Shown piece by piece: positions 1 to 64,000 of a DNA stretch of 64,000 nucleotides. The translations under genes and the position numbers were made by a program. Source of the DNA: Faecalibacterium sp. HTF-F. Lineage in GTDB: Bacteria > Bacillota > Clostridia > Oscillospirales > Ruminococcaceae. Each line of letters opens with the position of its first letter. The first letter of the stretch is position 1. The stretch is taken from NCBI RefSeq assembly GCF_023347535.1, contig NZ_CP094473.1:2232001-2296000 (forward strand). The letters are read 5' to 3'. The notes under the pieces are model-generated. The model made no database searches and had not been told where the DNA came from. It saw nothing but the letters and a program-made list of their open reading frames with translations.

Positions 1-358
1 CGGGCACCGTGATGACCGCCTCGGTCACCGGCTCACCCAGATAGCTCTCGGCATCGCGGCGGATCTTGGCTAAGATCATGGCGCTGATCTCCTGCGGGGT
101 CAGGTCCTTGCCGTCGATGTGCACCCGGTAATCGGAGCCCATGTGTCGCTTGATGCTGGAAATGGTGCGCCCGGAGTTGGTGGCGATCTGGCGCTTGGCT
201 GCGCCGCCCACCAGACGCTCCCCGTCTTTGGTAAAGGCCACAACGCTGGGGGTGGTGCGCTCGCCCTCCGCATTGGTGATGACCACGGGCTTGCCGCCCT
301 CCACCACTGCCACACAGGAATTGGTCGTGCCCAGATCAATGCCGATCACTTTGCTCAT
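1..358 (-). CDS. dnaK: Molecular chaperone DnaK (Hsp70), N-terminal part only
   Basis: The reverse strand encodes the first ~119 residues of an Hsp70 ATPase domain. It begins [18 protein letters not shown], the phosphate-1 loop that binds ATP, and continues through the TPSVVAF segment and the GAAKRQ motif. DnaK is the cytoplasmic ATP-dependent chaperone that works with DnaJ and GrpE. The start at 358 is supported by a purine-rich ribosome site (GGAGAGG) about ten bases upstream. The gene runs off the left edge, so the substrate-binding domain is not visible. The upstream gene is an SseB/Sel1 protein rather than grpE, and no CIRCE operator is seen in the 84-base gap. Confidence 0.97.
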
Positions 359-442
359 ATCGTCTGTTTCCTCTCCGGTGCCGTTTCTGCACAGAATTTT
401 TATCATTTTCTGATTATTGTAGCGTATCTGTATGACGCTTTT

Positions 443-1543
443 TTAGTCCAATTGTAAAGAATCCATGTCATAGGCTGCAGGCTGTGCAGGCGGCTCAGCG
501 GTCAACTCCCGGATGAGCTGTTCCGCCTCGGCCAGCCACTGGGCCGCGTCCGGCTCCTGTTCCCGGGCCAGAAGGGCAAAACCCTGCCTTGCTTCTGCCG
601 CAAGCGCCAGCGCCTTTTTGCGGCTGGTATAGCGGGTCTCGGTCTGCGCCATGCGCAGGCACACCTGCGGGGTGTACTCGATATCCGGCATGCGGGCAGC
701 GGCTTCCCGCGCTTTTCGGTACCAGATCAGCGCTCTGCCCGTCTCACCCCGGGCGGCGCAGTCATCGCCCAAAGCGATCATAGAGAGTACCTCGCCGCTC
801 TCTGCGGCTTCCTTCCACATGCGGCGGGCCTGTGTGCGGCCGGGCCGGGTGCCGCGGCCCTTATAAATGCAGTCTGCCAGCCGGGAAAGTCCCATGGCGC
901 TGCCAAGCTCGGCGGCTTTTTCAAAGCATTCCACCGCCTGTTCCCAGCAGCCCTTGCGGGCGGCTTCCTTTCCGGCGTCTGCCTCCGCGTCTCCGGGTTC
1001 CTCGGGGGTGTGGCCCGCGTGCAGCAGACCGTTGAGCAGTGCCCCATCCAGCGTAGCCGAGTGGCTCCACGGGTCCAGCACAACGCCATCGATGCCCGGG
1101 GTGCTGAGGGCCAGCTCCATGGCATCCTGCAGCGTGTAGTCCGCCATAGGCCGGGCGGCGGTGCTGCGGTCGCCGCAGGCCGCAGCGCCGGAGGTGAACA
1201 GCGGCAGCCATGTGCGGCCCTTGTCATTGCGCAGGGTCCACAGCTGCAGGCCCTTTGCCTTTTCGGCGGGGACCGGGTGCTCCGTCCATGGAGCGGGCAT
1301 GTTGTGCACGGTCAGAGCCGTCTGCAGCGGCACCAGAACATGGGTCTCCATTTCCAGCGCATAGTTCAGTGCGCCCATCAGCGTCCAGAACGCTTCCTCG
1401 TTCTGGCCCTTGTAAAGATTTTCCACTGCCTGCTCAAAGGCCGGGCAGCCGGTCCCCGCCGGGCTGTAGGTCGGGGCGGTCTGCCGGCGCTTGTGGGTGC
1501 CCACCGGGCGCAGCCGGATGCCGCCATCTGCTCTTCTTGCCAT
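443..1543 (-). CDS. SseB N-terminal domain / Sel1-like repeat protein
   Basis: A 366-residue soluble protein. Residues ~35-180 resemble the SseB N-terminal domain (pattern EEAFWTLMGALNYA, then a WLPLFTS strand and a GVVLDPWS segment). The second half carries alpha-helical Sel1/TPR-like repeats such as AVECFEKAAELGSAMGLSRLADCIYKG, which usually mediate protein-protein contacts. I chose the internal ATG at 1543 rather than an ATG 23 codons upstream because MARRADGG has a weak GGTGAG site just before it. It lies upstream of dnaK in the same orientation and may be cotranscribed. The biochemical role is unknown. Confidence 0.75.
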   Translation of the reverse strand: MARRADGGIRLRPVGTHKRRQTAPTYSPAGTGCPAFEQAVENLYKGQNEEAFWTLMGALNYALEMETHVLVPLQTALTVHNMPAPWTEHPVPAEKAKGLQLWTLRNDKGRTWLPLFTSGAAACGDRSTAARPMADYTLQDAMELALSTPGIDGVVLDPWSHSATLDGALLNGLLHAGHTPEEPGDAEADAGKEAARKGCWEQAVECFEKAAELGSAMGLSRLADCIYKGRGTRPGRTQARRMWKEAAESGEVLSMIALGDDCAARGETGRALIWYRKAREAAARMPDIEYTPQVCLRMAQTETRYTSRKKALALAAEARQGFALLAREQEPDAAQWLAEAEQLIRELTAEPPAQPAAYDMDSLQLD

Positions 1544-1620
1544 CTGCTCACCATTCTTCCAGTTTCTGTAATCTATTTCAGTATAACAGGTTTTGCGCAA
1601 TTTCTCAATCAACAGTTGAA

Positions 1621-1668
1621 ACCCTCTCAGTCAAACCCTACGGGTTTGCCAGCTCTCCCGAAGGGCAA
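1621..1668. repeat. Dispersed palindromic intergenic repeat (CAAACCC/GGGTTTG type)
   Basis: A stem-forming stretch containing CAAACCCTACGGGTTTG followed by AGCTCTCCCGAAGGG. This looks like a degenerate member of the intergenic palindromic repeats common in gut Clostridia. It sits between the SseB-like gene and the small membrane peptide gene and encodes nothing evident. Confidence 0.5.
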
Positions 1669-1767
1669 GTGTTAAATTTTTCGCTCCACCTTGACTTTTG
1701 CCCTGAAGCGCATATAATAAGGGTAGGCAATGAGATGAGCGTTCTCAAGGGATTCATGCCAAAAGCG

Positions 1768-1806
1768 AAGCCCCCCGGTATTCGGAGTACCGGGGGGCTT
1801 CTTTTA
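1768..1806. terminator. Bidirectional intrinsic terminator
   Basis: A near-perfect GC-rich hairpin (AAGCCCCCCGGTA / TACCGGGGGGCTT with a short loop) followed by CTTTT on the plus strand and a T-rich tail on the minus strand. It lies immediately past the stop codon of the minus-strand small peptide gene. Confidence 0.85.
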
Positions 1807-1908
1807 GTGTTTGCTGCCCTTGCCTATCTTGCCGTCGATCCAGCTGCAAAGGTAGTAGGCAACTACCTGCGCTGCAACGGTTTGAATAAATGAAATGAGC
1901 GTATGCAA
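1804..1908 (-). CDS. 34-residue single-span membrane peptide
   Basis: A short reading frame with start TTG preceded by a near-ideal AAAGGAGGTGAG ribosome site eight bases away. The translation runs MHTLISFIQTVAAQVVAY, then YLCSWIDGKIGKGSKH: one hydrophobic span followed by a charged tail. It has its own promoter (TTGAAT-17-TATACT at 1960-1988) and a strong terminator just past the stop, so it looks like an independent one-gene unit. The architecture resembles small membrane peptides that recur in Clostridia, and also type I toxin-like peptides. No antisense RNA can be shown here, so any toxin role is speculation. Confidence 0.65.
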   Translation of the reverse strand: MHTLISFIQTVAAQVVAYYLCSWIDGKIGKGSKH

Positions 1909-1959
1909 GGAACTCACCTCCTTTCCGCGACTGGGGGATCGGAGAAGGGCCGCAGAGAC

Positions 1960-1988
1960 AGTATAGCACAAGGTCCGACAACATTCAA
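1960..1988 (-). promoter_or_regulatory. Sigma-A-type promoter for the small membrane peptide
   Basis: On the minus strand TTGAAT (1983-1988) and TATACT (1960-1965) are separated by 17 bases. The TTG start lies about 50 bases downstream. Confidence 0.7.
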
Positions 1989-2027
1989 TTTTGTGCTTTC
2001 ACTATGGCATTTTGCCTTTTTCTGCGC

Positions 2028-2033
2028 TATAAT
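2028..2033 (+). promoter_or_regulatory. -10 element upstream of the ABC exporter genes
   Basis: A consensus TATAAT lies 45 bases before the first exporter gene. No convincing -35 hexamer stands at the right distance. The gene's ribosome site AGAAGGAGAA follows. Confidence 0.5.
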
Positions 2034-2077
2034 AAGATGGTTTTATTTAATAATGTACAGAAAGAAGGAGAACCGCC

Positions 2078-3817
2078 TTGAACAAGATGCTGAGCTACCT
2101 GAAGGGCTACAGGCGCGTGGCTGCGCTTGCTCCCCTTTTCAAGATGCTGGAAGCTACGTTCGACCTGTTCGTGCCGCTGGTGATGGCGGACATCGTGAAC
2201 ATCGGCATTGCCGCCCACGATTTCCACTACATCCTTGTGCGGTGTGGACTTTTGCTGCTGCTGGCTTTCATCGGCCTTGTCTGCAGCCTGACGGCGCAGT
2301 ATTTTTCCGCAAAGGCAGCGGTGGGCTATTCCACAGCCCTGCGCCATGCCCTGTTTGCGCATATCCAGACCCTGAGCTTTACCGAGATGGACACGCTGGG
2401 CACCAGCACCCTCATCACTCGCATGACCAGCGACATGAATCAGGTGCAGAACGGCCTGAACCTGTTTTTGCGCCTGTTCCTGCGCAGCCCGTTCGTGGTC
2501 ATCGGTGCCATGGTCATGGCCGTTACGGTCAACTCCCGGGCCGCGCTGATCTTTGTTGTCACCATCCCGCTGCTGAGCGTGGTGGTGTTCAGCATCATGG
2601 CAGCCACGCGGCCCCTGTATAAAACGGTGCAGAACCGTCTGGACCGCGTGCTGGGCCTGACCCGCGAAAACCTGACCGGTGTGCGTGTCGTGCGCGCCTT
2701 TGATAAGGAAGCCAGCGAGGTGGAGCGCTTTGAGAACGCCAACGACCTGCTGACCCGGATGCAGCTGCATGTGGGCCACATTTCCGCCCTGATGAACCCG
2801 CTGACCTATGTGCTCATCAACATTGCCATCGTGGCGCTGCTGTACGTGGGCAGCATCGAGATCAATGTGGGCGGCATGGCCTCCGGCGACGTCATTGCTC
2901 TGGTAAACTACATGAATCAGATCCTGGTGGAGCTGGTCAAGCTGGCCAACCTCATCGTGCAGGTGAGCAAGGGCCTTGCCTGCGCAGGCCGCGTACAGGC
3001 TGTACTGGACACGCAGCCCGGCATGGCCTTCCCGAAAAAGCTTCTGGGCGAGGTGCCAACCGGAAAAACCGGCGATGCCGTTCGCTTTGACCACGTAAGC
3101 CTGACCTACGCGGGCGCAGGCGCACCCAGTCTTTCCGACATCAGCTTTACCGCAAAGCAGGGCCAGACCATCGGCGTCATCGGCGGCACCGGCAGCGGCA
3201 AGTCCAGTCTGGTGAACCTTATCCCCCGCTTCTACGATGCCACCGAGGGCAGGGTCGAAATCATGGGCCGCGACGTCCGCAGCTACCCCCGCGAAGCACT
3301 GCGCGGCAAGGTGGCCGTGGTGATGCAGAAGGCCCAGCTGTTCGGCGGCACCATCCGCTCCAACCTGCTGTGGGGCCGCAAAAATGCATCGGATGAAGAG
3401 CTGTGGCAGGCCCTTGAGACCGCACAGGCGGCAGAATTTGTCCGGGCGAAGCCCCTTGGGCTGGACGAGCCCGTGGAGCAGGGCGGCCGCAACCTGTCCG
3501 GCGGCCAGAAGCAGCGCCTGACCATTGCCCGCGCCCTTGTGGGCAGGCCGGACATCCTCATTCTGGACGACAGCTCCAGCGCACTGGACTACGCCACCGA
3601 CGCCGCTCTGCGCAAGGCACTGGCGGCTCTGCCCGGCAGCCTGACCGTGTTCATCGTGAGCCAGCGTGCCGCCAGCCTGCAGCACGCGGATCAAATTCTG
3701 GTGCTGGACGACGGCCATCTGGTGGGCATCGGCACCCACGACCAGCTGCGCCAGACCTGCCCCGTCTACGAGGAGATCTACGAGAGCCAGTTCAAGAAAG
3801 GGGATGCGCAGAAATGA
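2078..3817 (+). CDS. Heterodimeric ABC exporter, subunit with degenerate ATP site
   Basis: A 579-residue half transporter: six membrane spans (~1-320) fused to an ATPase domain. Walker A GGTGSGKSS begins near residue 369 and the signature LSGGQ near 473. Walker B reads ILILDDSSSALD, so the catalytic glutamate is aspartate (~498), and the switch histidine is glutamine (SQR, ~529). These are the substitutions expected for the subunit that supplies the non-hydrolysing site of a TM287/288- or BmrCD-type heterodimer. The next gene overlaps by four bases (ATGA) and carries the complementary features. Substrate unknown; a multidrug or lipid exporter is likely. Confidence 0.9.
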   Translation: MNKMLSYLKGYRRVAALAPLFKMLEATFDLFVPLVMADIVNIGIAAHDFHYILVRCGLLLLLAFIGLVCSLTAQYFSAKAAVGYSTALRHALFAHIQTLSFTEMDTLGTSTLITRMTSDMNQVQNGLNLFLRLFLRSPFVVIGAMVMAVTVNSRAALIFVVTIPLLSVVVFSIMAATRPLYKTVQNRLDRVLGLTRENLTGVRVVRAFDKEASEVERFENANDLLTRMQLHVGHISALMNPLTYVLINIAIVALLYVGSIEINVGGMASGDVIALVNYMNQILVELVKLANLIVQVSKGLACAGRVQAVLDTQPGMAFPKKLLGEVPTGKTGDAVRFDHVSLTYAGAGAPSLSDISFTAKQGQTIGVIGGTGSGKSSLVNLIPRFYDATEGRVEIMGRDVRSYPREALRGKVAVVMQKAQLFGGTIRSNLLWGRKNASDEELWQALETAQAAEFVRAKPLGLDEPVEQGGRNLSGGQKQRLTIARALVGRPDILILDDSSSALDYATDAALRKALAALPGSLTVFIVSQRAASLQHADQILVLDDGHLVGIGTHDQLRQTCPVYEEIYESQFKKGDAQK

Positions 3818-5589
3818 GTGCAAAAGCAAAAAATAGGCTGACTCCGCAGCAGCGCAAGGCCACCCTGACCCGTGTTCTGGGCAAGATCAGACCTTATTCC
3901 CTGTTTGTGGTGTGCAGCCTTGTGGTGGCCGCCGTGAGTGTGGGTGCACAGCTGTATATCCCCATCCTGTGCGGCAGCGCCATCGATCTGATGCTGGGCA
4001 AAGGTGCCGTGGATTTTGGCGGTGTGATGCGCATTATGATCGAAGTGCTGGTGGTAGCCGCAGCGGCTGCACTGGCCCAGTGGCTGCTGAGCGTGTGCAA
4101 CAACCGCATCACCTTCCTTGTCAGCCGGGACCTGCGCAACGAAGCCCTGCGCAAGATCCAGACCCTGCCGCTGTCCTATCTGGACAGCCACCCCTCCGGC
4201 GACATTGTGAGCCGCATGGTGGCAGATGTGGACACCTTTGCGGACGGCCTGCTGGTGGGCTTCACCCAGCTGTTCAGCGGCATCCTGACCATTCTGGGCA
4301 CATTGCTCTTCATGCTCAGCGAGAACGTGCCCATCACGCTGGTGGTGGTGTGCATCACCCCGCTCAGCCTTGTGGTGGCAAGCTTCCTTGCCAAGCGCAG
4401 CTATGGTTACTTCCAGAGTCAAAGCACCGTGCGCGGCGAGCAGACCGCCTTGGTCAACGAGATGATCGAGGGCCAGAAGGTGGTGCAGGCCTTCGGCCAC
4501 GAGACCGAGAGCCTTGCCGCCTTTGACGAGGTGAACGGCCGTCTGCAGGATGTGAGCCTGAAGGCCATCTTCTTTTCCAGCCTGACCAACCCCGCCACCC
4601 GCTTTGTGAACAACATCGTGTACGCAGGCGTGGGCCTTGTGGGTGCCGTGTACGCAGTGCGGGGCGGCATCACCATCGGCCAGCTGAGCGTGTTTTTGAG
4701 CTACGCCAACCAGTACACCAAACCCTTCAATGAGATCTCCGGCGTGGTGACGGAGCTGCAGAACGCTCTGGCCTGTGCGGCCCGCGTGTTCGACCTGCTG
4801 GACGCCGACGATCAGGTACCGGAAGCCGAGAACGCTCCCGTGCTGCAGCCGGACGGCCATGTGCAGCTGGAAAACGTTTCCTTCCGCTACCTGCCCGACC
4901 GCCCGCTGATCGAGGGCCTTTCCCTCGACGTGAAGCCCGGTCAGCGCATCGCCATCGTGGGCCCCACGGGCTGCGGCAAGACCACCCTCATCAACCTGCT
5001 CATGCGGTTCTATGACGTGAACGGCGGCAGCATCAAAGTATCCGGCACTGACATCCGGGATGTGACCCGCGCTTCCCTGCGCGGCAGCTACGGCATGGTG
5101 CTGCAGGACACCTGGCTGCGGGCCGGTACCGTGCGGGAGAACATCGCCTACGGCAAGCCGGATGCAAGCCTTGAAGAGATCGTGGCAGCAGCCAAAGCCG
5201 CCCATGCAGACAGCTTCATCCGCCGCCTGCCCGAGGGCTACGACACCGTTATCGCCGAGGACGGCGGCAACATCAGTCAGGGCCAGAAACAGCTGCTGTG
5301 CATCGCCCGCGTGATGCTCTGCCTGCCGCCGATGCTGATTCTGGACGAGGCCACCTCCTCCATCGATACCCGCACCGAGGTGCGCATCCAGAAAGCCTTT
5401 GCCCGCATGATGCAGGGCCGCACCAGCTTCATCGTAGCCCACCGCCTTTCCACCATCCGGGAGGCCGACGTCATCCTTGTGATGAAGGACGGCCACATCG
5501 TGGAGCAGGGCGATCACGACCAGCTGCTGGCTGCAGGCGGCTTCTACGCCAAGCTCTACAACAGCCAGTTCGAGGGCGTGGAGACCTGA
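3814..5589 (+). CDS. Heterodimeric ABC exporter, catalytic subunit
   Basis: A 591-residue half transporter with an N-terminal six-span membrane domain and a C-terminal ATPase. Walker A GPTGCGKTT starts near residue 383, Walker B is ILDEATSS with the catalytic Glu near 512, and the switch His is present (AHR, ~543). The signature is degenerate (ISQGQ instead of LSGGQ, ~487), which completes the non-hydrolysing site formed with the partner subunit. The gene is translationally coupled to the upstream gene by an ATGA overlap and followed by an intrinsic terminator, giving a two-gene operon. The transported substrate cannot be read from the sequence. Confidence 0.92.
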   Translation: MSAKAKNRLTPQQRKATLTRVLGKIRPYSLFVVCSLVVAAVSVGAQLYIPILCGSAIDLMLGKGAVDFGGVMRIMIEVLVVAAAAALAQWLLSVCNNRITFLVSRDLRNEALRKIQTLPLSYLDSHPSGDIVSRMVADVDTFADGLLVGFTQLFSGILTILGTLLFMLSENVPITLVVVCITPLSLVVASFLAKRSYGYFQSQSTVRGEQTALVNEMIEGQKVVQAFGHETESLAAFDEVNGRLQDVSLKAIFFSSLTNPATRFVNNIVYAGVGLVGAVYAVRGGITIGQLSVFLSYANQYTKPFNEISGVVTELQNALACAARVFDLLDADDQVPEAENAPVLQPDGHVQLENVSFRYLPDRPLIEGLSLDVKPGQRIAIVGPTGCGKTTLINLLMRFYDVNGGSIKVSGTDIRDVTRASLRGSYGMVLQDTWLRAGTVRENIAYGKPDASLEEIVAAAKAAHADSFIRRLPEGYDTVIAEDGGNISQGQKQLLCIARVMLCLPPMLILDEATSSIDTRTEVRIQKAFARMMQGRTSFIVAHRLSTIREADVILVMKDGHIVEQGDHDQLLAAGGFYAKLYNSQFEGVET

Positions 5590-5615
5590 GAAGGGGCCTG
5601 CCCCAGAAAAGAAGG

Positions 5616-5649
5616 AAACCGGCAGGACATTGCATCCCGCCGGTTTTTT
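5616..5649 (+). terminator. Intrinsic terminator after the ABC exporter operon
   Basis: AACCGGC and GCCGGTT arms flank a short loop and are followed by TTTTTT, 27 bases past the exporter stop codon. Confidence 0.85.
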
Positions 5650-5823
5650 CTTATCTTCCGCCTGCCCTGTCAAGGGGAAAATTCCGCCGCTGGCTGCTTT
5701 TCACGCAGATTTTGGGGCGATTCACGCAGATTTCATTTCCTTTGCCCCTCTTTTGTGCTATTATCAGGTCAGGATAATTACGGGGGGGTATGTTTTCCCT
5801 TTCCGGCTCAAAGGAGGAGTTTT

Positions 5824-7107
5824 ATGAAACTGCACAAGTTCATTCAACGCATCTGCGCTGCCACTGTGGCAAGTGCACTCACCCTGTCGCTGTGCACACC
5901 GGTGCTGGCGGAAGGGATTGCAGCCCTGCCCGCCCCGACGTCCGGCACCTCGCAGCCGGATGAAACGGGCGATGTCCCCATTGACCCGGCCCACTTCCCG
6001 GATGAAAACTTCCGTAAGTATCTGGGGCAGAAGGCTATTGATGATGACAAAAATGGCATTCTCAGCCAAACCGAGCGGGAAAAAGTAACCGCTATCGTTC
6101 TCCACAGTGCAGGAAACATCAGCGACCTGACCGGCATTAAATATTTCCCGAATCTGAAAGAGTTGTACTGCAACGGCGGGGATCTTGCCAACCTTGATGT
6201 GAGCCAAAATACTAAGCTGACCAATCTGTACTGTTACAACAATCAGCTCACCAGTCTGGATGTAAGTGAAAACACCAAGCTGACTGAACTGGACTGCTCC
6301 GACAACCAGCTCGCCAATCTGGATGTAAGTGAAAACCCCGAGCTGACCTATCTGAAATGCGGCAGCAATCAGCTCACCCGCCTGGATTTGCACGTCAACA
6401 CCGCATTGGAAACGCTAATCTGCGACAATAACCAGCTCACCAGCTTGAATCTGAGCAGCAACACCGCGCTGACTCAGGTGTATTGCTCCGGCAACAAGCG
6501 CCAGATCACCGTGGGCGAGACCGGCCAGTTTGATCTGTCCGCGCTGAAGGGCTTTGACGTTTCCAAAGCCTCCGGCTGGTCTGAGGGTGCCACTGTGGAT
6601 GGGAATATCCTGACCGTGCCGTACGGCGTGACCGAGATATCCTATCGATATGATCTGGATCTGGGCAACAGAAAGCGCGAGACGTTCACCCTTACCTTTG
6701 ACAAGGTGGAAGAGCCCGACCTTCCCGACGATTCGAGTGCCCCCGCAGACACCGGCAGCACCGCAGGCGGCGCCATTGCCGCTGTGGCCGTGGGCGGCGC
6801 GGCCGTGTGGGGCGGCTATGAGCTCGTCACCCGCGTGATGCTGCACAGCCTGCTGCCCGAGGGCGCAGCCATCCCGGCCAGCCGCGGCCAGCTGGCCTTG
6901 CTGGTGTGGAACACCGCAGGCCGTCCCGAACCCGTGAACGCCCCTGCTTTTGCGGATGTGACCGACCCGGACACCGCCAGAGCGGCCCAGTGGTGCGTGG
7001 AGCAGGGCCTGCTGACCCTGAAGAAGGACGGCAGCTTTGACCCGGACGGCTGGACACCCAAGTTCCGTGTGATTCAGGTGTGGAACAAGGCATTCCCCAA
7101 GCAGTAA
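5824..7107 (+). CDS. Secreted leucine-rich repeat protein with SLH-like C-terminus
   Basis: A 427-residue exported protein. The start at 5824 is set by AAAGGAGGAG just upstream. An N-terminal signal peptide (KLHKF, a hydrophobic core, cleavage near VLAEG) precedes about seven ~21-residue repeats of the form LDVSxNTxLTxLxCxxNQLT (~residues 95-215). A short beta-rich domain, an Asp/Pro/Ser-rich linker and a hydrophobic AIAAVAVGGAAVWGG stretch follow. The last ~75 residues (FADVTDPDTARAAQWCVEQGLL) resemble an S-layer homology-type module. A role in surface display and protein binding is plausible. There is no LPXTG signal. Confidence 0.8.
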   Translation: MKLHKFIQRICAATVASALTLSLCTPVLAEGIAALPAPTSGTSQPDETGDVPIDPAHFPDENFRKYLGQKAIDDDKNGILSQTEREKVTAIVLHSAGNISDLTGIKYFPNLKELYCNGGDLANLDVSQNTKLTNLYCYNNQLTSLDVSENTKLTELDCSDNQLANLDVSENPELTYLKCGSNQLTRLDLHVNTALETLICDNNQLTSLNLSSNTALTQVYCSGNKRQITVGETGQFDLSALKGFDVSKASGWSEGATVDGNILTVPYGVTEISYRYDLDLGNRKRETFTLTFDKVEEPDLPDDSSAPADTGSTAGGAIAAVAVGGAAVWGGYELVTRVMLHSLLPEGAAIPASRGQLALLVWNTAGRPEPVNAPAFADVTDPDTARAAQWCVEQGLLTLKKDGSFDPDGWTPKFRVIQVWNKAFPKQ

Positions 7108-7122
7108 CCTGACGGCAAAAGG

Positions 7123-7266
7123 CCGGCGCAAACTCCTTCAGTCTCGCATTCGCTCGACAGCTCCCTCAGTGAGGGAGCCTCTGGCGAAGAGATAAGGCTT
7201 TATGCCATGCCAAAGCCTCCCTCACAGAGGGAGGTGGCACGGCGTAAGCCGTGACGGAAGGAGTTA
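7123..7266. repeat. Dispersed palindromic repeat, copy A (57-base core at 7210-7266)
   Basis: The core contains CCTCCCTC/GAGGGAGG and GGCACGGCGTAAGCCGTG palindromes and ends GGAAGGAGTTA. A copy differing at only a few positions lies on the opposite strand at 52774-52830. The left half (7140-7180) has a second CTCCCTCAGTGAGGGAG palindrome. Confidence 0.85.
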
Positions 7267-7297
7267 CGTCGACCTTTCTTTGCTGCTTTTATTTCTT

Positions 7298-8245
7298 TCA
7301 CCCGATCTGCTGCACCACCGGTTCATCCGGCGGCGGAGTGAGGGTGGAATGCTCCACGATGAACTGCTCTGCCCTCTCCCGGGCCAGACGCTGGCGCACC
7401 TTGCGTGCATCGTTGGCCGGGAAGGTGCGCTCACCGTCCAGCTTCGCGTCCCAGTGGGCAGCGGCTGCCGCCACCTCGGCGTCCGAGGGTGCAAGTCCTT
7501 CCTTTTCCGCCACCAGCAACAGCCCCAGCCAGCTGCGCAGCTTGCGCTCTGCCTGCGTGTGGAGCCAGACGCGGAACTCCTCCACGGTCTGACCGCGCAC
7601 CTTGAGGAACTGGTCAAAGTTGATGCCGTTGGCCTGCAGGCTCAGGTTGAACTGCCGCTGCTCGGCAAAGTAATTGCCGCCCACCAGCTGTTTGGGCAGT
7701 GTGCCCGTTACCGCATCGCCCAGCTGCCACACCAGCTCCCTGCGGGCACGCTGCACCGCCTGTGCGCAGCGCTGGGCCCAGATGTCCCGGGCCACCTGCC
7801 GGCGCAGCGCTGCCTTGCCCGCGGCGTCGGCTGCACGCTCCTCGTCGCCGTGGTGACGGTTGATCTCCAGTTCAATGGTCAGCTGCCGGATGGGGTGCGG
7901 CTCCACGGCCTGCACGAAACCGGTGTACTGCCCCACTTCCAGCGGCGGCAGCGCGTAGAACTGCGCCCCCGCCCGGAAGCCCTCGGCCCGGTTCACCGCC
8001 AGCAATTCAAAATCCGGGTCGGTCACCGGCACCACATGGTACTCCCGCACCAGCTGCTCATACAGCGCCGAAAAGCCGCCCAGAATAGTGCGGTTCACCG
8101 CCTCAGTCAGCAGACCGTCCTCTTCCTGCGGCGCGTCCGGCCCTGCCTGCACCTGTGCAATGGCTGCCGCCAGTTCCTCGGCACCGGCTGTGAATACCAG
8201 ACGGCAGTCGCCCGGCTCAGCCATGCCAAAATGTTCCAGTTTCAT
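7298..8245 (-). CDS. Trigger-factor-like chaperone protein
   Basis: A 315-residue soluble protein. Residues ~190-290 match the C-terminal chaperone region of trigger factor: NYFAEQRQFNLSLQANGINFDQFL, TVEEFR, QAERKLRSWLGLLLVAEKEGL, APSDAEV. The FKBP-type peptidyl-prolyl isomerase domain is not recognisable and the ribosome-binding signature GFRxGxxP is absent, although a GFRAGAQF stretch near residue 90 is a possible relic. At 315 residues it is shorter than true trigger factor (~430). It may be a specialised chaperone or an SurA/PrsA-like derivative without export signal. It lies 14 bases downstream of a DUF3592 gene, probably in one operon. Confidence 0.65.
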   Translation of the reverse strand: MKLEHFGMAEPGDCRLVFTAGAEELAAAIAQVQAGPDAPQEEDGLLTEAVNRTILGGFSALYEQLVREYHVVPVTDPDFELLAVNRAEGFRAGAQFYALPPLEVGQYTGFVQAVEPHPIRQLTIELEINRHHGDEERAADAAGKAALRRQVARDIWAQRCAQAVQRARRELVWQLGDAVTGTLPKQLVGGNYFAEQRQFNLSLQANGINFDQFLKVRGQTVEEFRVWLHTQAERKLRSWLGLLLVAEKEGLAPSDAEVAAAAAHWDAKLDGERTFPANDARKVRQRLARERAEQFIVEHSTLTPPPDEPVVQQIG

Positions 8246-8259
8246 CCTCTTTTCCCCTT

Positions 8260-8634
8260 TCAGTGGGCAATGCCCACGGTCAGCACCAGCAGGACCACAC
8301 CCAGCACGGCATACAGCACCTCGGCTCCCAGCGTGGCCCGGTCGCCTTCCACGTACATCTTCTCCGGGTCGTCGGGGTCATAGTATAAGGTGACGGTATC
8401 TCCCACCGCAAAGCTCTTGCCCCGTGCAGGCTTCGGGTAGTGCAGCCGATGGCTGCCGCCTGCGGTGGTAAAGGCCAGCACATAGGCACCACCATCCCGG
8501 CTCTTCACGGTGCCCTCCACCGTGGCCGCGACCTTCTGCCCCTGCGTGCACAGCCTGCGCCGTGCCAGCACACTGCGCAGCGCCATAAAGAACATGATGC
8601 CTGCCCCCAGCAGGAAAATGATAACATTGAACAT
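8260..8634 (-). CDS. DUF3592-type small membrane protein
   Basis: A 124-residue protein with a membrane span at each end (MFNVIIFLLGAGIMFFMAL and LYAVLGVVLLVLTVGIAH) enclosing a small beta-rich domain. The segment VGDTVTLYYDPDDPEKMY is typical of DUF3592. The start at 8634 was chosen because GAGGG stands eight bases upstream; upstream in-frame ATG codons lack a site. Function unknown. It lies 14 bases upstream of the trigger-factor-like gene. Confidence 0.7.
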   Translation of the reverse strand: MFNVIIFLLGAGIMFFMALRSVLARRRLCTQGQKVAATVEGTVKSRDGGAYVLAFTTAGGSHRLHYPKPARGKSFAVGDTVTLYYDPDDPEKMYVEGDRATLGAEVLYAVLGVVLLVLTVGIAH

Positions 8635-8902
8635 TCTGTTTTCCCTCATTTTCTCGGCAGCCGCTTTCCCGCTCCGGGGCGCACCGGGCCGACACCGCGC
8701 CACTGCCGGTATGGCAGCAAGCGGGCCGTGCAGCGGTGTGCTGCGGTGTGCAAAAGCAGCTTCTTAGTCTGCGCATACAGGAGCACCCGCAGCGCGTCCT
8801 GTTTATTGTATCACACTTTGGCGAAAATTTCGCCCTGCAGCGGCTATTCAGAGTGCATCAATTTTGCCGCAAAAATTTGTCGAGAAAATCTGAAAATAAT
8901 GC
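8635..8902. other. Intergenic leader region without a recognisable gene
   Basis: About 270 bases between the DUF3592 gene (minus) and the tRNA-Leu promoter (plus). GC content falls from left to right. I see no convincing reading frame with a ribosome site and no structured RNA. It presumably holds the promoter of the minus-strand operon. Confidence 0.4.
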
Positions 8903-8930
8903 TTGACATTCTTCGTATATCTGGTATAAT
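8903..8930 (+). promoter_or_regulatory. Promoter of tRNA-Leu
   Basis: TTGACA (8903-8908) and TATAAT (8925-8930) with a 16-base spacer, both consensus, 44 bases before the tRNA. Confidence 0.85.
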
Positions 8931-8974
8931 AACTATCGTTCCGAGCGGTACAGCTCACGAACATAACAGAATAT

Positions 8975-9061
8975 GCGGATATGGCGGAATTGGCAGACGC
9001 GTTAGATTCAGGTTCTAATCGGGGCAACTCGGTGGAGGTTCAAGTCCTCTTATCCGCACCA
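8975..9061 (+). tRNA. tRNA-Leu (anticodon CAG), CCA encoded
   Basis: Acceptor arms GCGGATA/TATCCGC pair, discriminator A is at 9058 and CCA at 9059-9061. The anticodon stem TTAGA/TCTAA holds the loop TTCAGGT, giving anticodon CAG, which reads CUG. The long variable arm and the T arm GGTTCAAGTCC are as expected for a class II leucine tRNA. The 3' 21 bases reappear on the minus strand at 23245-23265. Confidence 0.95.
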
Positions 9062-9068
9062 AACCATG

Positions 9069-9112
9069 AAAATCCGAACCTTTTCTCGATAGGAGAAGGG
9101 TTCGGATTTTTT
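9069..9112 (+). terminator. Terminator of tRNA-Leu
   Basis: AAAATCCGAACC pairs with GGTTCGGATTTT around a TTTTCTCGATAGGAGAA loop and is followed by T residues. A nearly identical trailer follows tRNA-Tyr. Confidence 0.9.
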
Positions 9113-9235
9113 GTTTTCTTCGGAAAGCAAAATGAAGGCTCCTTCCCGACGGCTGTGTGTCCAAAACCTTATCAGAAGAACCGTATAACAAAAGTCACAA
9201 CTGTAAAGGTGCCGTAAGGCAGAAAGGACACGAGT

Positions 9236-9487
9236 ATGAAGTACGATGAAAGAACCTGCAAATTCAACATGGACACCGGCTGCGTGGAGCTGCTGCTCGG
9301 GGATGGGAGAAAAATTTCCATTGACTGCACTGGGGTCGAGGATGCGTTGGACGTGACCATGGCGCAGAGGTCGGAGTTGGATTACCTTATCCACAATGAC
9401 CCGTTGGGCTATGCAGACTTGATTCTGAATGGCGCCCCGGAGAAATACCTGAAAAATGTAAACGGGAGCCATGGGTTAGAAGATTAA
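9236..9487 (+). CDS. DUF6061-like small protein
   Basis: An 83-residue soluble protein. The pattern CKFNMDTGCVELLLGDG, then IDCTGVEDA, then QRSELDYLIHNDPLGYADLILNG is one I associate with the DUF6061 family of Clostridia. Function is unknown. A ribosome site AGAAAGGA precedes the ATG. The gene stands alone between the tRNA-Leu terminator and a shared terminator with the LysR gene. Confidence 0.7.
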   Translation: MKYDERTCKFNMDTGCVELLLGDGRKISIDCTGVEDALDVTMAQRSELDYLIHNDPLGYADLILNGAPEKYLKNVNGSHGLED

Positions 9488-9493
9488 GCAAAG

Positions 9494-9531
9494 AAAGAGC
9501 AGGAGCATTTTGAGAATGTTCCTGCGCTTTC
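9494..9531. terminator. Bidirectional terminator between converging genes
   Basis: AAAG.GCAGGA.CATT pairs with AATG.TCCTGC.CTTT. It lies between the DUF6061 gene (plus) and the lysR-type gene (minus). Confidence 0.8.
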
Positions 9532-10422
9532 TTATACCTGTTCCATCAACTTGACGAAGGCTTGTGCATAGCGCGGCAGATAGTCACCGGTGCGCCATGC
9601 CGCCACCGATTCAATATGAAGTGTACAGTTTTGTAAAGGATAGGCTCCGAAAGGAATATCAAGCTCCAGATGTTCCAGCAGTTCTCCGCTCAAAAATCCA
9701 ATTCCATAGCCATTTGCAGCCAATGCGGCCGCAGCACGAATATTGCTGCTCTCTAAAATCTCGGCGGGCTGAATATGCCGTTTTTCCAGTTCCTGAAGGA
9801 TATACTGCCCCTGCCGCTGGGTACGATTTTGCAAAAGCAAAGTCTGTCCGGCCAACCACTCCAGCGAAAACTCTCCTCTTTGGGCAGATTTCGCTTCTAA
9901 CGGATGCCCTTTCGATAAAATTGCGTACATCTTATCACTGTGCATGACCTGATAACTTAAGCCGGTCATTCGTTCAAAGGACATATAAAATGCCAGATCT
10001 ATTTCGCCGTTCAGCAATTTCTGGTCAAGTACGGCACTGGGGGCCTCTACAATGCGGAACTGTACCTGCGGAAACTCTTTGTGGAAGATGGGTAGTACCT
10101 TCGGCAGCGAGAAGCTGCATCGGAACGGCGGGATACCAACATAAAGAACACCCCGGTCAGAACGCAGAATATCCGTCATCTCTGCATCCATCTCACGCTT
10201 CTGGCTTAGGATACGCTCCACATGGGCATAGTACCGCTGTCCGGCATAGGTCAGCTTCAATCGGCGGCTCCCACGTTGAAACAAAACCAGTCCAAGGTCT
10301 TCTTCCAACTTTTGCAAAAATTTAGAAAGTGTAGGCTGGCTGACATAGAGCTGCCGCGCTGCATGGGTAAGATTTCCGCATTTTACAATAGTGGAAAAAT
10401 ATTCTAACTCCTTGAAATCCAT
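9532..10422 (-). CDS. LysR-family transcriptional regulator
   Basis: A 296-residue regulator. The N-terminal winged helix-turn-helix is clear (LEYFSTIVKCGNLTHAARQL, YVSQPTLSKFLQKLEEDLGLVLF), followed by a type 2 periplasmic-binding-like effector domain (~90-295). It is transcribed divergently from the exported flavoprotein reductase, the usual arrangement for a LysR activator and its target. The effector is therefore probably the reductase's electron acceptor or a related metabolite. The 170-base gap contains AT-rich dyads such as ATAAGCTATAG that could be its binding site. Confidence 0.92.
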   Translation of the reverse strand: MDFKELEYFSTIVKCGNLTHAARQLYVSQPTLSKFLQKLEEDLGLVLFQRGSRRLKLTYAGQRYYAHVERILSQKREMDAEMTDILRSDRGVLYVGIPPFRCSFSLPKVLPIFHKEFPQVQFRIVEAPSAVLDQKLLNGEIDLAFYMSFERMTGLSYQVMHSDKMYAILSKGHPLEAKSAQRGEFSLEWLAGQTLLLQNRTQRQGQYILQELEKRHIQPAEILESSNIRAAAALAANGYGIGFLSGELLEHLELDIPFGAYPLQNCTLHIESVAAWRTGDYLPRYAQAFVKLMEQV

Positions 10423-10506
10423 ATAGATTCACCTGCCTATTCCGTGTGCTTTTATTTTATCATGTACTATGCATATAAGCTATAGAAAAAATGAAAAATT
10501 GATATT

Positions 10507-10534
10507 TTTGGAATCGAAAAAGTTATGATATACT
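10507..10534 (+). promoter_or_regulatory. Promoter of the flavoprotein reductase gene
   Basis: TTTGGA (10507-10512) and TATACT (10529-10534), 16-base spacer. The weak -35 fits a gene needing LysR activation. Confidence 0.55.
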
Positions 10535-10596
10535 GCTACTTGTGAAATATATCACAAGAAAATCTTTCTTTGGGACGAAAAAAGCAGGAGGAAATC

Positions 10597-12387
10597 ATGA
10601 AAAAGAACAAGATGCTGTATCGCATTGTTGCAGCAGTCCTTGCTTGTGCAGTGGTTGCGCTGGCGCTCGTCACGTATCAGAGCCGCAGTAGCAGCAATGC
10701 ACCTGTGGCAGAAGGCGCTGTGACTGCAACTGGTTCGGCGAAGGGCATGGAAGGCGATGTGGTGGTGGAAGTCACAGCAGATGCCACTACTATATACTCC
10801 ATCACTGTGAAGGAGCAGAATGAAACACAGGGCATTGGCTCTGTGGTCTGTGAGCAGCTGCCGGATACCATGGTGGCTGCAAACAGCTACAATGTGGATG
10901 GCATTGCCGGTGCAACGGTCACCAGCGATGCGCTGAAGGAAGCCGTGAAAGCCGCTCTGACCAGTGCCGGGCTGGACGCATCTGCTTTTGCAGTTGCACA
11001 GACGAGCGATGCCGCAGTGGAAAAAACTGCCGAGAGTCTGGATTGTGATGTGGTCATTGTTGGTGCAGGCGGTGCCGGTTTGACTGCTGCTGCACAGGCC
11101 GCTGAAAATGGAGCCAAGGTCATTGTTGTTGAAAAGATGCCCATTGTGGGCGGCAACAGCCTGAAAGCAACGGGCGGCATGAACGCTGCGGACACCAAAT
11201 ATCAGGAAGCACTGGGCATTACGGACAGTGGTGTGGACGAATTTATCGAGGATACCATGAATGGCGGCCATCAGATCAACGACCGCAGCTTGGTGACCGT
11301 GATGGCAGAAGAAAGTTCGGATGCAGTCGATTGGCTGGATGCTATCGGTGCTCCGCTGCCCAAAGTCGCTGCAACGGGCGGCACTACCCACAAATATCTG
11401 CATGAGCCGGAAGATGGAAGCGCAGTCGGCAGCTATCTGGTTGAAAAGCTGAATGCACAGGCAGAAAAGCTGGGTGTGCAGATCATGCTGAACACCGAAG
11501 CGACCGAGATCCTGACGGAAAATGGTGCTGCGGTTGGCATCAAGGCAGAAAGCAAGGAACATAATTATACCATCCATGCAAAGAGCGTGATCCTTGCGAC
11601 CGGTGGTTTTGGCGCGAACTTTGATTTGATGGCCAGCTTCAATCCGGCACTGGCCAATGCTGTGACCACCAATCACGCCGGTGCTACGGGTGATGGTATC
11701 TTGATGGCAGAAGCCATTGGCGCTGACACGGTGGACATGGATCAGATCCAGCTGCATCCGACCGTTTATCAGGAAACCGGCCTGCTGGTTTCGGAGAGTG
11801 TGCGCAGCATGGGCGGTATTCTGGTCAATGCTGAAGGCAAGCGTTTCTGCAACGATCTGGCTACCCGTGATGCTGTTTCCAATGCGGAATTGGAGCAGCC
11901 GGGTGCATACGCCTATATTATTTTTGACCAGCGTATTGTGGACGATCTGAAGTCCTGCCAGAAGTACATTAAAAATGGCCTGACCGTTTCTGCCGACAAC
12001 TACGAAGATCTGGCAAAAGCAATGGGACTGGAGGGCGATGCCATCCAGAACTTTGTGGATACGATGGATACTTGGAACGCAGCAGTGGCAGCAGGCGAGG
12101 ACAAAGAGTTTGGCCGCAACAACGGTATAGACGCTGACCTTTCTACTGCACCCTATTACGCGATCAAAATCGCACCGGGCATCCATCATACCATGGGTGG
12201 CCTGAAGATCAACACAGACGCAGAGGTCCTTGATACGCAGGGGAATGCGATCCCCGGTTTGTATGCCGCTGGCGAAACGACCGGCGGTGTGCATGGCGGC
12301 AACCGCATTGGCGGCAATGCCGTGTGCGACTTTGTAGTGTTTGGCCGGATCGCGGGCAACAACGCTTCGGCTTACGCAGCGAACTAA
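10597..12387 (+). CDS. Exported FMN/FAD flavoprotein reductase (fumarate reductase-like)
   Basis: A 596-residue protein starting at 10597 after GCAGGAGG. An N-terminal hydrophobic anchor (MLYRIVAAVLACAVVALALV) is followed by an FMN-binding domain (~40-135) with the DGIAGATVTS motif, whose threonine is the usual site of covalent FMN attachment. A FAD-binding domain follows, with VVIVGAGGAGLTAA (dinucleotide fold, ~152), and a C-terminal GGVHGGNRIGGNA motif. This is the architecture of extracytosolic fumarate/urocanate-type reductases that use the electron acceptor at the membrane surface. A catalytic-type Arg lies in LATRDAVS. The actual substrate is unknown. The divergent LysR gene is the probable regulator. 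Confidence 0.88.
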   Translation: MKKNKMLYRIVAAVLACAVVALALVTYQSRSSSNAPVAEGAVTATGSAKGMEGDVVVEVTADATTIYSITVKEQNETQGIGSVVCEQLPDTMVAANSYNVDGIAGATVTSDALKEAVKAALTSAGLDASAFAVAQTSDAAVEKTAESLDCDVVIVGAGGAGLTAAAQAAENGAKVIVVEKMPIVGGNSLKATGGMNAADTKYQEALGITDSGVDEFIEDTMNGGHQINDRSLVTVMAEESSDAVDWLDAIGAPLPKVAATGGTTHKYLHEPEDGSAVGSYLVEKLNAQAEKLGVQIMLNTEATEILTENGAAVGIKAESKEHNYTIHAKSVILATGGFGANFDLMASFNPALANAVTTNHAGATGDGILMAEAIGADTVDMDQIQLHPTVYQETGLLVSESVRSMGGILVNAEGKRFCNDLATRDAVSNAELEQPGAYAYIIFDQRIVDDLKSCQKYIKNGLTVSADNYEDLAKAMGLEGDAIQNFVDTMDTWNAAVAAGEDKEFGRNNGIDADLSTAPYYAIKIAPGIHHTMGGLKINTDAEVLDTQGNAIPGLYAAGETTGGVHGGNRIGGNAVCDFVVFGRIAGNNASAYAAN

Positions 12388-12670
12388 GCCATTTATATAA
12401 AACAAAAAACAGGGTGCGCCCTGCGGACGCCCCCTGCCAAAAGCCACAGACAACAGCGATATGTACAGCAGGGAGTTCCCCACCGGAGGGAACTTCCTGT
12501 TTTTCGTTGTTTGCATGATGGGCCTGTTCCGCCTGCCATGCGGCAAACTCCCGCTGACCTTCCTCGCTGTTCCAGCAGGCAAGGATGGCCGGGTAGAATG
12601 CCCGTGCCAGACGGTCGATGACTTCATCGGGATAAGGGGAAGTGTTTGTGGACTTTTTCTTTTTGTTCAA
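12209..12670 (-). CDS. Small element-encoded protein, read-through into chromosome
   Basis: TTG start at 12670 with AAAGGAG seven bases upstream. The product begins MNKKKKSTNT and continues YPDEVIDRLARAFYPAIL, CWNSEEGQREFAAWQ. The first ~60 residues match the 59-residue protein at 56729-56908, which also sits just downstream of a relaxase region. From about residue 75 the frame runs into a minus-strand hairpin (12400-12430) and then antisense to the flavoprotein gene. The C-terminal half is therefore likely an artefact of the insertion junction. Function unknown. Confidence 0.55.
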   Translation of the reverse strand: MNKKKKSTNTSPYPDEVIDRLARAFYPAILACWNSEEGQREFAAWQAEQAHHANNEKQEVPSGGELPAVHIAVVCGFWQGASAGRTLFFVLYKWLSSLRKPKRCCPRSGQTLQSRTRHCRQCGCRHAHRRSFRQRHTNRGSHSPAYQGPLRLC

Positions 12671-12813
12671 ACGCACGCTCCTTTGATCGTCCCACCGTGG
12701 CAAAGTTGGGCGAGAAAATCAAAGTTCCAATTTTTATCAGGCGCAAGGGCGCGGATGCTTTCCGCCCTGCACTTGCGGCTGGGGGCTCGTTGATGGCTTA
12801 CAGGTGCCTGTCG

Positions 12814-13698
12814 TTATGCGATTTCTTTCTCGTTCAGCATTTCTTCAAACTGTGCCATATACGCCTTGTGCTGCTTGAGGATTTTTAGCGTTTCAGTTTT
12901 GGCGTAGGAATCGTCCGGTAGCTTAGGCAAGTATCTCATCAAAAAATCAAAGTCCTGCTGAATCCGCCGGACAGCGACTTCCAACGCGGAGTAGTTGATT
13001 CCAGAGTAGTGTGAGTAGCTCGACTGCGGAGCGGGGCGGTCCTCCGGGTGCAGAATCTCGTGCACGATCTGCTTGCGGTTCGGAAAATCGGCTCTGGCAA
13101 GGCGGTGCATATCAGCATCACGGACTTTGAACTGCCCGGACAGGATTTTCTCCTGCATACCGGGCACCATCTGTTCCATGATCTCTACGCCACGCATGAA
13201 TTTTTCAGAACGGGCAACGTAGGATTCGCTGACATTGTTCCGCTCCGCAATCTGCTTGCGGATGCTCGCTTCCGCAGAGGTGGGAGGAATTGTGTCAATT
13301 TGACACAATTCCTCCGGGGCGGTTTTCTTGGCAGCAGCCGTGTGCTGGTTGTTGCCGTTTCCACCGGGCTTTCGATGCTCCACACTGTACTGTTTTCCAA
13401 TGAGGAACTTCTTCTGCTCCGGGGTTAAATTGCGCCGCCCCAACTGGTTCTTACAGATCCAAGCGAGAACTTCTTCCCGGCTTTCAAAGGGGAGCGGCAT
13501 CGTGGAGAAAGAGATTTCGGGATGTTCCTGAACGATTTCATAACGATTGTGGCCATCAACAAGTGTGTTGTTCCACACGATCAAAGGAGAGATCAGCTTG
13601 CCCTCTTTCAGGATATTTTCTTCAAGCTGCTTAAATTCATCATCGGTCAGAGGGGGAATCTGGGACTGGAACTCCGGGTCAATTTTCAGATTGATCAT
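12814..13698 (-). CDS. ParB-like nuclease-domain protein of the mobile element
   Basis: A 294-residue protein. The N-terminal ParB/Srx-type fold shows LTDDEFKQLEENILKEGKLISPLIVW followed by VDGHNRYEI. A lysine-rich linker with AAAKKTAPEE and a helix-turn-helix-like segment (SAEASIRKQIAERNNVSESYVARSEKF) follow. The start at 13698 has AAAGGAG seven bases upstream. It lies 12 bases downstream of the relaxase gene. Proteins like this in Clostridia integrative elements probably assist partition, regulation or relaxosome assembly. Confidence 0.8.
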   Translation of the reverse strand: MINLKIDPEFQSQIPPLTDDEFKQLEENILKEGKLISPLIVWNNTLVDGHNRYEIVQEHPEISFSTMPLPFESREEVLAWICKNQLGRRNLTPEQKKFLIGKQYSVEHRKPGGNGNNQHTAAAKKTAPEELCQIDTIPPTSAEASIRKQIAERNNVSESYVARSEKFMRGVEIMEQMVPGMQEKILSGQFKVRDADMHRLARADFPNRKQIVHEILHPEDRPAPQSSYSHYSGINYSALEVAVRRIQQDFDFLMRYLPKLPDDSYAKTETLKILKQHKAYMAQFEEMLNEKEIA

Positions 13699-13710
13699 AC
13701 GCACACTCCT

Positions 13711-15246
13711 TTATCTCTCCTGCTGCGTCTGTTCTTCCTCCCGGAAAAAGGACGCAACATTCTGCTTTGCGGTTTTCAGCTTGAGCAGTTCTTCCTTGGC
13801 TTCTTTGTACTGTTCATAGAACTTTGCCTTTTCGGATGCCAGCTGCGCATACTCGGCTTCCAGCTTTTTCGGGCTGGGCAGCTTGGTGATGTCGTTTGCC
13901 TTGAAATAGGCTGCTGCCGCCCGGTGCGCTGTCAGCTCTGCACAGTGCTGTTCTTCAAAGGCTGCTGGTCGTTTTGCAGTTTTTAACTGCTGTGCGATGT
14001 CCTTGGTGCTGGCGTAGGCTGCGACGTGATAGCGCAGCTCTTTGTTGAATTTCATGCGACCTTCGAGGTCTTTCACTACTGCCAGCGAATCGTGATACTT
14101 GGTTTCCAGTTCGGCGATGCGCTGGTTCAAGGCGTCCTCGTCGGTCAAGTTCTTTTCCTGCAGAAGATTCACGGTCTGTGCCATAACTTTGAGATTGTGT
14201 TTAGTGAGCCAACGCTTATAGCCGATGCCCTTGCCCTCGGTCATTCTCGACTGGATGTCGATCAGTTTCCCGATGGTATCCTGCTTGAACTGCGCCTTGG
14301 GTTTGCGTTCGGCGTTTGCCTGCAACGTGGCAAGCACTGCTGCCTTATCGAACTTGTCACCGAGCTTTTTTGCCCGGATGAACTTCGTTCTGCCAGAGGG
14401 CAGATAGCTGAGCTGTCCACGGCTTTCCTTGACGGTGATGCCATACTGTTGCATGAGCCTGTCGGAAAATTCTTCAAAGCTCGTGGCACGGTACAATACA
14501 GACGAAATCTGTCTCCGTAAAGTATCCTTCACAGTTTCAAACTTCTTCTGCCGGGGCTGCTGTCCGGCTACGGTAAGGGCTGCGTTTTCACGGTCAAGTT
14601 TTAACTGGCCGCGCCTGCGCGCCCAATACTCGGCTTCGCTCACGCGCTCCTTCGAGCCGTTGAGCAGGTCGATCTGGTACAGACCAGCACCTTCGCACAA
14701 CTCCATGACCTCGACACGCAAGTGCCGCATGGTCTGGGCAGTGCTGGAGTGCTTCATGCCCTCACGCCAGTCGCGGGGCTTCTGCATATAGGGCTTGCGC
14801 TCCACCTCTCGTGTTCGGATGCTGCCAATCACGATGTGGACATGGATATTTCCCGAATGGTTGTGCCCATCCGGGTGAGTGCAGACGATGGCGGGATGAC
14901 CGGGAAAGTTTTCTTCGCAGAATTTCAGGCCAAGAGCCTGTGCCGTTTCCATGGTCAAGCCATTGTCGGCTGCATCTCTGGGGTCAAAGCTGATGATATA
15001 CTGGTGGCTTTTGATATCACCATGCTGGGTATTCTTGCCATACTTGCGGTTTGCCAGCAAACAGGCTGTAGCAAACGAGAAATCGCCGCACTCAAGGGTG
15101 TCGAGCAGGTACGAATCCCGCAGCTTCGGCTTGCCCTGTTCATCCAGAAGTTGCTTTCCAGTGAACGCATCGTGTTGATAAACGAGGTACGCTTCGATGG
15201 CGGTATAGTCCGAGTTTTTAGAGGCGATATGCTTGAGCGTTGCCAT
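13711..15246 (-). CDS. mobA: MobA/MobL-type relaxase (MOBP)
   Basis: A 511-residue DNA relaxase that nicks oriT and pilots the strand in conjugative mobilization. The metal-binding histidine motif is HPDGHNHSGNIHVHIVIGS near residue 125. Upstream lie SHQYIISFDPRD and an N-terminal YLVYQHD region with candidate nucleophile tyrosines. The C-terminal half is coiled-coil rich (LAVVKDLEGRMKFNKEL, YEQYKEAKEELLKLKTAKQN). The start overlaps the mobC gene by about 28 bases. Cognate partners are MobC and the oriT candidate upstream. Confidence 0.9.
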   Translation of the reverse strand: MATLKHIASKNSDYTAIEAYLVYQHDAFTGKQLLDEQGKPKLRDSYLLDTLECGDFSFATACLLANRKYGKNTQHGDIKSHQYIISFDPRDAADNGLTMETAQALGLKFCEENFPGHPAIVCTHPDGHNHSGNIHVHIVIGSIRTREVERKPYMQKPRDWREGMKHSSTAQTMRHLRVEVMELCEGAGLYQIDLLNGSKERVSEAEYWARRRGQLKLDRENAALTVAGQQPRQKKFETVKDTLRRQISSVLYRATSFEEFSDRLMQQYGITVKESRGQLSYLPSGRTKFIRAKKLGDKFDKAAVLATLQANAERKPKAQFKQDTIGKLIDIQSRMTEGKGIGYKRWLTKHNLKVMAQTVNLLQEKNLTDEDALNQRIAELETKYHDSLAVVKDLEGRMKFNKELRYHVAAYASTKDIAQQLKTAKRPAAFEEQHCAELTAHRAAAAYFKANDITKLPSPKKLEAEYAQLASEKAKFYEQYKEAKEELLKLKTAKQNVASFFREEEQTQQER

Positions 15247-15652
15247 ACAGTTCACCCAGAACTTTCTCGGTGTGCAGCCGAAATGCGGTCAGGTCTGCAA
15301 GTTCGTCAAGGAGTTTCGCTCGGATCTGCTCGGTGTCTGCACCGCCGGAATTGAAGTGCCTTGCAAGCTGGTTGAGATTGCTGCCCACCTTGCTGCACTG
15401 GGCAAGCAAAGTGGAAACAGCAGTCAGGGTTTCTTCTCCGCCGCCGGCAACGATGACTGTTTTCTCGATCTTGACGTTGTGGATGGCACGGCGGATAAAA
15501 GTGGAGAGGGAGAGATTCAGGAGTTTGCAAGTGAGTTCCAGTGACGCTTTTTCCTCCGCTGTCACACGGAACTTGATGACGTGCGTTTTGTTGTTCGGCG
15601 TGTCGTGGTGCTGGGAATTGCTAGGGGTCGATTGAACATTCGTTTTGGTCAT
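15218..15652 (-). CDS. mobC: MobC-like relaxosome accessory protein
   Basis: A 144-residue protein with a ribbon-helix-helix-like N-terminal region (HVIKFRVTAEEKASLELTCKLLNLSLSTFIRRAI) and the mobC-type segment SKVGSNLNQLARHFNS. It presumably binds oriT DNA and helps the relaxase nick. GGAGGTACA precedes the ATG. It is the first gene of the mobilization operon, directly next to the candidate oriT. Confidence 0.85.
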   Translation of the reverse strand: MTKTNVQSTPSNSQHHDTPNNKTHVIKFRVTAEEKASLELTCKLLNLSLSTFIRRAIHNVKIEKTVIVAGGGEETLTAVSTLLAQCSKVGSNLNQLARHFNSGGADTEQIRAKLLDELADLTAFRLHTEKVLGELYGNAQAYRL

Positions 15653-16343
15653 TGTACCTCCTGTCTGTTCGATAACTCCTCGGTGAAGTTATGTAAGCAC
15701 GACACGCCGTTCCATTCGTGCCGCAAGGCACGAATGATGAGCAGGGTTTGGGGCAGGCACGCCCCAACAAGATCACTTGGAAAACTCGCAAGAGTTTGAG
15801 AAGTGAAGTCCCGGATGGATAGAAATTTTCAAGAATTGAAAATTTGTGGCCACGGGACGGTTCTTGCCCTCTACCGCTGCGCTCAAAACCGTTTCTGGGT
15901 AATTGTTTCCGAATTGTTAAGGCGCAAAAAATAAGTAGAGGTTGTGCTGCTCATGTATGTGGGTCACCGTTTGCTCCGAACGCAGTTCCTGCCCCTGTTT
16001 GTGCAGCGGCGTTGACGGAAAGTCGGTATCACGTCCGGTCGGCTCATAAAATTTTCAAGGTACGTTTCCCATAAAGAAAAATACCGCCCACGCAGCGCAG
16101 CGATGATTTTGTCGGGTGAATCGGCGGCAAAATAGATCGGATGTGTTGCGGGGCGGTAAAAATCTTCATGGGGAATAAATCCTCGCCGCTCTGTACTTTT
16201 CTACAAAATTGGTGGGATTTGCGATAAAGGGTATCATGGATTGCAGGGCACGTCAAGATGGTTTTGCAAATTTTATTGCAGTAAAGCAGTGATAGTAGGA
16301 CTTATGTTTAACACACGGCAAGAAACAATTTCCGTTTCGCACA
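15653..16343. other. Non-coding mobilization region with oriT candidate
   Basis: About 690 bases between mobC and the regulator promoter. Near mobC are two stem structures: CATTCGTGCC GCAA GGCACGAATG (15713-15736) and TTGGGGC/GCCCCAA (15748-15767). A further GTCCCG/CGGGAC pair brackets 15807-15858. Stems beside mobC/mobA are the usual signature of oriT, though the nick site cannot be placed. The rest (15870-16340) shows no convincing gene. Confidence 0.55.
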
Positions 16344-16372
16344 TTGTAATGTTCGCAGAAAAAACTTATAAT
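16344..16372 (+). promoter_or_regulatory. Promoter of the two-component/ABC cargo
   Basis: TTGTAA (16344-16349), a 17-base spacer and consensus TATAAT (16367-16372), 47 bases before the response regulator start. Confidence 0.75.
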
Positions 16373-16419
16373 GCTTTTGAACCTGTAGGACACACAAAAC
16401 GCGGAAAAGAGAGGGAATC

Positions 16420-17100
16420 ATGAGAAAACTGTTCCTTTTGGAAGATGATCTGAGCCTGATCAGTGGGCTGACCTTTGCATTCAAGAAACAGGGCTTTGCA
16501 CTGGATACAGCCCGGACACTGGCAGAAGCCGAGGTGCTGTGGTCAGACAGAAAATATGACCTGCTGGTGCTGGATGTTTCCCTGCCGGATGGCTCTGGCT
16601 TCGATTTCTGCCAGAAGGTGCGGCGCACATCCAACGTGCCGATTCTGTTCCTGACCGCTTCGGATGAGGAAATGAACATCATCATGGGACTGGATATGGG
16701 CGGGGATGATTACCTGACCAAGCCGTTCAAGCTGGGTGTCCTGTTGTCGCGGGTCAATGCACTGCTTCGCCGTGCAAATGCGTCCAGCGCAGGAGAACCC
16801 GTACTGGAATCGGGCAGCATCACCGTCCGGCTGTTGCAGGGGCAGGCGTACAAAAACGGAATCTTGCTGGAACTGACCGGCGCAGAGTACAAGCTGCTCT
16901 GCTTCTTTATGCAGCATCCGAATGCCGTTCTATCCAAGGAACAAATTCTGGATGCACTGTGGGACTGCGATGGGGATTACATTGACAGCAGTGCCTTAAC
17001 AGTGTATATCCGGCGGCTGCGGATGAAGATTGAGGACGACCCCGGCAAACCGCAGATGCTGCTGACTGTCCGCGGCATGGGCTATAAATGGAATGGGTAA
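16420..17100 (+). CDS. OmpR/PhoB-family response regulator
   Basis: A 226-residue regulator. The receiver domain has the acidic pair (LLEDD), the phospho-acceptor Asp in LLVLDVSLPDGSG and the conserved Lys in DYLTKPF. The C-terminal winged helix (TGAEYKLLCFFMQHP, SKEQILDALWD, YIRRLRMKIEDDP, VRGMGYKW) is typical. It pairs with the sensor kinase nine bases downstream and probably controls the following ABC genes in response to a cell-envelope peptide antibiotic, as in BceR systems. Confidence 0.93.
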   Translation: MRKLFLLEDDLSLISGLTFAFKKQGFALDTARTLAEAEVLWSDRKYDLLVLDVSLPDGSGFDFCQKVRRTSNVPILFLTASDEEMNIIMGLDMGGDDYLTKPFKLGVLLSRVNALLRRANASSAGEPVLESGSITVRLLQGQAYKNGILLELTGAEYKLLCFFMQHPNAVLSKEQILDALWDCDGDYIDSSALTVYIRRLRMKIEDDPGKPQMLLTVRGMGYKWNG

Positions 17101-17109
17101 AGGTGCCGT

Positions 17110-18147
17110 ATGAAAGTATTCGCAAACCGGGAGATCCGAAATTTGTTCCAAGCCGTGCTGGCGGTCTGGGCGGTGGCATTGGCGCTCACGCAGGGCATCG
17201 TATGGCATACGACGCATGTATTTTCTTTCGGGTTACTGTTGGTTTTTCTGCTGCTGGGCGGCTGTCTCTGGGGCGTGCTTTTTCGCTATTTCCAAAGGCA
17301 GAGCGCGCTTCTGGAACAGGCAGTCCAGCAAATCCAAAGCTGTCTGGATGGCAACCCGGATGCACGACTGGACTGCGACCGGGAGGGAGAATTTTACCGT
17401 CTGTTTCACTCCGTTAATGCATTGGCGGCAGTTCTGAGCGCACACGCAGACAACGAGCAACGGGAGAAGCGTTTTTTGAAAAATACCATTGCAGATATTT
17501 CGCACCAGCTCAAAACACCGCTGGCGGCGTTGAACATCTACAACGGTCTGCTTCAGGACGAAGCTGTTTCGCCGTCGGAGGTCAAAGAGTTTGCAGACCT
17601 GTCCGAACAGGAGTTGGACCGCATCGAAACGCTGGTGCAGAATCTGCTCAAAATCACCCGGCTGGATGCCGGTTCGGTCGTCTTGGAGAAGAAAAACGAA
17701 AATGTTGCTGAAATGGTGCAGGACATCGCGCGGCAGTATCACTATCGTGCAGAGCAGGAACAGAAAAAGCTTGTTCTGTCCGGCTCAGAGGCGGTTACAC
17801 TTTGGTGCGACCGTGACTGGATGCAGGAAGCTGTGGACAATCTTGTAAAGAATGCCCTTGACCACACAAAGAGCGGAGATACGATTCAGGTAGAGTGGAA
17901 TGCACTGCCGTCCATGGTTCAGATCAAAGTGCGCGACAACGGCAGCGGCATCCACCCGGAAGATTTGTACCATATCTTCAAACGGTTTTATCGCAGCCGC
18001 TTTTCACAGGATACACAGGGCATCGGGCTGGGTCTGCCGCTGGCAAAAGCCGTTGTGGAAGCCCATCACGGCACCATTGAAGTAGACAGCGAGCTGGGAA
18101 AGGGCACGACCTTTACTCTGAATTTTCCGATTCCTACAAAATTGTAG
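17110..18147 (+). CDS. Sensor histidine kinase with short extracellular loop
   Basis: A 345-residue kinase. Two N-terminal membrane spans are joined by only about ten residues, the layout of intramembrane-sensing kinases such as BceS. HAMP-like and dimerisation regions follow, with the phospho-acceptor motif ISHQLKTPL, an N box (DNLVKNALDHT), DNGSGI and GLGLPLAKAVVEAHHG. Kinases of this class often sense flux through a partner ABC transporter rather than the drug itself, and such a transporter is encoded next. Confidence 0.92.
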   Translation: MKVFANREIRNLFQAVLAVWAVALALTQGIVWHTTHVFSFGLLLVFLLLGGCLWGVLFRYFQRQSALLEQAVQQIQSCLDGNPDARLDCDREGEFYRLFHSVNALAAVLSAHADNEQREKRFLKNTIADISHQLKTPLAALNIYNGLLQDEAVSPSEVKEFADLSEQELDRIETLVQNLLKITRLDAGSVVLEKKNENVAEMVQDIARQYHYRAEQEQKKLVLSGSEAVTLWCDRDWMQEAVDNLVKNALDHTKSGDTIQVEWNALPSMVQIKVRDNGSGIHPEDLYHIFKRFYRSRFSQDTQGIGLGLPLAKAVVEAHHGTIEVDSELGKGTTFTLNFPIPTKL

Positions 18148-18248
18148 GCTGCGTGTAGGCTTGCAGTAAGGTTGACGTGTTATCCTTTTCTGCACAGACA
18201 GAGATCATCCGTCTGAATCGAAGGAACCTGCAAAGTGAGGGATACACT

Positions 18249-18932
18249 ATGGAACTATTAGAAGTCAACCATCTCTGCAAGACCTACGGCAGCGGAGAAA
18301 CCGCTGTCCATGCGCTGAAAGATGTTAGCTTTTCAGTGCCGAAAGGCGAATATGTGGCGGTCGTTGGCGAATCCGGCTCTGGCAAAAGCACCCTGCTCAA
18401 CCTGATTGGCGGACTGGATATGCCGACTTCCGGCAAGGTGCTGATTGATGGCAAGGATGTTTTTGCCATGAAAGACCGGGAGCTGACGATCTTCCGCCGC
18501 CGCAATATCGGTTTTATCTTTCAGGCATTCAACCTCATCCCGGAACTGACCGTAGAACAGAACATCCTGTTCCCGGTGCTGTTGGACTACCAAAAGCCGG
18601 ACAGGGCATATCTGGAAGAACTGCTGACCGTGCTGAATCTGAAAGACCGTCGGAAGCATCTGCCAAGCCAGCTTTCCGGTGGGCAGCAGCAACGGGTAGC
18701 CATCGGCCGCGCCCTGATGACCCGCCCTTCCCTGATTTTGGCGGATGAGCCGACCGGCAATCTGGACACCCAGAACACCAGCGAGGTCATTGCCCTGCTA
18801 AAAGAAACATCCCGGAAATACGAGCAGACCATCCTGATGATCACCCACAACCGCAGCATTGCGCAGACGGCAGACCGGGTGTTGCAGGTATCGGACGGCT
18901 GCCTGACCGATTTTGGGAGGTGCCGGGAATGA
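18249..18932 (+). CDS. ABC transporter ATPase (BceA/LolD-like)
   Basis: A 227-residue ATPase with Walker A GESGSGKST, Q-loop QAFNLIPELT, signature LSGGQQQRVAIGRAL, Walker B LILADEPTGNLD and a switch His in MITHNRS. The start at 18249 is the ATG after GTGAGGG. It powers the FtsX-type permease whose gene overlaps by four bases. The set resembles the MacB/BceA group of ATPases used in antimicrobial-peptide detoxification or macrolide efflux. Confidence 0.93.
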   Translation: MELLEVNHLCKTYGSGETAVHALKDVSFSVPKGEYVAVVGESGSGKSTLLNLIGGLDMPTSGKVLIDGKDVFAMKDRELTIFRRRNIGFIFQAFNLIPELTVEQNILFPVLLDYQKPDRAYLEELLTVLNLKDRRKHLPSQLSGGQQQRVAIGRALMTRPSLILADEPTGNLDTQNTSEVIALLKETSRKYEQTILMITHNRSIAQTADRVLQVSDGCLTDFGRCRE

Positions 18933-21283
18933 GCAGCACAGAAATGAAAAGCTATCTGAGCCTGATCCCGATTTCTGCCAAGGTACGCAGACGGCAGAAC
19001 CGCATGACGATTTTGTGCATCGTCCTTGCGGTGTTTCTGGTCACGGCGGTGTTCAGTATGGCAGATATGGCGATTCGGATGGAAACCTCAAACCAGCTGA
19101 ACAAAAACGGAAACTGGCATATCATGGTAAAGGACATCTCCCCTGAAACAGCCGCAGAGCTTGCCGCACAGGAGGATGTTGCTGCATTTTCGGCGTATAG
19201 CGACATCAACGCTTCCCTTACGGAAAACTACTTTGCCGGAGATAAACGTGCCGCACTGGTAGGAGCAGATGATGCAATCCTTCAAATCTTTCCGGGAATG
19301 CAGTGTAGCACTGCCCCGGCGGATGGCGAAGTGCTCGTGACAGCAAACATCCGGGATTGGCTGGATGTCACGGTCGGTACAGCGATTCCGCTGACGCTCC
19401 CGGATGGACAGACCATTTCGCTTACTGTCGCAGGTTTCAATGAGGATACCTCCGATGCGAACCAGTATGATGCTGTTGTGCTGGTGATGAACCGCAGTAC
19501 ATTTTCTCAGATTGCCGCACAGGTAGAAGAATCCTTTGAAACACAGTATTTCATCCAGTTCAAGCCACGTACCAATTTGCGGCAGTCCATTGTGAACATC
19601 GAAAACAAGTACGAAATTTCAGAAGAAAAAATCTCCGAAAATACTTACCTGATGGCGTTGAACGCAAGCAGCAACAACGATTATATTGTAGGCTTATATG
19701 CGGTAGCGGCTGTGTTGGCTGGCATGGTCGTCCTTGCCGGAATTTTTATGATCACAGGCAGCATCAACAGCAATGTAGCGCAGCGTACCAGCTATTATGG
19801 AATGCTGCGTTGTCTTGGGGCAGGAAAAAATCAGGTTCGGATGCTTGTCCGGCTGGAAGCTCTTTTCTGGTGTAAAACTGCTGTTCCAGCAGGATGTGTG
19901 CTGGGAATCGTTTCCACATGGGGATTGTGTTCCTTTCTGCGTAGATTTATCGGCGAGGAGTTCAGCTCTTTACCAGTGCTTGGCATCAGCCCGGTCGGTA
20001 TTATCTGTGGTTCCGTGCTGGGACTTATCACGGTTTGGTTCGCGGCATCTTCTCCGGCACGGCGGGCGGCAAAAGCTTCTCCGATCACAGCAGCAACTGG
20101 GAATGCGGTAGAAAATGCAGCGGATTCTCCGTGTCATGCTCGGTTGTTTGGAAGTCGTGCAGAGCTTTCTTTGGGCGTGAGCCATGCAACCTCGTCCAAA
20201 AAGAACTTGCTTCTGATGACAGGTTCCTTTGCGTTAAGCATTCTCCTGTTTTTGAGCTTTTCGGTTTTGCTTCGATGGGTTGGATTTGCGCTGAATCCGT
20301 TGCAGCCCTACACACCGGACTTATCGGTGGCTGAAACATCCGGGCAAAATGTCCTTGACCCGGTGCTGGTGGAGCAGCTGGAAGCTCTGCCGGAAGTCAA
20401 ACACGCATTCGGGCGGATGTATTGCCCGCTCCCGGCGGAATATCAGGGAAAACAGGGGTCCATCGACCTGATTTCATACGATACGATACAGTTTGGCTGG
20501 GCGAAAAAAGACCTGATTGGCGGAACCCTTCCGCAGGAGCCGGAGGATGGCACATACCCTGTGCTGACGGTATTCGACAAAAGCAACTCCCTGACCGTGG
20601 GTGATACCATTCAGCTGGAGGATGCAAAGCTCACAGTCGTGGGTGTATTGAACGACAGCCCGTTCAGTAGTACCGATTCCCCGATTGTTATCTGCACCGA
20701 AGAAACCTTCCATCAGCTGACCGGGCAAAACCGCTATGCGGTGATCGATATTCAACTAAAAGATACCACAGCAGACGCAGCCATTGCACAAGTGCACACC
20801 CTGCTGAGCGACACGTTAAACAAGCAGGTTGTTTTTTCCAACCGAATCGAAGGAAATCGGATGATACAAAGCACCTACTGGGCGTTCCATCTGGTGGTCT
20901 ATGCGTTTCTCATCGTGATTGCAGGAATCACCATTCTGAACATCATCAACAGCATTTCCATGAGCGTGTCGGCACGAATGAAGCAGTATGGCATCCTGCG
21001 TGCCATTGGGATGGATGATACACAGCTGAAACGCATGATCTCTGCCGAAGCTGGCACCTATGCGGTGTCCGGTCTTGTGGTGGGCATTGCGCTGGGTCTT
21101 GTGCTGAATCGGAAGCTGTATATCCTGCTCATCACCCATTATTTCGGTGCAGCGTGGCAGGTGCCGTGGGGCTGTCTTGCCGTGATTGTCGTAGTCGTGC
21201 TGGCGGCTGTGGTGCTGGCAGTATATAACCCGGTCAGGCGAATCCTCATGCAGCCCATTACTGCAACCATCAGTGAATTATAA
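18929..21283 (+). CDS. FtsX-family ABC permease (duplicated FtsX domains)
   Basis: A 784-residue membrane protein with an N-terminal span, a large extracytoplasmic domain (~45-250), three spans forming a first FtsX domain (~250-390) and then another span. A second extracytoplasmic region (~450-640) and a last three-span FtsX domain (~655-785, ending in PVRRILMQPITATISEL) follow. This duplicated layout is typical of permeases linked to peptide-antibiotic defence. The ATG overlaps the ATPase stop codon, and with the regulator, kinase and ATPase it forms a four-gene cargo operon. Confidence 0.88.
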   Translation: MSSTEMKSYLSLIPISAKVRRRQNRMTILCIVLAVFLVTAVFSMADMAIRMETSNQLNKNGNWHIMVKDISPETAAELAAQEDVAAFSAYSDINASLTENYFAGDKRAALVGADDAILQIFPGMQCSTAPADGEVLVTANIRDWLDVTVGTAIPLTLPDGQTISLTVAGFNEDTSDANQYDAVVLVMNRSTFSQIAAQVEESFETQYFIQFKPRTNLRQSIVNIENKYEISEEKISENTYLMALNASSNNDYIVGLYAVAAVLAGMVVLAGIFMITGSINSNVAQRTSYYGMLRCLGAGKNQVRMLVRLEALFWCKTAVPAGCVLGIVSTWGLCSFLRRFIGEEFSSLPVLGISPVGIICGSVLGLITVWFAASSPARRAAKASPITAATGNAVENAADSPCHARLFGSRAELSLGVSHATSSKKNLLLMTGSFALSILLFLSFSVLLRWVGFALNPLQPYTPDLSVAETSGQNVLDPVLVEQLEALPEVKHAFGRMYCPLPAEYQGKQGSIDLISYDTIQFGWAKKDLIGGTLPQEPEDGTYPVLTVFDKSNSLTVGDTIQLEDAKLTVVGVLNDSPFSSTDSPIVICTEETFHQLTGQNRYAVIDIQLKDTTADAAIAQVHTLLSDTLNKQVVFSNRIEGNRMIQSTYWAFHLVVYAFLIVIAGITILNIINSISMSVSARMKQYGILRAIGMDDTQLKRMISAEAGTYAVSGLVVGIALGLVLNRKLYILLITHYFGAAWQVPWGCLAVIVVVVLAAVVLAVYNPVRRILMQPITATISEL

Positions 21284-21293
21284 GCCAGAACAA

Positions 21294-21341
21294 CAGATGT
21301 CCACCAGCTTATGGCGAAAACCATAGGTCGGTGGGCATCTG
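21294..21341 (+). terminator. Hairpin after the cargo operon
   Basis: Long imperfect stem CAGATG.CCACC..CTTATGG with CCATAGG..GGTGGG.CATCTG. No T-run follows, so termination efficiency is uncertain. Confidence 0.55.
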
Positions 21342-21381
21342 ATTTACGAAAAGAATTAAATGATGTTCGTTGATTTTCCCA

Positions 21382-21410
21382 TTGCAAACCGTTGTAAAAT
21401 ATGGTATATA
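21382..21410 (+). promoter_or_regulatory. Promoter of the serine recombinase gene
   Basis: TTGCAA (21382-21387), 17-base spacer, TATATA (21405-21410), 69 bases before the ATG. Confidence 0.65.
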
Positions 21411-21478
21411 CATTATACGAAACTGCATTTTGAAAGAACCGTTCACCGTTTAATGATGTGTAAAGTGAGGTGCTTGCT

Positions 21479-23140
21479 ATGACCGCCGTAATCTACGCCC
21501 GCTATTCCTCGGACAACCAGCGCGAAGAATCTATCGAAGGTCAGATTCGTGAATGCACCGCCTATGCCGAAAAGAACGGCATCACCATCGTCAAGCACTA
21601 TATTGACCGTGCCATCTCTGCCAAGACGGACAACCGCCCGGAGTTCCAGCAGATGATCAAGGACAGTGACAAGAAGCTGTTCGACATCGTGCTGGTCTGG
21701 AAGTTGGATCGTTTTGCCCGAAATCGCTATGACAGTGCCCGGTACAAGACCCAGCTGAAAAAGAATGGTGTCAAGCTTATGTCTGCCACCGAGATCATTT
21801 CGGATGGCCCGGAAGGTATCATTCTGGAATCGGTTCTGGAAGGTTATGCCGAGTATTACTCCGCTGATCTGTCCGAAAAGGTCATTCGCGGCATGACGGA
21901 AAACGCCCTGAAAGGCAAATTTTCTGGCGGTGCTATCCCTTTCGGCTACACCATCAACGCAGACCGCCGCTTTGAAATCGACCCACTCACAGCTCCCTTT
22001 GTAGCTGAAGCTTTCCAGCGGTACAATGACGGACAGACGATGCGGGAGATTCGGGATTGGCTCAATGAAAAGGGCATCAAGAATAAGCGCGGTGGGCCAA
22101 TGACTTTCAATGTCATCCAGCACATGCTGAGCAACCGCCGATATATCGGCGAGTTGAAGTACCGGGACGTCCTGATTCCCGATGCGATTCCCTCCATTGT
22201 GTCCGCAGAGCTTTTCAACGATGTACAGGAAAAGATGTTGAAAAATAAGAAAGCCCCTGCCCGTAGAAAGGCAGAGGATGACTACCTGCTCACCACCAAG
22301 CTGTTCTGCGGCTACTGTGGGGCGTTGATGTTTGGCGAAAGCGGCACGAGCCGGACGGGTGAAGTCCACCGCTACTATAAATGTGCCACTGCCAAAAAGC
22401 ACAAGGGCTGCAAGAAAAAGACCGTCCGCAAACAGTGGCTGGAAGATCTGGTGGTCAACCAGACCATGCAGCTTGTCAAGGACGATGCCGCTATGGAATC
22501 CATCATCGCCAAGGTGATGGAGTTGCAAAACAAGGAGAACACCAACATTCCCCTTTATGAAAAGCAGCTCCGGGATGCAGAATCCGGTATCCAGAATATG
22601 CTGAACGCGATACAGGCTGGAATCCTAACCAGTTCCACCAAGGAGCGGCTGGAGCAGTTGGAAGAAACCAAGCGTGAGCTTGAAGCCCGCATTGCGGAAG
22701 AAAAGCTGGCGAAGCCGAAAGTGACCGAAGAGTTCATCCGGTTTTGGTTGCTCCGGTTCCGCAAGCTGGACATGAGCCTGAAAGACCAGCGGCAGGCACT
22801 GGTGGATACCTTCATCAATGCGATTTATCTGTACGATGATAAGGTTTTGATAACCTTCAACTATAAAGAAGGAACACAGACCGTCACCTTTGGAGAAGCG
22901 ACAGAAGTTGCATCCGAGGGAAATGGTTCGGATTTGGATTGCTTTACTGCACCAAGAAAAACCAGTACACAATGTGTACTGGTTTTTCTTTTTCGGTGCG
23001 GAAGAGGACTTGAACAGCAACGACGACGACCGCAGCCAGCGGCTGAAACAGGGAGGAGTTGTTGGGGCCGCGTTCTGATTTTTCAAAGCCCTGCCAAGGG
23101 GCTGCAGAAAAATCAGCAAACGCAACCCGTAAGGCCCTGA
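21479..23140 (+). CDS. Large serine recombinase of the mobile element
   Basis: A 553-residue site-specific recombinase. The N-terminal resolvase domain has the nucleophile in IYARYSSDNQ, plus WKLDRFARNRYD. A Recombinase domain (~160-270), a zinc ribbon (CGYCG then a Cys/Lys-rich CATAKKHKGCKKK) and a coiled-coil region with LEQLEETKRELEARI follow. It presumably excises and inserts the element as a circular intermediate. The start is the ATG after GTGAGGTG. The last ~60 residues run through a terminator hairpin and a tRNA-like fragment, so the natural C-terminus probably lies near GSDLDCFTAP and the tail reflects the junction. Confidence 0.9.
   Translation: MTAVIYARYSSDNQREESIEGQIRECTAYAEKNGITIVKHYIDRAISAKTDNRPEFQQMIKDSDKKLFDIVLVWKLDRFARNRYDSARYKTQLKKNGVKLMSATEIISDGPEGIILESVLEGYAEYYSADLSEKVIRGMTENALKGKFSGGAIPFGYTINADRRFEIDPLTAPFVAEAFQRYNDGQTMREIRDWLNEKGIKNKRGGPMTFNVIQHMLSNRRYIGELKYRDVLIPDAIPSIVSAELFNDVQEKMLKNKKAPARRKAEDDYLLTTKLFCGYCGALMFGESGTSRTGEVHRYYKCATAKKHKGCKKKTVRKQWLEDLVVNQTMQLVKDDAAMESIIAKVMELQNKENTNIPLYEKQLRDAESGIQNMLNAIQAGILTSSTKERLEQLEETKRELEARIAEEKLAKPKVTEEFIRFWLLRFRKLDMSLKDQRQALVDTFINAIYLYDDKVLITFNYKEGTQTVTFGEATEVASEGNGSDLDCFTAPRKTSTQCVLVFLFRCGRGLEQQRRRPQPAAETGRSCWGRVLIFQSPAKGLQKNQQTQPVRP
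22956..22988. terminator. Strong hairpin inside the recombinase 3' end
   Basis: Perfect arms CAGTACACA/TGTGTACTG flanked by A-rich and T-rich sequence on both sides. Read on the minus strand it directly follows a tRNA 3' end (22995-23015), exactly like a tRNA terminator. Confidence 0.8.
22995..23015 (-). other. tRNA-Leu-like 3' end fragment (candidate attachment site)
   Basis: On the minus strand this reads GTTCAAGTCCTCTTCCGC followed by ACC: the T-arm and acceptor of a leucine tRNA with acceptor GCGGAAG. No tRNA body is found next to it. A tRNA 3' end followed by its terminator is the usual appearance of an integration scar. Confidence 0.7.
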
Positions 23141-23152
23141 CCGCCAGATTCC

Positions 23153-23221
23153 GCCGCGGTTCCCAACCTGTAGGAATGTCTACCGGGAGGCAGACTGTCC
23201 ACTGTCTTTTTTGTTTTACAT
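23153..23221 (-). repeat. IS200-type 3' end fragment, copy 1
   Basis: A ~60-base stretch nearly identical to 23328-23387. On the minus strand it encodes KTKKTVDSLPPGRHSY, the tail of the IS200-like transposase next door. It includes the GTAG/CTAC subterminal hairpin. It is detached from any transposase body. Confidence 0.7.
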
Positions 23222-23244
23222 AGCAGTTTCTCTTTAGCAGTAAC

Positions 23245-23265
23245 TGCGGATAAGAGGACTTGAAC
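23245..23265 (-). other. Exact copy of the tRNA-Leu(CAG) 3' end (candidate attachment site)
   Basis: These 21 bases are the exact reverse complement of 9038-9058, the T-arm 3' half through discriminator of tRNA-Leu. The remainder of the tRNA is missing and the encoded CCA is not retained. It sits between two IS200 fragments. Confidence 0.8.
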
Positions 23266-23313
23266 AGGGCGGCGGCGCGCAGCGCCGTAAGCAAAGCCAC
23301 AGTGCGGCTTTGC

Positions 23314-23718
23314 TTAGCCTGCGGTTCCCAGCCCGTAGGAATGTCTACCGGGAGGCAGACTGTCCACTGTCTTTTTTGTTTTATTTACGTAATATCCTTT
23401 CGCCCAGAACACTCTCCTTCCGTATTTGTATTTTAGGTTTGCATGTCGCTCGAATATCATGAGCGTACTCTTCCCTTTGAGATACCCCATGAAATCTGCT
23501 ACGGCAAGTTTGGGCGGTATCGACACAAGCATATGGATATGGTCTGGCATCGCGTGTGCTTCTATTATCTCTACATGCTTGTAATCGCATAGTGTCCTTA
23601 GTATTTTTCCAATATCTTTTCTTAGCTTTCCGTATATCACTTTCCTGCGATATTTCGGTACTAGCACTATGTGATATTTGCAATTCCAGCTCGTATGTGA
23701 TAAACTTTTCTCGTCCAT
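23314..23718 (-). pseudogene. tnpA: IS200/IS605 TnpA transposase with internal deletion
   Basis: A 134-residue Y1 transposase remnant. The N-terminal part is well preserved (TSWNCKYHIVLVPKYRRKVIYG, then the metal-binding HUH-type motif PDHIHMLVSIPP, then FMGYLKGKSTLMIFE). The frame then jumps from FWAKGYYV directly to VNKTKKTVDSL. The helix carrying the catalytic tyrosine, ~30 residues in intact family members, is therefore missing. The protein should be inactive. The GCGGTTGGCGTTACCCGC hairpin at about 23747-23764 and CCACAAGC ATA GCTTGTGG at 23825-23843 are candidate end structures. Confidence 0.85.
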
Positions 23719-23858
23719 ATGGATGAACCTCCTTTTGCTTTAGTATGCGGTTGGCGTTACCCGCTTCTAATTATAGCAAGAGGAGGTTCTTTTTCTACCG
23801 TTTCAACGCTACGGCTCTATTCTTCCACAAGCATAGCTTGTGGTTTTCTATATGAACG

Positions 23859-23897
23859 AAAAGACCGCTTCCGTTCAAAAAACGGAGGCGGTCTTTT
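23859..23897. terminator. Bidirectional terminator hairpin
   Basis: AAAAGACCGC.TCCGTT pairs with AACGGA.GCGGTCTTTT. It lies between the IS200 remnant and the purine nucleoside phosphorylase gene. Confidence 0.8.
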
Positions 23898-24002
23898 GCG
23901 TCCGGCAGATCTACTACTGGTCAAAAGAAATTGATCGCACCAGGGTGAAGGATGCGCTGGACGCTCCATGCGCGCAGAGGTCTGGCATTGTTCTGGCCGT
24001 TT

Positions 24003-24824
24003 TTACATCTTCTGGATGACGGCACCAAGCCAGCGGCACATGGTATCTCCCGCCTGATTGGCAATTTCCAGCACGCGGGCATGGCTGTGCTTCACGGTCT
24101 GGATGCCGGTGGCCATATTGGTGATGCAGCTGACCGCAAGCACCTTCATTCCCATATAATTGCAGACCATCGTTTCCGGTACGGTACTCATGCCCACGGC
24201 ATCTGCGCCCATGCCTGCAAAGGCGCGTATCTCCGCAGCGGTCTCGTAGCAGGGCCCCATGAATCCCAGATAGGTGCCCTCCTTGTAGTCGATGCCCATT
24301 TCCTCAGCGGTGTGCTTGGCAAGCTCCTGCAGTTCCAGATTGTAGGGCTCGGTCATGTCCGGAAACCGGGGGCCGAACCGTTCATCGTTGGGGCCGATGA
24401 GGGGATTCGTGCCCATCATGTTGATGAAGTCGGTGATGAGCATCAGGGTGCCGGGAGCAAAGTCCCGGTTGATGCCGCCGCAGGCATTGGTCAGCACCAC
24501 CTGCTCCACGCCCAGCAGCTTGAGGACATAGAAGGGGTAGCAGACCTCCTTCATGCTGTAGCCCTCATAAAAGTGGAAGCGGCCTTCCAAGGCATAGACT
24601 TCTTTTTCGCCCAGTCTGCCTGCCAGCAAAGCGCCTTTGTGCCCTGCCACTGTGGATACCGGGAAGTTGGGGATGTCCTTGTAGGGCAGCTCCTCTGTGT
24701 CGGTAAAGTCTGCGGTCAGGTTTCCCAGCCCGGACCCCAGCACCACCGCCACCTTTGGGCGTTTGGTGGTGCGTGCCTTGATGTACTCTGCACTTTCCAG
24801 TGCTTTTTCATAAAGATGTTCCAT
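24003..24824 (-). CDS. punA: Purine nucleoside phosphorylase (inosine/guanosine type)
   Basis: A 273-residue cytosolic enzyme that splits purine (deoxy)nucleosides with phosphate for salvage. Diagnostic segments are VVLGSGLGNLTADF (phosphate loop), VAGHKGALLAGR, LEGRFHFYEGYSM, the family signature VLTNACGGINRDFAPGTLMLITDFIN, and GMSTVPETMVCNYMGMKVLAVSCITNMA, with Met and Asn for purine and ribose binding. Length fits the trimeric PNP-II family (~270). It is monocistronic, with AAAAGGAG before the start, and is flanked on both sides by mobile-element debris. Confidence 0.95.
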   Translation of the reverse strand: MEHLYEKALESAEYIKARTTKRPKVAVVLGSGLGNLTADFTDTEELPYKDIPNFPVSTVAGHKGALLAGRLGEKEVYALEGRFHFYEGYSMKEVCYPFYVLKLLGVEQVVLTNACGGINRDFAPGTLMLITDFINMMGTNPLIGPNDERFGPRFPDMTEPYNLELQELAKHTAEEMGIDYKEGTYLGFMGPCYETAAEIRAFAGMGADAVGMSTVPETMVCNYMGMKVLAVSCITNMATGIQTVKHSHARVLEIANQAGDTMCRWLGAVIQKM

Positions 24825-24855
24825 AGTGTATTCTCCTTTTTTATGTGAGATCGTT

Positions 24856-24960
24856 AAACAAGGTGGACCAGAAGCATATTTCGATGCATCGGTTCCGCAC
24901 CGCTATGTCAATGCGGGGCAGGAAACCGCAAAAATGACGCTGCTGATCCAATATTTATAA
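24856..24960 (+). pseudogene. Cupin-domain C-terminal remnant of an XRE-cupin regulator
   Basis: An open fragment ending in TAA at 24958-24960 reads GGPEAYFDASVPHRYVNA followed by GQETAKMTLLIQYL. The YFDASVPHRYVN pattern is the end of the small cupin domain found in HTH-cupin regulators. The rest of the gene is absent. A short AGGAG-ATG frame (MKIDFLLPEDGL, stop at 25020) follows and may be the start of a lost downstream gene. A direct repeat, TTATGTGAGATC, occurs at 24841 and near 25361. Confidence 0.5.
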
Positions 24961-25049
24961 AAGAGCTCGATTGCAATAGGAGTATGAAAATCGATTTTCT
25001 GCTGCCGGAGGATGGCTTATAAAAATCGCGCAGTATCAGCAAAAACAGA

Positions 25050-25430
25050 GGGGCTGTTGCAAAACAGCCCCAACGAAAAAAAGAGATAGACTTTCCCGAA
25101 GGGGTTGCCTATCTCATTTTTTGTTGTAAGCTGAGGTTGTGAAAAAACAGATACAACAAGAACAGTATACAGGAACGGGCGGCACATATCAACAGCCGCC
25201 TCTGCCAATAAGCGAAAATATTTTAATCCACGGTCTGCATGGCTTCGCTCAGGGGATAGAGCCCATTTAAAAATCTGCGGAATATATAAAAAGCAAGTGC
25301 ATCCCCTCTCCATCAAAAATTTTGGTTTTCGAGAAAAAGTGTTGCACTTGCTTTTCTTTATGTGAGATCTCGGTTTGAATTATCGCGTAATATCGTCAAC
25401 CCAAAGAGTGCTGTATTTTGCAGCAGCCCC
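25050..25430. mobile_element. 381-base MITE-like element or IS remnant
   Basis: Inverted ends GGGGCTGTTGCAAAACAGCC (25050) and, on the opposite strand, GGGGCTGCTGCAAAATACAG (ending 25430) match closely. The left end is itself a hairpin. Inside are a terminator-like stem GAGATAG/CTATCTC (25083-25115) and a long-range inverted pair AAGCAAGTGCA/TGCACTTGCTT (25290-25350). There is no reading frame of transposase size. No clear target duplication was found directly outside the ends. Confidence 0.5.
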
Positions 25431-25479
25431 TTTGATTTTATGACCGCGATTTTCCAAAGCAGCGCTATGCCGTGTGCGG

Positions 25480-26982
25480 TCACGCCCAGTTTTTCCGCCC
25501 ATAGCGGGTGGTCAGCAGGCAGATCTCCTTTTGAAGCTTCTTGGTCAGCTGGGTCTTTTTCAGCCGCCAGCGCCAGTTCTGGCCCACGGTGGAGGGCTGA
25601 TTGATGCGGGCAGAATTGTCCAACCCCAGCCAGTCCTGCATGGGAACGATGCAGGTCGCCGCTGCGCTGCGCAGGATCAGTGCGATCATGCTTTTATAGA
25701 GCTGCTCTTCCGGGGTGGCGTAGTCGTACAGGTAGTCCCGCACCATGGCACGCTCGGCATCGGTGATGGTCTGGTACCACGACACCAGCGTCTCGTTGTC
25801 GTGGGTGCCGGTATAGGCCACACTGTTCACAGGGTAGTTGTGGGGCAGGTAGTCGCTGGCGCTGCCGGTGTCCCGGGAGTCAAAGGCAAATTCCAGCACC
25901 TTCATGCCGGGGAAGCCGCTGTCCCGCACCAGCTGACGGACCGTCTCGCTCATATAGCCAAGGTCCTCTGCAATGATTTCCCGCTTGCCCAATGCCTGCT
26001 CCACGGCGCGGAACAGCTCGATGCCGGGGCCCTTCTCCCAGTGGCCCTCCGCCGCAGTCTCGCTGCCGTAGGGGATGGAGAAATACTCATCGAAACCGCG
26101 GAAGTGGTCGATGCGCACCACATCGTACAGCTCGAAGCAGTACCACAGGCGGGTGATCCACCACTGATAGCCGGTTTCGCGGTGAGCTTCCCAGCGGTAG
26201 AGCGGATTGCCCCAGAGCTGACCGGTGGGCGAAAATCCATCCGGGGGAACACCCGCCACCGCCGTGGGCAGATTTTCCTGATCCAGCTGGAACAGCCCCG
26301 GGTTTGCCCATGCATCTGCTGAGTCCAGCGCCACATAGATGGGGATATCGCCGATGATCTGGATGCCCTTGCTGTTGGCGTAGGCTTTCAGTTTGCGCCA
26401 CTGCTCGTCGAACTTGAACTGGAGATACTTGTGGTACTCCACCTCAAAATACAGCTCCCGGCGGTAGTAGTCCATGGCAAGCTGCCAGCGCAGACGGATG
26501 TCCTCGGCCCACTCGATCCACGGCTTGCCCTCAAAGCGGTCCTTCACCGCCATGAACAGGGCAAAATCATCCAGCCACCACTTGTTTTTCTCACAGAACG
26601 CTGTAAACACTTCGTTGTGGCCGATGTCGCTGCGGGAGTACGCCAGCCGCAGCAGACGGCCGCGCTCGGTATACAGGCGGCTGTAGTTGATGTCGTCTGC
26701 CTTGCGGCCGAAGTTTGCCTTTTTGCACTCGTCGGCAGTCAGCACCCCTTCCTCCACCAGTGCATCCAGACTGATGAAATACGGATTGCCCGCAAAGGCA
26801 GAAAAACTCTGATAAGGGCTGTCGCCGTAGCTGGTAACACCCAGCGGCAGGATCTGCCAGTAGGTCTGCCCGGCTTCCTTGAGCCAGTCCACAAAGTCGT
26901 ATGCTTCCTGCGAAAAGCAGCCGATGCCGTAAGGGGACGGCAGACTGCTGATGGGCAGCAAAATGCCTGCACTTCTCTGCAT
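25480..26982 (-). CDS. malQ: 4-alpha-glucanotransferase (amylomaltase, GH77)
   Basis: A 500-residue cytosolic enzyme that transfers glucan segments between maltodextrins and releases glucose. Typical GH77 features: RSAGILLPISSLPSPYGIGCF, YWQILPLG, SPYQSFSAFAGNPYFISLD, the nucleophile region VRIDHFRGFDEYFSIP and the acid in IIAEDLGYM, then YTGTHDNETL near the end. It is the last gene of a PTS-EEP-malQ operon, 16 bases after its neighbour, which suggests that imported maltose or maltodextrin is processed here together with glycogen phosphorylase. Confidence 0.95.
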   Translation of the reverse strand: MQRSAGILLPISSLPSPYGIGCFSQEAYDFVDWLKEAGQTYWQILPLGVTSYGDSPYQSFSAFAGNPYFISLDALVEEGVLTADECKKANFGRKADDINYSRLYTERGRLLRLAYSRSDIGHNEVFTAFCEKNKWWLDDFALFMAVKDRFEGKPWIEWAEDIRLRWQLAMDYYRRELYFEVEYHKYLQFKFDEQWRKLKAYANSKGIQIIGDIPIYVALDSADAWANPGLFQLDQENLPTAVAGVPPDGFSPTGQLWGNPLYRWEAHRETGYQWWITRLWYCFELYDVVRIDHFRGFDEYFSIPYGSETAAEGHWEKGPGIELFRAVEQALGKREIIAEDLGYMSETVRQLVRDSGFPGMKVLEFAFDSRDTGSASDYLPHNYPVNSVAYTGTHDNETLVSWYQTITDAERAMVRDYLYDYATPEEQLYKSMIALILRSAAATCIVPMQDWLGLDNSARINQPSTVGQNWRWRLKKTQLTKKLQKEICLLTTRYGRKNWA

Positions 26983-26998
26983 CTTCGTTTACCTTCCT

Positions 26999-27817
26999 TT
27001 ATAACTCGATCAAAATACCTGCATGGTCCGATACCTGTGGCTCCTGCAAGCCGTTGAACACCACCCGGCTGCTTTTTACGGCTGCTGCTCGGGAGCACCA
27101 GATCTGGTCGATGCGCTTTTTTGCCGCCGCATCCGGGGCGTCCCGCCAGCCATCGATGGCCTGCACAACGGTGTAGCCATCATCCCGCTGCTGCGCCAGA
27201 CGATAGGTGTCCTGCCAGCCGCTGCGGAGGATGAGGTCATAGCCTTCCCCCCGCACGTCGGCTTCACTGTTGAAGTCCCCCAGCAGAAAGGCGGTCTGTT
27301 TTGCACCCGCTGCCTGCGACAGCGTTTCCCACTGGGCAGCAAACGGTTCTTCCTCGTCCTTCCACCAGCCCATGTGCACCGTGTAATACCAGACGTCTCC
27401 TGCACAGACGCCCAGTGTGCGGCGGGTCTTCCAGTTGCTGTAATCGTTTGTTTTGCTCAGCAGCAGGTTTTCGGCGGCGGTGATGGGCGCACGGCTGAAC
27501 ACCGCCTCGCCCTCATCGTAAATATCGTAGCCGACCTTTGCCGGGAGCCAGCTCCAGTAGTAGTGCACGCCCCGCTGTTCCAGCATCCGGGCCACCGCGG
27601 CGGCGTGGTTGTCCGCTTTCAGCGGCACCCTATTGCCAGGGCAGGGATAGTACCCTGCCGGAGCGTCCCCCAGCAGCGGAGCGGCGGCGGTCTGGTTCAC
27701 CTCCTGCAGGGCGAACACCTCCGGCTGCTCCACTGCGATGAAGTTTACAAAGATCTCCCGCTTGGCCTCATAGTCCGGCTCGATGAGGCTGTGGGTATTC
27801 AAAGTCAGCAGTTTCAT
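26999..27817 (-). CDS. Endonuclease/exonuclease/phosphatase-family protein
   Basis: A 272-residue Mg-dependent EEP-fold hydrolase. Motifs: LTLNTHSL, the catalytic Glu in VFALQEVNQT, GEAVFSRAPI, HMGWW, LLGDFNSEA (Asp/Asn) and the C-terminal SDHAGILIEL with the catalytic Asp-His pair. No signal peptide, so cytosolic. It sits seven bases after the PTS gene and before malQ. The substrate in such sugar operons is not known; a phosphodiester or phospho-sugar is more likely here than DNA, but that is inference from context. Confidence 0.85.
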   Translation of the reverse strand: MKLLTLNTHSLIEPDYEAKREIFVNFIAVEQPEVFALQEVNQTAAAPLLGDAPAGYYPCPGNRVPLKADNHAAAVARMLEQRGVHYYWSWLPAKVGYDIYDEGEAVFSRAPITAAENLLLSKTNDYSNWKTRRTLGVCAGDVWYYTVHMGWWKDEEEPFAAQWETLSQAAGAKQTAFLLGDFNSEADVRGEGYDLILRSGWQDTYRLAQQRDDGYTVVQAIDGWRDAPDAAAKKRIDQIWCSRAAAVKSSRVVFNGLQEPQVSDHAGILIEL

Positions 27818-27824
27818 AGTTTTT

Positions 27825-29507
27825 TTACAAAATATCGTTGATATCAGATTTCAGAACGTCTGCCTTGGGGCCGTACACAGCCTGAATGCCGTCGCCCTTC
27901 ACCAGCAGGCTCAGGGCACCCTCAGCCTTCCATGCGGCAAGGTCGGCCACCTTGGCGGGGTCCTTCACAGTAACGCGCAGACGGGTCATGCAGGCATCCA
28001 CCAGCACGATGTTCTCACGGCCGCCCAGCAGGGCGATGATGCGCTCGGCCTGACCGTTGTCGGCCTTTTTGTCGGCCTTCTTCTCGGTCTTTGCATCGGC
28101 AGCGGAATCGTCCGCGTTGTCATCGGTATAGTTGCCCAGACGGCCCGGCGTAGCCAGCTTGAGCTTGCCGATCATGAAGTAAGCCACAACGTAGCCGATT
28201 GCAAAGAATGCGATCACGCAGATCACAAAGTTGATGATATCGCCGCCCAGACCGGCCTGCAGGGACATGGGGATGCGGGTGATGAATTCCAGATTGCCGA
28301 AGGAGTGCAGGCGCAGATGGATGATGCCTGCCATGGCGAACGCACAGCCCTGCAGCAGTGCGTACACGATGTACAGCGGCATGGCGCAGAACATGAACAT
28401 GAATTCCAGCGGCTCGGTGACGCCGGTCAGGAACACGGCCAGTGCGGTGGAGATGAACATGGACTTATAGTTTGCGCGCTTGTCGGCGTCCACACGGCGG
28501 TACATGGCCAGTGCGATGCCCAGCAGCAGACCGGTAGCGCCGATCATCTGGCCTACCTTGAAGCGGGCGGGGGTAACGGTAGCCAGCAGGTTGTTGTAAG
28601 CAGCCATGTCACCGGCCTTCTTGAAGTTGATGAGGTCGTTGGCCCATGCCAGCCACAGCGGGTCCTGACCAAATACCTGACTGCCTGCATTGACGCCGGT
28701 GGCGATGGTGTAGGTGCCGCCGAAGGAGGTGTAGTTCATGGGGATGGTCAGCATGTGGTGCAGACCGAAGGGCAGCAGCAGACGCTCCAGCGTGCCATAG
28801 ATGAACGGAGCCAGAACGGGAGAGGTCTCGGAAGAGTTGGCGATCCAGATGCCGAAGTTGTTGATGCCGGTCTGGACGACAGGCCAGAACAGCGACAGCA
28901 CGATGGAAATGACCACCGAGTAGGCAATGACCACCATGGGCACGAAGCGCTTGCCGTTGAAGAAAGCCAGTGCATCCGGCAGCTTGCGGAAGTTGTAGTA
29001 TTTATTGTAAGCCACACCGCCCACAAAACCGGCGATGATGCCCACAAACACGCCCATGTTCAGGGCCGGAGCACCCAGCACGGAGGTAAAGTAACCGTTG
29101 ACGGCGATCTCCTGCCCGAACAGGGTGTGGGTCACGGCATTGGGGTCTGCCAGCATGGCGCTGGTGACGCCGAAGATGTTGCCGGTGATCACATTGATGA
29201 GGGCAAATGCCAGCACTGCCGCGAAGGCACCGCCGGCGCGCTCCTTTGCCCAGCTGCCGCCGATGGCCACGGCGAACAGGATGTGCAGGTTGTTGATGAC
29301 TGCCCAGCCGATGTTCTCCATGGTGGTGCCGATGGTCATGACTGCTGCGATGTCGCCGCCGCCCATCTGCACCAGCTTGCCCAGACTGATCATCAGACCG
29401 GCAGCGGGCATGACGGCGATGACCGTCATCAGCACCTTGCCCAGCTTTTGTAAAAAGTCGAAGTTGATGAGCCCCTTTTTGCCCGGAGCCGCTTTTGTTG
29501 TTGCCAT
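27825..29507 (-). CDS. PTS glucose/maltose-family EIICB permease
   Basis: A 560-residue sugar phosphotransferase permease. EIIC (~15-430, about ten spans) includes MPAAGLMISLGK, NLHILFAVAIGGSWAKE and the GVTEPLEFMFMF sugar-site motif. An Ala/Lys/Asp-rich linker leads to EIIB (~480-560), whose phosphocysteine lies in VDACMTRLRVTV. No EIIA domain is fused, so it must borrow one. Linkage to malQ and a LacI regulator favours maltose or a related alpha-glucoside over plain glucose. First gene of its operon. Confidence 0.93.
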   Translation of the reverse strand: MATTKAAPGKKGLINFDFLQKLGKVLMTVIAVMPAAGLMISLGKLVQMGGGDIAAVMTIGTTMENIGWAVINNLHILFAVAIGGSWAKERAGGAFAAVLAFALINVITGNIFGVTSAMLADPNAVTHTLFGQEIAVNGYFTSVLGAPALNMGVFVGIIAGFVGGVAYNKYYNFRKLPDALAFFNGKRFVPMVVIAYSVVISIVLSLFWPVVQTGINNFGIWIANSSETSPVLAPFIYGTLERLLLPFGLHHMLTIPMNYTSFGGTYTIATGVNAGSQVFGQDPLWLAWANDLINFKKAGDMAAYNNLLATVTPARFKVGQMIGATGLLLGIALAMYRRVDADKRANYKSMFISTALAVFLTGVTEPLEFMFMFCAMPLYIVYALLQGCAFAMAGIIHLRLHSFGNLEFITRIPMSLQAGLGGDIINFVICVIAFFAIGYVVAYFMIGKLKLATPGRLGNYTDDNADDSAADAKTEKKADKKADNGQAERIIALLGGRENIVLVDACMTRLRVTVKDPAKVADLAAWKAEGALSLLVKGDGIQAVYGPKADVLKSDINDIL

Positions 29508-29537
29508 GATGTTCCTCCTTATTCCTTTTGCATCGTT

Positions 29538-29577
29538 TTACGCAAGTGTTGCGCCACGTTTGCGTAACTTTACGCAA
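29538..29577. promoter_or_regulatory. LacI-type operators upstream of the PTS operon
   Basis: An 18-base perfect palindrome, TTGCGTAA CT TTACGCAA, lies at 29560-29577. An imperfect one, TTACGCAA GTG TTGCGCCA, lies at 29538-29556. Both sit just downstream of the PTS -10, so bound repressor would block initiation. The divergent lacI-type gene is the likely source of the repressor. Confidence 0.8.
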
Positions 29578-29579
29578 CA

Positions 29580-29608
29580 AGAATAATCCAACTCCGCAAT
29601 TTTTACAA
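29580..29608 (-). promoter_or_regulatory. Promoter of the PTS-EEP-malQ operon
   Basis: Minus strand: TTGTAA (29603-29608), 17-base spacer, TATTCT (29580-29585), immediately before the operator at 29560-29577. Confidence 0.6.
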
Positions 29609-29709
29609 GAGTTTTCTATGGCAAAAATAAACTTTCTACGTTTTCTACAACACAGCAAAGGATTCTTTGTGAAAGTTGTCGAAGATACGCAGAGTGACGC
29701 ATTGCACGA

Positions 29710-29762
29710 TTTGCGCAACTCTTTGCGCAAACATTGACATTGCGTGCAAACGGCTTTACAAT
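29710..29762 (+). promoter_or_regulatory. lacI-type gene promoter with adjacent operator
   Basis: TTGACA (29734-29739), 17 bases, TACAAT (29757-29762). Directly upstream is the palindrome TTTGCGCAA CTC TTTGCGCAAA (29710-29731), related to the operators of the divergent PTS operon. The regulator therefore probably controls itself. Confidence 0.75.
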
Positions 29763-29814
29763 AGAAGCAATATATCAGACACGGAAATCAACTTTTGATG
29801 CTTGACCCAGAGCA

Positions 29815-30000
29815 AAAGCCTTCACCCCTTGGGGGGAAGGTGGCGCGTAGCGCCGGATGAGGGGTATTTAGAGCAAAATGCTGTTGTCCTGCGCCCTCAT
29901 CAGTCACCTGCGGTGACAGCTGCTCCCCTCTTTGTCACCTACGGTGACATTTCTCCCCGGCGCGGGGAGAATCTGTCCCTTCCGGGGGAAGCCTTTAGAG
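29815..30000. repeat. Cluster of dispersed palindromic repeats in the lacI leader
   Basis: Contains CCCCTTGGGGGG, GGCGCGTAGCGCC, two GTCACC-TNCGGTGAC palindromes (29905-29920 and 29935-29950) and TCTCCCCGGCGCGGGGAGA. These belong to the short repeats common in Firmicutes intergenic regions. They lie inside the presumed 5' leader of the lacI-type gene, about 200 bases long. Confidence 0.7.
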
Positions 30001-30038
30001 GAAAATTGATTTCCTTGTATGTCGAGGAGGAACAGATC

Positions 30039-31064
30039 ATGGCAGTTACCATCAAGGATGTCGCCGCAGCAGCGGGGGTCTCCCCCTCCACGGTGTCCCG
30101 CACCTGCAAGGACAGCCCTTCCATCAGCCGGGACACCAAGGAGCGGGTGCGCCGCATCATGGCACAGCTGGGCTATGAGCCGAACTTTGAAGCCGAACCA
30201 GTGGAAGCTTTTTCCAAGACCATCGGCATCATTCTGCCCTCCTCCCAGCGGGACGTCTACGAAAATGCATTCCATCTGGAGATCATCCGCGGCATCGGGC
30301 AGTTCTGCAACCAGCGGCGGTATGTGAACACGGTCATCACCGGGCAGGACGATGCAGAGGTTCTGGACGCCATCCAGAGCATGGTGGCCAACGCGCAGGC
30401 AGATGGTTTCATCCTGCTCTATTCCAAAAAGGACTGTCCTGTGGCAGCCTATCTGCGCAGCGAAGGGCTGCTCCACGTCATTGTGGGCAAGGCAGCACAG
30501 TCCGCCAACCAGACCATCTATATCGACAACGACAACGCCCTTGCCGGAGAGGAAGCCGCCGACTACCTCTATGAGATGGGCCACCGCCGCATTGCCTATT
30601 TTGGTGTCAGCAATGCCATGCTGTTTTCGGCAGAGCGTAAGCGCGGCTACCAGATGTCCCTGCTCAAGCATGGCATCACCCCCCGCGAGCAGGACTGCGT
30701 GGAGATCGACGCCCTGAACGATGCGTACGAAGAAACGCTGAAGGCCCTGCTCACCGCGCCGGACCGCCCCACCGCCATGCTGGTCAGCGATGATATTCTT
30801 GCTGTGGTGCTGGAACAGTTCTGCGGCAAGCTGGGGCTGCACGTCCCGAAAGACCTTTCCATCGTTTCCTTCAACAACTCGCTGTTCTCCCGCATCACCA
30901 GCCCGCAGCTGACCACCGTGGACGTGAACCCCTACCAGCTGGGCATGGAAGCGGCCAGCCAGACCATCAACCACATCGAGAACCCGAATCTTCTGGCAAC
31001 CAAGATCATCGTGCCGCACCGGCTCATCCCACGGGAGAGTTGCTGCCCGCCGCCGGAGGTCTGA
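30039..31064 (+). CDS. LacI-family repressor of the PTS/malQ operon
   Basis: A 341-residue regulator starting at 30039 after GAGGAGGAAC. The DNA-binding head (TIKDVAAAAGVSPSTVSRTC, hinge-like VRRIMAQLGYEPN) is followed by a periplasmic-binding-like sugar domain with GFILLYS, YIDNDNAL, GHRRIAYFG and the C-terminal TTVDVNPYQLG. It is divergent from the PTS operon and palindromes of one family lie at both promoters, so a maltose-type inducer and autoregulation are likely. The reading frame extends upstream to ~29802, but that part is repeat DNA. Confidence 0.92.
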   Translation: MAVTIKDVAAAAGVSPSTVSRTCKDSPSISRDTKERVRRIMAQLGYEPNFEAEPVEAFSKTIGIILPSSQRDVYENAFHLEIIRGIGQFCNQRRYVNTVITGQDDAEVLDAIQSMVANAQADGFILLYSKKDCPVAAYLRSEGLLHVIVGKAAQSANQTIYIDNDNALAGEEAADYLYEMGHRRIAYFGVSNAMLFSAERKRGYQMSLLKHGITPREQDCVEIDALNDAYEETLKALLTAPDRPTAMLVSDDILAVVLEQFCGKLGLHVPKDLSIVSFNNSLFSRITSPQLTTVDVNPYQLGMEAASQTINHIENPNLLATKIIVPHRLIPRESCCPPPEV

Positions 31065-31070
31065 TGTGCA

Positions 31071-31122
31071 AAAAACGAGGCCGTTTCCTCTCTTTTCCAG
31101 AGAGGCAGAACGGCCTCGTTTT
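31071..31122. terminator. Bidirectional terminator between lacI-type and araC-type genes
   Basis: AAAACGAGGCCGTT pairs with AACGGCCTCGTTTT around an inner CCTCTC/GAGAGG stem. Confidence 0.9.
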
Positions 31123-31124
31123 GC

Positions 31125-31982
31125 TTATTTTTTCCGGTACTCCCGGGGCGTCATGCCGAAGTGTGCCTTGAACGCCCGGTTAAAATAGGAGAGGTTCTCA
31201 AACCCGCACCGGGAAGCGATGGTCAGAACCGTCTCATCCGTGGCCTGCAGCGCTTCGGCGGCGGTGTTGAGCCGGTACTCGTTCAGAAAGGCCACAAAGC
31301 TCTGTCCGGTCATCTGCCGGAACCACCGCATAAAATGGCTGGCGCTGAAGGAGCAGACCCCGGCGGCATCCGCGACCCGGAGCGCCTCGGCATAATGAGC
31401 CGAGAGCCATTGCAGGAGCGTTTTCAGCCGCTGGGTGTCGGCTGTCTCGGCGGCAAGCCGCTGCCGGCCCTGTGCAAGGAGCAGGGCAAGAAACCGCAGC
31501 AGCGCCCCCTTGACCTGCAGTTCATAGCCGGGGAGCTTGGCACGGTTGGCATCCTCCACCTCCCGCAGGCAGGCGGCGGCCTGCAGATAACACAAATCGT
31601 TCGGGGTCAGCCGCGCAGGCAGCGACAGGCGCCCGCTTTGCAGCGGAAGCAGATATTTCTCGGCACAAAGGTCCTCTGCGCCGCCCAGAAGCTCCAGCTC
31701 AAAAATGATATTTTCGTATTCCATGCACTGCCCCTCGGCCTGCCGCAGGGCATGGAGGGTGCCGGGCGTAAAAATAAAGATGTCCCCCATGCGGGCCGGG
31801 CAGCTTTCAGCGCCCACCTGCACCAGCCCTGTGCCCCGCTTGACAAAGACCAGCTCCATGCTCTCCTGCCAGTGGAGCGCCACCTGCGGAAAGTCCCCCG
31901 GAATGGTGCAGGGATACAGATTGAAGGGAAACCGCACGGCACCGTGCTGCTTGGTCTCCTGCAAAGATGCCTGATTTTGCAT
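31125..31982 (-). CDS. AraC-family regulator with cupin sensor domain
   Basis: A 285-residue regulator. A cupin-like effector domain (~20-115, pattern [31 protein letters not shown]) is followed by two helix-turn-helix motifs ([21 protein letters not shown] and [34 protein letters not shown]). It is divergent from glycogen phosphorylase with a 293-base gap, so that gene is a plausible target. The ligand is probably a sugar or derivative. Confidence 0.92.
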
Positions 31983-32275
31983 CGTTTCACCTCCTGATGA
32001 TAGGATTGTACCACAGTCTGCGCTTTTTAGGCAAGATTTTGATTGTTTTATGTGGTATATCTGGAAGTACAGATGTCAAACCTGTTTTCCGCAAGGTGTA
32101 TCTGAAAACAAAGAAAATGATGAATATTCCGCAAGCACAAGCGGGCTCTAAGGCAAAGAGCCACAGGGATCCTTTGTGGATCTCAAGGCTGTTTCACGCA
32201 AGATCCGGCTGTGCTTGTAGAAACAGACTAAATTTTCGACTTTTCAGATACACTCTAATAAAGGAGGATGCATTT
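31983..32275. other. Divergent regulatory region upstream of glgP
   Basis: About 290 bases between araC-type and glgP genes. It contains small stems (GGCTCTAAGGCAAAGAGCC at 32143-32161; GGATCCTTTGTGGATC at 32168-32183). I recognise no riboswitch class, and no reading frame with a ribosome site other than glgP's own AAAGGAGGATG. Confidence 0.45.
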
Positions 32276-34537
32276 ATGAGCTTTACCGAAACGTTACAGG
32301 GTCTCACGGGCAAGCCGCTGGCGGACTGCACGAATCAGGAGCTGTATCTCGCGCTGCTGGAACTCGTCCGGCAGAAGAGCGCCGACCGTGTGCAGCCGGT
32401 CACCGGCCGCAAGCTGTACTATATCAGCGCCGAATTTCTCATCGGCAAGCTGCTGTCCAACAACCTCATCAATCTGGGACTGTACGATGAAGCCCGGGAT
32501 GCACTGGCTGCCGCCGGCAAGAGCCTTTCCGATATCGAAGAGGTGGAGCCGGAACCCTCTCTGGGCAACGGCGGTCTGGGCCGTCTGGCTGCCTGCTTCC
32601 TCGACTCTCTGGCAACGCTGAACCTGCCCGGCGACGGCGTGGGCCTGCGGTATCACTTCGGCTTGTTCCATCAGTCCTTTGAGGACGGCGTGCAGAACGA
32701 AAAGCCCGACCCGTGGCTCACCGCCCACAGCTGGGCCGAAAAGACCGACATCACCTACCCGGTGGAACTGGCGGGCAAAGAGTACACCGCCCGGCTGTAC
32801 AAACTGGCCGTCACTGGCTACGAGGGCCGCACCAACACCCTGAACCTGTTTGACCTTGACACCATCGATGAGAGCATCGTCCATGACGGCATTGCCTTCG
32901 ATAAAACTGCCATCGACAAGAACCTGACCCTCTTCCTCTACCCGGACGATTCCGATGAGGCAGGCCGCCGCCTGCGGGTGTACCAGCAGTACCTGATGGT
33001 CTCTGCCGGTGCCCAGCTGATTCTGGCCGAGTGTGCCGCCCGGGGCTGCGATTACCATGATCTGGCCGACTACGCCGCCATCCAGATCAACGACACCCAC
33101 CCCAGCATGGTCATCCCGGAGCTGATCCGGCTGCTGGGCGAAAAGGGCATCGAATTTGAGGAAGCCGTAAAGATCGTCACAAAGACCTGCGCCTACACCA
33201 ACCACACCATTCTGGCCGAGGCGCTGGAAAAGTGGCCCCGCGCCTATCTGGATGCCGTTGTGCCCCAGCTGATGCCCATTATCGAAAAGCTGGACGCGCT
33301 GGCCCGCACCCGCACCAAGGACGAGAGCCTTGCCATCATCGACAAGGACGACCGGGTGCACATGGCCCACATGGACATCCACTTCACCCACTCCACCAAC
33401 GGCGTGGCGGCGCTGCACACCGAGATTTTGAAGAATTCCGAGCTGCACGGCTTCTACGAGCTGTACCCGGAGAAGTTCAACAACAAGACCAACGGCATCA
33501 CCTTCCGCCGCTGGCTGCTGGAATGCGACCCCCGCCTGACCGCCACGCTGGAACAGCACATCGGCTCCGGCTTCCGCAAGGACGCTGCCGAGCTGGAAAA
33601 GCTGCTGGCTTTTGCTGATGACGAAGCTGTGCTGGACCAGCTGACCGCCGTGAAGAAGGCCAACAAGGAAGCACTGGCAGACTGGCTGCTGCGTACCCAG
33701 AAGGTGAGCGTGAACACCGATGCCGTGTTCGACATCCAGTCCAAGCGCCTGCACGAGTATAAGCGCCAGCAGCTGAACCTGCTGTATCTCATCCATCAGT
33801 ACTACGAGATCAAGGCTGGGCACCTGCCCGCTGCTCCGCTGGTGAGCATCTTTGGTGCCAAGGCCGCACCTGCCTACACCATTGCAAAGGACATCATCCA
33901 TGCGCTGCTGACTCTGTCCAAGGTCATCGCCGCAGACCCGGAGGTGTCCCAGTGGCTGCAGGTGGTCTTTGTGGAGAACTACAACGTCACCGCCGCCGAA
34001 AAGCTGATCCCGGCCTGCGACCTGTCCGAGCAGATCAGCCTTGCCTCCAAGGAAGCCTCCGGCACCGGCAACATGAAGTTCATGCTGAACGGCGCGCTGA
34101 CGCTGGGCACCATGGACGGTGCCAATGTGGAGATCAGCCAGCAGGTGGGCGAGGAGAACATCTATATCTTCGGCCAGACCTCCGATCAGGTCATCCACCG
34201 CTACGCCGTGGGTGACTACGACCCCGCCCAGTGGGTGGAGGGGGATGCTAACATCCGCCGCGCCATCAACTTCCTCACCGGCCCGGAGATGCTGGCCGCC
34301 GGTCACGCCGAAAACCTGACCCGCCTGCACAACGAGCTGATCCATAAAGACTGGTTCCAGACCCTGCCGGACTTCAACGCCTACGTGGTGCGCAAGGGGC
34401 AGGCCCTCAGTGATTACGTCTGCGACCCGAAGGGCTGGCGGCGCAAGTGTCTGGTGAACATTGCCAAAGCAGGCATGTTCTCCTCCGACCGCACCATTGC
34501 CGAGTACGACCGGGACATCTGGCATCTGGGCAAATAA
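32276..34537 (+). CDS. glgP: Glycogen/maltodextrin phosphorylase (GT35)
   Basis: A 753-residue PLP enzyme that phosphorolyses alpha-1,4-glucans to glucose 1-phosphate. Segments: [101 protein letters not shown] and the PLP-lysine motif [20 protein letters not shown] followed by DGANVEI. It is a little shorter than E. coli GlgP (~800). Start at 32276 is fixed by AAAGGAGGATGCATTT. It complements the malQ operon in glucan breakdown. Confidence 0.96.
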
Positions 34538-34571
34538 TTTTTCCTAAACTGCATTCCACCATCATTTTTTC

Positions 34572-34611
34572 AAAGGCTGCTGCACGCTTTTTGCCGTGCA
34601 GCAGCCTTTTT
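34572..34611 (+). terminator. Terminator of glgP
   Basis: GGCTGCTGCACG/CGTGCAGCAGCC stem followed by TTTTT. Confidence 0.92.
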
Positions 34612-34618
34612 GTATAAC

Positions 34619-34657
34619 GAAAAGGCCCTCCCTGTTTGTCAAGCAGGGAGAGCCTTT
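34619..34657 (-). terminator. Terminator of the cobalamin operon
   Basis: AAAGGC.CTCCCTG pairs with CAGGGAG.GCCTTT. Read on the minus strand it lies about 55 bases after the cbiC stop and is followed by TTTTCGTT. Confidence 0.85.
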
Positions 34658-34711
34658 ATCTATTCGGCATTGCCGCTGTTTGCGGAGAAAGCGGTCTGAC
34701 GGCCTTTCCTT

Positions 34712-35386
34712 TTATCCTCTCCACCCTCTGGCAGAGGGGTCCAGCATTTCGGCGGCAGAATAAACAAGGGCGTTGCAGATGGCTGCGGCCACATTGCTGC
34801 CGCCCTTGCGCCCCATGGCAGCAATGGCAGGCACGCCGTGCTGTTCGCAGATTGCAAAGAGGGTCTCCTTGCTTTCCACCACGTTCACAAAGCCCACCGG
34901 CACACCGATGACCAGCGCAGGCCGCAGCCCGGCTTCTATTTCTTCTGCGATGGTCAGCAGGGCTGTGGGCGCATTGCCCACGGCAAGGATGGCCCCCGGG
35001 TGCTCCCGGGCAGCGCGGTGCATGGCAGCCACGGCGCGGGTGGTGCCCGCCTGCTTTGCCGCTTCGGCCACAGCGGGGTCGGCCATGTAGCAGACGGCCT
35101 CACAGCCCAGCTTTGCAAGGCCCGGTCTGGAAATGCCCGCCAGCGCCATGTTGGTGTCGGTGACGATCACCGCACCCCTCTGCAGGGCCCTGACAGCGGC
35201 CTGCACCGCGCCGGAAGTAAAGCGCAGATTTTTTGCGTAGTCGAAATCGGCAGTGGTGTGGATGACCCGTTTGACCACCGCAGCCGTCTCCGGCGGCGGG
35301 GTCAGGCCCAGCTCGTCCAGTTCCCTTGTGATAATGGAGATGCTCGTCCGTTCAATGTCGGCGGGCAGATGATGCTGCGGTGTCAT
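34712..35386 (-). CDS. cbiC: Cobalt-precorrin-8 methylmutase CbiC
   Basis: A 224-residue enzyme that moves the C11 methyl to C12 to make cobyrinic acid. Motifs: RVIHTTADFDYAKNL (with the catalytic His region), GAVIVTDTNMALAGI, AVGNAPTALLTIAE, IGVPVGFVNVVESKE and AIMGRKGGS-type AAMGRKGGSNVAAAICNALVY. Last gene of the ~18-kb operon. Its ATG overlaps the cbiP stop by four bases, and a terminator follows. Confidence 0.95.
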   Translation of the reverse strand: MTPQHHLPADIERTSISIITRELDELGLTPPPETAAVVKRVIHTTADFDYAKNLRFTSGAVQAAVRALQRGAVIVTDTNMALAGISRPGLAKLGCEAVCYMADPAVAEAAKQAGTTRAVAAMHRAAREHPGAILAVGNAPTALLTIAEEIEAGLRPALVIGVPVGFVNVVESKETLFAICEQHGVPAIAAMGRKGGSNVAAAICNALVYSAAEMLDPSARGWRG

Positions 35387-36885
35387 GCGTTCTCTCCTTT
35401 CGGTCCGGCAAGGCCCATAGCGGCGTAAACGGCAGGCAGGTCCAGCGCCGCGCGCACGCCGTCTGCCAGCAGGTCAAACTGCTGCTGACGGTATTGTTCC
35501 ATGGGGATGAGATCGGCCCCGGCCGGGTCGATCCCCTTCTTTCTGCACAAAAAAGCGGTCAGTTTTTCAGTCAGTTCGCCGGTGTCGAACAGCCCGTGCA
35601 GGTAGGTGCCGAACACATTGCCCTGCACACAGCCCTCCGGCGTGCCGCCTGCAAGGGTGCAGAACGCACTGCCCCGCACCTCGGTGCGGCCTGCGTGGAT
35701 CTCGTAGCCCGTGAGCGCTGCCCCGGCAAAGGGAGCAGCGGCAGCGCGGGCTGCGGTCTGGGTCAGGTGCTTTTCGGTGCCGAACACTGTCGTGGTGGGC
35801 AGCAGGCCAAGGCCCCGCAGGGTGCAGGGGGTGCCGCTCTCCTCCCCTGCCGGGTCGCAGAGCTGTTCGCCCAGCATCTGATAGCCGCCGCACACGCCCA
35901 GCACCGGTGTACCGGCTGCCGAAAGCCTGAGCATCGCCGCTTCCAGCCCGCTTTCCCGCAGCCAGCGCAGATCATCCATGGTGTTCTTGGTGCCGGGCAG
36001 GATGACGAGATCCGGCGCGCCCAGCTGGCGGGTGCGCTGCACATACCGCACGCCCAGCAGCGGGTGCTGTTCCAGCGGGATAAAGTCGGTGAAGTTGGAC
36101 ACATGCGGCAGGCGCAGGATGGCGATATCCAGCGGCTTGACGGCGCTTTTTGCTTCCAGACGGTCCGAGAGAGAATCCTCGTCCTCGATCTCCACCCGCA
36201 GATACGGCACCACACCCACTACGGGCAGCTGCGTTTTTTCTTCCAGCATGGCAAGGCCGGGCCGCAGGATCTCCACATCGCCCCGGAACTTGTTGATGAT
36301 GAGTCCCCTGATGCGGGCACGCTCGTCGGCTTCCAGCAGCTCCACGGTGCCGTACAGCTGCGCGAACACGCCGCCCCGGTCGATATCGCCCGCCAGCAGC
36401 ACCGGCGCATCCACCAGCTTTGCAAGGCCCATGTTGACGATATCATCCGCCTTCAGGTTGATCTCTGCCGGGCTGCCCGCGCCTTCGATCACGATGATGT
36501 CGTTCTCGGCGGCAAGGCTGTTGTAGGCTTCCAGAATGTCCGGGATAAGGCTGCGCTTCATCCTGAAATAATCGGCGGCGGACATCTGGCCCCGGGCCCT
36601 GCCATTCACAATGACCTGACTGCCCACATCGCTGCTGGGCTTGAGCAGGATGGGGTTCATCCGCACATCCGGTTCTGCGCCCGCAGCCTGTGCCTGCACC
36701 ACCTGTGCACGGCCCATCTCCGCGCCGTCGCGGGTGACGAAGCTGTTCAGGGCCATGTTCTGGCTTTTAAAGGGTGCCACACGGTAGCCGTCCTGCGCAA
36801 AGATGCGGCACAGCGCCGCGCACAGCAGGCTTTTACCCGCACCGCTCATGGTGCCCTGCACCATAATGCATTTTGCTTTGCTCAT
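35383..36885 (-). CDS. cbiP: Cobyric acid synthase CbiP/CobQ
   Basis: A 500-residue glutamine-dependent amidotransferase that amidates side chains b, d, e and g of adenosylcobyrinic a,c-diamide. N-terminal dethiobiotin-synthetase-like ATPase: VQGTMSGAGKSLLCAALCRIF, PFKSQNMALNSFVT, VIEGAGSPAEINL. C-terminal triad-type glutaminase: VLGVCGGYQMLG (nucleophile Cys) and GTYLHGLF. Overlaps cobD and cbiC by four bases each. Confidence 0.96.
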   Translation of the reverse strand: MSKAKCIMVQGTMSGAGKSLLCAALCRIFAQDGYRVAPFKSQNMALNSFVTRDGAEMGRAQVVQAQAAGAEPDVRMNPILLKPSSDVGSQVIVNGRARGQMSAADYFRMKRSLIPDILEAYNSLAAENDIIVIEGAGSPAEINLKADDIVNMGLAKLVDAPVLLAGDIDRGGVFAQLYGTVELLEADERARIRGLIINKFRGDVEILRPGLAMLEEKTQLPVVGVVPYLRVEIEDEDSLSDRLEAKSAVKPLDIAILRLPHVSNFTDFIPLEQHPLLGVRYVQRTRQLGAPDLVILPGTKNTMDDLRWLRESGLEAAMLRLSAAGTPVLGVCGGYQMLGEQLCDPAGEESGTPCTLRGLGLLPTTTVFGTEKHLTQTAARAAAAPFAGAALTGYEIHAGRTEVRGSAFCTLAGGTPEGCVQGNVFGTYLHGLFDTGELTEKLTAFLCRKKGIDPAGADLIPMEQYRQQQFDLLADGVRAALDLPAVYAAMGLAGPKGENA

Positions 36886-37949
36886 TGCGCCACCTCCGGC
36901 AGGGTCTCGGCCAGCAGCGCAAGCAGCTGCCGGTTTTCATTCTCGGTGCGCACGGCGGTGCGGTACCAGCCTGCGTCCAGACCCGGATAGTTGCCGCAGC
37001 TGCGCAGCACCGCGCCCTTGTGCCGCAGCGCAGCGCCCAGCGCTTCCGGTGCCCGGAACAGCAGATAGTTGGCCCGGCCCTCGATCACCCGCAGGCCCAG
37101 CGCCCGCAGGCCGTCTGCCAGCACAGGCCGCTGTGTTTCGATCAATGCACGCACCTGCGCCACATAGTCCGTCTCGTCCAGCGCAGCAATGCCTGCCGCC
37201 TGCGCCAGACCGGACACCGCCCACGGCTGGCCCGCTGCCTGCATCCGGGCAAGGCGGCTTTCGTCCGCGCTCAGGGCATAGCCCAGACGCACGCCCGCCA
37301 TGCCGTAAAGCTTGGTGAAGGCTTTCAGAATGATCAGCTTCCTGCTGGTGCTCAGCAGCCGCTTTGCGGAAAGGATCTGCCCCTCGGGCAGAAAATCCAG
37401 AAAGCATTCGTCCACGGCCAGCACTGCACCCACGGCCTCGCATCTGCGCAGCAGCGCCTCCACAAGGGCAGGCCGGGCCAGCTGGCCGGTGGGGTTGTTG
37501 GGCTGACAGAGGAACACCAGATCGATGCCCGGGTGCACGGCATCAAGGATGGCGTCCGTCACCGCAAAATCGTTTTCCTCCCGCAGGAAATGCCGTTCCA
37601 CCCTGCAGTCCACAGTTCCCAGTGCCGTGGCGTACTCGGCAAAGGTGGGTGCCGTCACAAGGGCGGTGCGGGGCTTTTCGGCCAGCGCCAGCCGAAAGAT
37701 GAGGTCTGCCGCACCGTTGCCGCACAGCAGCCATTCGGCGGGCACACCCTCAGCCACAGCCAGCTTTTCACGCAGGGCCCGGCACAGCGGGTCCGGGTAG
37801 CGGTCGGCCGTGGCAAGGGACGCCGTAATGGCCTTTGCCACGCCCCCGGGCAGACCCAGCGGGCTGACATTGGCCGAAAAATCCAGCGGGTCGCGGCCGA
37901 ACTCGGCGCGGTAGCCCGCCCAGTCGCCGCCATGGGTCAGTGGTTTCAT
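36882..37949 (-). CDS. cobD: L-threonine-O-3-phosphate decarboxylase CobD
   Basis: A 355-residue PLP enzyme supplying (R)-1-amino-2-propanol O-2-phosphate for the nucleotide loop. Aminotransferase fold: GGDWAGYRAEFGRDPLDFSANVSPLGLP, FLCQPNNPTGQL, AVDECFLDFL, and the PLP-lysine in ILKAFTKLYGMAGVRLGY. I prefer the ATG at 37949, which overlaps the cbiB stop (ATGA), over an upstream GTG. It overlaps cbiP by four bases. Confidence 0.95.
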   Translation of the reverse strand: MKPLTHGGDWAGYRAEFGRDPLDFSANVSPLGLPGGVAKAITASLATADRYPDPLCRALREKLAVAEGVPAEWLLCGNGAADLIFRLALAEKPRTALVTAPTFAEYATALGTVDCRVERHFLREENDFAVTDAILDAVHPGIDLVFLCQPNNPTGQLARPALVEALLRRCEAVGAVLAVDECFLDFLPEGQILSAKRLLSTSRKLIILKAFTKLYGMAGVRLGYALSADESRLARMQAAGQPWAVSGLAQAAGIAALDETDYVAQVRALIETQRPVLADGLRALGLRVIEGRANYLLFRAPEALGAALRHKGAVLRSCGNYPGLDAGWYRTAVRTENENRQLLALLAETLPEVAQ

Positions 37950-38899
37950 GCAAGACACCCCCGTATCACAAGGCCCAGCACCACCGCCAGCATGCTGGCC
38001 GCATACATCATGCGGTTGGCGCGCAGGATGTCCTGCGGCTCAATGGGACGCAGAGCATCACCGATGGTGGGCTTGGGGTAATATTCGCCAAAATAGTAAG
38101 CCGGGCCGGCCAGCTGCACCCCCAGTGCACCGGCGCAGGCGCTTTCGGTCTGGGCGCTGTTGGGGCTGGCGTGGTTGTGCCGGTCCCGCCGCCAGATGCG
38201 CCATGCACCTTTGGCATCGTTTCCGGTAAAGGCCGCAGCGGCCACCCACAAAAGGGCGGCAAGGCGGCTGGGGATGTAGTTGGCCATATCGTCCAGCTTC
38301 GCGGCTGCGCGGCCAAAATAAAGGTACTTCTCGTTCTTGTAGCCCAGCATACTGTCCATGGTGTTGATGGCCTTGTAGGTCAGCGCCAGCGGTGCCCCGC
38401 CGATGAGCATATACAGCAGCGGCGCAATGACGCCGTCGCTGGCATTTTCGGCCACCGTTTCCACGGCGGCCTTGGTCACGCCCTCGGCGGTCAGATTCTG
38501 GGTGTCGCGGCCCACGATGCGGCTCACGGCTTTGCGGGCCGCGGGCAGGTCGTTCCGGACCAGCTCGTTATACACATTTGTGCTCTCCTGTGCAAGGCCC
38601 TTGGCTGCCAGCGCCTGCCCGCACCAGAACATCTGCACGGCAAGGCCCAGCCACGGGCTGAGCTTTGCCGCCGCCAGACACACAAGGCTCGTGACCAGAA
38701 AGGTGCCCACCGGCAGGCAGAACGCCGTCACGGCACCGCCCAGCAGCTCTCCCTGCGGGGTGCCGGGCAGGCGGGCGCGCAGGAACTTTTCCAGCCGGGA
38801 GATGCATCTTCCCATAAGCACCACCGGGTGCGGCAGCCACGCCGGGTCTCCGAAGAGGGCGTCCAGCACAAAGCCGCCGACAACTGCCTGAAAGATCAT
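37946..38899 (-). CDS. cbiB: Adenosylcobinamide-phosphate synthase CbiB
   Basis: A 317-residue membrane enzyme that attaches aminopropanol (phosphate) to adenosylcobyric acid. Features: GFVLDALFGDPAWLPHPVVLMGR, several spans, the conserved VETVAENASDGVIAPLLYMLIGGAPLALTYKAINTMDSMLGY block, and PSRLAALL. ATG overlaps the cobC stop by four bases. Confidence 0.95.
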   Translation of the reverse strand: MIFQAVVGGFVLDALFGDPAWLPHPVVLMGRCISRLEKFLRARLPGTPQGELLGGAVTAFCLPVGTFLVTSLVCLAAAKLSPWLGLAVQMFWCGQALAAKGLAQESTNVYNELVRNDLPAARKAVSRIVGRDTQNLTAEGVTKAAVETVAENASDGVIAPLLYMLIGGAPLALTYKAINTMDSMLGYKNEKYLYFGRAAAKLDDMANYIPSRLAALLWVAAAAFTGNDAKGAWRIWRRDRHNHASPNSAQTESACAGALGVQLAGPAYYFGEYYPKPTIGDALRPIEPQDILRANRMMYAASMLAVVLGLVIRGCLA

Positions 38900-39495
38900 G
38901 CCCTGCTCTCCTTTGTGTACTGGACGGTCTTCACGAGATACAGCAGATGCTTTTCCGTCCAGTCCTTTGCATCCAGCACAAAGCCGCCCGCGTTGGGCCC
39001 GCACCATGCGTAATAGTCCCTGTGGGGGACGGCAAACCGCTCCATGGCGGCCATCTGGGTGCCGCCGTGGGCCAGAATGACCAGCCGCTCTTCGCCTGCG
39101 GCAAGGGCTTTATCGATCAGTTCTGCCACAGTGCGGCAGATGCGATCCGAAAAGTCCGTCTTGCGCTCTCCGTCCGGGCAGGGGCTTTCGCAGTTGGCCT
39201 TCACCCATGCCTGATACTCGGGGTCCTTTTCCATCTCGATGAAATTGCGGCCCTCAAAGCTGCCAAAGCACATCTCTTTCAGGCCGTCCACCGGCACAAG
39301 TTTCGCCTCCGGGAACAGGATGCGCGCCGTCTGGCTGGTGCGCTGCAGGGTGGAAACATAGACCACATCGGGGTCAAAATCTGCCCGGCGCAGCTGGGCA
39401 GCGCCTTCGGGTGAGAGCGGGATGTCGCGCTGGCCCTGATAACGCTTCTGGGCGTTGTATTCCGTCTGGCCATGACGCAGAAGATAGATCAGCAT
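38896..39495 (-). CDS. cobC: Histidine phosphatase, probable alpha-ribazole phosphatase CobC
   Basis: A 199-residue phosphoglycerate-mutase-superfamily enzyme. RHG motif (YLLRHGQTEYNAQKRYQG), second-site residues in STLQRTSQTARI, and the second catalytic His in ILAHGGTQMAAM. Its position inside the cobalamin operon, after the nucleotide-loop genes, supports alpha-ribazole-5'-phosphate (or cobalamin-5'-phosphate) dephosphorylation. Start at 39495 follows AAAGGAG. It overlaps its upstream neighbour by seven bases. Confidence 0.85.
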   Translation of the reverse strand: MLIYLLRHGQTEYNAQKRYQGQRDIPLSPEGAAQLRRADFDPDVVYVSTLQRTSQTARILFPEAKLVPVDGLKEMCFGSFEGRNFIEMEKDPEYQAWVKANCESPCPDGERKTDFSDRICRTVAELIDKALAAGEERLVILAHGGTQMAAMERFAVPHRDYYAWCGPNAGGFVLDAKDWTEKHLLYLVKTVQYTKESRA

Positions 39496-39809
39496 TGAGA
39501 CAATTCTCCTTTCAAAACCGTTGGGATGCCGCAGAACATCTGCACGACGCACTCTGCCCGTGCGGCCAGCAGGCAGGCAAGCCTGCCCGCCGCCTCGCGG
39601 TCGGCACGCTGCTTTGGGTCCATCGGCACAACACCGCCGCCTACCTCGGTGGCGATGAGGATCTCGTATTCAGAAGCAAGGCGGTCTGCCAAGGCAGGCA
39701 GGTCGGCGGCATCTGCCGCCAGCTGCTGCACATCGGCCAGCGCCCTGCCGGGAAGCATTTGCGCAAAGGTGCGCTTGCCGCTGTAGAGCGGCCCGGTGAT
39801 AAAGATCAT
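39489..39809 (-). CDS. Short CobU-like P-loop protein (CobU')
   Basis: A 106-residue protein. It begins MIFITGPLYSGKRTFAQML, a P-loop, and ends ECVVQMFCGIPTVLKGE, matching the end of the full CobU encoded 0.7 kb upstream (DAVVRVVCGIPVYYKGVEK). EVGGGVVPMDPKQRADREAAGRLACLLA also matches the CobU family's EVGxGxVP region. It is only about 60% of CobU length and lacks the middle with the guanylylated histidine. It overlaps cobS by four bases and cobC by seven, so it is maintained in the translation chain. Kinase-only, regulatory and decaying-duplicate explanations all remain open. Confidence 0.75.
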   Translation of the reverse strand: MIFITGPLYSGKRTFAQMLPGRALADVQQLAADAADLPALADRLASEYEILIATEVGGGVVPMDPKQRADREAAGRLACLLAARAECVVQMFCGIPTVLKGELSQC

Positions 39810-40558
39810 AGCAGTCCTCCCCACTGGCAGGCACACAGCGCCGCCAGCATCCAGAGCTCGGCCTTTTGCAAAAACCACCCGGCAAGGTCGCCGGTGATGC
39901 CGCCGAACTGCTTCCGGCTCACAGCATGGTAGCGCCAGAGCACCGTCAGCGCTGCCAGCACCAGTGCCCAGCCGCCCAGCGCCGCCATGCCCATGCACAG
40001 CACTGCGGCCAGCACCGCCAGCACCCGGCGCACCACAGTTTTGTCTGCCGCAGTGGCAAAGGTGTGCGCAAGACCGGTGTTTTTCGCCATGGGGAATGCC
40101 GCCACCGCATAGCCCGAAAGCGCTCGTTCCAGCACCAGCGCCAGCGCCCACAGCGCCCCCGCCCGGGGAGTGAACCGCACGCAGGTGCACAGGGCAAAAT
40201 AGGCCAGAAAATAGCTGCACAGCCGGATGACCGCAAAGGCACCGCAATGGGGGTCTTTTAATATTTCCAGCTTCTTTTCTCGGTCGCCGTAGCTGGAAAG
40301 GGCATCGCAGGTGTCGGCGTAGCCGTCCAGATGGATGCCGCCCGTCACCCACACAGGCACCAGCGCAAAGCCCGCCGCCTTTGCAAGACCCGGCAGAGGC
40401 AGCACCCCGCACACGCACCATGCCGCCCCAATCACCGCACCGATGAGCGGGAAGGCGCACATGGCGTAGCGCATATTTTTTTCGTTCCAGTCGAACTGCG
40501 GCACCGGGATGGCCGAAAACATGGCAAAAGCCACCGCGATGGTCTGCAAAACGATCAT
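39806..40558 (-). CDS. cobS: Adenosylcobinamide-GDP ribazoletransferase CobS
   Basis: A 250-residue polytopic membrane enzyme that joins activated cobinamide with alpha-ribazole. Motifs: AMFSAIPVPQF near the N-terminus, the catalytic-type VTGGIHLDGYADTCDALSS, KDPHCGAFAVI, RALSGYAVAAFP and GGITGDLAGWF. ATG overlaps cobU by four bases. Confidence 0.95.
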   Translation of the reverse strand: MIVLQTIAVAFAMFSAIPVPQFDWNEKNMRYAMCAFPLIGAVIGAAWCVCGVLPLPGLAKAAGFALVPVWVTGGIHLDGYADTCDALSSYGDREKKLEILKDPHCGAFAVIRLCSYFLAYFALCTCVRFTPRAGALWALALVLERALSGYAVAAFPMAKNTGLAHTFATAADKTVVRRVLAVLAAVLCMGMAALGGWALVLAALTVLWRYHAVSRKQFGGITGDLAGWFLQKAELWMLAALCACQWGGLL

Positions 40559-41076
40559 TTTTCCACTCCTTTATAGTACACGGGGATGCCGCATACCACC
40601 CGCACCACCGCATCTGCCCGGGCGGCAAAAGCATTGTTCACCTGCGCCAGTGCCCGCAGATAGCGGTCTGTATCGCCGGCATAGTCGGCCCCGCCGCTGA
40701 ACACCTCGTTGGAGACCACGAGCAGGTTTTCGCACTGGGCAGAAAGGCTGTCCAGCCCCCGCAGGATGGCAGCGGCGGCATCCTCCCCTGCCCCGGCAGG
40801 GTCGTACAGCTCGTTGGCCGCAAGGTTGCCCAGGTCTTCCAGCAGGGCCGTGCCCCGGGCAGGCAGACGCAGCTTTTCCAGATGCAGCGGACACTCCACC
40901 GTTTCAAACTGCTTTGCGGCCCGCATTTTGCGGTGCTTTTCCACCCGGGCGGCACACTCGGCGTCCCATATCTGCATGGTGGCAAGGTACCAGCGGGGGC
41001 CGGTGGTCCTGAGCACAAGGCTCTCGGCATATTCGCTTTTGCCGCTGGCTGCGCCGCCCAGCACCAGCGTCAGCAT
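40555..41076 (-). CDS. cobU: Adenosylcobinamide kinase/guanylyltransferase CobU
   Basis: A 173-residue bifunctional enzyme. P-loop LVLGGAASGKSEYAESL, YLATMQIWDAECAARVEKHRK containing the guanylylated-His region, and LLEDLGNLAANELYD, LLVVSNEVFSGG and VRVVCGIPVYYKG at the end. It is complete in length (170-185 is usual). It overlaps the cobT stop by seven bases and cobS by four. Confidence 0.95.
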   Translation of the reverse strand: MLTLVLGGAASGKSEYAESLVLRTTGPRWYLATMQIWDAECAARVEKHRKMRAAKQFETVECPLHLEKLRLPARGTALLEDLGNLAANELYDPAGAGEDAAAAILRGLDSLSAQCENLLVVSNEVFSGGADYAGDTDRYLRALAQVNNAFAARADAVVRVVCGIPVYYKGVEK

Positions 41077-42143
41077 TGGGGCTTGTACGGCTCAATGCCG
41101 CCCTCCGCAAAGGAATAGCACCCGCCGTACACCGCCAGTGCCATATCCCACAGCGGGATGCTTGCCACTGCACCGGTGCCCTCGCCCAGATGCAGCCCTG
41201 CGGTGATGACGGGTGCCTTGCCCAGTGCTTCCAGCACCATACGGGCCGCAGGCTCTGCGGAGCAGTGGCTGGCGAACACGGCCTTTGCCGCCGCCGGGCA
41301 CAGCCGCACGGCGCACAGCGCGGCTACCCCGCTGATAAAACCATCTGCCAGCACCGGCACCCCGGCCAGCGCCCCGCCCAGAAAGATGCCGCACAGGCCC
41401 GCGATGTCAAAGCCGCCCAGCTTGGAAAGCACATCCAGCGGCTCCTCCGGGTCCGGCTCATTCTTCAGGATGCCGCGGCAGATGGCATCCACCTTGCGGG
41501 CAAGCCCCTCGTCCGAAAGGCCCGCACCGCGCCCGGTCATAAGCTCCACGGGCTGGCCCAGCAGCACCGCCGCCACCGCACTGGAGGTGGTGGTATTGCC
41601 AATGCCCATTTCACCGGTGGCGATGAGCCTGTAGCCATCCTCTGCCAGTTCCCGGACAAGGGCGATGCCCTCCCCAATGGCCTGCACCGCCTCGGCACGG
41701 CTCATGGCGGGCCCTGCCGTAAAGTCCATCGTCCCGGCGGCAATGCGGCAGTTCCGCACGCCGGGCACCGGTTCGCCTGCCATGCCCATATCCACGGGCA
41801 CCACATCACAGTGGGCCGCGCGGGCCATCTGGCACACACTGGTGCGCCGCATTGCAAGGTTTTCGGCCACGGCGCGGGTCACTTCCTGCCCGGTCTGGCT
41901 CACCCCCTGCGCCACCACACCGTTGTCCGCGCAGAGCACCACCACCGCCCGGCGGGAGAGATCAAACTCCGCACTGCCGGTGAGGGCAGCGGCGTCCTCC
42001 AGCATGGTCTCCAGCCGGCCCAGTCCGCCCAGAGGCTTTGCAAGGCCGGCCCAGTGGGCGTGTGCCGCCGCGCGGGCGGCTTCGTCCGGCGGGGTGATAC
42101 CCGCCAAAAGTGCATTCAGTTCCGTTTCGGTCATTTTGGTCAT
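41070..42143 (-). CDS. cobT: Nicotinate-nucleotide:DMB phosphoribosyltransferase CobT
   Basis: A 357-residue enzyme that makes alpha-ribazole phosphate from the lower base. Motifs: WAGLAKPLGGLGRLETMLED, VLCADNGVVAQGVSQTGQEVT, FAMRRTSV-type LAMRRTSVCQMA, LIATGEMGIGNTTTSSAV, GRGAGLSDEGLARK and a catalytic-type Glu near the end (HLGEGTGAVASIPL). The first of two nearby ATGs (42143) overlaps the cbiA stop by four bases. Confidence 0.95.
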   Translation of the reverse strand: MTKMTETELNALLAGITPPDEAARAAAHAHWAGLAKPLGGLGRLETMLEDAAALTGSAEFDLSRRAVVVLCADNGVVAQGVSQTGQEVTRAVAENLAMRRTSVCQMARAAHCDVVPVDMGMAGEPVPGVRNCRIAAGTMDFTAGPAMSRAEAVQAIGEGIALVRELAEDGYRLIATGEMGIGNTTTSSAVAAVLLGQPVELMTGRGAGLSDEGLARKVDAICRGILKNEPDPEEPLDVLSKLGGFDIAGLCGIFLGGALAGVPVLADGFISGVAALCAVRLCPAAAKAVFASHCSAEPAARMVLEALGKAPVITAGLHLGEGTGAVASIPLWDMALAVYGGCYSFAEGGIEPYKPQC

Positions 42144-43486
42144 CCTTTTGTTTTGCTGTATCGTTCTGCCGCACGCACAAATCGTCCCGGCAGGGGCGTG
42201 CCCGCCCAGTATAAATGCGGGAAGCCCGCATAAAAATTCTCGTTTGCAAAGCCGCATTCCCACTGCATTTTCTCGTTTTTACGGGCCGTAAATGCAGTGC
42301 CGTTTGCGGTGGAATCCCAGTGGTGAAATTCGTGGACAGGCAGGCTTTCTCCCGCGCGGAACAGCATACTGTCCCGCTTTGCGGTCAGGACAGCATAGCC
42401 GAACCGCACCAGCCTGCCCGCCCGGACGCCTGCTCCCGGCAGGACGCCCGCCATGGGCCAGCTCTTTTCCTCGGCGTCCTCCAGACTCTGCCCGAGATAC
42501 AGAAAGCCGCCGCACTCTGCCGCTGTCGGCAGACCGGCGTTCACAGCCTGCAGGATGGAGGCCCGCATGGTTTTGTTTTCGCTCAGGGCCTGCGCATACA
42601 GCTCCGGGTAGCCGCCGGGCAGATACAGCCCGCAGACTCCCTCCGGCAGGGCAGCATCCCGCACCGGGCTGAAAAATACAGGCTCCGCGCCCGCCTCCCG
42701 CAAAGCGTCCAGCGTTTCGGCGTAAGTAAAGCAGAAGGCTCCGTCCCTCGCCACGGCGATGCGGACAGAAGCGGAAGCCGTTCCCCGGGGAGAAAGGCGT
42801 CCGCCCTCGGGGCATGGCCTTTCCGTCACCGCCGCCAGCTTCTCCCAGTCCATCACCAGACGGTCTGCCAGCAGAGCGATCTTTTCCTGAATGTCCGTGA
42901 TCTCGCCTGCGGTCTTCAGGCCCAGATGGCGGCTTTCCACCGCCGCCTGCGGCAGGTTGGGCAGATAGCCCAGCACCGGCAGGCCGGTCTCGCTTTCCAG
43001 CAGGTCTTTGAGCATTTTATACAGCTTTTCGGAGCAGCTATTGAGCAGGATGCCCGAAATATGGCTGTTTTTGCGGAAGTGCACAAGGCCCTGGATCTCT
43101 GCCGCCAGCGTTACGCTGGCCCCTCCGGGCTGCACCACCAGCAGCACCGGAAGCCCCAGCGTGTCTGCCAGCTCCCATGCGCTGGCCCGGGTGGTCAGGC
43201 CCTGCCCGTCGTAAAAGCCCATGGCCCCCTCGCACACGGCAGCGCCGTGCCCGGCGGCACAGCGGGCGTAAAGCGCCTGCACCGTAGTCCGGTCCGAGAG
43301 GAACAGATCCAGATTATGGCTGTCCACCTGCAGAGCGGAGCGGTGGAACATGGGGTCGATGTAGTCCGGCCCGCTTTTGAAGGCGCAGGGGTCGGCCCCG
43401 CGCTTTTTCAGTGCCGCCAGCACGGCGCAGGTCATCGTGGTCTTGCCGCTGCCGGACCGGGGCGCGGCGATGAGGAATTGCATCAT
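42140..43486 (-). CDS. cbiA: Cobyrinate a,c-diamide synthase CbiA
   Basis: A 448-residue ATP- and glutamine-dependent amidotransferase. P-loop IAAPRSGSGKTTMTCAVLAAL, KSGPDYIDPMFHRSA, CEGAMGFYDGQG; C-terminal glutaminase with LYLPGGYPELYAQAL, AAECGGFLYLGQSLED (Cys nucleophile) and FHHWDST. The start at 43486 (ATGATG) overlaps the cbiET stop. It overlaps cobT by four bases. Confidence 0.96.
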   Translation of the reverse strand: MMQFLIAAPRSGSGKTTMTCAVLAALKKRGADPCAFKSGPDYIDPMFHRSALQVDSHNLDLFLSDRTTVQALYARCAAGHGAAVCEGAMGFYDGQGLTTRASAWELADTLGLPVLLVVQPGGASVTLAAEIQGLVHFRKNSHISGILLNSCSEKLYKMLKDLLESETGLPVLGYLPNLPQAAVESRHLGLKTAGEITDIQEKIALLADRLVMDWEKLAAVTERPCPEGGRLSPRGTASASVRIAVARDGAFCFTYAETLDALREAGAEPVFFSPVRDAALPEGVCGLYLPGGYPELYAQALSENKTMRASILQAVNAGLPTAAECGGFLYLGQSLEDAEEKSWPMAGVLPGAGVRAGRLVRFGYAVLTAKRDSMLFRAGESLPVHEFHHWDSTANGTAFTARKNEKMQWECGFANENFYAGFPHLYWAGTPLPGRFVRAAERYSKTKG

Positions 43487-44679
43487 TTGCGTATACCCGT
43501 AATGAGGAAGATGGGGTTGTTTGCCATGAGCAGGTGAAGACGGCCTGCCGGTTTTGTGCGGCTGACCGCCAGCTGCACCACCTCGGCGGCAAGGCCCCGG
43601 GCGGTAAGGGCGGCAGCCGCAGCGCTCAGCGTTTCCAGCGCAATGGCGGAAATGCAGATGCGCGCGTCCGGGTTTTTGGCAAGCACAGCATCCAGCACGC
43701 CTTCCATGCCGCCTTTTGTTCCGCCAATGAACACGGCGTCCGGTGCAGGCAGGTCTGCCAGTGCATCCGGGGCGCGGCCCTCGATGAGGGTGAGGTTGTA
43801 AGTTTGGAACTTTGCCCGGTTCTGCCGGATCAGGGCACAGGCGTCCGGATCGCACTCCACGGCATACACATGCCCTTTAGGCGCTGCCAGTGCCAGCTCC
43901 ACGCTCACACTGCCCGTGCCTGCGCCCACGTCCCACAGGATATCCGCAGGCTTCACGGCCAGCTTTGCCAGCGCGGCGGCGCGCACCTCCTGCTTGGTCA
44001 TGGGCACCTGGCCCCGGATGAAGCTTTCGTCCGGGAAGCCCGGTGTGCGGAAGTGCGGGACATCAAAGTTTTCCACAAGAAGCACGCTGAGCGGTGCAAA
44101 ACTCTGCCCCGCCAGTTCCGCCGCAGAGCCGTAGCGGATGGCTTCTTCCCCGGTGCCAAGGTTTTCGCCCACCAGTGCGTGCACTTCGCCCATGCCGGCA
44201 TCGGCCAGCTTCCGGCAGAGGGTGGCGGGTGTTTCGGCCCCGCCGGTGAGGAAAAAGACGGAGCGCTCCGTCATGCACTCTGCCACCGGGTCGCAGGCAC
44301 AGCCGTGGGCCGACACCAGCTTCCAGTCCTGCCATGGGCGGCCCAGCGCCGCCGCCAGCAGCTGGATGCTGGAAACGCCCGGATACACCCGCGCAGGGAT
44401 GCCCAGCGCCCGCAGGGGCGTAAGCAGGCCGGACGCGCCGGAATAAAACCCGGTGTCCCCGCTGTAAAGCACGGCGGCATCCTGCCCGGGGGCCTGCGCC
44501 AGCGTCTCAAGGATCTCGGCAGGCTGATAGAGGGCAAACTGCCGGGCAGTGCACTCGGGCGGGAGGCCCGCCAGCAGCCGCTTTGCGCCAAACACAAGGC
44601 CTGCCCTGCGCACAGCGTCCTGCGCCTGCACCGACAAAGCCTCCCATCTGCCGCTTCCCATACCGATCAGTGTGACCAT
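43483..44679 (-). CDS. cbiET: Fused cobalt-precorrin-7 methyltransferase/decarboxylase CbiET
   Basis: A 398-residue fusion equivalent to CobL. Residues 1-~200 are a CbiE-type tetrapyrrole methylase (VTLIGMGSGRWEALS, VLYSGDTGFYSG, VYPGVSSIQLLAAALG). Residues ~205-398 are CbiT (GQVPMTKQEVRAAALAKLA, DVGAGTGSVSVELAL for SAM binding, FIGGTKGGMEGVLD). It methylates C5 and C15 and removes the C12 acetate carboxyl. Start at 44679 follows AGGAGAT. It overlaps cbiJ by 13 bases and cbiA by four. Confidence 0.95.
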   Translation of the reverse strand: MVTLIGMGSGRWEALSVQAQDAVRRAGLVFGAKRLLAGLPPECTARQFALYQPAEILETLAQAPGQDAAVLYSGDTGFYSGASGLLTPLRALGIPARVYPGVSSIQLLAAALGRPWQDWKLVSAHGCACDPVAECMTERSVFFLTGGAETPATLCRKLADAGMGEVHALVGENLGTGEEAIRYGSAAELAGQSFAPLSVLLVENFDVPHFRTPGFPDESFIRGQVPMTKQEVRAAALAKLAVKPADILWDVGAGTGSVSVELALAAPKGHVYAVECDPDACALIRQNRAKFQTYNLTLIEGRAPDALADLPAPDAVFIGGTKGGMEGVLDAVLAKNPDARICISAIALETLSAAAAALTARGLAAEVVQLAVSRTKPAGRLHLLMANNPIFLITGIRK

Positions 44680-45413
44680 TTCAAAATCTCCTGACAATGC
44701 GTGAATAATCCTGCCTCGGTCTCGCCGACCTCCTCCGGACGGCGCAGCACCACCAGCTGTACGCCGGTCTCGGCTGCGGCCTGCACCTTTTCGGCAAAGC
44801 CGCCCGCCGCGCCGCCGTCCTTGGTGACGAGATACCGGATGTGGAACTGTTCGATCAAAGCTTTGTTCAGCTGGCAGGAAAACGGCCCCTGCATGGCAAT
44901 GATGTTCCGGTGCGGAATCCCGGCTGCCTCGCAGGCGGCAATGCCCTCCGGCGTGGGCAGGACCCGGGGATAAAGCCGCGCCGGGTCCAGCGGCGCAAAC
45001 GCTGCCAGCTCCTTGGCACCGGTGGCAAGCAGGATGTTTTCCTTCGTTCCGGCAAGGTACTCTGCCGCCTGCGCCGCGGTCCCGAACACCACGCAGTCCT
45101 CGGGCAGCGGGCTCCGGGCCCGCAGCAGGCGACGGTATTCCACGCCGGCCTGTGCCGCCGCAGCGCGGATGTTCCGGGTCACATCCACCGCATACGGATG
45201 GGTGGCATCCACGCAGAGGTCTGCACCCGTCAGCAGCGCCGCCATGGCATCCGGTCCCAGCCGCCCGGCGTGGACCGTGATGCCCGCCATCTCACCCTGT
45301 TCCTCGGCTCCCAGCGGCGTGGCCACACACACGGTCACCTCAGCCCCCAGTGCCGCCAGCTTTTTGGAGAAGCGGCGTCCCTCGGTGGTGCCGCTGAACA
45401 CGACAGCCTTCAT
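44667..45413 (-). CDS. cbiJ: Cobalt-precorrin-6A reductase CbiJ
   Basis: A 248-residue NAD(P)H-dependent reductase. Motifs: VVFSGTTEGRRFSKKLA, CVDATHPYAVDVTRNI, LLATGAKELAAF, PHRNIIAMQGPFS and YLVTKDGGAAGGFAEKV. Start at 45413 overlaps cbiH by four bases (ATGA). Confidence 0.94.
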   Translation of the reverse strand: MKAVVFSGTTEGRRFSKKLAALGAEVTVCVATPLGAEEQGEMAGITVHAGRLGPDAMAALLTGADLCVDATHPYAVDVTRNIRAAAAQAGVEYRRLLRARSPLPEDCVVFGTAAQAAEYLAGTKENILLATGAKELAAFAPLDPARLYPRVLPTPEGIAACEAAGIPHRNIIAMQGPFSCQLNKALIEQFHIRYLVTKDGGAAGGFAEKVQAAAETGVQLVVLRRPEEVGETEAGLFTHCQEILKWSH

Positions 45414-46192
45414 TTGCGGTACCCCCGGGGTGTGACCATCCGGCCCGAAAGGGCGCGGGTGTTCCCGTTGCCGATGTACACGGTGGTGAACATATCCACC
45501 GGCGTGTCCTCCAGCTCGGCCAGCGTCAGCACCCGGGCGCTCTGGCCCTCGCGGCCAATGTTGCGCACAAGGCCGCAGACCGTCTCCGGCCCCTTGCCGT
45601 TTGCGCGCAGGATGCGCACCGCCTTTTGCAGGTAGTCCGGCCTGCCCTTGGAAGAGGGATTGTACAGTGCCACGCAGAAATCGCCCTGCGCGGCGCAGGC
45701 CAGCCGCTTTTCGATGACCTCCCACGGGGTGAGCCGGTCGGAAAGCGAGATCACGCAGAAATCGTGGGCCAGCGGTGCGCCCAGCACCGCTCCGCCGCTG
45801 AGGGCGGCAGTGAGCCCGGGCACCACCTCCACGGCAACATCCGGGTAATCCTCGGCCAGTTCCAGCAGCGGGCTGGCCATGCCGTAAACGCCCGCGTCGC
45901 CGCTGCACACCAGCGCGACCCGCTTGCCGGTGCGGGCTTTTTCCAGCGCCCAGCGGCAGCGGTCGATCTCCTGCGTCATGCCGGTAGCATAGTATTCCTC
46001 GCAGGGGAACTCGGGCTCGATCAGGTCAATGTAAAGCTTGTAGCCGCAGATCGCATCCGCATGTTCAAGGGCGCTCTGGGCTTCCTGGGTCAGATAAAAA
46101 ACATCGCCGGGGCCAAGGCCCACCACGTAAACAACATTCTCGGGCCGGTCCATGTCCCATTCATCCATCTCAAATTCGTACCTGTCAGACAT
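45410..46192 (-). CDS. cbiH: Cobalt-factor III C17-methyltransferase CbiH
   Basis: A 260-residue SAM-dependent tetrapyrrole methylase that performs ring contraction. Motifs: VYVVGLGPGDVFYLT, CGYKLYIDLIEP, LVCSGDAGVYGMASPLLE, VVPGLTAALSGGAVLGAPL and ALYNPSSKGR. The ATG at 46192, not the one 15 codons upstream, has GGAGGT six bases before it. It overlaps cbiG by eight bases. An acidic N-terminal extension (YEFEMDEWDMD) precedes the core. Confidence 0.95.
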   Translation of the reverse strand: MSDRYEFEMDEWDMDRPENVVYVVGLGPGDVFYLTQEAQSALEHADAICGYKLYIDLIEPEFPCEEYYATGMTQEIDRCRWALEKARTGKRVALVCSGDAGVYGMASPLLELAEDYPDVAVEVVPGLTAALSGGAVLGAPLAHDFCVISLSDRLTPWEVIEKRLACAAQGDFCVALYNPSSKGRPDYLQKAVRILRANGKGPETVCGLVRNIGREGQSARVLTLAELEDTPVDMFTTVYIGNGNTRALSGRMVTPRGYRK

Positions 46193-47183
46193 GCTGCCAC
46201 CTCCAATCCGGGGCGAAGGGCCGCGCCGCCAGCGCAAAGGTCACGCCGGTGCGGGCAAATTTGTGAAAAACCAGCGGCCCGCCTGCAGCCAGCACTGCAG
46301 CGCGCTCGCAGACGTTATCCACGCCGGTGACGCTCTGCACAAAGGCCGAGGGCGTAAAGCTGCCGGGGGCCTGCCGCAGCTGTTCCGCCGTGAAAAACTC
46401 CACAGGCCAGCCTCGACTCTGGCAAAAGGCCAGAAGGCCCGCTTCGTTCTGTTTTAGATCGATGCTGGCCGCCGCCGCGATGCACTGCGGGGCAAAACCT
46501 GCCTGTGCGCAGAAGGCCGCAAAGGCTTCGGCCAGCGTGTCGGCGCCGGTGCCGCGCCTGCACCCCACCCCCAGCACGCCGATGTGCGGCACAAGATGCA
46601 AAGCATCTCCCGCCGGGCACAGGGTGAGGGCAAGTTCCGGGGTCGCTGCATCTTCTGCAAGGCCCGCAGGCGGGCTGCCCGCAATGGGCCAGTCGGATGC
46701 GAACCGCACCGTTCTGCCCGCCAGCAGTGCGCCGCTGACCTTTTTGATGCGCTCCGGCTCCAGCACGGCACAGTTCTGGTGTCTGGCCCATTCATCCACC
46801 GCAAACACACCGTTTGCGTCCGTGGCAGTGGTAATGACCGGCACCGCGCCGCACACAGCGGCCAGCCTCCGCGCCAGCTCGTTGGCCCCGCCCAGATGGC
46901 CGGAGAGAACGGGCACCGCAAAGCGTCCGCACTCGTCCAGCACCACCACCGCAGGATCAGACGCCTTGCTTTTGCAGTGGGGCGCAATGGCCCGCACCGC
47001 AATGCCCACCGCGCCCACAAAAATAAGGGCATCACTGTGTGCAAACTGCCGGGCCGTCCAGTCCGCAAGGCCCGGCTGCCCGGGCTCATGGCCGCAGCGG
47101 GCCACACTGCCGGGATATTCTGCGGCCAGCTTTTCCGCCAGCGCAAGGCCCTTTGCCGTAAAGGCAAGGTAGGCCCGGGTCAC
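46185..47183 (-). CDS. cbiG: Cobalt-precorrin-5A hydrolase CbiG
   Basis: A 332-residue protein that opens the delta-lactone ring and releases acetaldehyde. GAVGIAVRAIAPHCKSKASDPAVVVLDECGRF-type N-terminal block, VPVLSGHLGGANELARRLA, and the C-terminal CbiG domain (VGCRRGTGADTL, AAAASIDLKQNEAGL, VCERAAVLAAGG). The start is GTG at 47183, overlapping the cbiF stop (GTGA). Confidence 0.94.
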   Translation of the reverse strand: MTRAYLAFTAKGLALAEKLAAEYPGSVARCGHEPGQPGLADWTARQFAHSDALIFVGAVGIAVRAIAPHCKSKASDPAVVVLDECGRFAVPVLSGHLGGANELARRLAAVCGAVPVITTATDANGVFAVDEWARHQNCAVLEPERIKKVSGALLAGRTVRFASDWPIAGSPPAGLAEDAATPELALTLCPAGDALHLVPHIGVLGVGCRRGTGADTLAEAFAAFCAQAGFAPQCIAAAASIDLKQNEAGLLAFCQSRGWPVEFFTAEQLRQAPGSFTPSAFVQSVTGVDNVCERAAVLAAGGPLVFHKFARTGVTFALAARPFAPDWRWQHV

Positions 47184-47941
47184 TGGTCTGTCCCCCTGCG
47201 GAACTCGGTGGTAAAGGCCGGGTCGTACAGCTTGCTGCGCTCGTAGTTCCGGCCCAAAAAGTCACCCACCACGATGAGCGCCGTTTTGGTGATGCCCGCT
47301 GCATGAACGCTTTCCGCCAGCGTGCCCACAGTGCAGCGGACGGTCCTTTCTTCCGGCCATGTAGCCTTGTACACCACTGCTGCCGGGGTATCCGGCGTGT
47401 AGGCTCCGCCCGCCAGAAGTGCCTGCTGCACCTTTTCCACAAGGCCGATGGACAAAAAGATCACCATGGTCGCCCCATGGGCGGCAAGGCCTGCCAGCTT
47501 TTCCTTTTCCGGCACCGGGGTGCGGCCCTCCATGCGGGTGATGATGACGGTCTGGCTCACGGTGGGCAGGGTGTACTCGGCGTTCAGCGCCGCTGCCGCG
47601 CCGCAGAAGCTGGACACACCGGGGGTATCATCGTAGCGGATGCCCTCGGCGTCCAGCACATCCATCTGCTCCCGGATGGCTCCGTACAGGCAGGGGTCGC
47701 CGGTGTGCAGGCGCACGGTGGTGCGGCCTGCGGCTTCCATCTGCCGCATTACTGCCAGCACCTGTTCCAGCGTCATTTCGGCGCTGTTGTAAACCGCACA
47801 GTCCTCTCTGGCAAGGCCCAGCAGCGCCGGGTTGACCAGACTGCCCGCATAGATGATGCAGTCGGCTGCCTGCAGAAGGGCCGCACCGCGCCGGGTGATC
47901 AGGTCCGGAGCACCGGGGCCTGCGCCTACAAAATGTATCAT
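47180..47941 (-). CDS. cbiF: Cobalt-precorrin-4 C11-methyltransferase CbiF
   Basis: A 253-residue SAM-dependent tetrapyrrole methylase. Motifs: VHFVGAGPGAPDLITRRG-type N-terminus (IHFVGAGPGAPDLIT), CIIYAGSLVNPALL, RLHTGDPCLYGAIREQM, TPGVSSFCGAAAALNAEYTLP and VYKATWPEE. It begins four bases after the cbiL stop. Confidence 0.95.
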   Translation of the reverse strand: MIHFVGAGPGAPDLITRRGAALLQAADCIIYAGSLVNPALLGLAREDCAVYNSAEMTLEQVLAVMRQMEAAGRTTVRLHTGDPCLYGAIREQMDVLDAEGIRYDDTPGVSSFCGAAAALNAEYTLPTVSQTVIITRMEGRTPVPEKEKLAGLAAHGATMVIFLSIGLVEKVQQALLAGGAYTPDTPAAVVYKATWPEERTVRCTVGTLAESVHAAGITKTALIVVGDFLGRNYERSKLYDPAFTTEFRRGTDQ

Positions 47942-47945
47942 AACA

Positions 47946-48650
47946 TCACTCCTTTACCAGAACGGTGGTAAAATAGCCCGGCTGGACCTGCGGCTGTCCG
48001 AGGGAAAGGTCCGGGCAGACCTGTTCATCCGGCAGGCCGCAGTTGCACACAAGGGCGCTGTTTTCAAGCCTGCCAGCCTGTTCCAGCGCAGCCAGCAAAG
48101 CGGGCAGCTGCCTGCCGGTCTTCATCAATACTTTGGTGCCGGGCGTTTCCAGCACGCGGCCCGCCCAGCTGCCCGGCGCAATGGTGAGCGGTGCATCCAT
48201 GCCGCCGGTCAGCGGCACATTCAGCCGCGCCGCCGCCGCACAGAAGCTTGGCACCCCCGCCGCCATGGCGGTGGGATAGCCCTCTGCTTCCAGAAGGCGC
48301 TGCAGATAGCCAAAGGTGGCATAGATGGAAACGTCCCCAAGGTTCAGCATGGCAGTGTCCTGCCCGGCATCCAGATAAGGCCGCACCGCCTGCACCGCCT
48401 CTTTGTGGGAAGCCGCCAACACGGCCGGGTCACGGCTCATGGCAAAGTGCAGCGGGACGATGGTCTTGCCGTCCAGCGCTTCTCCCAGCGCACTGCAGGC
48501 GATGTCCAGCGCCAGCATCTGGCCGGAAGAAGTCTGCGGCGCAGCCAGTACCGGGCATTTCCGGATCAGCCGCACCGCCTGCAGGGTCAGCAGCTCCGGG
48601 TCGCCGGGGCCTACGCTGACGCCGTAAAAGGTGCCTTTCAGTTCTGCCAT
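47946..48650 (-). CDS. cbiL: Cobalt-factor II C20-methyltransferase CbiL
   Basis: A 234-residue SAM-dependent methylase. Motifs: GTFYGVSVGPGDPELLTLQAVRLI, CPVLAAPQTSSGQMLAL, MLNLGDVSIYATFGYLQRLL, AAGVPSFCAAAARLNVPL. It acts right after cobalt insertion by CbiK. The start overlaps the BtuD-CbiD fusion gene by 13 bases. Confidence 0.94.
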   Translation of the reverse strand: MAELKGTFYGVSVGPGDPELLTLQAVRLIRKCPVLAAPQTSSGQMLALDIACSALGEALDGKTIVPLHFAMSRDPAVLAASHKEAVQAVRPYLDAGQDTAMLNLGDVSIYATFGYLQRLLEAEGYPTAMAAGVPSFCAAAARLNVPLTGGMDAPLTIAPGSWAGRVLETPGTKVLMKTGRQLPALLAALEQAGRLENSALVCNCGLPDEQVCPDLSLGQPQVQPGYFTTVLVKE

Positions 48651-50587
48651 TCCTTCATCAGCTCCTTTGCAATACAGGTCTCGCCCAGCGGGCCGTGCTG
48701 GTTGGAAAAGAGCACCGCGCCCACCCGGAATGCCCCGCCTACCCGTCGGTCCAGATGCATCTGGATGGCCGCAAGGATGCTTTCCAGTACCGGGCCGCGC
48801 AGCTGTGCGCCGTCCAGAATGTCAAGACAGGCATCCGTGGTGGCGGCATCCATCAGGGCAGCGCACACTTCGCGCCGGGCCCCGCACAGCGCCGCATGGG
48901 CACAGAACACCTCGGCACGGCCATCTGCCGTGTGGGAGTGGGTGTTCATGACCCCTGCCGCCAGCTTGCAGAGCTTGCCCACGTGTCCCACCAGAAGCAC
49001 CTGTTCAAATCCTGCCGTTGCCGCCATATCCAGCGTATCCCCGATGAAGTTGGAGGTCTTGACCACCGGGAACCGCTCAAACTGCGGCAGAGCGGAGGCC
49101 AGATAGTCCAGCCCGTAGTTGCCGGGGGCCAGCACCAGCCGCCGGGGCCCGGCGGCGGCTTTGGCCCGCAGCGCAGCCTGATTCATTTCCAGCTGGATGG
49201 TATCCAGAATCGCCTGCTGGCTCATGGGCTCCACGATGCCGCTGGTTCCCAGCACGGAAAGCCCGCCCTCCACCCCGATGTGCGGGTTGAAGGTGCGCTT
49301 TGCGGTCTCGGCACCGCCCTCGATGGAAATGGTCACTGCAAAGCCGCCGGTGTAGGCAGCATTTTCAGCTTCCCGTTCCAGTGCCTCGGCGATCATCCGG
49401 CGCGGCACATGGTTGATGGCAGCTTCCCCTACGGGCTGGTCAAGGCCGGGCTTCGTCACCCGGCCCACCCCCTCGCCGCCAAAGATGCGCACGCCGGGGG
49501 CATCCGGTTCCAGCACCACCGATGCAATCACCGGCAGGCCCGTGGTCACATCCACATCGTCGCCGCCGTCCTTGCGGATGGCACATGCGGCACCTGTGTC
49601 CGTTCTGCGGCACCAGAGGGGAGCCACCTCCACCACGATGCCCTTGGGCGTGCGCAGGGCCACCGTTTCCGGTTCGCGGCCGGTCAGCAGCAGACGCGCC
49701 GCCCCGGCAGCCCCCAGCGCGGCACAGGTGCCGGTGGTGTAGCCGCAGCGCAGCAGCTTCTGGCCGCTGCGGACGTAATGCTCAAACTGCGGCTTTCCGG
49801 CAGGTGCCTTTTCGGCTTCCGGCTCCGGTGTGCCGAACAGAGCCGTGTACTGCTGTTCGGTCAGGCCGTACAAAGCGCAGATGTTCTCCGGCTGAAACGC
49901 CTGTTCCGGGGTCAGCACGCCGGAAACACCGCCGGGCGAAACGCACACCACCGTGTCCGCTATTTTTTCGGCCAGCTCCAGCTCGTGCAGGCTCAGGATC
50001 ACCGCCAGCTTTTGGGTGTGTGCAAGCGTTCCGAGGATGGTGAGCAGTTCAATTTTGCCCTTGATATCCAGAAAAGAGGTCGGTTCGTCCAGCAGGATCA
50101 CTTCCGGCTGCTGGCACAGGGCCCGGGCCAGCAGGATGCGCTGGCGCTGACCGTCGCTGATGCGGTTAAAATCCCGGTCTGCCAGCTGCGCCGCGCCCAC
50201 CAGCTCCAAAGCTCTGTGCACCTGCTGCCTGTCCCCGGCAGACAAAATGCCCAGCCGTCCGGTGTAGGGATAGCGCCCCGCCGAAACAAAATCAAAGCAG
50301 GTGGTCAGCTCCATCCGGCGGCTGTGCGGGGCCATGAGGGCCAGCTTCTGCGCCCGCTGGATACCGGTGTAACCGGCAAGGCTTCTGCCTTCCAGCAGCA
50401 CCGTGCCGCCCATGGGGGCCAGCTGACCCGCCAGTGTGCGCAGCAAGGTGGATTTGCCTGCGCCGTTGGGGCCGATGAGGGTCAGGATCTGGCCCGGCTG
50501 CACCCCGAGGCAAATATCCGAGAGCAGCGGTGTCTTGCCGTAGCCGATGGCAAGACCCTGTGCTCCGCACAAAAAATGTTCCTTCAT
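48638..50587 (-). CDS. btuD-cbiD: Fused corrinoid ABC ATPase and CbiD methyltransferase
   Basis: One uninterrupted 649-residue frame. Residues 1-~255 are a FecCD/BtuD-type ATPase: Walker A GPNGAGKSTLLRTLAG, signature ISDGQRQRILLARAL, Walker B VILLDEPTSFLD, switch His in LSLHELE. A ~20-residue linker (FGTPEPEAEKAPAGKP) leads to CbiD (~276-649), the cobalt-precorrin-5B C1-methyltransferase: CGYTTGTCAALGAAGAARLLLTG, DGGDDVDVTTGLPVIA, GEGVGRVTKPGLD, GTSGIVEPMSQQAI, HVGKLCKLAAGVMNTHSHTADGR. The ATG at 50587 overlaps btuC by four bases. The fusion ties the uptake ATPase to a cytosolic biosynthetic enzyme in fixed stoichiometry. Confidence 0.93.
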   Translation of the reverse strand: MKEHFLCGAQGLAIGYGKTPLLSDICLGVQPGQILTLIGPNGAGKSTLLRTLAGQLAPMGGTVLLEGRSLAGYTGIQRAQKLALMAPHSRRMELTTCFDFVSAGRYPYTGRLGILSAGDRQQVHRALELVGAAQLADRDFNRISDGQRQRILLARALCQQPEVILLDEPTSFLDIKGKIELLTILGTLAHTQKLAVILSLHELELAEKIADTVVCVSPGGVSGVLTPEQAFQPENICALYGLTEQQYTALFGTPEPEAEKAPAGKPQFEHYVRSGQKLLRCGYTTGTCAALGAAGAARLLLTGREPETVALRTPKGIVVEVAPLWCRRTDTGAACAIRKDGGDDVDVTTGLPVIASVVLEPDAPGVRIFGGEGVGRVTKPGLDQPVGEAAINHVPRRMIAEALEREAENAAYTGGFAVTISIEGGAETAKRTFNPHIGVEGGLSVLGTSGIVEPMSQQAILDTIQLEMNQAALRAKAAAGPRRLVLAPGNYGLDYLASALPQFERFPVVKTSNFIGDTLDMAATAGFEQVLLVGHVGKLCKLAAGVMNTHSHTADGRAEVFCAHAALCGARREVCAALMDAATTDACLDILDGAQLRGPVLESILAAIQMHLDRRVGGAFRVGAVLFSNQHGPLGETCIAKELMKEWQN

Positions 50588-51600
50588 CGTGCCCCCTCCT
50601 GACTGCGCCGCACCAGCAGCCAGATGACCACCGGTGCGCCGAACACGGCCGTGACCGAGCTGATGGACAGCTCCGTGGGCGCAAACAGACTGCGGGCCAG
50701 CAGGTCGCAGAACAGGCAGAAAGCCGCACCGCCCAGACAGCACCCGGGCAGCACATGCAGCGGCTTTGCGCTGCCCAGCAGCTGCTTTACAAGGTGCGGC
50801 ACCGCGATGCCCACAAAGGAGATCGGCCCTGCAAAGGCAGTGACACAGGCGGCCAGCAGACTGGAAAGCAGCACCAGCACCGCCGAGAAGAGCCTGACGT
50901 TCACGCCAACACTGCGGGCGTACTCCTCGCCCATCTGGTAGGCCGCCATGGGTTTGGAGAGCAGAAAGGCAGCCGCCAGCACAGGCAGCGTCACCAGCGC
51001 CGCCGCCTGCACGTTGGCCCATGTCATGCCGGAAAAGCTGCCCTGCGACCAGTTGTGCAGGTTGACGATGTTGGAGTCCTGTGCAAAGGCCACCACGATA
51101 TCGGTGACAGCGGAACAGATGTAGCCGATCATTACACCGCAGATGACCAGAATGCTCATGCGCTGCACCCGCCGGGCCACCGCCAGCACAAAGGCCATGG
51201 CCGCCATGGCACCCGCAAAGGCAGCCACAATCATGGTGGCCGAGCTGGTCAGCATCCCGCGGTCCAGAAACACCACCATGGTCAGGGCCACCGCCAGCTT
51301 TGCGCCGCTGGAAACGCCCATGACAAAGGGCCCGGCAATGGGGTTTGCAAAAAAGGTCTGCAGAAGGTATCCCGCTGCACTGAGGGCTGCCCCCAGCAGC
51401 GCCGCCATGACCGCGCGGGGCAGGCGCAGCTGCAGGATGATGTTCCCCGCAAGCGCATCGCCGCCCTTGCCCAGCAGCGCCGTCAGCACCGCACCCGGTG
51501 CAAGGGATACGCTGCCCCAGAACAGGTTCAGCGCAAAAAGCACCGCCACGGCTGCCGCAAGGGCAATATAGGCGGCTGCAAGGCGTCTGGTACGGGTCAT
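50584..51600 (-). CDS. btuC: Corrinoid ABC transporter permease BtuC-like
   Basis: A 338-residue FecCD-family permease with about ten spans. Typical: LRLPRAVMAALLGAALSAAGYLLQTFFANPIAGPFVMGVSSGA, VNLHNWSQGSFSG, GPISFVGIAVPHLVKQLLG and the C-terminal ELSISSVTAVFGAPVVIWLL. The corrinoid assignment rests on operon context, because iron-siderophore and heme permeases belong to the same family. The btuF gene precedes it and the ATPase-CbiD fusion follows with an ATGA overlap. Confidence 0.88.
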   Translation of the reverse strand: MTRTRRLAAAYIALAAAVAVLFALNLFWGSVSLAPGAVLTALLGKGGDALAGNIILQLRLPRAVMAALLGAALSAAGYLLQTFFANPIAGPFVMGVSSGAKLAVALTMVVFLDRGMLTSSATMIVAAFAGAMAAMAFVLAVARRVQRMSILVICGVMIGYICSAVTDIVVAFAQDSNIVNLHNWSQGSFSGMTWANVQAAALVTLPVLAAAFLLSKPMAAYQMGEEYARSVGVNVRLFSAVLVLLSSLLAACVTAFAGPISFVGIAVPHLVKQLLGSAKPLHVLPGCCLGGAAFCLFCDLLARSLFAPTELSISSVTAVFGAPVVIWLLVRRSQEGAR

Positions 51601-51630
51601 AGGCTTTCCTTTCTGTAAAATTTTTCTTCT

Positions 51631-52770
51631 TTAATCCACATGGGTGAGGAATTTCAGGGTACCGGCGGCAGGTGTACCCTCGGTGAACACCCGGTTCATA
51701 TCTACGATCAGGTCTGCCAGCTCCATGCTCTGCTGGAACAGGCTCTGGGCGGTGCACCACACCTGCCCTTCCTTCACCGCTTTGAACTCGTTCAGCAGCG
51801 GGAAACGCTCGGTCAGCTGGCTCACCGATGCGATCATGCCCTCGATGGCGCTGTTGTAGATGAGCACGTCGGCATCCTTTGCGCCTGCATAGAAGTCCTC
51901 AAGCGGCAGGTTCATGGTAGCAAGGCTGTTGCCATTGTCCGTCAGGTCCGCAAAGACATAGCTGCCGCCCGCCATTTCGATCATGCGGGCCACATAGTCA
52001 CTGCCTTTGCGCACAGTGGCAAGGTTGTTGGTGGTCAGCGAGAAGAAGGCACAGCTTTTTCCCGTGGGTTTTTGCGAGAGGATGGGCTGAACGGCTGTCT
52101 CCTGCGCGGAAAACACCTGCTCGGCCTGTTCTTCCCTGCCCAGCAGGATGCCGTAAAGCTTGATCCACTCCATGCGGGCCAGCGGGTCGCTCTCGTAGCT
52201 GGAACGCTCCACCAGCACCGGGATGCCAAAGTGTTCCAGCTGTTCCTTTACCTCCGGCGTATGCAGGATCATGGTATTCTCAATGGCAAGGCGGCAGCCC
52301 GCCGCCAGGATCTGCTCGTAATCCGGGGCGCTGTACTTGCCTGCATACGCGATTTTTTCCTCTTCCATGGCCTGCTGCACCGCGGGCAGATACCAACCCT
52401 CGGCCTTGGTGCCGGAAAAGGCCACGCTGTCCAGTGCATCCAGATGCAAAAGCAGATCCATCACCGAGGTGGAGACCAGATAAATATTCTCCACCGGCTG
52501 GCGCAGCACAGTCACATCAGCGGGCAGACCGTCCACCTCCGCAGCATCTTCCGGCACAACAAGGAACCGTGCATCCGACTCCGCAATGGTCAGCATGGTA
52601 TAGCCGCCCTCATAGCAATCCGCCGTGAACTGCTGTGCATAGTCCAGCTGGTAATGATGGGAGAAAACAAGACTTTCCGTATTGGCAGGCTGAGCCTTGC
52701 TGCCGCAGCCGGTCAGCGTCAGCGCCGCAGCGGGGATCAGTTTCAGAAATTGGTTGCGAGTGATTTTCAT
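51631..52770 (-). CDS. btuF: Corrinoid-binding lipoprotein BtuF-like
   Basis: A 379-residue substrate-binding lipoprotein (lipobox ALTLTGC near residue 22) of the BtuF/FhuD family. Features include the helical-backbone layout, TVLRQPVENIYLVSTSVMDLLLHLDALDSVAFSGTK near the ligand lobe, YEQILAAGCRLAIENTMI, and VLVERSSYESDPLARMEWIKLYGILLG. It delivers ligand to BtuC. The ribosome site (AAGGAG six bases before ATG) lies inside a dispersed repeat. Ligand identity, corrinoid rather than heme or siderophore, is inferred from its neighbours. Confidence 0.85.
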   Translation of the reverse strand: MKITRNQFLKLIPAAALTLTGCGSKAQPANTESLVFSHHYQLDYAQQFTADCYEGGYTMLTIAESDARFLVVPEDAAEVDGLPADVTVLRQPVENIYLVSTSVMDLLLHLDALDSVAFSGTKAEGWYLPAVQQAMEEEKIAYAGKYSAPDYEQILAAGCRLAIENTMILHTPEVKEQLEHFGIPVLVERSSYESDPLARMEWIKLYGILLGREEQAEQVFSAQETAVQPILSQKPTGKSCAFFSLTTNNLATVRKGSDYVARMIEMAGGSYVFADLTDNGNSLATMNLPLEDFYAGAKDADVLIYNSAIEGMIASVSQLTERFPLLNEFKAVKEGQVWCTAQSLFQQSMELADLIVDMNRVFTEGTPAAGTLKFLTHVD

Positions 52771-52773
52771 AGG

Positions 52774-52876
52774 TAACTCCTTCCGTCACGGCTTACGCCG
52801 TGCCACCTCCCTCATAGAGGGAGGCTTTGGCAGTACGGTAAAGTTTATCTTTTTGCCAAAGAAGGTGACTGGAGGA
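52774..52876. repeat. Dispersed palindromic repeat, copy B (core 52774-52830)
   Basis: Inverted, nearly identical copy of 7210-7266. On the minus strand it ends GGAAGGAGTTA four bases before the btuF ATG and so supplies the Shine-Dalgarno sequence. The right part (52840-52876, GACTGGAGGAGTC) is more diverged. Confidence 0.85.
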
Positions 52877-52877
52877 G

Positions 52878-53726
52878 TCACTTCAAGCTTGCAGAATCAA
52901 AGGTCAGCGTGTACTCGATCTCGTGGGGGGTGCTCATGGCCACGGTGTCGGCGGTGACGTCCAGTGCCGTGTCCAGCGCGGCAACGGGGATCTCAAAGGT
53001 GGAATTGCCCTCAGTGTTGGTGGGCAGATACTTCTCGCCGTCCACGAGCATATAGTCATAGTTGGGGCTGCTCCACACGATGGCAGCGGTCATTTTGCCG
53101 TCTGCCACGGTCAGGGCGGCGGGGCTCTCCACGGTGGCACGGCCGGAGCCGCCTTCCAGCGTCACCTCACAGGTGTAGGTGCCGTCGGCGGGAGCTGCGG
53201 TGCCAGCCTGTTGGACCGCATTGCGCACGCTGACGACATGATCGTACCACTTGCCCTTGGTGCCCAGAATGGCCAGATCAAAGTCGGCATCCACAGCAGA
53301 GACCGGGATATCAAAGCCGTACACCTCCTCCGAGGTGCCGTCGGAGTAGGTGACGGTGTCGGTGGTGGGCTGCAGCCAGTCGGACGCGTTGGCTGCGGCG
53401 TCCGCAGCCTTGCCCAGATACAGGTTGACGATGTGGGTGGACGCCAGACTGACGTGGAAGGTCATCTGGCCATTCTCCACGGTCAGGGTGCCCTTGCCAT
53501 TGCAGGCTTCGTTGGCATGGAACATGGAGCTGTCGGTGTCAAAGTCGGCGGTATACACACCATCCGGCAAAGCGGCGGTCTCAACGGCAGAAGAAGCCAC
53601 GGAAGAAGCAGCCTCCGAGCTGGCAGCGCCGGACGCCGCAGAAGATGCCGTGGAAGAAGCGCCGCAGCCCGCCAGCAGACTCAGTGCCAGAGAAGCAGCG
53701 ACAACACAGGAAAAAACGCGTTTCAT
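52878..53726 (-). CDS. Lipoprotein with two tandem NEAT-like beta domains
   Basis: A 282-residue lipoprotein (lipobox SLLAGCG near residue 21) with a long Ala/Ser linker (~22-50). Two related ~110-residue domains follow: DGVYTADFDTDSSMFHANEA to ILGTKGKWYDHVVSVRNAV, and DGTYTCEVTLEGGSGRATVE to AMSTPHEIEYTLTFDS. Strand order, the YDYMLVDGEKYLP segment and the SxxxPxxxxYxLxFD ending resemble iron-transport-associated NEAT-type modules that bind heme. Here, between cbiK and btuF, a corrinoid, cobalt-porphyrinoid or heme ligand is plausible but unproven. It has its own promoter. Confidence 0.7.
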   Translation of the reverse strand: MKRVFSCVVAASLALSLLAGCGASSTASSAASGAASSEAASSVASSAVETAALPDGVYTADFDTDSSMFHANEACNGKGTLTVENGQMTFHVSLASTHIVNLYLGKAADAAANASDWLQPTTDTVTYSDGTSEEVYGFDIPVSAVDADFDLAILGTKGKWYDHVVSVRNAVQQAGTAAPADGTYTCEVTLEGGSGRATVESPAALTVADGKMTAAIVWSSPNYDYMLVDGEKYLPTNTEGNSTFEIPVAALDTALDVTADTVAMSTPHEIEYTLTFDSASLK

Positions 53727-53761
53727 AGGAAATACCTCTACATTATAGAAAATCAGCTTTT

Positions 53762-53790
53762 ATTATACCATTGTTCCGATAAAAAATGAA
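53762..53790 (-). promoter_or_regulatory. Second promoter of the cobalamin cluster
   Basis: Minus strand: TTCATT (53785-53790), 17 bases, TATAAT (53762-53767). A further TATAAT is at 53742-53747. The -35 overlaps the base of the preceding terminator. Confidence 0.6.
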
Positions 53791-53837
53791 CCCTCTCCAC
53801 CGGGTGCCGCAAAGCGGCCGCGAAACGGAGAGGGTTC
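53781..53837 (-). terminator. Terminator after cbiK
   Basis: GAACCCTCTCC/GGAGAGGGTTC stem enclosing an inner GCGGCCGC/GCGGC structure, followed by ATTTTTT on the minus strand. Confidence 0.88.
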
Positions 53838-53843
53838 GTTTGA

Positions 53844-55076
53844 TCAACCGTTCAGAGAATCGATTGCCGCCTTGGTGTGGGCGACATACAGCTTCTGGAC
53901 ATCCTCGATCTCACCCAGACCAGCGATCTGGCAGTCAACCGACTCAAATGCACCGGAAGCGTTGAACATGCTCAGCCAGGAATCATCATCCGAACCGGCC
54001 ATGTCGTTGTTGGCGTGATCGCCGGCAACCACCATCAGCGGGCGCAGGATGACCTTGGTGTAGCCCGCAGCCTTAACAGCCTCGATGACGTTCTCGCAGG
54101 CAGTTTCCTCCGGCTCGCCCTCAACGGTGCCAATGAACACACTGTCATAGCCCAGAGTCTGCATGGTGGTCTGCATCTGGCTGTAGCTCACCTTTGCGGT
54201 GTGAGAGGTGCCGTGGCCCATAAAGACAAAGGCGGTCTTGTCCGCGGCAGCGGCATCCAGACTGTCGTAGCCGGCTTCCTTCACGGCAGCAGCGGTGACA
54301 GCCTTGGCAACGTCTTCCTTATCCTGATTGATGATGGTGGCATCGGAGCCGACCTCGCCCAGCAGGGGCTCAGCCACAGCGACAGATTCAAACTTGTCGC
54401 GGTAGGTGTCGATCATTTCCATCATCTCGTCGTACTCAGCGCCGTGCATCAGGTGGGTGGGCTGGACGACAAGGTTCTTCACGCCGTTTGCCACAGCGCG
54501 GTTCATGGCCTGCTGCATATTATCGATCTTTTCGCCGTCACGGGCCTGCACATGGTTGATGATGATCTGTGCGGTGAAGGCGCGGCGCACGCTCCAGTCC
54601 GGGTATGCGGCCTGCAGAGCATCCTCGATGCCCTTGATGTCCTTCACGCGGCTGTCGTTGAAGGAGGTGCCGAAGGAGACCACCAGCAGCTCGTTGTCGC
54701 CGATGTCGTCCTGATTGCGGGCATCGTCCTTGGAGGCATCGCCGGTGTCACGGCCAAAGTAGTCAGGGTCGGCGTTCTCGCCTTCCACCAGTTCCTTCTG
54801 GGTGTCGGTCAAAGCATCCCATGCAGCCTTGGCGGCTTCGCACTGAGCATCGGTGTCATCATTGCGCTCCTGCACATAGATGGCATCGATCAGGTCTGCC
54901 ACATTCTTTGCTGCCATTTCGTCAGCCTCCTCGCTGCTCGCTTCGCTGGAAGCGGCAGACGCAGCGGTGCTGGATGCAGTGCCGGAAGCAGCACCGCCGC
55001 AGCCGGTGAGCACGCCGGCGCACAGGGCCAGAGCCGTAACAGCTGCAGCCAGCTTCTTGGTTTCGATCTTTCTCAT
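53844..55076 (-). CDS. cbiK: Sirohydrochlorin cobaltochelatase CbiK, lipoprotein form
   Basis: A 410-residue protein that starts at 55076 after GGAAAGGA. It has a signal peptide with lipobox VLTGCGG (~25), an Ala/Ser/Glu linker, an extra helical region (~45-130) and then the class II chelatase fold: LLVVSFGTSFNDSRVKDIKGIEDAL, RAFTAQIIINHV, VVQPTHLMHGAEYDEM, FVFMGHGTSH (metal-ligand His) and VVAGDHANNDMAG (second catalytic His). It inserts cobalt into sirohydrochlorin. The export signal is unusual because the substrate is made in the cytosol; a periplasmic CbiK is known in Desulfovibrio. It is controlled by the upstream cobalamin riboswitch. Confidence 0.93.
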   Translation of the reverse strand: MRKIETKKLAAAVTALALCAGVLTGCGGAASGTASSTAASAASSEASSEEADEMAAKNVADLIDAIYVQERNDDTDAQCEAAKAAWDALTDTQKELVEGENADPDYFGRDTGDASKDDARNQDDIGDNELLVVSFGTSFNDSRVKDIKGIEDALQAAYPDWSVRRAFTAQIIINHVQARDGEKIDNMQQAMNRAVANGVKNLVVQPTHLMHGAEYDEMMEMIDTYRDKFESVAVAEPLLGEVGSDATIINQDKEDVAKAVTAAAVKEAGYDSLDAAAADKTAFVFMGHGTSHTAKVSYSQMQTTMQTLGYDSVFIGTVEGEPEETACENVIEAVKAAGYTKVILRPLMVVAGDHANNDMAGSDDDSWLSMFNASGAFESVDCQIAGLGEIEDVQKLYVAHTKAAIDSLNG

Positions 55077-55140
55077 TGTCTTGTCCTTTCCTGTGGATAA
55101 ATTGCGGCCGAACCGAACAAAGGGTACAGGAAAGTGAGGT

Positions 55141-55188
55141 AAAAAAGAGGCCCTTTTGTCCTGCGGATGGCATGACAAAAAGACCTCT
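55141..55188 (-). terminator. Riboswitch expression-platform terminator
   Basis: On the minus strand AGAGGTC.TTTTTGTC pairs with GACAAAAGGGCCTCT and is followed by TTTTTT. It lies between the cobalamin aptamer and the cbiK start. Confidence 0.85.
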
Positions 55189-55250
55189 GATTTTTTCAGG
55201 GCTTTTTGGTACAACCAATTCCTCGTGATCTGGGGCTCAGGCCCCCGTAC

Positions 55251-55445
55251 CAACAGCAGGCAGGTTTCCTGACTGAAAGATCGCCGCCCGGCGCCGCCTT
55301 CCCGGAGCAATGCTCCAGTGGCCGGTGCGCACAGCACCCTGACGCGGACTCCCTTATCACAGTGACGAGATCGTGCGGGATCTGCACCCGCTTCCCTTTT
55401 ACCCTTCCCACCGCGCAAAGCGGCAGAAGGCACCTGCTGTTTTCT
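55251..55445 (-). ncRNA. Cobalamin riboswitch controlling cbiK
   Basis: Read on the minus strand the region has the conserved B12-aptamer blocks in order: P1 half ACAGCAGGTGCC, AAAGGGAAGCGGGTGCAGATCC, CACTGTGATAAGGGAG, GCCACTGG, CCGGGAAGGCGG, then the B12 box GTCAGGAAACCTGCC, and the closing P1 half GCCTGCTGT. A GGGGCCTGAGCCCC hairpin and an intrinsic terminator follow before cbiK. Binding of adenosylcobalamin is expected to end transcription prematurely. Confidence 0.95.
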
Positions 55446-55461
55446 GTTCAGTTCGTCCGGA

Positions 55462-55490
55462 ATTATAACATAGAATTGCGCAGAATGCAA
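55462..55490 (-). promoter_or_regulatory. Promoter of the riboswitch-cbiK transcript
   Basis: Minus strand: TTGCAT (55485-55490), 17 bases, TATAAT (55462-55467), about 16 bases before the aptamer P1. Confidence 0.8.
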
Positions 55491-55639
55491 TCCGGAGCCG
55501 CCGGATCTGCCGCTTATCCAATAAATATTTTTGCAGCAAAAAAGACGGATATCCGCCGTTTTCGCACAAATCCATCCACATTGCCGCACCCTGCCTTCGA
55601 CGGGCGCAAAAAACCTTTGAAGAAAAAAGTAAAAAACAG

Positions 55640-55668
55640 TTGACAAAATCCATTTCCCATGCTAAAAT
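55640..55668 (+). promoter_or_regulatory. Promoter of tRNA-Tyr
   Basis: TTGACA (55640-55645), 17 bases, TAAAAT (55663-55668), 40 bases before the tRNA. Confidence 0.85.
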
Positions 55669-55708
55669 AAGCAAGTCGTCCGGCGAACGGACGCGCAAAA
55701 ATGAATAT

Positions 55709-55793
55709 GGGCGTGTTCCCGAGTGGCCAATGGGGACAGACTGTAAATCTGCTGCTTTCAGCTTCGGTGGTTCGAATCCACCCGCGCCCACCA
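55709..55793 (+). tRNA. tRNA-Tyr (anticodon GTA), CCA encoded
   Basis: Acceptor GGGCGTG/CGCGCCC, discriminator A at 55790, CCA 55791-55793. The anticodon stem CAGA/TCTG with loop CTGTAAA gives GTA. A long variable arm (GCTGCTTTCAGC) and T arm GGTTCGAATCC are as in bacterial tyrosine tRNA. Confidence 0.95.
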
Positions 55794-55800
55794 AACAAGA

Positions 55801-55845
55801 AAAATCCGAACCTGTTTCCGATTGGAGAAGGGTTCGGATTTTTCG
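55801..55845 (+). terminator. Terminator of tRNA-Tyr
   Basis: AAAATCCGAACC/GGTTCGGATTTTT stem, essentially the same as the tRNA-Leu terminator at 9069-9112. Confidence 0.9.
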
Positions 55846-55997
55846 TTTTCTTCGGGTACAACAATGAAGGCTCCCGTGGACGGCGTAAAATGTATACAAC
55901 GCAGAAACACAAATGAATTTAACATCTATGCTGATTTTTGTGCAAAATATTGTATTATATTAGTTGATGACAAATTTAATAGCGGAGGTTATCATCT

Positions 55998-56678
55998 ATG
56001 AAACTAACTCCTGAAGAGAAGAGAAAAGTGGTTTCTTGTTGTAATGGCAATCTTATCCCTGACCATGATTTTGATTGGGTACATAACTATCCGACAGAAT
56101 GGTTTCAGCAAAAATTCGATTTTATACCAGACGAAAGGTTGAAAGAACATTTAGGGGATGAGTTTTATCAGACGCGATTTGCATATACCTTAATGCAAAC
56201 TCTGAGCCTACCAATGTCAAAAAACAAAGGCATCATTAAGTTTCAAATTATACAGTACGCATCTATTTGTGAGGCTTTGCTAAATTATACCTTAGAGCAT
56301 TATTTCAAGGAAACATTTGAAAATCAGTTTGCTGCGGTGACTTTCAAAAAGTGTTCACAAGCGCTAACTGAAAAAACAAAGATAACCTATGATGGAAAAG
56401 CGCTGTATTTATGTGATACAAAAAGCGAAAAAGCTAAAATTGAGTGGACTGCAAATCCAGTAAAAGCAGATTTTGCACTAGAAAATGGCATTCTATCGGA
56501 AACGACCAAAGAGAAATATTGTGAGTTATACGATTTAAGGAATAATGCACATATTTTGAAGGCAGCAAGAGCCGACTACTATCCTAGACTCAAAGACGCA
56601 AGTGCTGCATATGAGTTGGCAGTACAGTTTATTGACGAAATTCGAGCATATTTTAATGCACACACGCTTGACTCTTAA
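55998..56678 (+). CDS. AT-rich orphan protein, possibly HEPN-like
   Basis: A 226-residue soluble, mostly helical protein. The base composition is much more AT-rich than the cobalamin genes next to it, which suggests recent acquisition. The middle (IIQYASICEALLNYTLEHYF) and the C-terminal helices (YDLRNNAHILKAARADYYPR, ELAVQFIDEIRAYF) recall HEPN-type proteins, but the catalytic R-x4-6-H motif is not clean (RNNAH). I do not recognise the family firmly. A weak AGCGGAGG site precedes the ATG. It lies between tRNA-Tyr and the second mobilization module. Confidence 0.6.
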   Translation: MKLTPEEKRKVVSCCNGNLIPDHDFDWVHNYPTEWFQQKFDFIPDERLKEHLGDEFYQTRFAYTLMQTLSLPMSKNKGIIKFQIIQYASICEALLNYTLEHYFKETFENQFAAVTFKKCSQALTEKTKITYDGKALYLCDTKSEKAKIEWTANPVKADFALENGILSETTKEKYCELYDLRNNAHILKAARADYYPRLKDASAAYELAVQFIDEIRAYFNAHTLDS

Positions 56679-56690
56679 TCTTATATGTAA

Positions 56691-56730
56691 AGCAGGGCGT
56701 TCCCTTTACTGGGAGCGTCCTGCTGTTTTT
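56691..56730. terminator. Hairpin terminator between converging genes
   Basis: AGCAGG.CGTTCCC pairs with GGGAGCG.CCTGCT, followed by TTTTT on the plus strand. Confidence 0.85.
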
Positions 56731-56908
56731 ATGCTGCAACAGGCAAGGCTTGTAGAGCTTCTTGCTCTTTCAGCCATTCCTCATATTCACGCTGGCCTTC
56801 CTCACTGTTGAAAAACTCAACCATGGAGGGATAAAAGCAACGTGCCAGCGCCTTGATTGCTTCATCCGGGTAGCCGGATTTGTTTGACTTCTTTTTTTTT
56901 GTTCAAAT
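56729..56908 (-). CDS. Small conserved element protein (59 aa)
   Basis: TTG start at 56908 with GGAGG seven bases upstream. The product begins MNKKKEVKQKSGYPDEAIKA and continues LARCFYPSMVEFFNSEEGQR, EYEEWLKEQ. It matches the first ~60 residues of the protein starting at 12670 in the other mobile element. In both places it is encoded next to a relaxase operon, so a role in mobilization or maintenance is likely. No known domain. Confidence 0.7.
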
Positions 56909-56923
56909 AGTATCCTCCGAAAA

Positions 56924-58189
56924 TCAAAGTTCCATATCCTGCCCACGCTTGCGGTTTTTCTGCGGCACATTCATGGTGCGCTCCTGCTTGAGGGCGAGAA
57001 TCTTTTCCAGAAAGCTGCGCACCAGTTCAGGCGCACGGTGGAGCGCGTCCAGATAGGGCTTCACTTCATACCAGAGCTCATGATACTTTTGACCCCAATG
57101 AGCAGCTTCCTTCTTGGCGGTGGAAAGTTCTTCTTTCAGGCGGCGGTTCTCCACGTCCATCATATAGCCGTGGTCGGCCTGCTTTTTCAGTTTGGAAAAT
57201 TCCTCCTCGGTCAGCGAGTAGTTGCCGAGGAAGGTGCGCTTGCCGATATAATCCAGATCGCGCGCATGAATGAGGGCTTCTTTCGTGAGCGTGGCCTTTT
57301 TCTGCACAGCGGCAAGTTCCTTCTCCTTTTTGGAGAGGGTCTGACTGGTTTTGGCAAGCGACTGCGCCTTTTGGTCGGCTTGGGCGGTCAGGCTGTCCAG
57401 CCGTTCCTGCTCCCGTTGAACTTTGAACTGGGTGACGGTCAGGTGTTCTTCGGTGCTGCCGCGCTCGCCGCGCTCTACATCGGTGTACCCGGCATTGTGC
57501 ATATAGTTGAAGAAATCGTCTTGCAGGATGCTGTACGACTTCTTCAGGACTGGTTTGCCGTTCTTTTGCAGGACGGGCTCTCCAGCATCGTCCAGCAGGG
57601 GCTTGGATGCCCACTTCTTGCTCCGGCTGACCTGCATGACGGTCTCCTTGACTGTGCCGACCAGTGCCTTGTCCTTGCAGCGTTTCGACCACAGGATCTG
57701 CTTTTCCACCACAGGTACATAGACCACATGGAGGTGGTAGTGGTAAACTTCGCGGCCTAGTGCTTCGGTCATGGCACGGTTGATCTCGTCGGCGTGCATG
57801 ACTGCCGAGAGGATATACTGCTCACCGCCCACGATCTGAACAGCAGCTTTGTAGGCATCCTCATAGAACTGCTTGGCGAACTCGTAGCCACCGTGATTGT
57901 CGAAATAGGCAGAGTTGACATCAAAGACAAGCTCGCAATAATGGGTGGCATCCGGCTTCAGGCCGCGCGTTGAAATCGTACCAGCGGTTTCCAGTTGGGC
58001 GAACAGGTCAGTGTAGCTGGCGGTTGGCTTTTTGAAGTGGACGTTCCATGCAGCGCGCTGGGGGATAATATCGGGGTTCCGATAGCTGTCCTTTTCGCGC
58101 TCGTTGTGCTGCTGGGTGTTACCAACGGCCTTATCCGAAACGGCGAGGTTTCGGACACTTGTGCGGTCAATACCATCATTTCTTGCCAA
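56924..58189 (-). CDS. mobV: MobV/Pre-type relaxase
   Basis: A 421-residue plasmid mobilization protein. Diagnostic: the N-terminal QHNEREKDSYRNPDI motif, YCELVFDVNSAYF, and the metal-binding REVYHYHLHVVYVPV. The C-terminal half is coiled-coil (QEQERLDSLTAQADQKAQSLA, KKEKELAAVQKKA). Start is TTG at 58189 with AAAGGAGG seven bases upstream; the open frame further upstream lies in oriT and repeat DNA. Its nick site should be in the inverted repeat at 58263-58307. Confidence 0.9.
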   Translation of the reverse strand: MARNDGIDRTSVRNLAVSDKAVGNTQQHNEREKDSYRNPDIIPQRAAWNVHFKKPTASYTDLFAQLETAGTISTRGLKPDATHYCELVFDVNSAYFDNHGGYEFAKQFYEDAYKAAVQIVGGEQYILSAVMHADEINRAMTEALGREVYHYHLHVVYVPVVEKQILWSKRCKDKALVGTVKETVMQVSRSKKWASKPLLDDAGEPVLQKNGKPVLKKSYSILQDDFFNYMHNAGYTDVERGERGSTEEHLTVTQFKVQREQERLDSLTAQADQKAQSLAKTSQTLSKKEKELAAVQKKATLTKEALIHARDLDYIGKRTFLGNYSLTEEEFSKLKKQADHGYMMDVENRRLKEELSTAKKEAAHWGQKYHELWYEVKPYLDALHRAPELVRSFLEKILALKQERTMNVPQKNRKRGQDMEL

Positions 58190-58252
58190 AGGGCATCCCT
58201 CCTTTCGGGGTTTATCGGGAGGTAACGGGGAACGGAGATGCACTTCTGCGGA

Positions 58253-58307
58253 AGTGTAATAACCCACTATAACACTTTCATCCCTATGGGCTGCAAAGTG
58301 TAGTGGG
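58253..58307 (-). other. oriT candidate for the MobV relaxase
   Basis: On the minus strand TATAGTGGGTTATTACACTT resembles the MobV consensus with the nick inside TAGTGTGTTA. It is bracketed by an inverted repeat, CCCACTA..CACTTT (58263-58278) and AAAGTGTAGTGGG (58295-58307), as at pMV158-type origins. Confidence 0.65.
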
Positions 58308-58359
58308 CTCTTCGAGGACTCTCCGAGGGGGAACGTCTCCTGCGGGAGAGCTACGATCA

Positions 58360-58545
58360 AGTTCGCACAATGCGAACTTGATTGCTCCGTACGTATCTGA
58401 AAAAATTGCGTACGGACTTCAAATAACCTGTACGGTTCGTACGGTGTACGAAAATCCAAAATACAAACGATAACACGTTTTAATTTTCGCTGATTTGCCG
58501 TACAGGTGCGTACAAGTACAGACCGTACAGGTTGTACGAACTTCT
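58360..58545. repeat. GTAC-rich iteron-like region, candidate replication origin
   Basis: Begins with the palindrome CAAGTTCGCA CAA TGCGAACTTG (58360-58382). Nine or more copies of a CGTACGG/TGTACGR-type motif follow in both orientations (58387, 58408, 58429, 58438 and others to ~58545), with an AT-rich core in the middle (58450-58495). Placed directly beside the helicase gene, it looks like a replication origin. Confidence 0.6.
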
Positions 58546-58566
58546 TCCGTGAAAAAAATGCACTTT

Positions 58567-59883
58567 TTACGGGCAGGGGTGGACAAGAGGTTCGATGCCT
58601 ACAAAGCCCCGCACCCTGCGGCCACCGGGCAGGTAGATGTTGTTGGTGGCTTCAAGGTTATAGCGGCGGTCATTCTGGCGCAGTTCGGCGCTGAAACGGA
58701 TCGCCGATACGCTGTGGCAGGCGTTGTCCTCGCACCACTGCTTGTAAATGTCGTAGAACTCCTTGGAGCTGATGGAGTAGTCCGCCTTGAAGCGGAAGTA
58801 GCCCTCGGACTCCATGAAGTCGATGACGTTGTTGCTGCTGCGCTTGATGGTGTCCACGTTGGCAGCGGCTCGTTCGCTGACCGTGAAGCGGAAATCGTTC
58901 TGCACCAGCCGGTGCAGCCCTTCCTGACACCACAGCAGGATGCCCTCCAACTCGGCGCACATCTTCTCCACAAGGAAGGGGTCATCCGTGCGGTCGGTGG
59001 GCTTGTCCTTGGTGGTCAGGATGAGCTGGCGGCGGAAGAAGCCGTCCGAATGGTCATACAGCGAGGTCAACGCACCGTTGCCGAAACAGAGGAATCGGGC
59101 GTAGATGTCCCGCTGGTAGCTCTGGACACCTTTTCGTTCCAAGTCCAGCTTGGCTTCGGCGGTCACGATGGTCTTAATATAATTCGTCTTGGGCAGGGCG
59201 TTCATATCCATGTCATCGTCGATCATCAGCAGGCGGCGTTCCAGATCGACACGGGCAAAGCGGTTGTTCTCCACCTTCTGGACGCTGCCGTTGCTGGCGG
59301 CATCTCCCATGAGTCGCTTGAGCACCAGCCCGATGCGGGACTTGCCCTCGCCGCCCTTGCCGACAATGAGCATCATCTTCTGCCCTTTGGTGCTGGGAAT
59401 CAGGCAGTAGCCCAGATACTCCTGCAAGGTGGGGATGTCGGCATCGTCCAGCAGCTCGTGCAGAAAGGTCAACCAACGGTCAGGGGTGGCGGCTTTGGGG
59501 TCATACCTCACAGGCAGGCGGTTCTGGCAGAACAGCCGACTCTCCTGAAAAGAGCCGTTCGGCAGATGGTACACTCCGTTCTGGAGGTGGATGCAGTCCT
59601 GCTCGATGGGGAACGGGTCGGAAAAGGCCAGCAGCTTGATGGTCTCCAGAATGTTGGTGACCTTTTTGGACAGGCCGGAGGTGACATATTCCTCGATGTT
59701 CTCCAAGATGCGCTGCTTGATCTCGCTTTCGTCCTCCACCGGTCCGTCCAGCGTGTACAGTGTTCCGTTGACGCATTTCAGCGGCCACTGTTCCAGAAAG
59801 GCACGTCCAAACTGGACTTCGTCAATTTTCTTACCGTTGTACCAGTCCGGCCATAAAGGGTTGCGGGAAATGTTTTTCTTCAT
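58567..59883 (-). CDS. D5/SF3-type helicase-primase protein (phage/plasmid)
   Basis: A 438-residue protein. A D5_N-like region (~50-150, LLDDADIPTLQEYLGYCLIP) is followed by an SF3 helicase: Walker A IVGKGGEGKSRIGLVL, Walker B LERRLLMIDDDMDMN, sensor-1 FLCFGNGALTSLYD and arginine finger DGFFRRQL. A winged-helix C-terminal domain ends in GRRVRGFVGIEPL. It should unwind the element's origin. AAAGGAGAG precedes the ATG. It works with the CHC2 primase encoded just upstream. Confidence 0.9.
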   Translation of the reverse strand: MKKNISRNPLWPDWYNGKKIDEVQFGRAFLEQWPLKCVNGTLYTLDGPVEDESEIKQRILENIEEYVTSGLSKKVTNILETIKLLAFSDPFPIEQDCIHLQNGVYHLPNGSFQESRLFCQNRLPVRYDPKAATPDRWLTFLHELLDDADIPTLQEYLGYCLIPSTKGQKMMLIVGKGGEGKSRIGLVLKRLMGDAASNGSVQKVENNRFARVDLERRLLMIDDDMDMNALPKTNYIKTIVTAEAKLDLERKGVQSYQRDIYARFLCFGNGALTSLYDHSDGFFRRQLILTTKDKPTDRTDDPFLVEKMCAELEGILLWCQEGLHRLVQNDFRFTVSERAAANVDTIKRSSNNVIDFMESEGYFRFKADYSISSKEFYDIYKQWCEDNACHSVSAIRFSAELRQNDRRYNLEATNNIYLPGGRRVRGFVGIEPLVHPCP

Positions 59884-59907
59884 GTGGTGGCTCTCCTTTC
59901 AAAAAGT

Positions 59908-59942
59908 AAAGTGGTGATTATCATAATGATAAGCACCACTTT
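59908..59942. promoter_or_regulatory. 35-base inverted repeat between primase and helicase genes
   Basis: AAAGTGGTG.TTATCAT and ATGATAA.CACCACTTT are near-perfect arms with virtually no loop. Either a protein-binding dyad or an mRNA stem. Confidence 0.55.
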
Positions 59943-59956
59943 AGGTGAATGAATCG

Positions 59957-60559
59957 TCAGGCGCACTTTGCCAGAGCAAGGCGGTCGGTGCGCTCCTCCA
60001 GCATCAGCAGGTACGACCCGGACAGCAGCTGTGCGGCGGCAGCGGCCTTCTGCTGGGGTGTTCCAAATGCAACGCAGTCCGTCAGGTGCTCGATGGTCTC
60101 GGTCATGTGGAGGGCTTCCACGAACCGCTCGTCCAGCGGTTCTTCCGGGCTGGCGGGCTTGTAGCGCTCCTACCAGTCGTGCAGCAGGTCGAGATAATCG
60201 GTCAGCACCCGCAGGCAGTAGGCGATGTCTGCCCACTGCTCGTCCGTCAGGCCACGCTTGGGCGGCGGCAGGGCGATGGCATTGGCGGGCGGCTTATCCG
60301 GGTCAAGCCCGAAGTCACTTGCGAGCTTCTCGGCGGCTTGCCGGGGGTTCAGGTCGAACAGCTTGGCGGTGAGGTCGATGGCATCACCGTTGGCTCCGCA
60401 AGCGAAGCAGTAATAATAGGTGTCGTTCAGCTTCATGCTGGGGTCGCTGTCAGAATGGAACGGACAGCACACCATGCCATGGCGGTCAGGCTCCATGCCG
60501 TACATCTCTCCCACCTGCCGAACGGTGATGGCGGACTTGACAGTTTGATACAGGCTCAA
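59957..60559 (-). pseudogene. CHC2 zinc-finger primase gene interrupted by an in-frame TAG
   Basis: The frame starts at TTG 60559 (AAAGGAG eight bases upstream; an ATG two codons earlier is too close). It carries a DnaG-type CHC2 zinc finger: GMVCCPFHSDSDPSMKLND, YYYCFACGANGDAIDLT. After VLTDYLDLLHDW a TAG stop occurs at 60170-60172. The same frame then continues ERYKPASPEEPLDERFVEAL and LAKCA to a TGA at 59957, with unchanged coding character. A TAC-to-TAG change (Tyr) would explain it. The truncated product is 129 residues and the full product would be 200. It primes replication of the element. Confidence 0.8.
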
Positions 60560-60588
60560 GGGCATTTCTCCTTTGTTTCGTGCGTTGC

Positions 60589-60630
60589 ACCAGAGTACCC
60601 CCCCAAAGTGGGAACTCTGGTGTTTTTTTT
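60589..60630. terminator. Hairpin between divergent primase and XRE genes
   Basis: ACCAGAGT/ACTCTGGT stem followed by eight T residues on the plus strand. On the minus strand it lies in the primase leader. Confidence 0.6.
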
Positions 60631-60758
60631 GCTTCCTGCCTGAATATACGGAAAATTTTGCAGAAAGGGTGAAAAAGCGGCAAAACTGCAACGGAAAAAG
60701 AAAAAAGCCCTTACTGGTTGCAGGACTGCAACAGCAAGGGTGGAGAGGTGACCGTATA

Positions 60759-60787
60759 TTGAACAAAACGGCAGAGCGTACTATAAT
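60759..60787 (+). promoter_or_regulatory. Promoter of the XRE-sigma gene pair
   Basis: TTGAAC (60759-60764), 17 bases, TATAAT (60782-60787). Confidence 0.8.
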
Positions 60788-60819
60788 GAGAAAAAAGATC
60801 AAAAAGGAGGGCCGACCAC

Positions 60820-61650
60820 ATGGCACAGGAATATCTGCCCGCACCGTCCAACGTCCGTCTTGCGGACTTGATGAAAGAGCACAACATCAGCCAACCGGAG
60901 CTTGCCAAGGAGATCGGCTGCTCTAAAAGCACTATCAGCCGTTTTATCAGTGGTGCAAAAGGGACGCTGACCCATGAGCAGGTGCTGAAAATCGCAAGGC
61001 TGTTTAATGTGTCCACGGATTTCCTGCTGGGAGAAACCAACATCCCCGACCGCAAAAATTACGACATTGCCGAACTGGGCTTGTCCGTAGAAGCTGCAAA
61101 GAACCTCTACACAGGGCGTGTCAATACAGAGGTGGTCAACCTGCTGTTGGAAAACGCCCGCTTTGCAGAGCTTACTTACCGCATAGCGCAGTATTTTGAT
61201 GATACCTTTGCATCCGGTATCGCGGCACAGAACGCCATGCTCACGACATTGAGCACCCTGCTGCGCACAAGGGTCAAGACCCCGGAGGCAGCCAAAGCCG
61301 CAAAGGACATCAGCCTTCGGAGAAAGCCGGTGTACCAAGGCGACCTTGATGATATTGAAATGTACTTCATGGCGGCAATCAAGGAAATCAAAAAGGGTAT
61401 CGGGAGCCATTACGCCGAGCAGGAAGCCATGAGCAAGAAAGTGGCAGAGAAGATGTTCACCGAATTGACTAAAGGGCAGGATGTGCAGCACCCAACGATT
61501 ACGGCAGAGCAGTTGACAGATGCAATGTTGGACAGCGTTTCGGGCATGGAAGGAGCTACGCCGGAAGCGCTGGAACAGCTGCGGAACGGTCTGCTGGGAA
61601 TCTTGCAGTCTGCCGCAGAGCAGGAAAACGCCCATGAAGCAGACGAATGA
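60820..61650 (+). CDS. XRE-family regulator of the mobile element
   Basis: A 276-residue protein. N-terminal Cro/CI-type helix-turn-helix (LADLMKEHNISQPELAKEIGCSKSTISRFISGAKG, VLKIARLFNVSTDFLLGE). The long helical C-terminal part has no family I recognise. AAAAAGGAGG precedes the ATG. The downstream sigma-like gene overlaps by 17 bases. It probably represses the element's replication and mobilization genes. Confidence 0.9.
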   Translation: MAQEYLPAPSNVRLADLMKEHNISQPELAKEIGCSKSTISRFISGAKGTLTHEQVLKIARLFNVSTDFLLGETNIPDRKNYDIAELGLSVEAAKNLYTGRVNTEVVNLLLENARFAELTYRIAQYFDDTFASGIAAQNAMLTTLSTLLRTRVKTPEAAKAAKDISLRRKPVYQGDLDDIEMYFMAAIKEIKKGIGSHYAEQEAMSKKVAEKMFTELTKGQDVQHPTITAEQLTDAMLDSVSGMEGATPEALEQLRNGLLGILQSAAEQENAHEADE

Positions 61651-62299
61651 ACGGCTTTGTGCGCTGGCGCAGAAAGGCGATGCTGCCGCGCTGGACAGCC
61701 TGATCGACAACAACAAGTCCTTTATTGGCAAGGTGGCAAATGACCTTTTCCGCAGCATGAATCTGGCACAGTCCGGCCTGAACCTTGACACGGACGATTT
61801 GAAACAGGCAGGGAATATGGGCTTGTGGAAGGCCGTGCCAAAGTTCGATGCAGCGCGCGGCATGAAGTTCTTGACCTACGCAGCTCCGGCCATCCGCAAC
61901 GCCATGATGGATATGGTGCGGGATGCCTTTGCCGCTTTTGAGCAGCGGATGGTAACGGAGGACAAAGACGGTATCTGCTACCAGCGCGTTTCGCTGGACG
62001 ATGTTCTGCCGGGAGAGGAACAACTGCGGCGCATCGAAGCCATAGCCGACCCTTATGCCATGCAGCCGCAGAGCATTATGGAGGAGCAGGAATCGTGCCG
62101 GGAGTTATACGAGGGCCTGAAACGGCTGACCCAGCGAGAGCAGACCTATCTGCTGTACCGCTATGGCTTCACCGATGGCGAGGAACATCCGCTGATCGGC
62201 ACGGCGATATACTTTCACCTGACAAAAGGCCGCGCCAAAAAGACCGAGGAACAGGCCATGGATAATCTGTGGCTGGAACTGCCGTGGTGGTATATCTGA
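61634..62299 (+). CDS. Sigma-70-like factor of the mobile element
   Basis: A 221-residue protein with a region 2-like segment (LKQAGNMGLWKAVPKFDAARGMKFLTYAAPAIRNAMMDMV) and a C-terminal region 4-like helix-turn-helix remnant (LTQREQTYLLYRYGF, GRAKKTEEQAMDNLWLEL). Region 3 and classic -10 contacts are weak, so it is an element-encoded sigma-like regulator. The ATG at 61634 lies inside the XRE gene end. Confidence 0.8.
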   Translation: MKQTNERLCALAQKGDAAALDSLIDNNKSFIGKVANDLFRSMNLAQSGLNLDTDDLKQAGNMGLWKAVPKFDAARGMKFLTYAAPAIRNAMMDMVRDAFAAFEQRMVTEDKDGICYQRVSLDDVLPGEEQLRRIEAIADPYAMQPQSIMEEQESCRELYEGLKRLTQREQTYLLYRYGFTDGEEHPLIGTAIYFHLTKGRAKKTEEQAMDNLWLELPWWYI

Positions 62300-62461
62300 A
62301 TGGAAAAATCGTGATTGTGCTACAAGTTTTCTGAAAATTTATGTGCAACCATACGATTTTGAAAAAAATTGTGGACGGATGAAATAAAGCGGGCTTAAAT
62401 TTCGTTGTTTTAACAAGGATTTGTAAGAACTTCTTTTAGAACGTATATAGGAGGCCTTTTT
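62300..62461. other. AT-rich gap, nothing recognised except the downstream ribosome site
   Basis: An AT-rich spacer with no gene seen. It ends in TATAGGAGGCC, the ribosome site of the next gene. It may mark the boundary of the replication module. Confidence 0.35.
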
Positions 62462-62710
62462 ATGTTAGAGCAATTTTTCAAATCACAAGTTGCAGTTGTT
62501 TCTGACCCCTACCAGTGCAATCACATCACGGATGCGCTGGCAGCTGCTGGAATCAAATTCTATTGCAAAACCAAAGATGTCAATCGGCGTAATACGTTCG
62601 ATCAGGCAAGAATTGGATCTTTAGGCATAAAACCGAAGTATGTCACAGAGATATTTGTAGACAAAGAAAATGCAGATATGGCACTGCATATTGTACACAC
62701 GCTAAAGTAA
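62462..62710 (+). CDS. Small DUF2007-like protein
   Basis: An 82-residue soluble protein. VAVVSDPYQCNHITDALAAAGIKFYCKTKD, then a C-terminal YVTEIFVDKENADMALHIV, a ferredoxin-like layout resembling DUF2007 'putative signal transducing' proteins. GGAGG lies seven bases before the ATG. Function unknown. Confidence 0.65.
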   Translation: MLEQFFKSQVAVVSDPYQCNHITDALAAAGIKFYCKTKDVNRRNTFDQARIGSLGIKPKYVTEIFVDKENADMALHIVHTLK

Positions 62711-62768
62711 AGTCTGCGATATCATAGTTCTTACAGCGTGATTTGTTTTCAGTTGACTGGAGAAAAAC

Positions 62769-63200
62769 ATGAAAAGAATTTGCATTGGACTTTTGACCGC
62801 ACTAGGGTGTATTGCTGTAGCTACGGCGTTGATTGTTCGGCCATTTAGCAAAAAATCCATCCAGTCTTATGTACTGCGAAATCAGGATGAGCTGACAAAC
62901 TATGCGCGGAAAGTGATAGAAGACCATCCAATGGAACCGCTAGAGTGGAATGGATGGAAAGTATATTATTACGCAGATGATATGGTGGAATTTTGTACAG
63001 GCTCTTTCGGGCTTGTTCCGAGTACTACATATAAGGGCTTTTACTATTCTGAAGATGATGAACCACATGGCTTTCAAGATGTTCCGGTTGAGTTTGTAAA
63101 AAGTGGAAATGGATGGTCGTGGGCAGAATCAGAAGGTGATAATACACAATATACTGAACGAATTGCAGCACATTGGTATTGGTATGAAGCAAAATTTTAG
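62769..63200 (+). CDS. Membrane-anchored hypothetical protein
   Basis: A 143-residue protein with one N-terminal span or uncleaved signal (ICIGLLTALGCIAVATALIV). A small Trp/Tyr-rich extracytoplasmic domain (LEWNGWKVYYYADDMVEFC, YWYEAKF at the end) follows. I do not recognise the family. AT-rich like its neighbours; ACTGGAG precedes the ATG. Confidence 0.6.
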   Translation: MKRICIGLLTALGCIAVATALIVRPFSKKSIQSYVLRNQDELTNYARKVIEDHPMEPLEWNGWKVYYYADDMVEFCTGSFGLVPSTTYKGFYYSEDDEPHGFQDVPVEFVKSGNGWSWAESEGDNTQYTERIAAHWYWYEAKF

Positions 63201-63220
63201 AAGTCGGAGAACCTGAAGTT

Positions 63221-64000
63221 ATGTATAACAATAGACGAAATAACCGATTTAGTATATTTATTGCCGCTATTATTGTAAGCCTGCTGGTTCTTCTCACAGG
63301 ATGCGCATCTACCAAGAAGGAAACTGATTTAGCTAAGCCCGTTGCAGAGGATAGCTCAAATCCAGTCACTGTAACAGTCTACCTTACCGCTCACTATGCA
63401 AATCCTGATACACATTGTCCTATCTATGAAAAACTGCTAGATTATCAAAAAGAGAACCCTAATATCACAATACAGTTCGTATCGCCCAAAGAGGGCGATA
63501 CCGCAGAGCGTGAGGCTGAGATTCATCGGCTAAATACGGAGATCCTTTCAGGCAAAGGACCCGACCTCTTTATTATGGAAGGAAACCGATTGACGAATGT
63601 TAATCTATTTCCAGATATTGAAAAGAGTATGATGAATGGAGCTTTCCTCGATCTCACCGATGTAATGGATTCAAACGAATTCACAGCAGAGAATTTTTAT
63701 ATGCCTCTTTTAGATGCTGGAAAACTAAAAGGAAAACAGTATATTTTACCTTTGTGCTTTTCCGTTCCAACTCTGACAAGTGCAGAAAGCGTTTTGAAAG
63801 ACAGCGGATTTGATATGCAAGCCGCATCAAAAAGCCTTGCTGCCACGATGGATGAACTACTGCGCATCTACAAGGAAAAACCAATGCTGGTTGTAACGGA
63901 CTTTAGCATGACAAGCGCGTTATCGCAGCCGATCATCGATTACAAGAATCACACTATTAACTTGGACACAGTTAGTTGTCGGCAAACATTAGCATACGAG
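63221..64000 (+). CDS. Extracellular solute-binding lipoprotein, 5' part
   Basis: An open frame from ATG 63221 to the window edge (260 codons, no stop). Signal peptide with lipobox VLLTGCAS (~27), then VTVYLTAHYANPD, DYQKENPNITIQFVSP and LNTEILSGKGPDLFIMEG, which are hallmarks of ABC sugar/peptide-type family 1 binding proteins (PF01547/PF13416 style). AILPLCFS-like YILPLCFSVPTLTS also fits. Substrate unknown. The gene is cut by the window end. Confidence 0.75.
   Translation, partial: MYNNRRNNRFSIFIAAIIVSLLVLLTGCASTKKETDLAKPVAEDSSNPVTVTVYLTAHYANPDTHCPIYEKLLDYQKENPNITIQFVSPKEGDTAEREAEIHRLNTEILSGKGPDLFIMEGNRLTNVNLFPDIEKSMMNGAFLDLTDVMDSNEFTAENFYMPLLDAGKLKGKQYILPLCFSVPTLTSAESVLKDSGFDMQAASKSLAATMDELLRIYKEKPMLVVTDFSMTSALSQPIIDYKNHTINLDTVSCRQTLAYE

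Follow-up and report, generated by a model that had tools for sequence, protein, structure and literature searches.

A cobalamin operon in Faecalibacterium begins with an exported CbiK-type chelatase and a NEAT-like lipoprotein that may metallate and import a sirohydrochlorin-type ring

Faecalibacterium sp. HTF-F carries a cobalamin (B12) operon whose first genes probably encode an Isd-like relay, one that would capture a sirohydrochlorin-type ring, load it with cobalt outside the cell and import it. At the level of sequence, this reading is supported by gene content, gene order, export signals, retained active-site residues, fusions, the lack of any match for HemB and HemC and of one above cut-off for CobA, and the lack of a second CbiK match. 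An initial annotation of this DNA had proposed that a tetrapyrrole could be captured or metallated outside the cell and then fed to the pathway. That idea fits most of our tests and appears to be supported: no HemB, HemC or CobA match exceeded its cut-off, the sole CbiK is predicted to be exported, and the gene set is conserved and fused.

Organization of the operon head

The window, the whole stretch of 64,000 nucleotides that we analysed, contains a cobalamin riboswitch followed by genes for a lipoprotein CbiK, a two-domain NEAT-like lipoprotein, a binding lipoprotein, a FecCD permease and an ATPase-CbiD fusion. Downstream of this head, profile matches in the 64-kb window identified the full set of corrin-ring and nucleotide-loop genes. 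The features of the head are as follows.

55242-55452, minus strand: cobalamin riboswitch RF00174, upstream of the operon (104.1 bits, E 5.6e-25)
53844-55076, minus strand: CbiK-type chelatase lipoprotein, 410 aa (PF06180 E 7.8e-72; lipobox LTGC)
52878-53726, minus strand: two-domain NEAT-like lipoprotein P0001, 282 aa (lipobox LAGC; PF05031 33.2 bits, cut-off 32.8)
53220-53570, minus strand: NEAT-like domain N1 of P0001, residues 53-169 (conserved W160-Y161)
52893-53192, minus strand: NEAT-like domain N2 of P0001, residues 179-278 (PF05031 match 199-277; H268xxxY272)
51631-52770, minus strand: substrate-binding lipoprotein (Peripla_BP_2 E 2.4e-25; lipobox LTGC)
50584-51600, minus strand: FecCD-type permease, BtuC-like (PF01032 E 1.6e-78)
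48638-50587, minus strand: importer ATPase fused to CbiD (ABC_tran 22-171, CbiD 279-545; TIGR00312 cbiD 390 bits)

The RF00174 match confirms the riboswitch that had been annotated ahead of a B12 operon. CbiK was preceded by RF00174 in 7/7 related loci scanned, all seven pre-selected for a B12 box. A B12 box lay between 700 nt upstream of the CbiK ORF and 150 nt inside it in 52/74 loci, to be read against a background of 57 matches across all 80 loci on both strands.

Three successive lipoprotein genes had also been described at the head of the operon. All three do carry a lipobox, but the name btuF given to the third has no model support: the binding lipoprotein did not match the NCBIfam BtuF model, and its nearest profile relative in the PDB is Lmo2184 (5joq, E 7e-9), presumably a member of a NEAT heme system. 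As a single sequence it had no PDB relative at E 0.01. The permease scored 207 bits against the NCBIfam BtuC model (cut-off 334), and a BtuFCD importer with both BtuF and BtuC models above cut-off was not found. We call the binding lipoprotein BtuF-like by context only. The permease and ATPase genes directly follow its gene, giving the combination of binding lipoprotein and ABC importer expected of an Isd-type system. The third lipoprotein gene (51631-52770) lies outside the interval 52774-55445 that the initial annotation covered.

Conservation of the gene set

A search with N2 alone recovered 80 loci, which bore out the co-occurrence of the three genes in other genomes: CbiK was present in 77/80, the binding protein in 77/80 and the permease in 73. 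In 75/77 loci, CbiK and N2 either shared an ORF or were encoded on the same strand no more than 1 kb apart. Wherever all four genes were visible (70/70 loci), CbiK came first, followed by NEAT, the binding protein and the permease, and we rejected chance neighbourhood on this ground. CbiK is fused to NEAT in 11/80 loci and NEAT to the binding protein in 6/80, both fusions being present in our Clostridia class sample too; the ATPase is fused to CbiD in 10/80. One protein of 804 residues (L065) has a partial binding-protein stretch and is outside the count of NEAT-binding protein fusions. Taken together, the fusions read as tracing the proposed route from CbiK through NEAT and the binding protein to the importer and CbiD.

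Among 293 Clostridia, N2 was found in 16/97 CbiD-positive and 0/196 CbiD-negative genomes (Fisher 8.5e-9, descent ignored). Wide occurrence of the NEAT-like gene without B12 genes, the outcome that had been named as speaking against the initial annotation, was not seen: all 16 genomes with N2 have CbiD. At least one genome is seemingly in both samples (L138 and G230).

An exported CbiK with a retained catalytic histidine pair

About 100 residues separate the CbiK domain from the lipobox, and owing to this lipobox the protein does not class as a cytoplasmic CbiK cobaltochelatase. H288 and H354 align with H145 and H207 of S. Typhimurium CbiK, and both chelatase histidines are retained in 77/77 relatives. 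The protein scored 192.7 bits against the NCBIfam equivalog NF047852, below the cut-off of 400, and is the single match to PF06180 genome-wide. By a purpose-made rule, CbiK of the loci found with N2 has a lipobox in 52/77 cases and another predicted signal in 21/77; among 65 CbiK proteins classed as cytoplasmic, which served as the control, the rule gave 0 lipoboxes and 7 "other" signals. We rejected a cytoplasmic CbiK made from an internal start: fusions place CbiK between the export signal and NEAT (L054, L060) or behind NEAT (L057).

We found 104 CbiK places, of which 85 were classified and 82 entered a tree; the 19 weak places excluded were mostly short CbiX-like matches, and export status was set by hand for three genomes (G000 and G272 exported, G089 not). 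CbiK export requires four changes on this tree, and a single clade was rejected (p-AU 0.0013). In three lineages that lack NEAT (L087, L091 and L037), exported CbiK stands beside a binding protein within a corrin locus. Among CbiK loci of at least 6.9 kb, a FecCD permease was present in 14/18 with exported CbiK, 5/9 with cytoplasmic CbiK and no HemB, and 1/29 with cytoplasmic CbiK and HemB.

Exported CbiK might instead be a retired chelatase that serves as a binding protein, with cobalt inserted elsewhere or already present in the scavenged ring. An extracytoplasmic relative, FetB (PDB 9b86), is labelled heme-binding, and the available text of a review puts FetB products at the surface of P. 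gingivalis. We nevertheless think retirement unlikely, given a catalytic pair kept in every relative and a genome in which this is the sole CbiK match; FetB itself is described in the review text as inserting manganese into protoporphyrin.

The NEAT-like lipoprotein

Single-sequence NEAT matches of P0001 are near cut-off, and we describe it as NEAT-like. PF05031 was matched by 54/57 members of alignment A3 at E <=0.01 (best E 5.6e-11); A3 consists of P0001 and 56 of 59 candidate rows, three having been excluded by hand. A further alignment, A4, has 23 hand-picked rows. Compared with the PDB, an N1 profile gave weak matches to solved NEAT domains (4h8p best, E 0.046), an N1+N2 profile matched 4h8p and 4h8q at E 0.05, and a profile of N2 alone found one likely NEAT entry (3sz6, E 0.96). 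The single sequence of P0001 returned antibodies from the PDB. A PF05031 search of its own genome gave no match, despite a P0001 score above cut-off in hmmscan; the same search was silent in all 14 control genomes too, and we therefore do not count it as evidence. In a protein search with P0001, the best 120 of 8000 matches were nearly all 96-100% identical, with no distant relatives among the matches listed.

The available text of PMC7815599 defines the motif of heme-binding NEAT domains as S/YXXXY. N2 lacks this motif and has HxxxY; among N2 domains covering the site, H268 is present in 91/96 and Y272 in 96/96. We infer that H268 is the metal ligand of N2. The N1 motif is W-Y-D-H/R.

A system for acquiring heme or iron, placed in a B12 operon by coincidence, would agree with the NEAT domains, with a binding-protein profile closest to Lmo2184, which points to NEAT heme systems, and with porphyrins as substrates of FetB-type chelatases. 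Such a system is improbable in view of the cobalamin riboswitch, found here and in the seven loci scanned (all with a B12 box by selection), the limitation of N2 to genomes with CbiD, the fusion of the ATPase to CbiD, and HxxxY in place of YxxxY. A simple iron system was rejected on these same grounds.

A corrin pathway with no match above cut-off for HemB, HemC or CobA

The genome is a single contig and 99.48% complete. In a search of early genes that covered HemB, HemC and CobA, neither HemB nor HemC had a match in the genome, and across the whole genome the CobA model TIGR01469 matched only CbiF, CbiH and CbiL, all below cut-off. The bacterium seems incapable of building the ring from which B12 starts. 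The corrin and nucleotide-loop genes that would define a tetrapyrrole precursor salvager are complete, with the CobC and CobD models below cut-off.

47946-48650, minus strand: CbiL (TIGR01467 171.2 bits, cut-off 163.25)
47180-47941, minus strand: CbiF (TIGR01465 331.9 bits)
46185-47183, minus strand: CbiG (CbiG_N, CbiG_mid, CbiG_C)
45410-46237, minus strand: CbiH (ORF limits, start not fixed; TIGR01466 300.3 bits)
44667-45908, minus strand: CbiJ (ORF limits, start not fixed, domain from residue 169; PF02571 E 1.4e-66)
43483-44697, minus strand: CbiE-CbiT fusion (TIGR02467 and TIGR02469 above cut-off)
42140-43855, minus strand: CbiA (ORF limits, domain from residue 124; profile matches)
41070-42263, minus strand: CobT (PF02277 E 2.2e-115)
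40555-41076, minus strand: CobU (PF02283 E 5.3e-34)
39806-40558, minus strand: CobS (PF02654 E 1.1e-47)
38896-39552, minus strand: CobC-like phosphatase (PF00300; TIGR03162 107 bits, below cut-off 162.9)
37946-39007, minus strand: CbiB (TIGR00380 235.5 bits)
36882-37958, minus strand: CobD (TIGR01140 276.4 bits, below cut-off 290.55)
35383-36885, minus strand: CbiP (NF001989 635.3 bits)
34712-35386, minus strand: CbiC (PF02570 E 1.6e-73)

Because CbiL is kept, an imported ring would enter at or before cobalt-sirohydrochlorin. HemB, HemC and CobA are all missing from twenty Clostridia of the sample that possess the corrin pathway, a count that leaves out five CbiD-positive genomes with weak CbiD and no TIGR01469 match. 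The sole CbiK is exported in 13 of these 20, this genome included; of the other seven, six have a cytoplasmic CbiK and one has a weak unclassified match only. Set against HemB, CbiK export stood at 13/20 versus 6/48 (p 3e-5, descent ignored). Corrected for descent, the link was not significant (median p 0.5); the tree offers only four independent pairs, a number with which this test could not have attained 0.05. In two genomes with HemB (G199 and G242) the only CbiK seen is exported, which is hard to account for if the protein acts solely outside the cell.

HemB was tested in 50 of the 80 named loci, hand-chosen towards isolates and long contigs, and was present in 25/50 of these cassette genomes, many of which are metagenome assemblies where some absences may be gaps. 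Need alone thus does not account for the cassette, which would be optional salvage in carriers with HemB, able to make the ring at least up to the HemB step. The cassette locus includes cbi/cob genes in 24/25 named genomes without HemB versus 5/25 with HemB (Fisher 4e-8, descent ignored).

The presence of HemB in half of the named carriers tested would also suit capture of finished corrinoids (cobinamide, cobamides), that is, ordinary B12 uptake with extra surface proteins, as would the BtuC-like permease, the riboswitch and the surface lipoproteins that, in the literature consulted, serve B12 in gut Bacteroides. This account would explain neither the conserved chelatase nor its NEAT fusion, and under it the genome's corrin pathway would lack a substrate; we regard it, too, as improbable. 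A sirohydrochlorin-stage ring is the more likely cargo.

A proposed relay for cobalt insertion outside the cell

From these features we infer the cargo, the site of cobalt insertion and the order of handover in the relay. Scarcity of cobamides would, through the riboswitch, let the operon run. Membrane-anchored CbiK would bind a scavenged sirohydrochlorin-stage ring outside the membrane and insert cobalt there; N1 and then N2 would receive the cobalt ring and relay it to the binding lipoprotein. Import of cobalt-sirohydrochlorin, on which CbiL acts, would then fall to the FecCD permease with its ATPase, and the products of the corrin operon would finish the cobamide. Counting against the relay, we found no documentation of free sirohydrochlorin in the gut in the literature consulted.

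More tentatively, the early cobalt-insertion step of anaerobic B12 synthesis may have moved outside the cell, such that gut Clostridia like Faecalibacterium could live on sirohydrochlorin leaked by neighbours and metallated at their surface; the change of the NEAT relay ligand from Tyr to His may serve to hold cobalt and not ferric heme, and CbiK export may have arisen several times. With such a relay, NEAT proteins would gain a new cargo and a ring intermediate would be traded between gut organisms.

The B12 status of Faecalibacterium would change as well. A review table, in the part available, appears to place F. prausnitzii in its prototroph row, an uncertain assignment, and the underlying gut reconstruction, as far as its available text goes, counts genes from CbiK onward with early ring genes excluded. 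Like the precorrin-2-type salvagers of Shelton et al. (PMC6461909), this genome has corrin and nucleotide-loop genes, with no match above cut-off for HemB, HemC or CobA; the available text of that study defines the salvager phenotype, with the ALA type alone verified, and does not name the uptake machinery. The relay would offer an uptake route for these predicted salvagers, a class known in the literature consulted only by its missing genes.

Relation to known systems

In the Isd/NEAT heme relay of Gram-positive bacteria, as in the relay proposed here, NEAT domains at the surface deliver their tetrapyrrole to an ABC importer by way of a binding lipoprotein; unlike it, the cassette has a cobalamin riboswitch, a chelatase, HxxxY for YxxxY, a lipoprotein anchor and a downstream corrin operon. 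CbiK-family chelatases outside the cytoplasm are represented by FetB (9b86; P. gingivalis) and by 2xvx, which we take to be the periplasmic CbiK of D. vulgaris. FetB differs from the cassette CbiK in being treated in the context of heme and protoporphyrin, and the sources available report no NEAT relay or corrin operon for it.

The cytoplasmic CbiK of Salmonella belongs to the same family and has the same catalytic histidine pair, whereas the cassette CbiK has an export signal, an N-terminal extension and NEAT and importer genes fused or adjacent to it. The Salmonella relative in the PDB (1qgo, presumably the cytoplasmic CbiK) carries the name cobalt chelatase.

Riboswitch-headed operon and missing early ring genes

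The initial annotation placed three lipoprotein genes, for CbiK, a NEAT-like protein and a binding protein, at the head of a B12 operon, and this trio is indeed present behind a cobalamin riboswitch:

55242-55452, minus strand: cobalamin riboswitch (E 5.6e-25)
53844-55076, minus strand: CbiK lipoprotein gene, first of the three after the riboswitch
52878-53726, minus strand: two-domain NEAT-like lipoprotein gene, second of the three
51631-52770, minus strand: Peripla_BP_2 lipoprotein gene (binding protein), third of the three

Downstream lie a FecCD permease and an ATPase-CbiD fusion, followed by CbiL, CbiF, CbiG, CbiH, CbiJ, CbiET, CbiA, CobT, CobU and CobS, and then by a CobC-like phosphatase, CbiB, CobD, CbiP and CbiC. 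In addition to the full CobU, a short CobU-like piece (39489-39805) adjoins CobS within an ORF at 39489-40634 (PF02283, E 4.9e-9, residues 306-373). Mobile-element-like genes at 56924-62299 (Mob_Pre relaxase, D5/DUF5906 protein, DnaG-type zinc finger, HTH regulator and sigma-70-like protein) are close to a tRNA gene at 55709-55790.

The source genome is one contig of 2.78 Mb, 99.48% complete. HemB and HemC each had zero matches in it and matched 11 of 14 control genomes; the CobA model matched only CbiF, CbiH and CbiL, none over the cut-off, and matched 13 of 14 controls. The single PF06180 (CbiK family) match is the CbiK lipoprotein. As far as these models see, the genome therefore has a complete corrin pathway without its own ring or a cytoplasmic CbiK. 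Because CbiL and the later enzymes are retained, the ring must come in at or before cobalt-sirohydrochlorin, which precedes CbiL in the pathway order given in the accessible text of PMC7242693 and PMC7689651. The best reading, which we consider somewhat probable, is that the cassette of trio, permease and ATPase is an Isd-like relay, by which a sirohydrochlorin-stage ring would be caught, metallated and imported.

Parts of this arrangement are already known on their own. In the accessible portions of the literature, the steps to precorrin-2 are missing in P. gingivalis, the share of precorrin-2 salvagers is given as 0.6% (PMC8123684) and FetB, a P. gingivalis chelatase, is described as inserting manganese into protoporphyrin (PMC13402209). 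A CbiK relative in the PDB, 9b86, is named FetB. The words cobalt and cobalamin are absent from both a NEAT survey and a NEAT review, and chelatase from the survey. In the literature searched, which left most subscription papers outside, we found no paper linking CbiK, NEAT and lipoprotein, or NEAT domain, cobalamin and riboswitch, and no description of the combination or of cobalt insertion outside the cell.

Conservation of the cassette

The NEAT-like protein has two different domains, N1 and N2, for which profile comparison gave 94% probability. N2 is present in 16 of 293 Clostridia genomes, together with CbiD in 16/16 and an exported CbiK in 15/16. An N2-only scan of species genomes matched at least 597 stretches, at least 564 of them confirmed, from which the best 80 loci were taken. 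Among these 80, CbiK and the binding protein each accompany N2 in 77, upholding the proposed association of the trio, and the permease is found in 73. CbiK and N2 lie on the same strand within 1 kb or in a single ORF in 75 of 77 loci, and the order CbiK, NEAT, binding protein, permease is identical in all 70 loci showing all four. This arrangement is genuine, occurs widely and is linked to corrin synthesis. The closest of the 80 to the window operon are from Faecalibacterium species (top ~77% DNA identity). At one locus, L146, the cassette is followed ~6 kb further downstream by an extra N1+N2 protein (16197-17378).

Export was called by a rule of our own (lipobox pattern plus hydrophobicity), not SignalP. 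CbiK in the best 80 loci has a lipobox in 52/77, another signal in 21/77 and none found in 4/77. In controls, 65 CbiK classed as cytoplasmic gave 0 lipoboxes and 7 'other' signals, and 20/20 classed as exported were called.

B12 control and key residues

Among the best 80 loci, a B12-box pattern lies close to the CbiK start in 52 of the 74 where it was searchable; across both strands of all 80, the pattern was counted 57 times. Rfam detected a cobalamin riboswitch upstream of CbiK in 7/7 loci, all preselected for a B12 box.

H288 and H354 of the window CbiK, kept in 77/77 relatives, align with H145 and H207, which S. Typhimurium CbiK employs according to the accessible text of PMC7689651. Heme-binding NEAT domains, as described in the accessible part of PMC7815599, use a serine and YXXXY, with iron bound by the first tyrosine, whereas N2 has HxxxY. 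H268 is found in 91 of 96 covering domains (exceptions two Y, two V, one K) and Y272 in 96/96; we infer from the motif that H268 occupies the place of the tyrosine. Histidine suits cobalt. The W-Y of N1 is present in 95/95 covering rows, and 74 more rows stop short of the site.

Gene fusions

The class sample has fusions of N1 with CbiK at L054, L057 and L060, and of N2 with a full binding protein at L054, L057, L059 and L063. The best 80 loci contain 11 CbiK+NEAT, 6 NEAT+binding protein and 10 ATPase+CbiD fusions, 2 of these 10 from genomes labelled Atopobiaceae and Coriobacteriaceae. Combined, these fusions trace a chain from CbiK through N1, N2, binding protein and importer to a corrin enzyme.

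Both CbiK+NEAT and ATPase+CbiD fusions occur in the cassettes of L136 and L139, from metagenome genomes labelled Atopobiaceae and Coriobacteriaceae, which suggests transfer between phyla. At L065, an 804-residue protein (2162-4576) combines three NEAT-like stretches, two nearer N2 and one nearer N1, with part of a binding protein (residues 686-801, E 9.5e-16), and is followed by a complete, separate binding protein.

CbiK export and HemB loss

Among the 293 Clostridia genomes, PF06180 matched 95, HemB 78 and CbiD 97, and HemB is absent from 28 of the 97 with CbiD. After removal of five with weak CbiD and no TIGR01469 (CobA) match and three with CobA, two of those also with HemC, 20 genomes had a corrin pathway but no HemB, HemC or CobA. 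The sole CbiK carries an export signal in 13 of the 20, the source genome included, with a lipobox in 12; the other 7 have a cytoplasmic CbiK (6) or only a weak match (1). Of the genomes that have CbiD, HemB and a full-length CbiK, 48 in all, 6 carry an exported copy, and 4 of the 6 have a second, cytoplasmic CbiK. The difference (13/20 versus 6/48) gives Fisher p 3e-5 with descent ignored. On the tree there are 4 independent export/HemB pairs (median p 0.5), too few to reach 0.05 in that test, so we rate the link between CbiK export and HemB loss as suggestive.

The six genomes with cytoplasmic CbiK and no HemB, HemC or CobA are those of L052, L053, L050, L048, L047 and L088; in the last four, the CbiK locus has a FecCD permease, which perhaps imports metal-free ring. 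Genomes G199 (locus L037) and G242 (L063) have HemB, HemC and CobA, yet their CbiK match is exported only.

CbiK export has more than one origin: 4 changes are needed on the tree built from 82 CbiK domains, and a one-clade arrangement is rejected (p-AU 0.0013). The biggest exported group (support 100/95) comprises 15 rows, all with a NEAT-like match in the CbiK locus, one weak. Outside it, at L087, L091 and L037, the exported CbiK adjoins a Peripla_BP_2 protein that also matches SLH (in L091 below the cut-off); no NEAT match was found in these CbiK loci and no N2 in the genomes. Pfam confirmed FecCD in L087 and L037 and CbiD in L087 and L091; in L091, FecCD was seen with phmmer. The L037 stretch contains methylases resembling CbiF and CbiH.

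HemB is absent from 25 of 50 cassette carriers tested; completeness was not given, and many of those other than L095-L102 are metagenome assemblies. With relatedness ignored, cbi/cob genes lie in the cassette locus (within 10 kb each side) in 24/25 carriers without HemB versus 5/25 with it. In the former we take the cassette to be where an obligate salvage pathway begins; in the latter, species also able to make the ring, we take it as optional salvage. HemB is absent in 8/8 of the carriers L095-L102, from Gemmiger, Faecalibacterium and Oscillospiraceae MH27-2.
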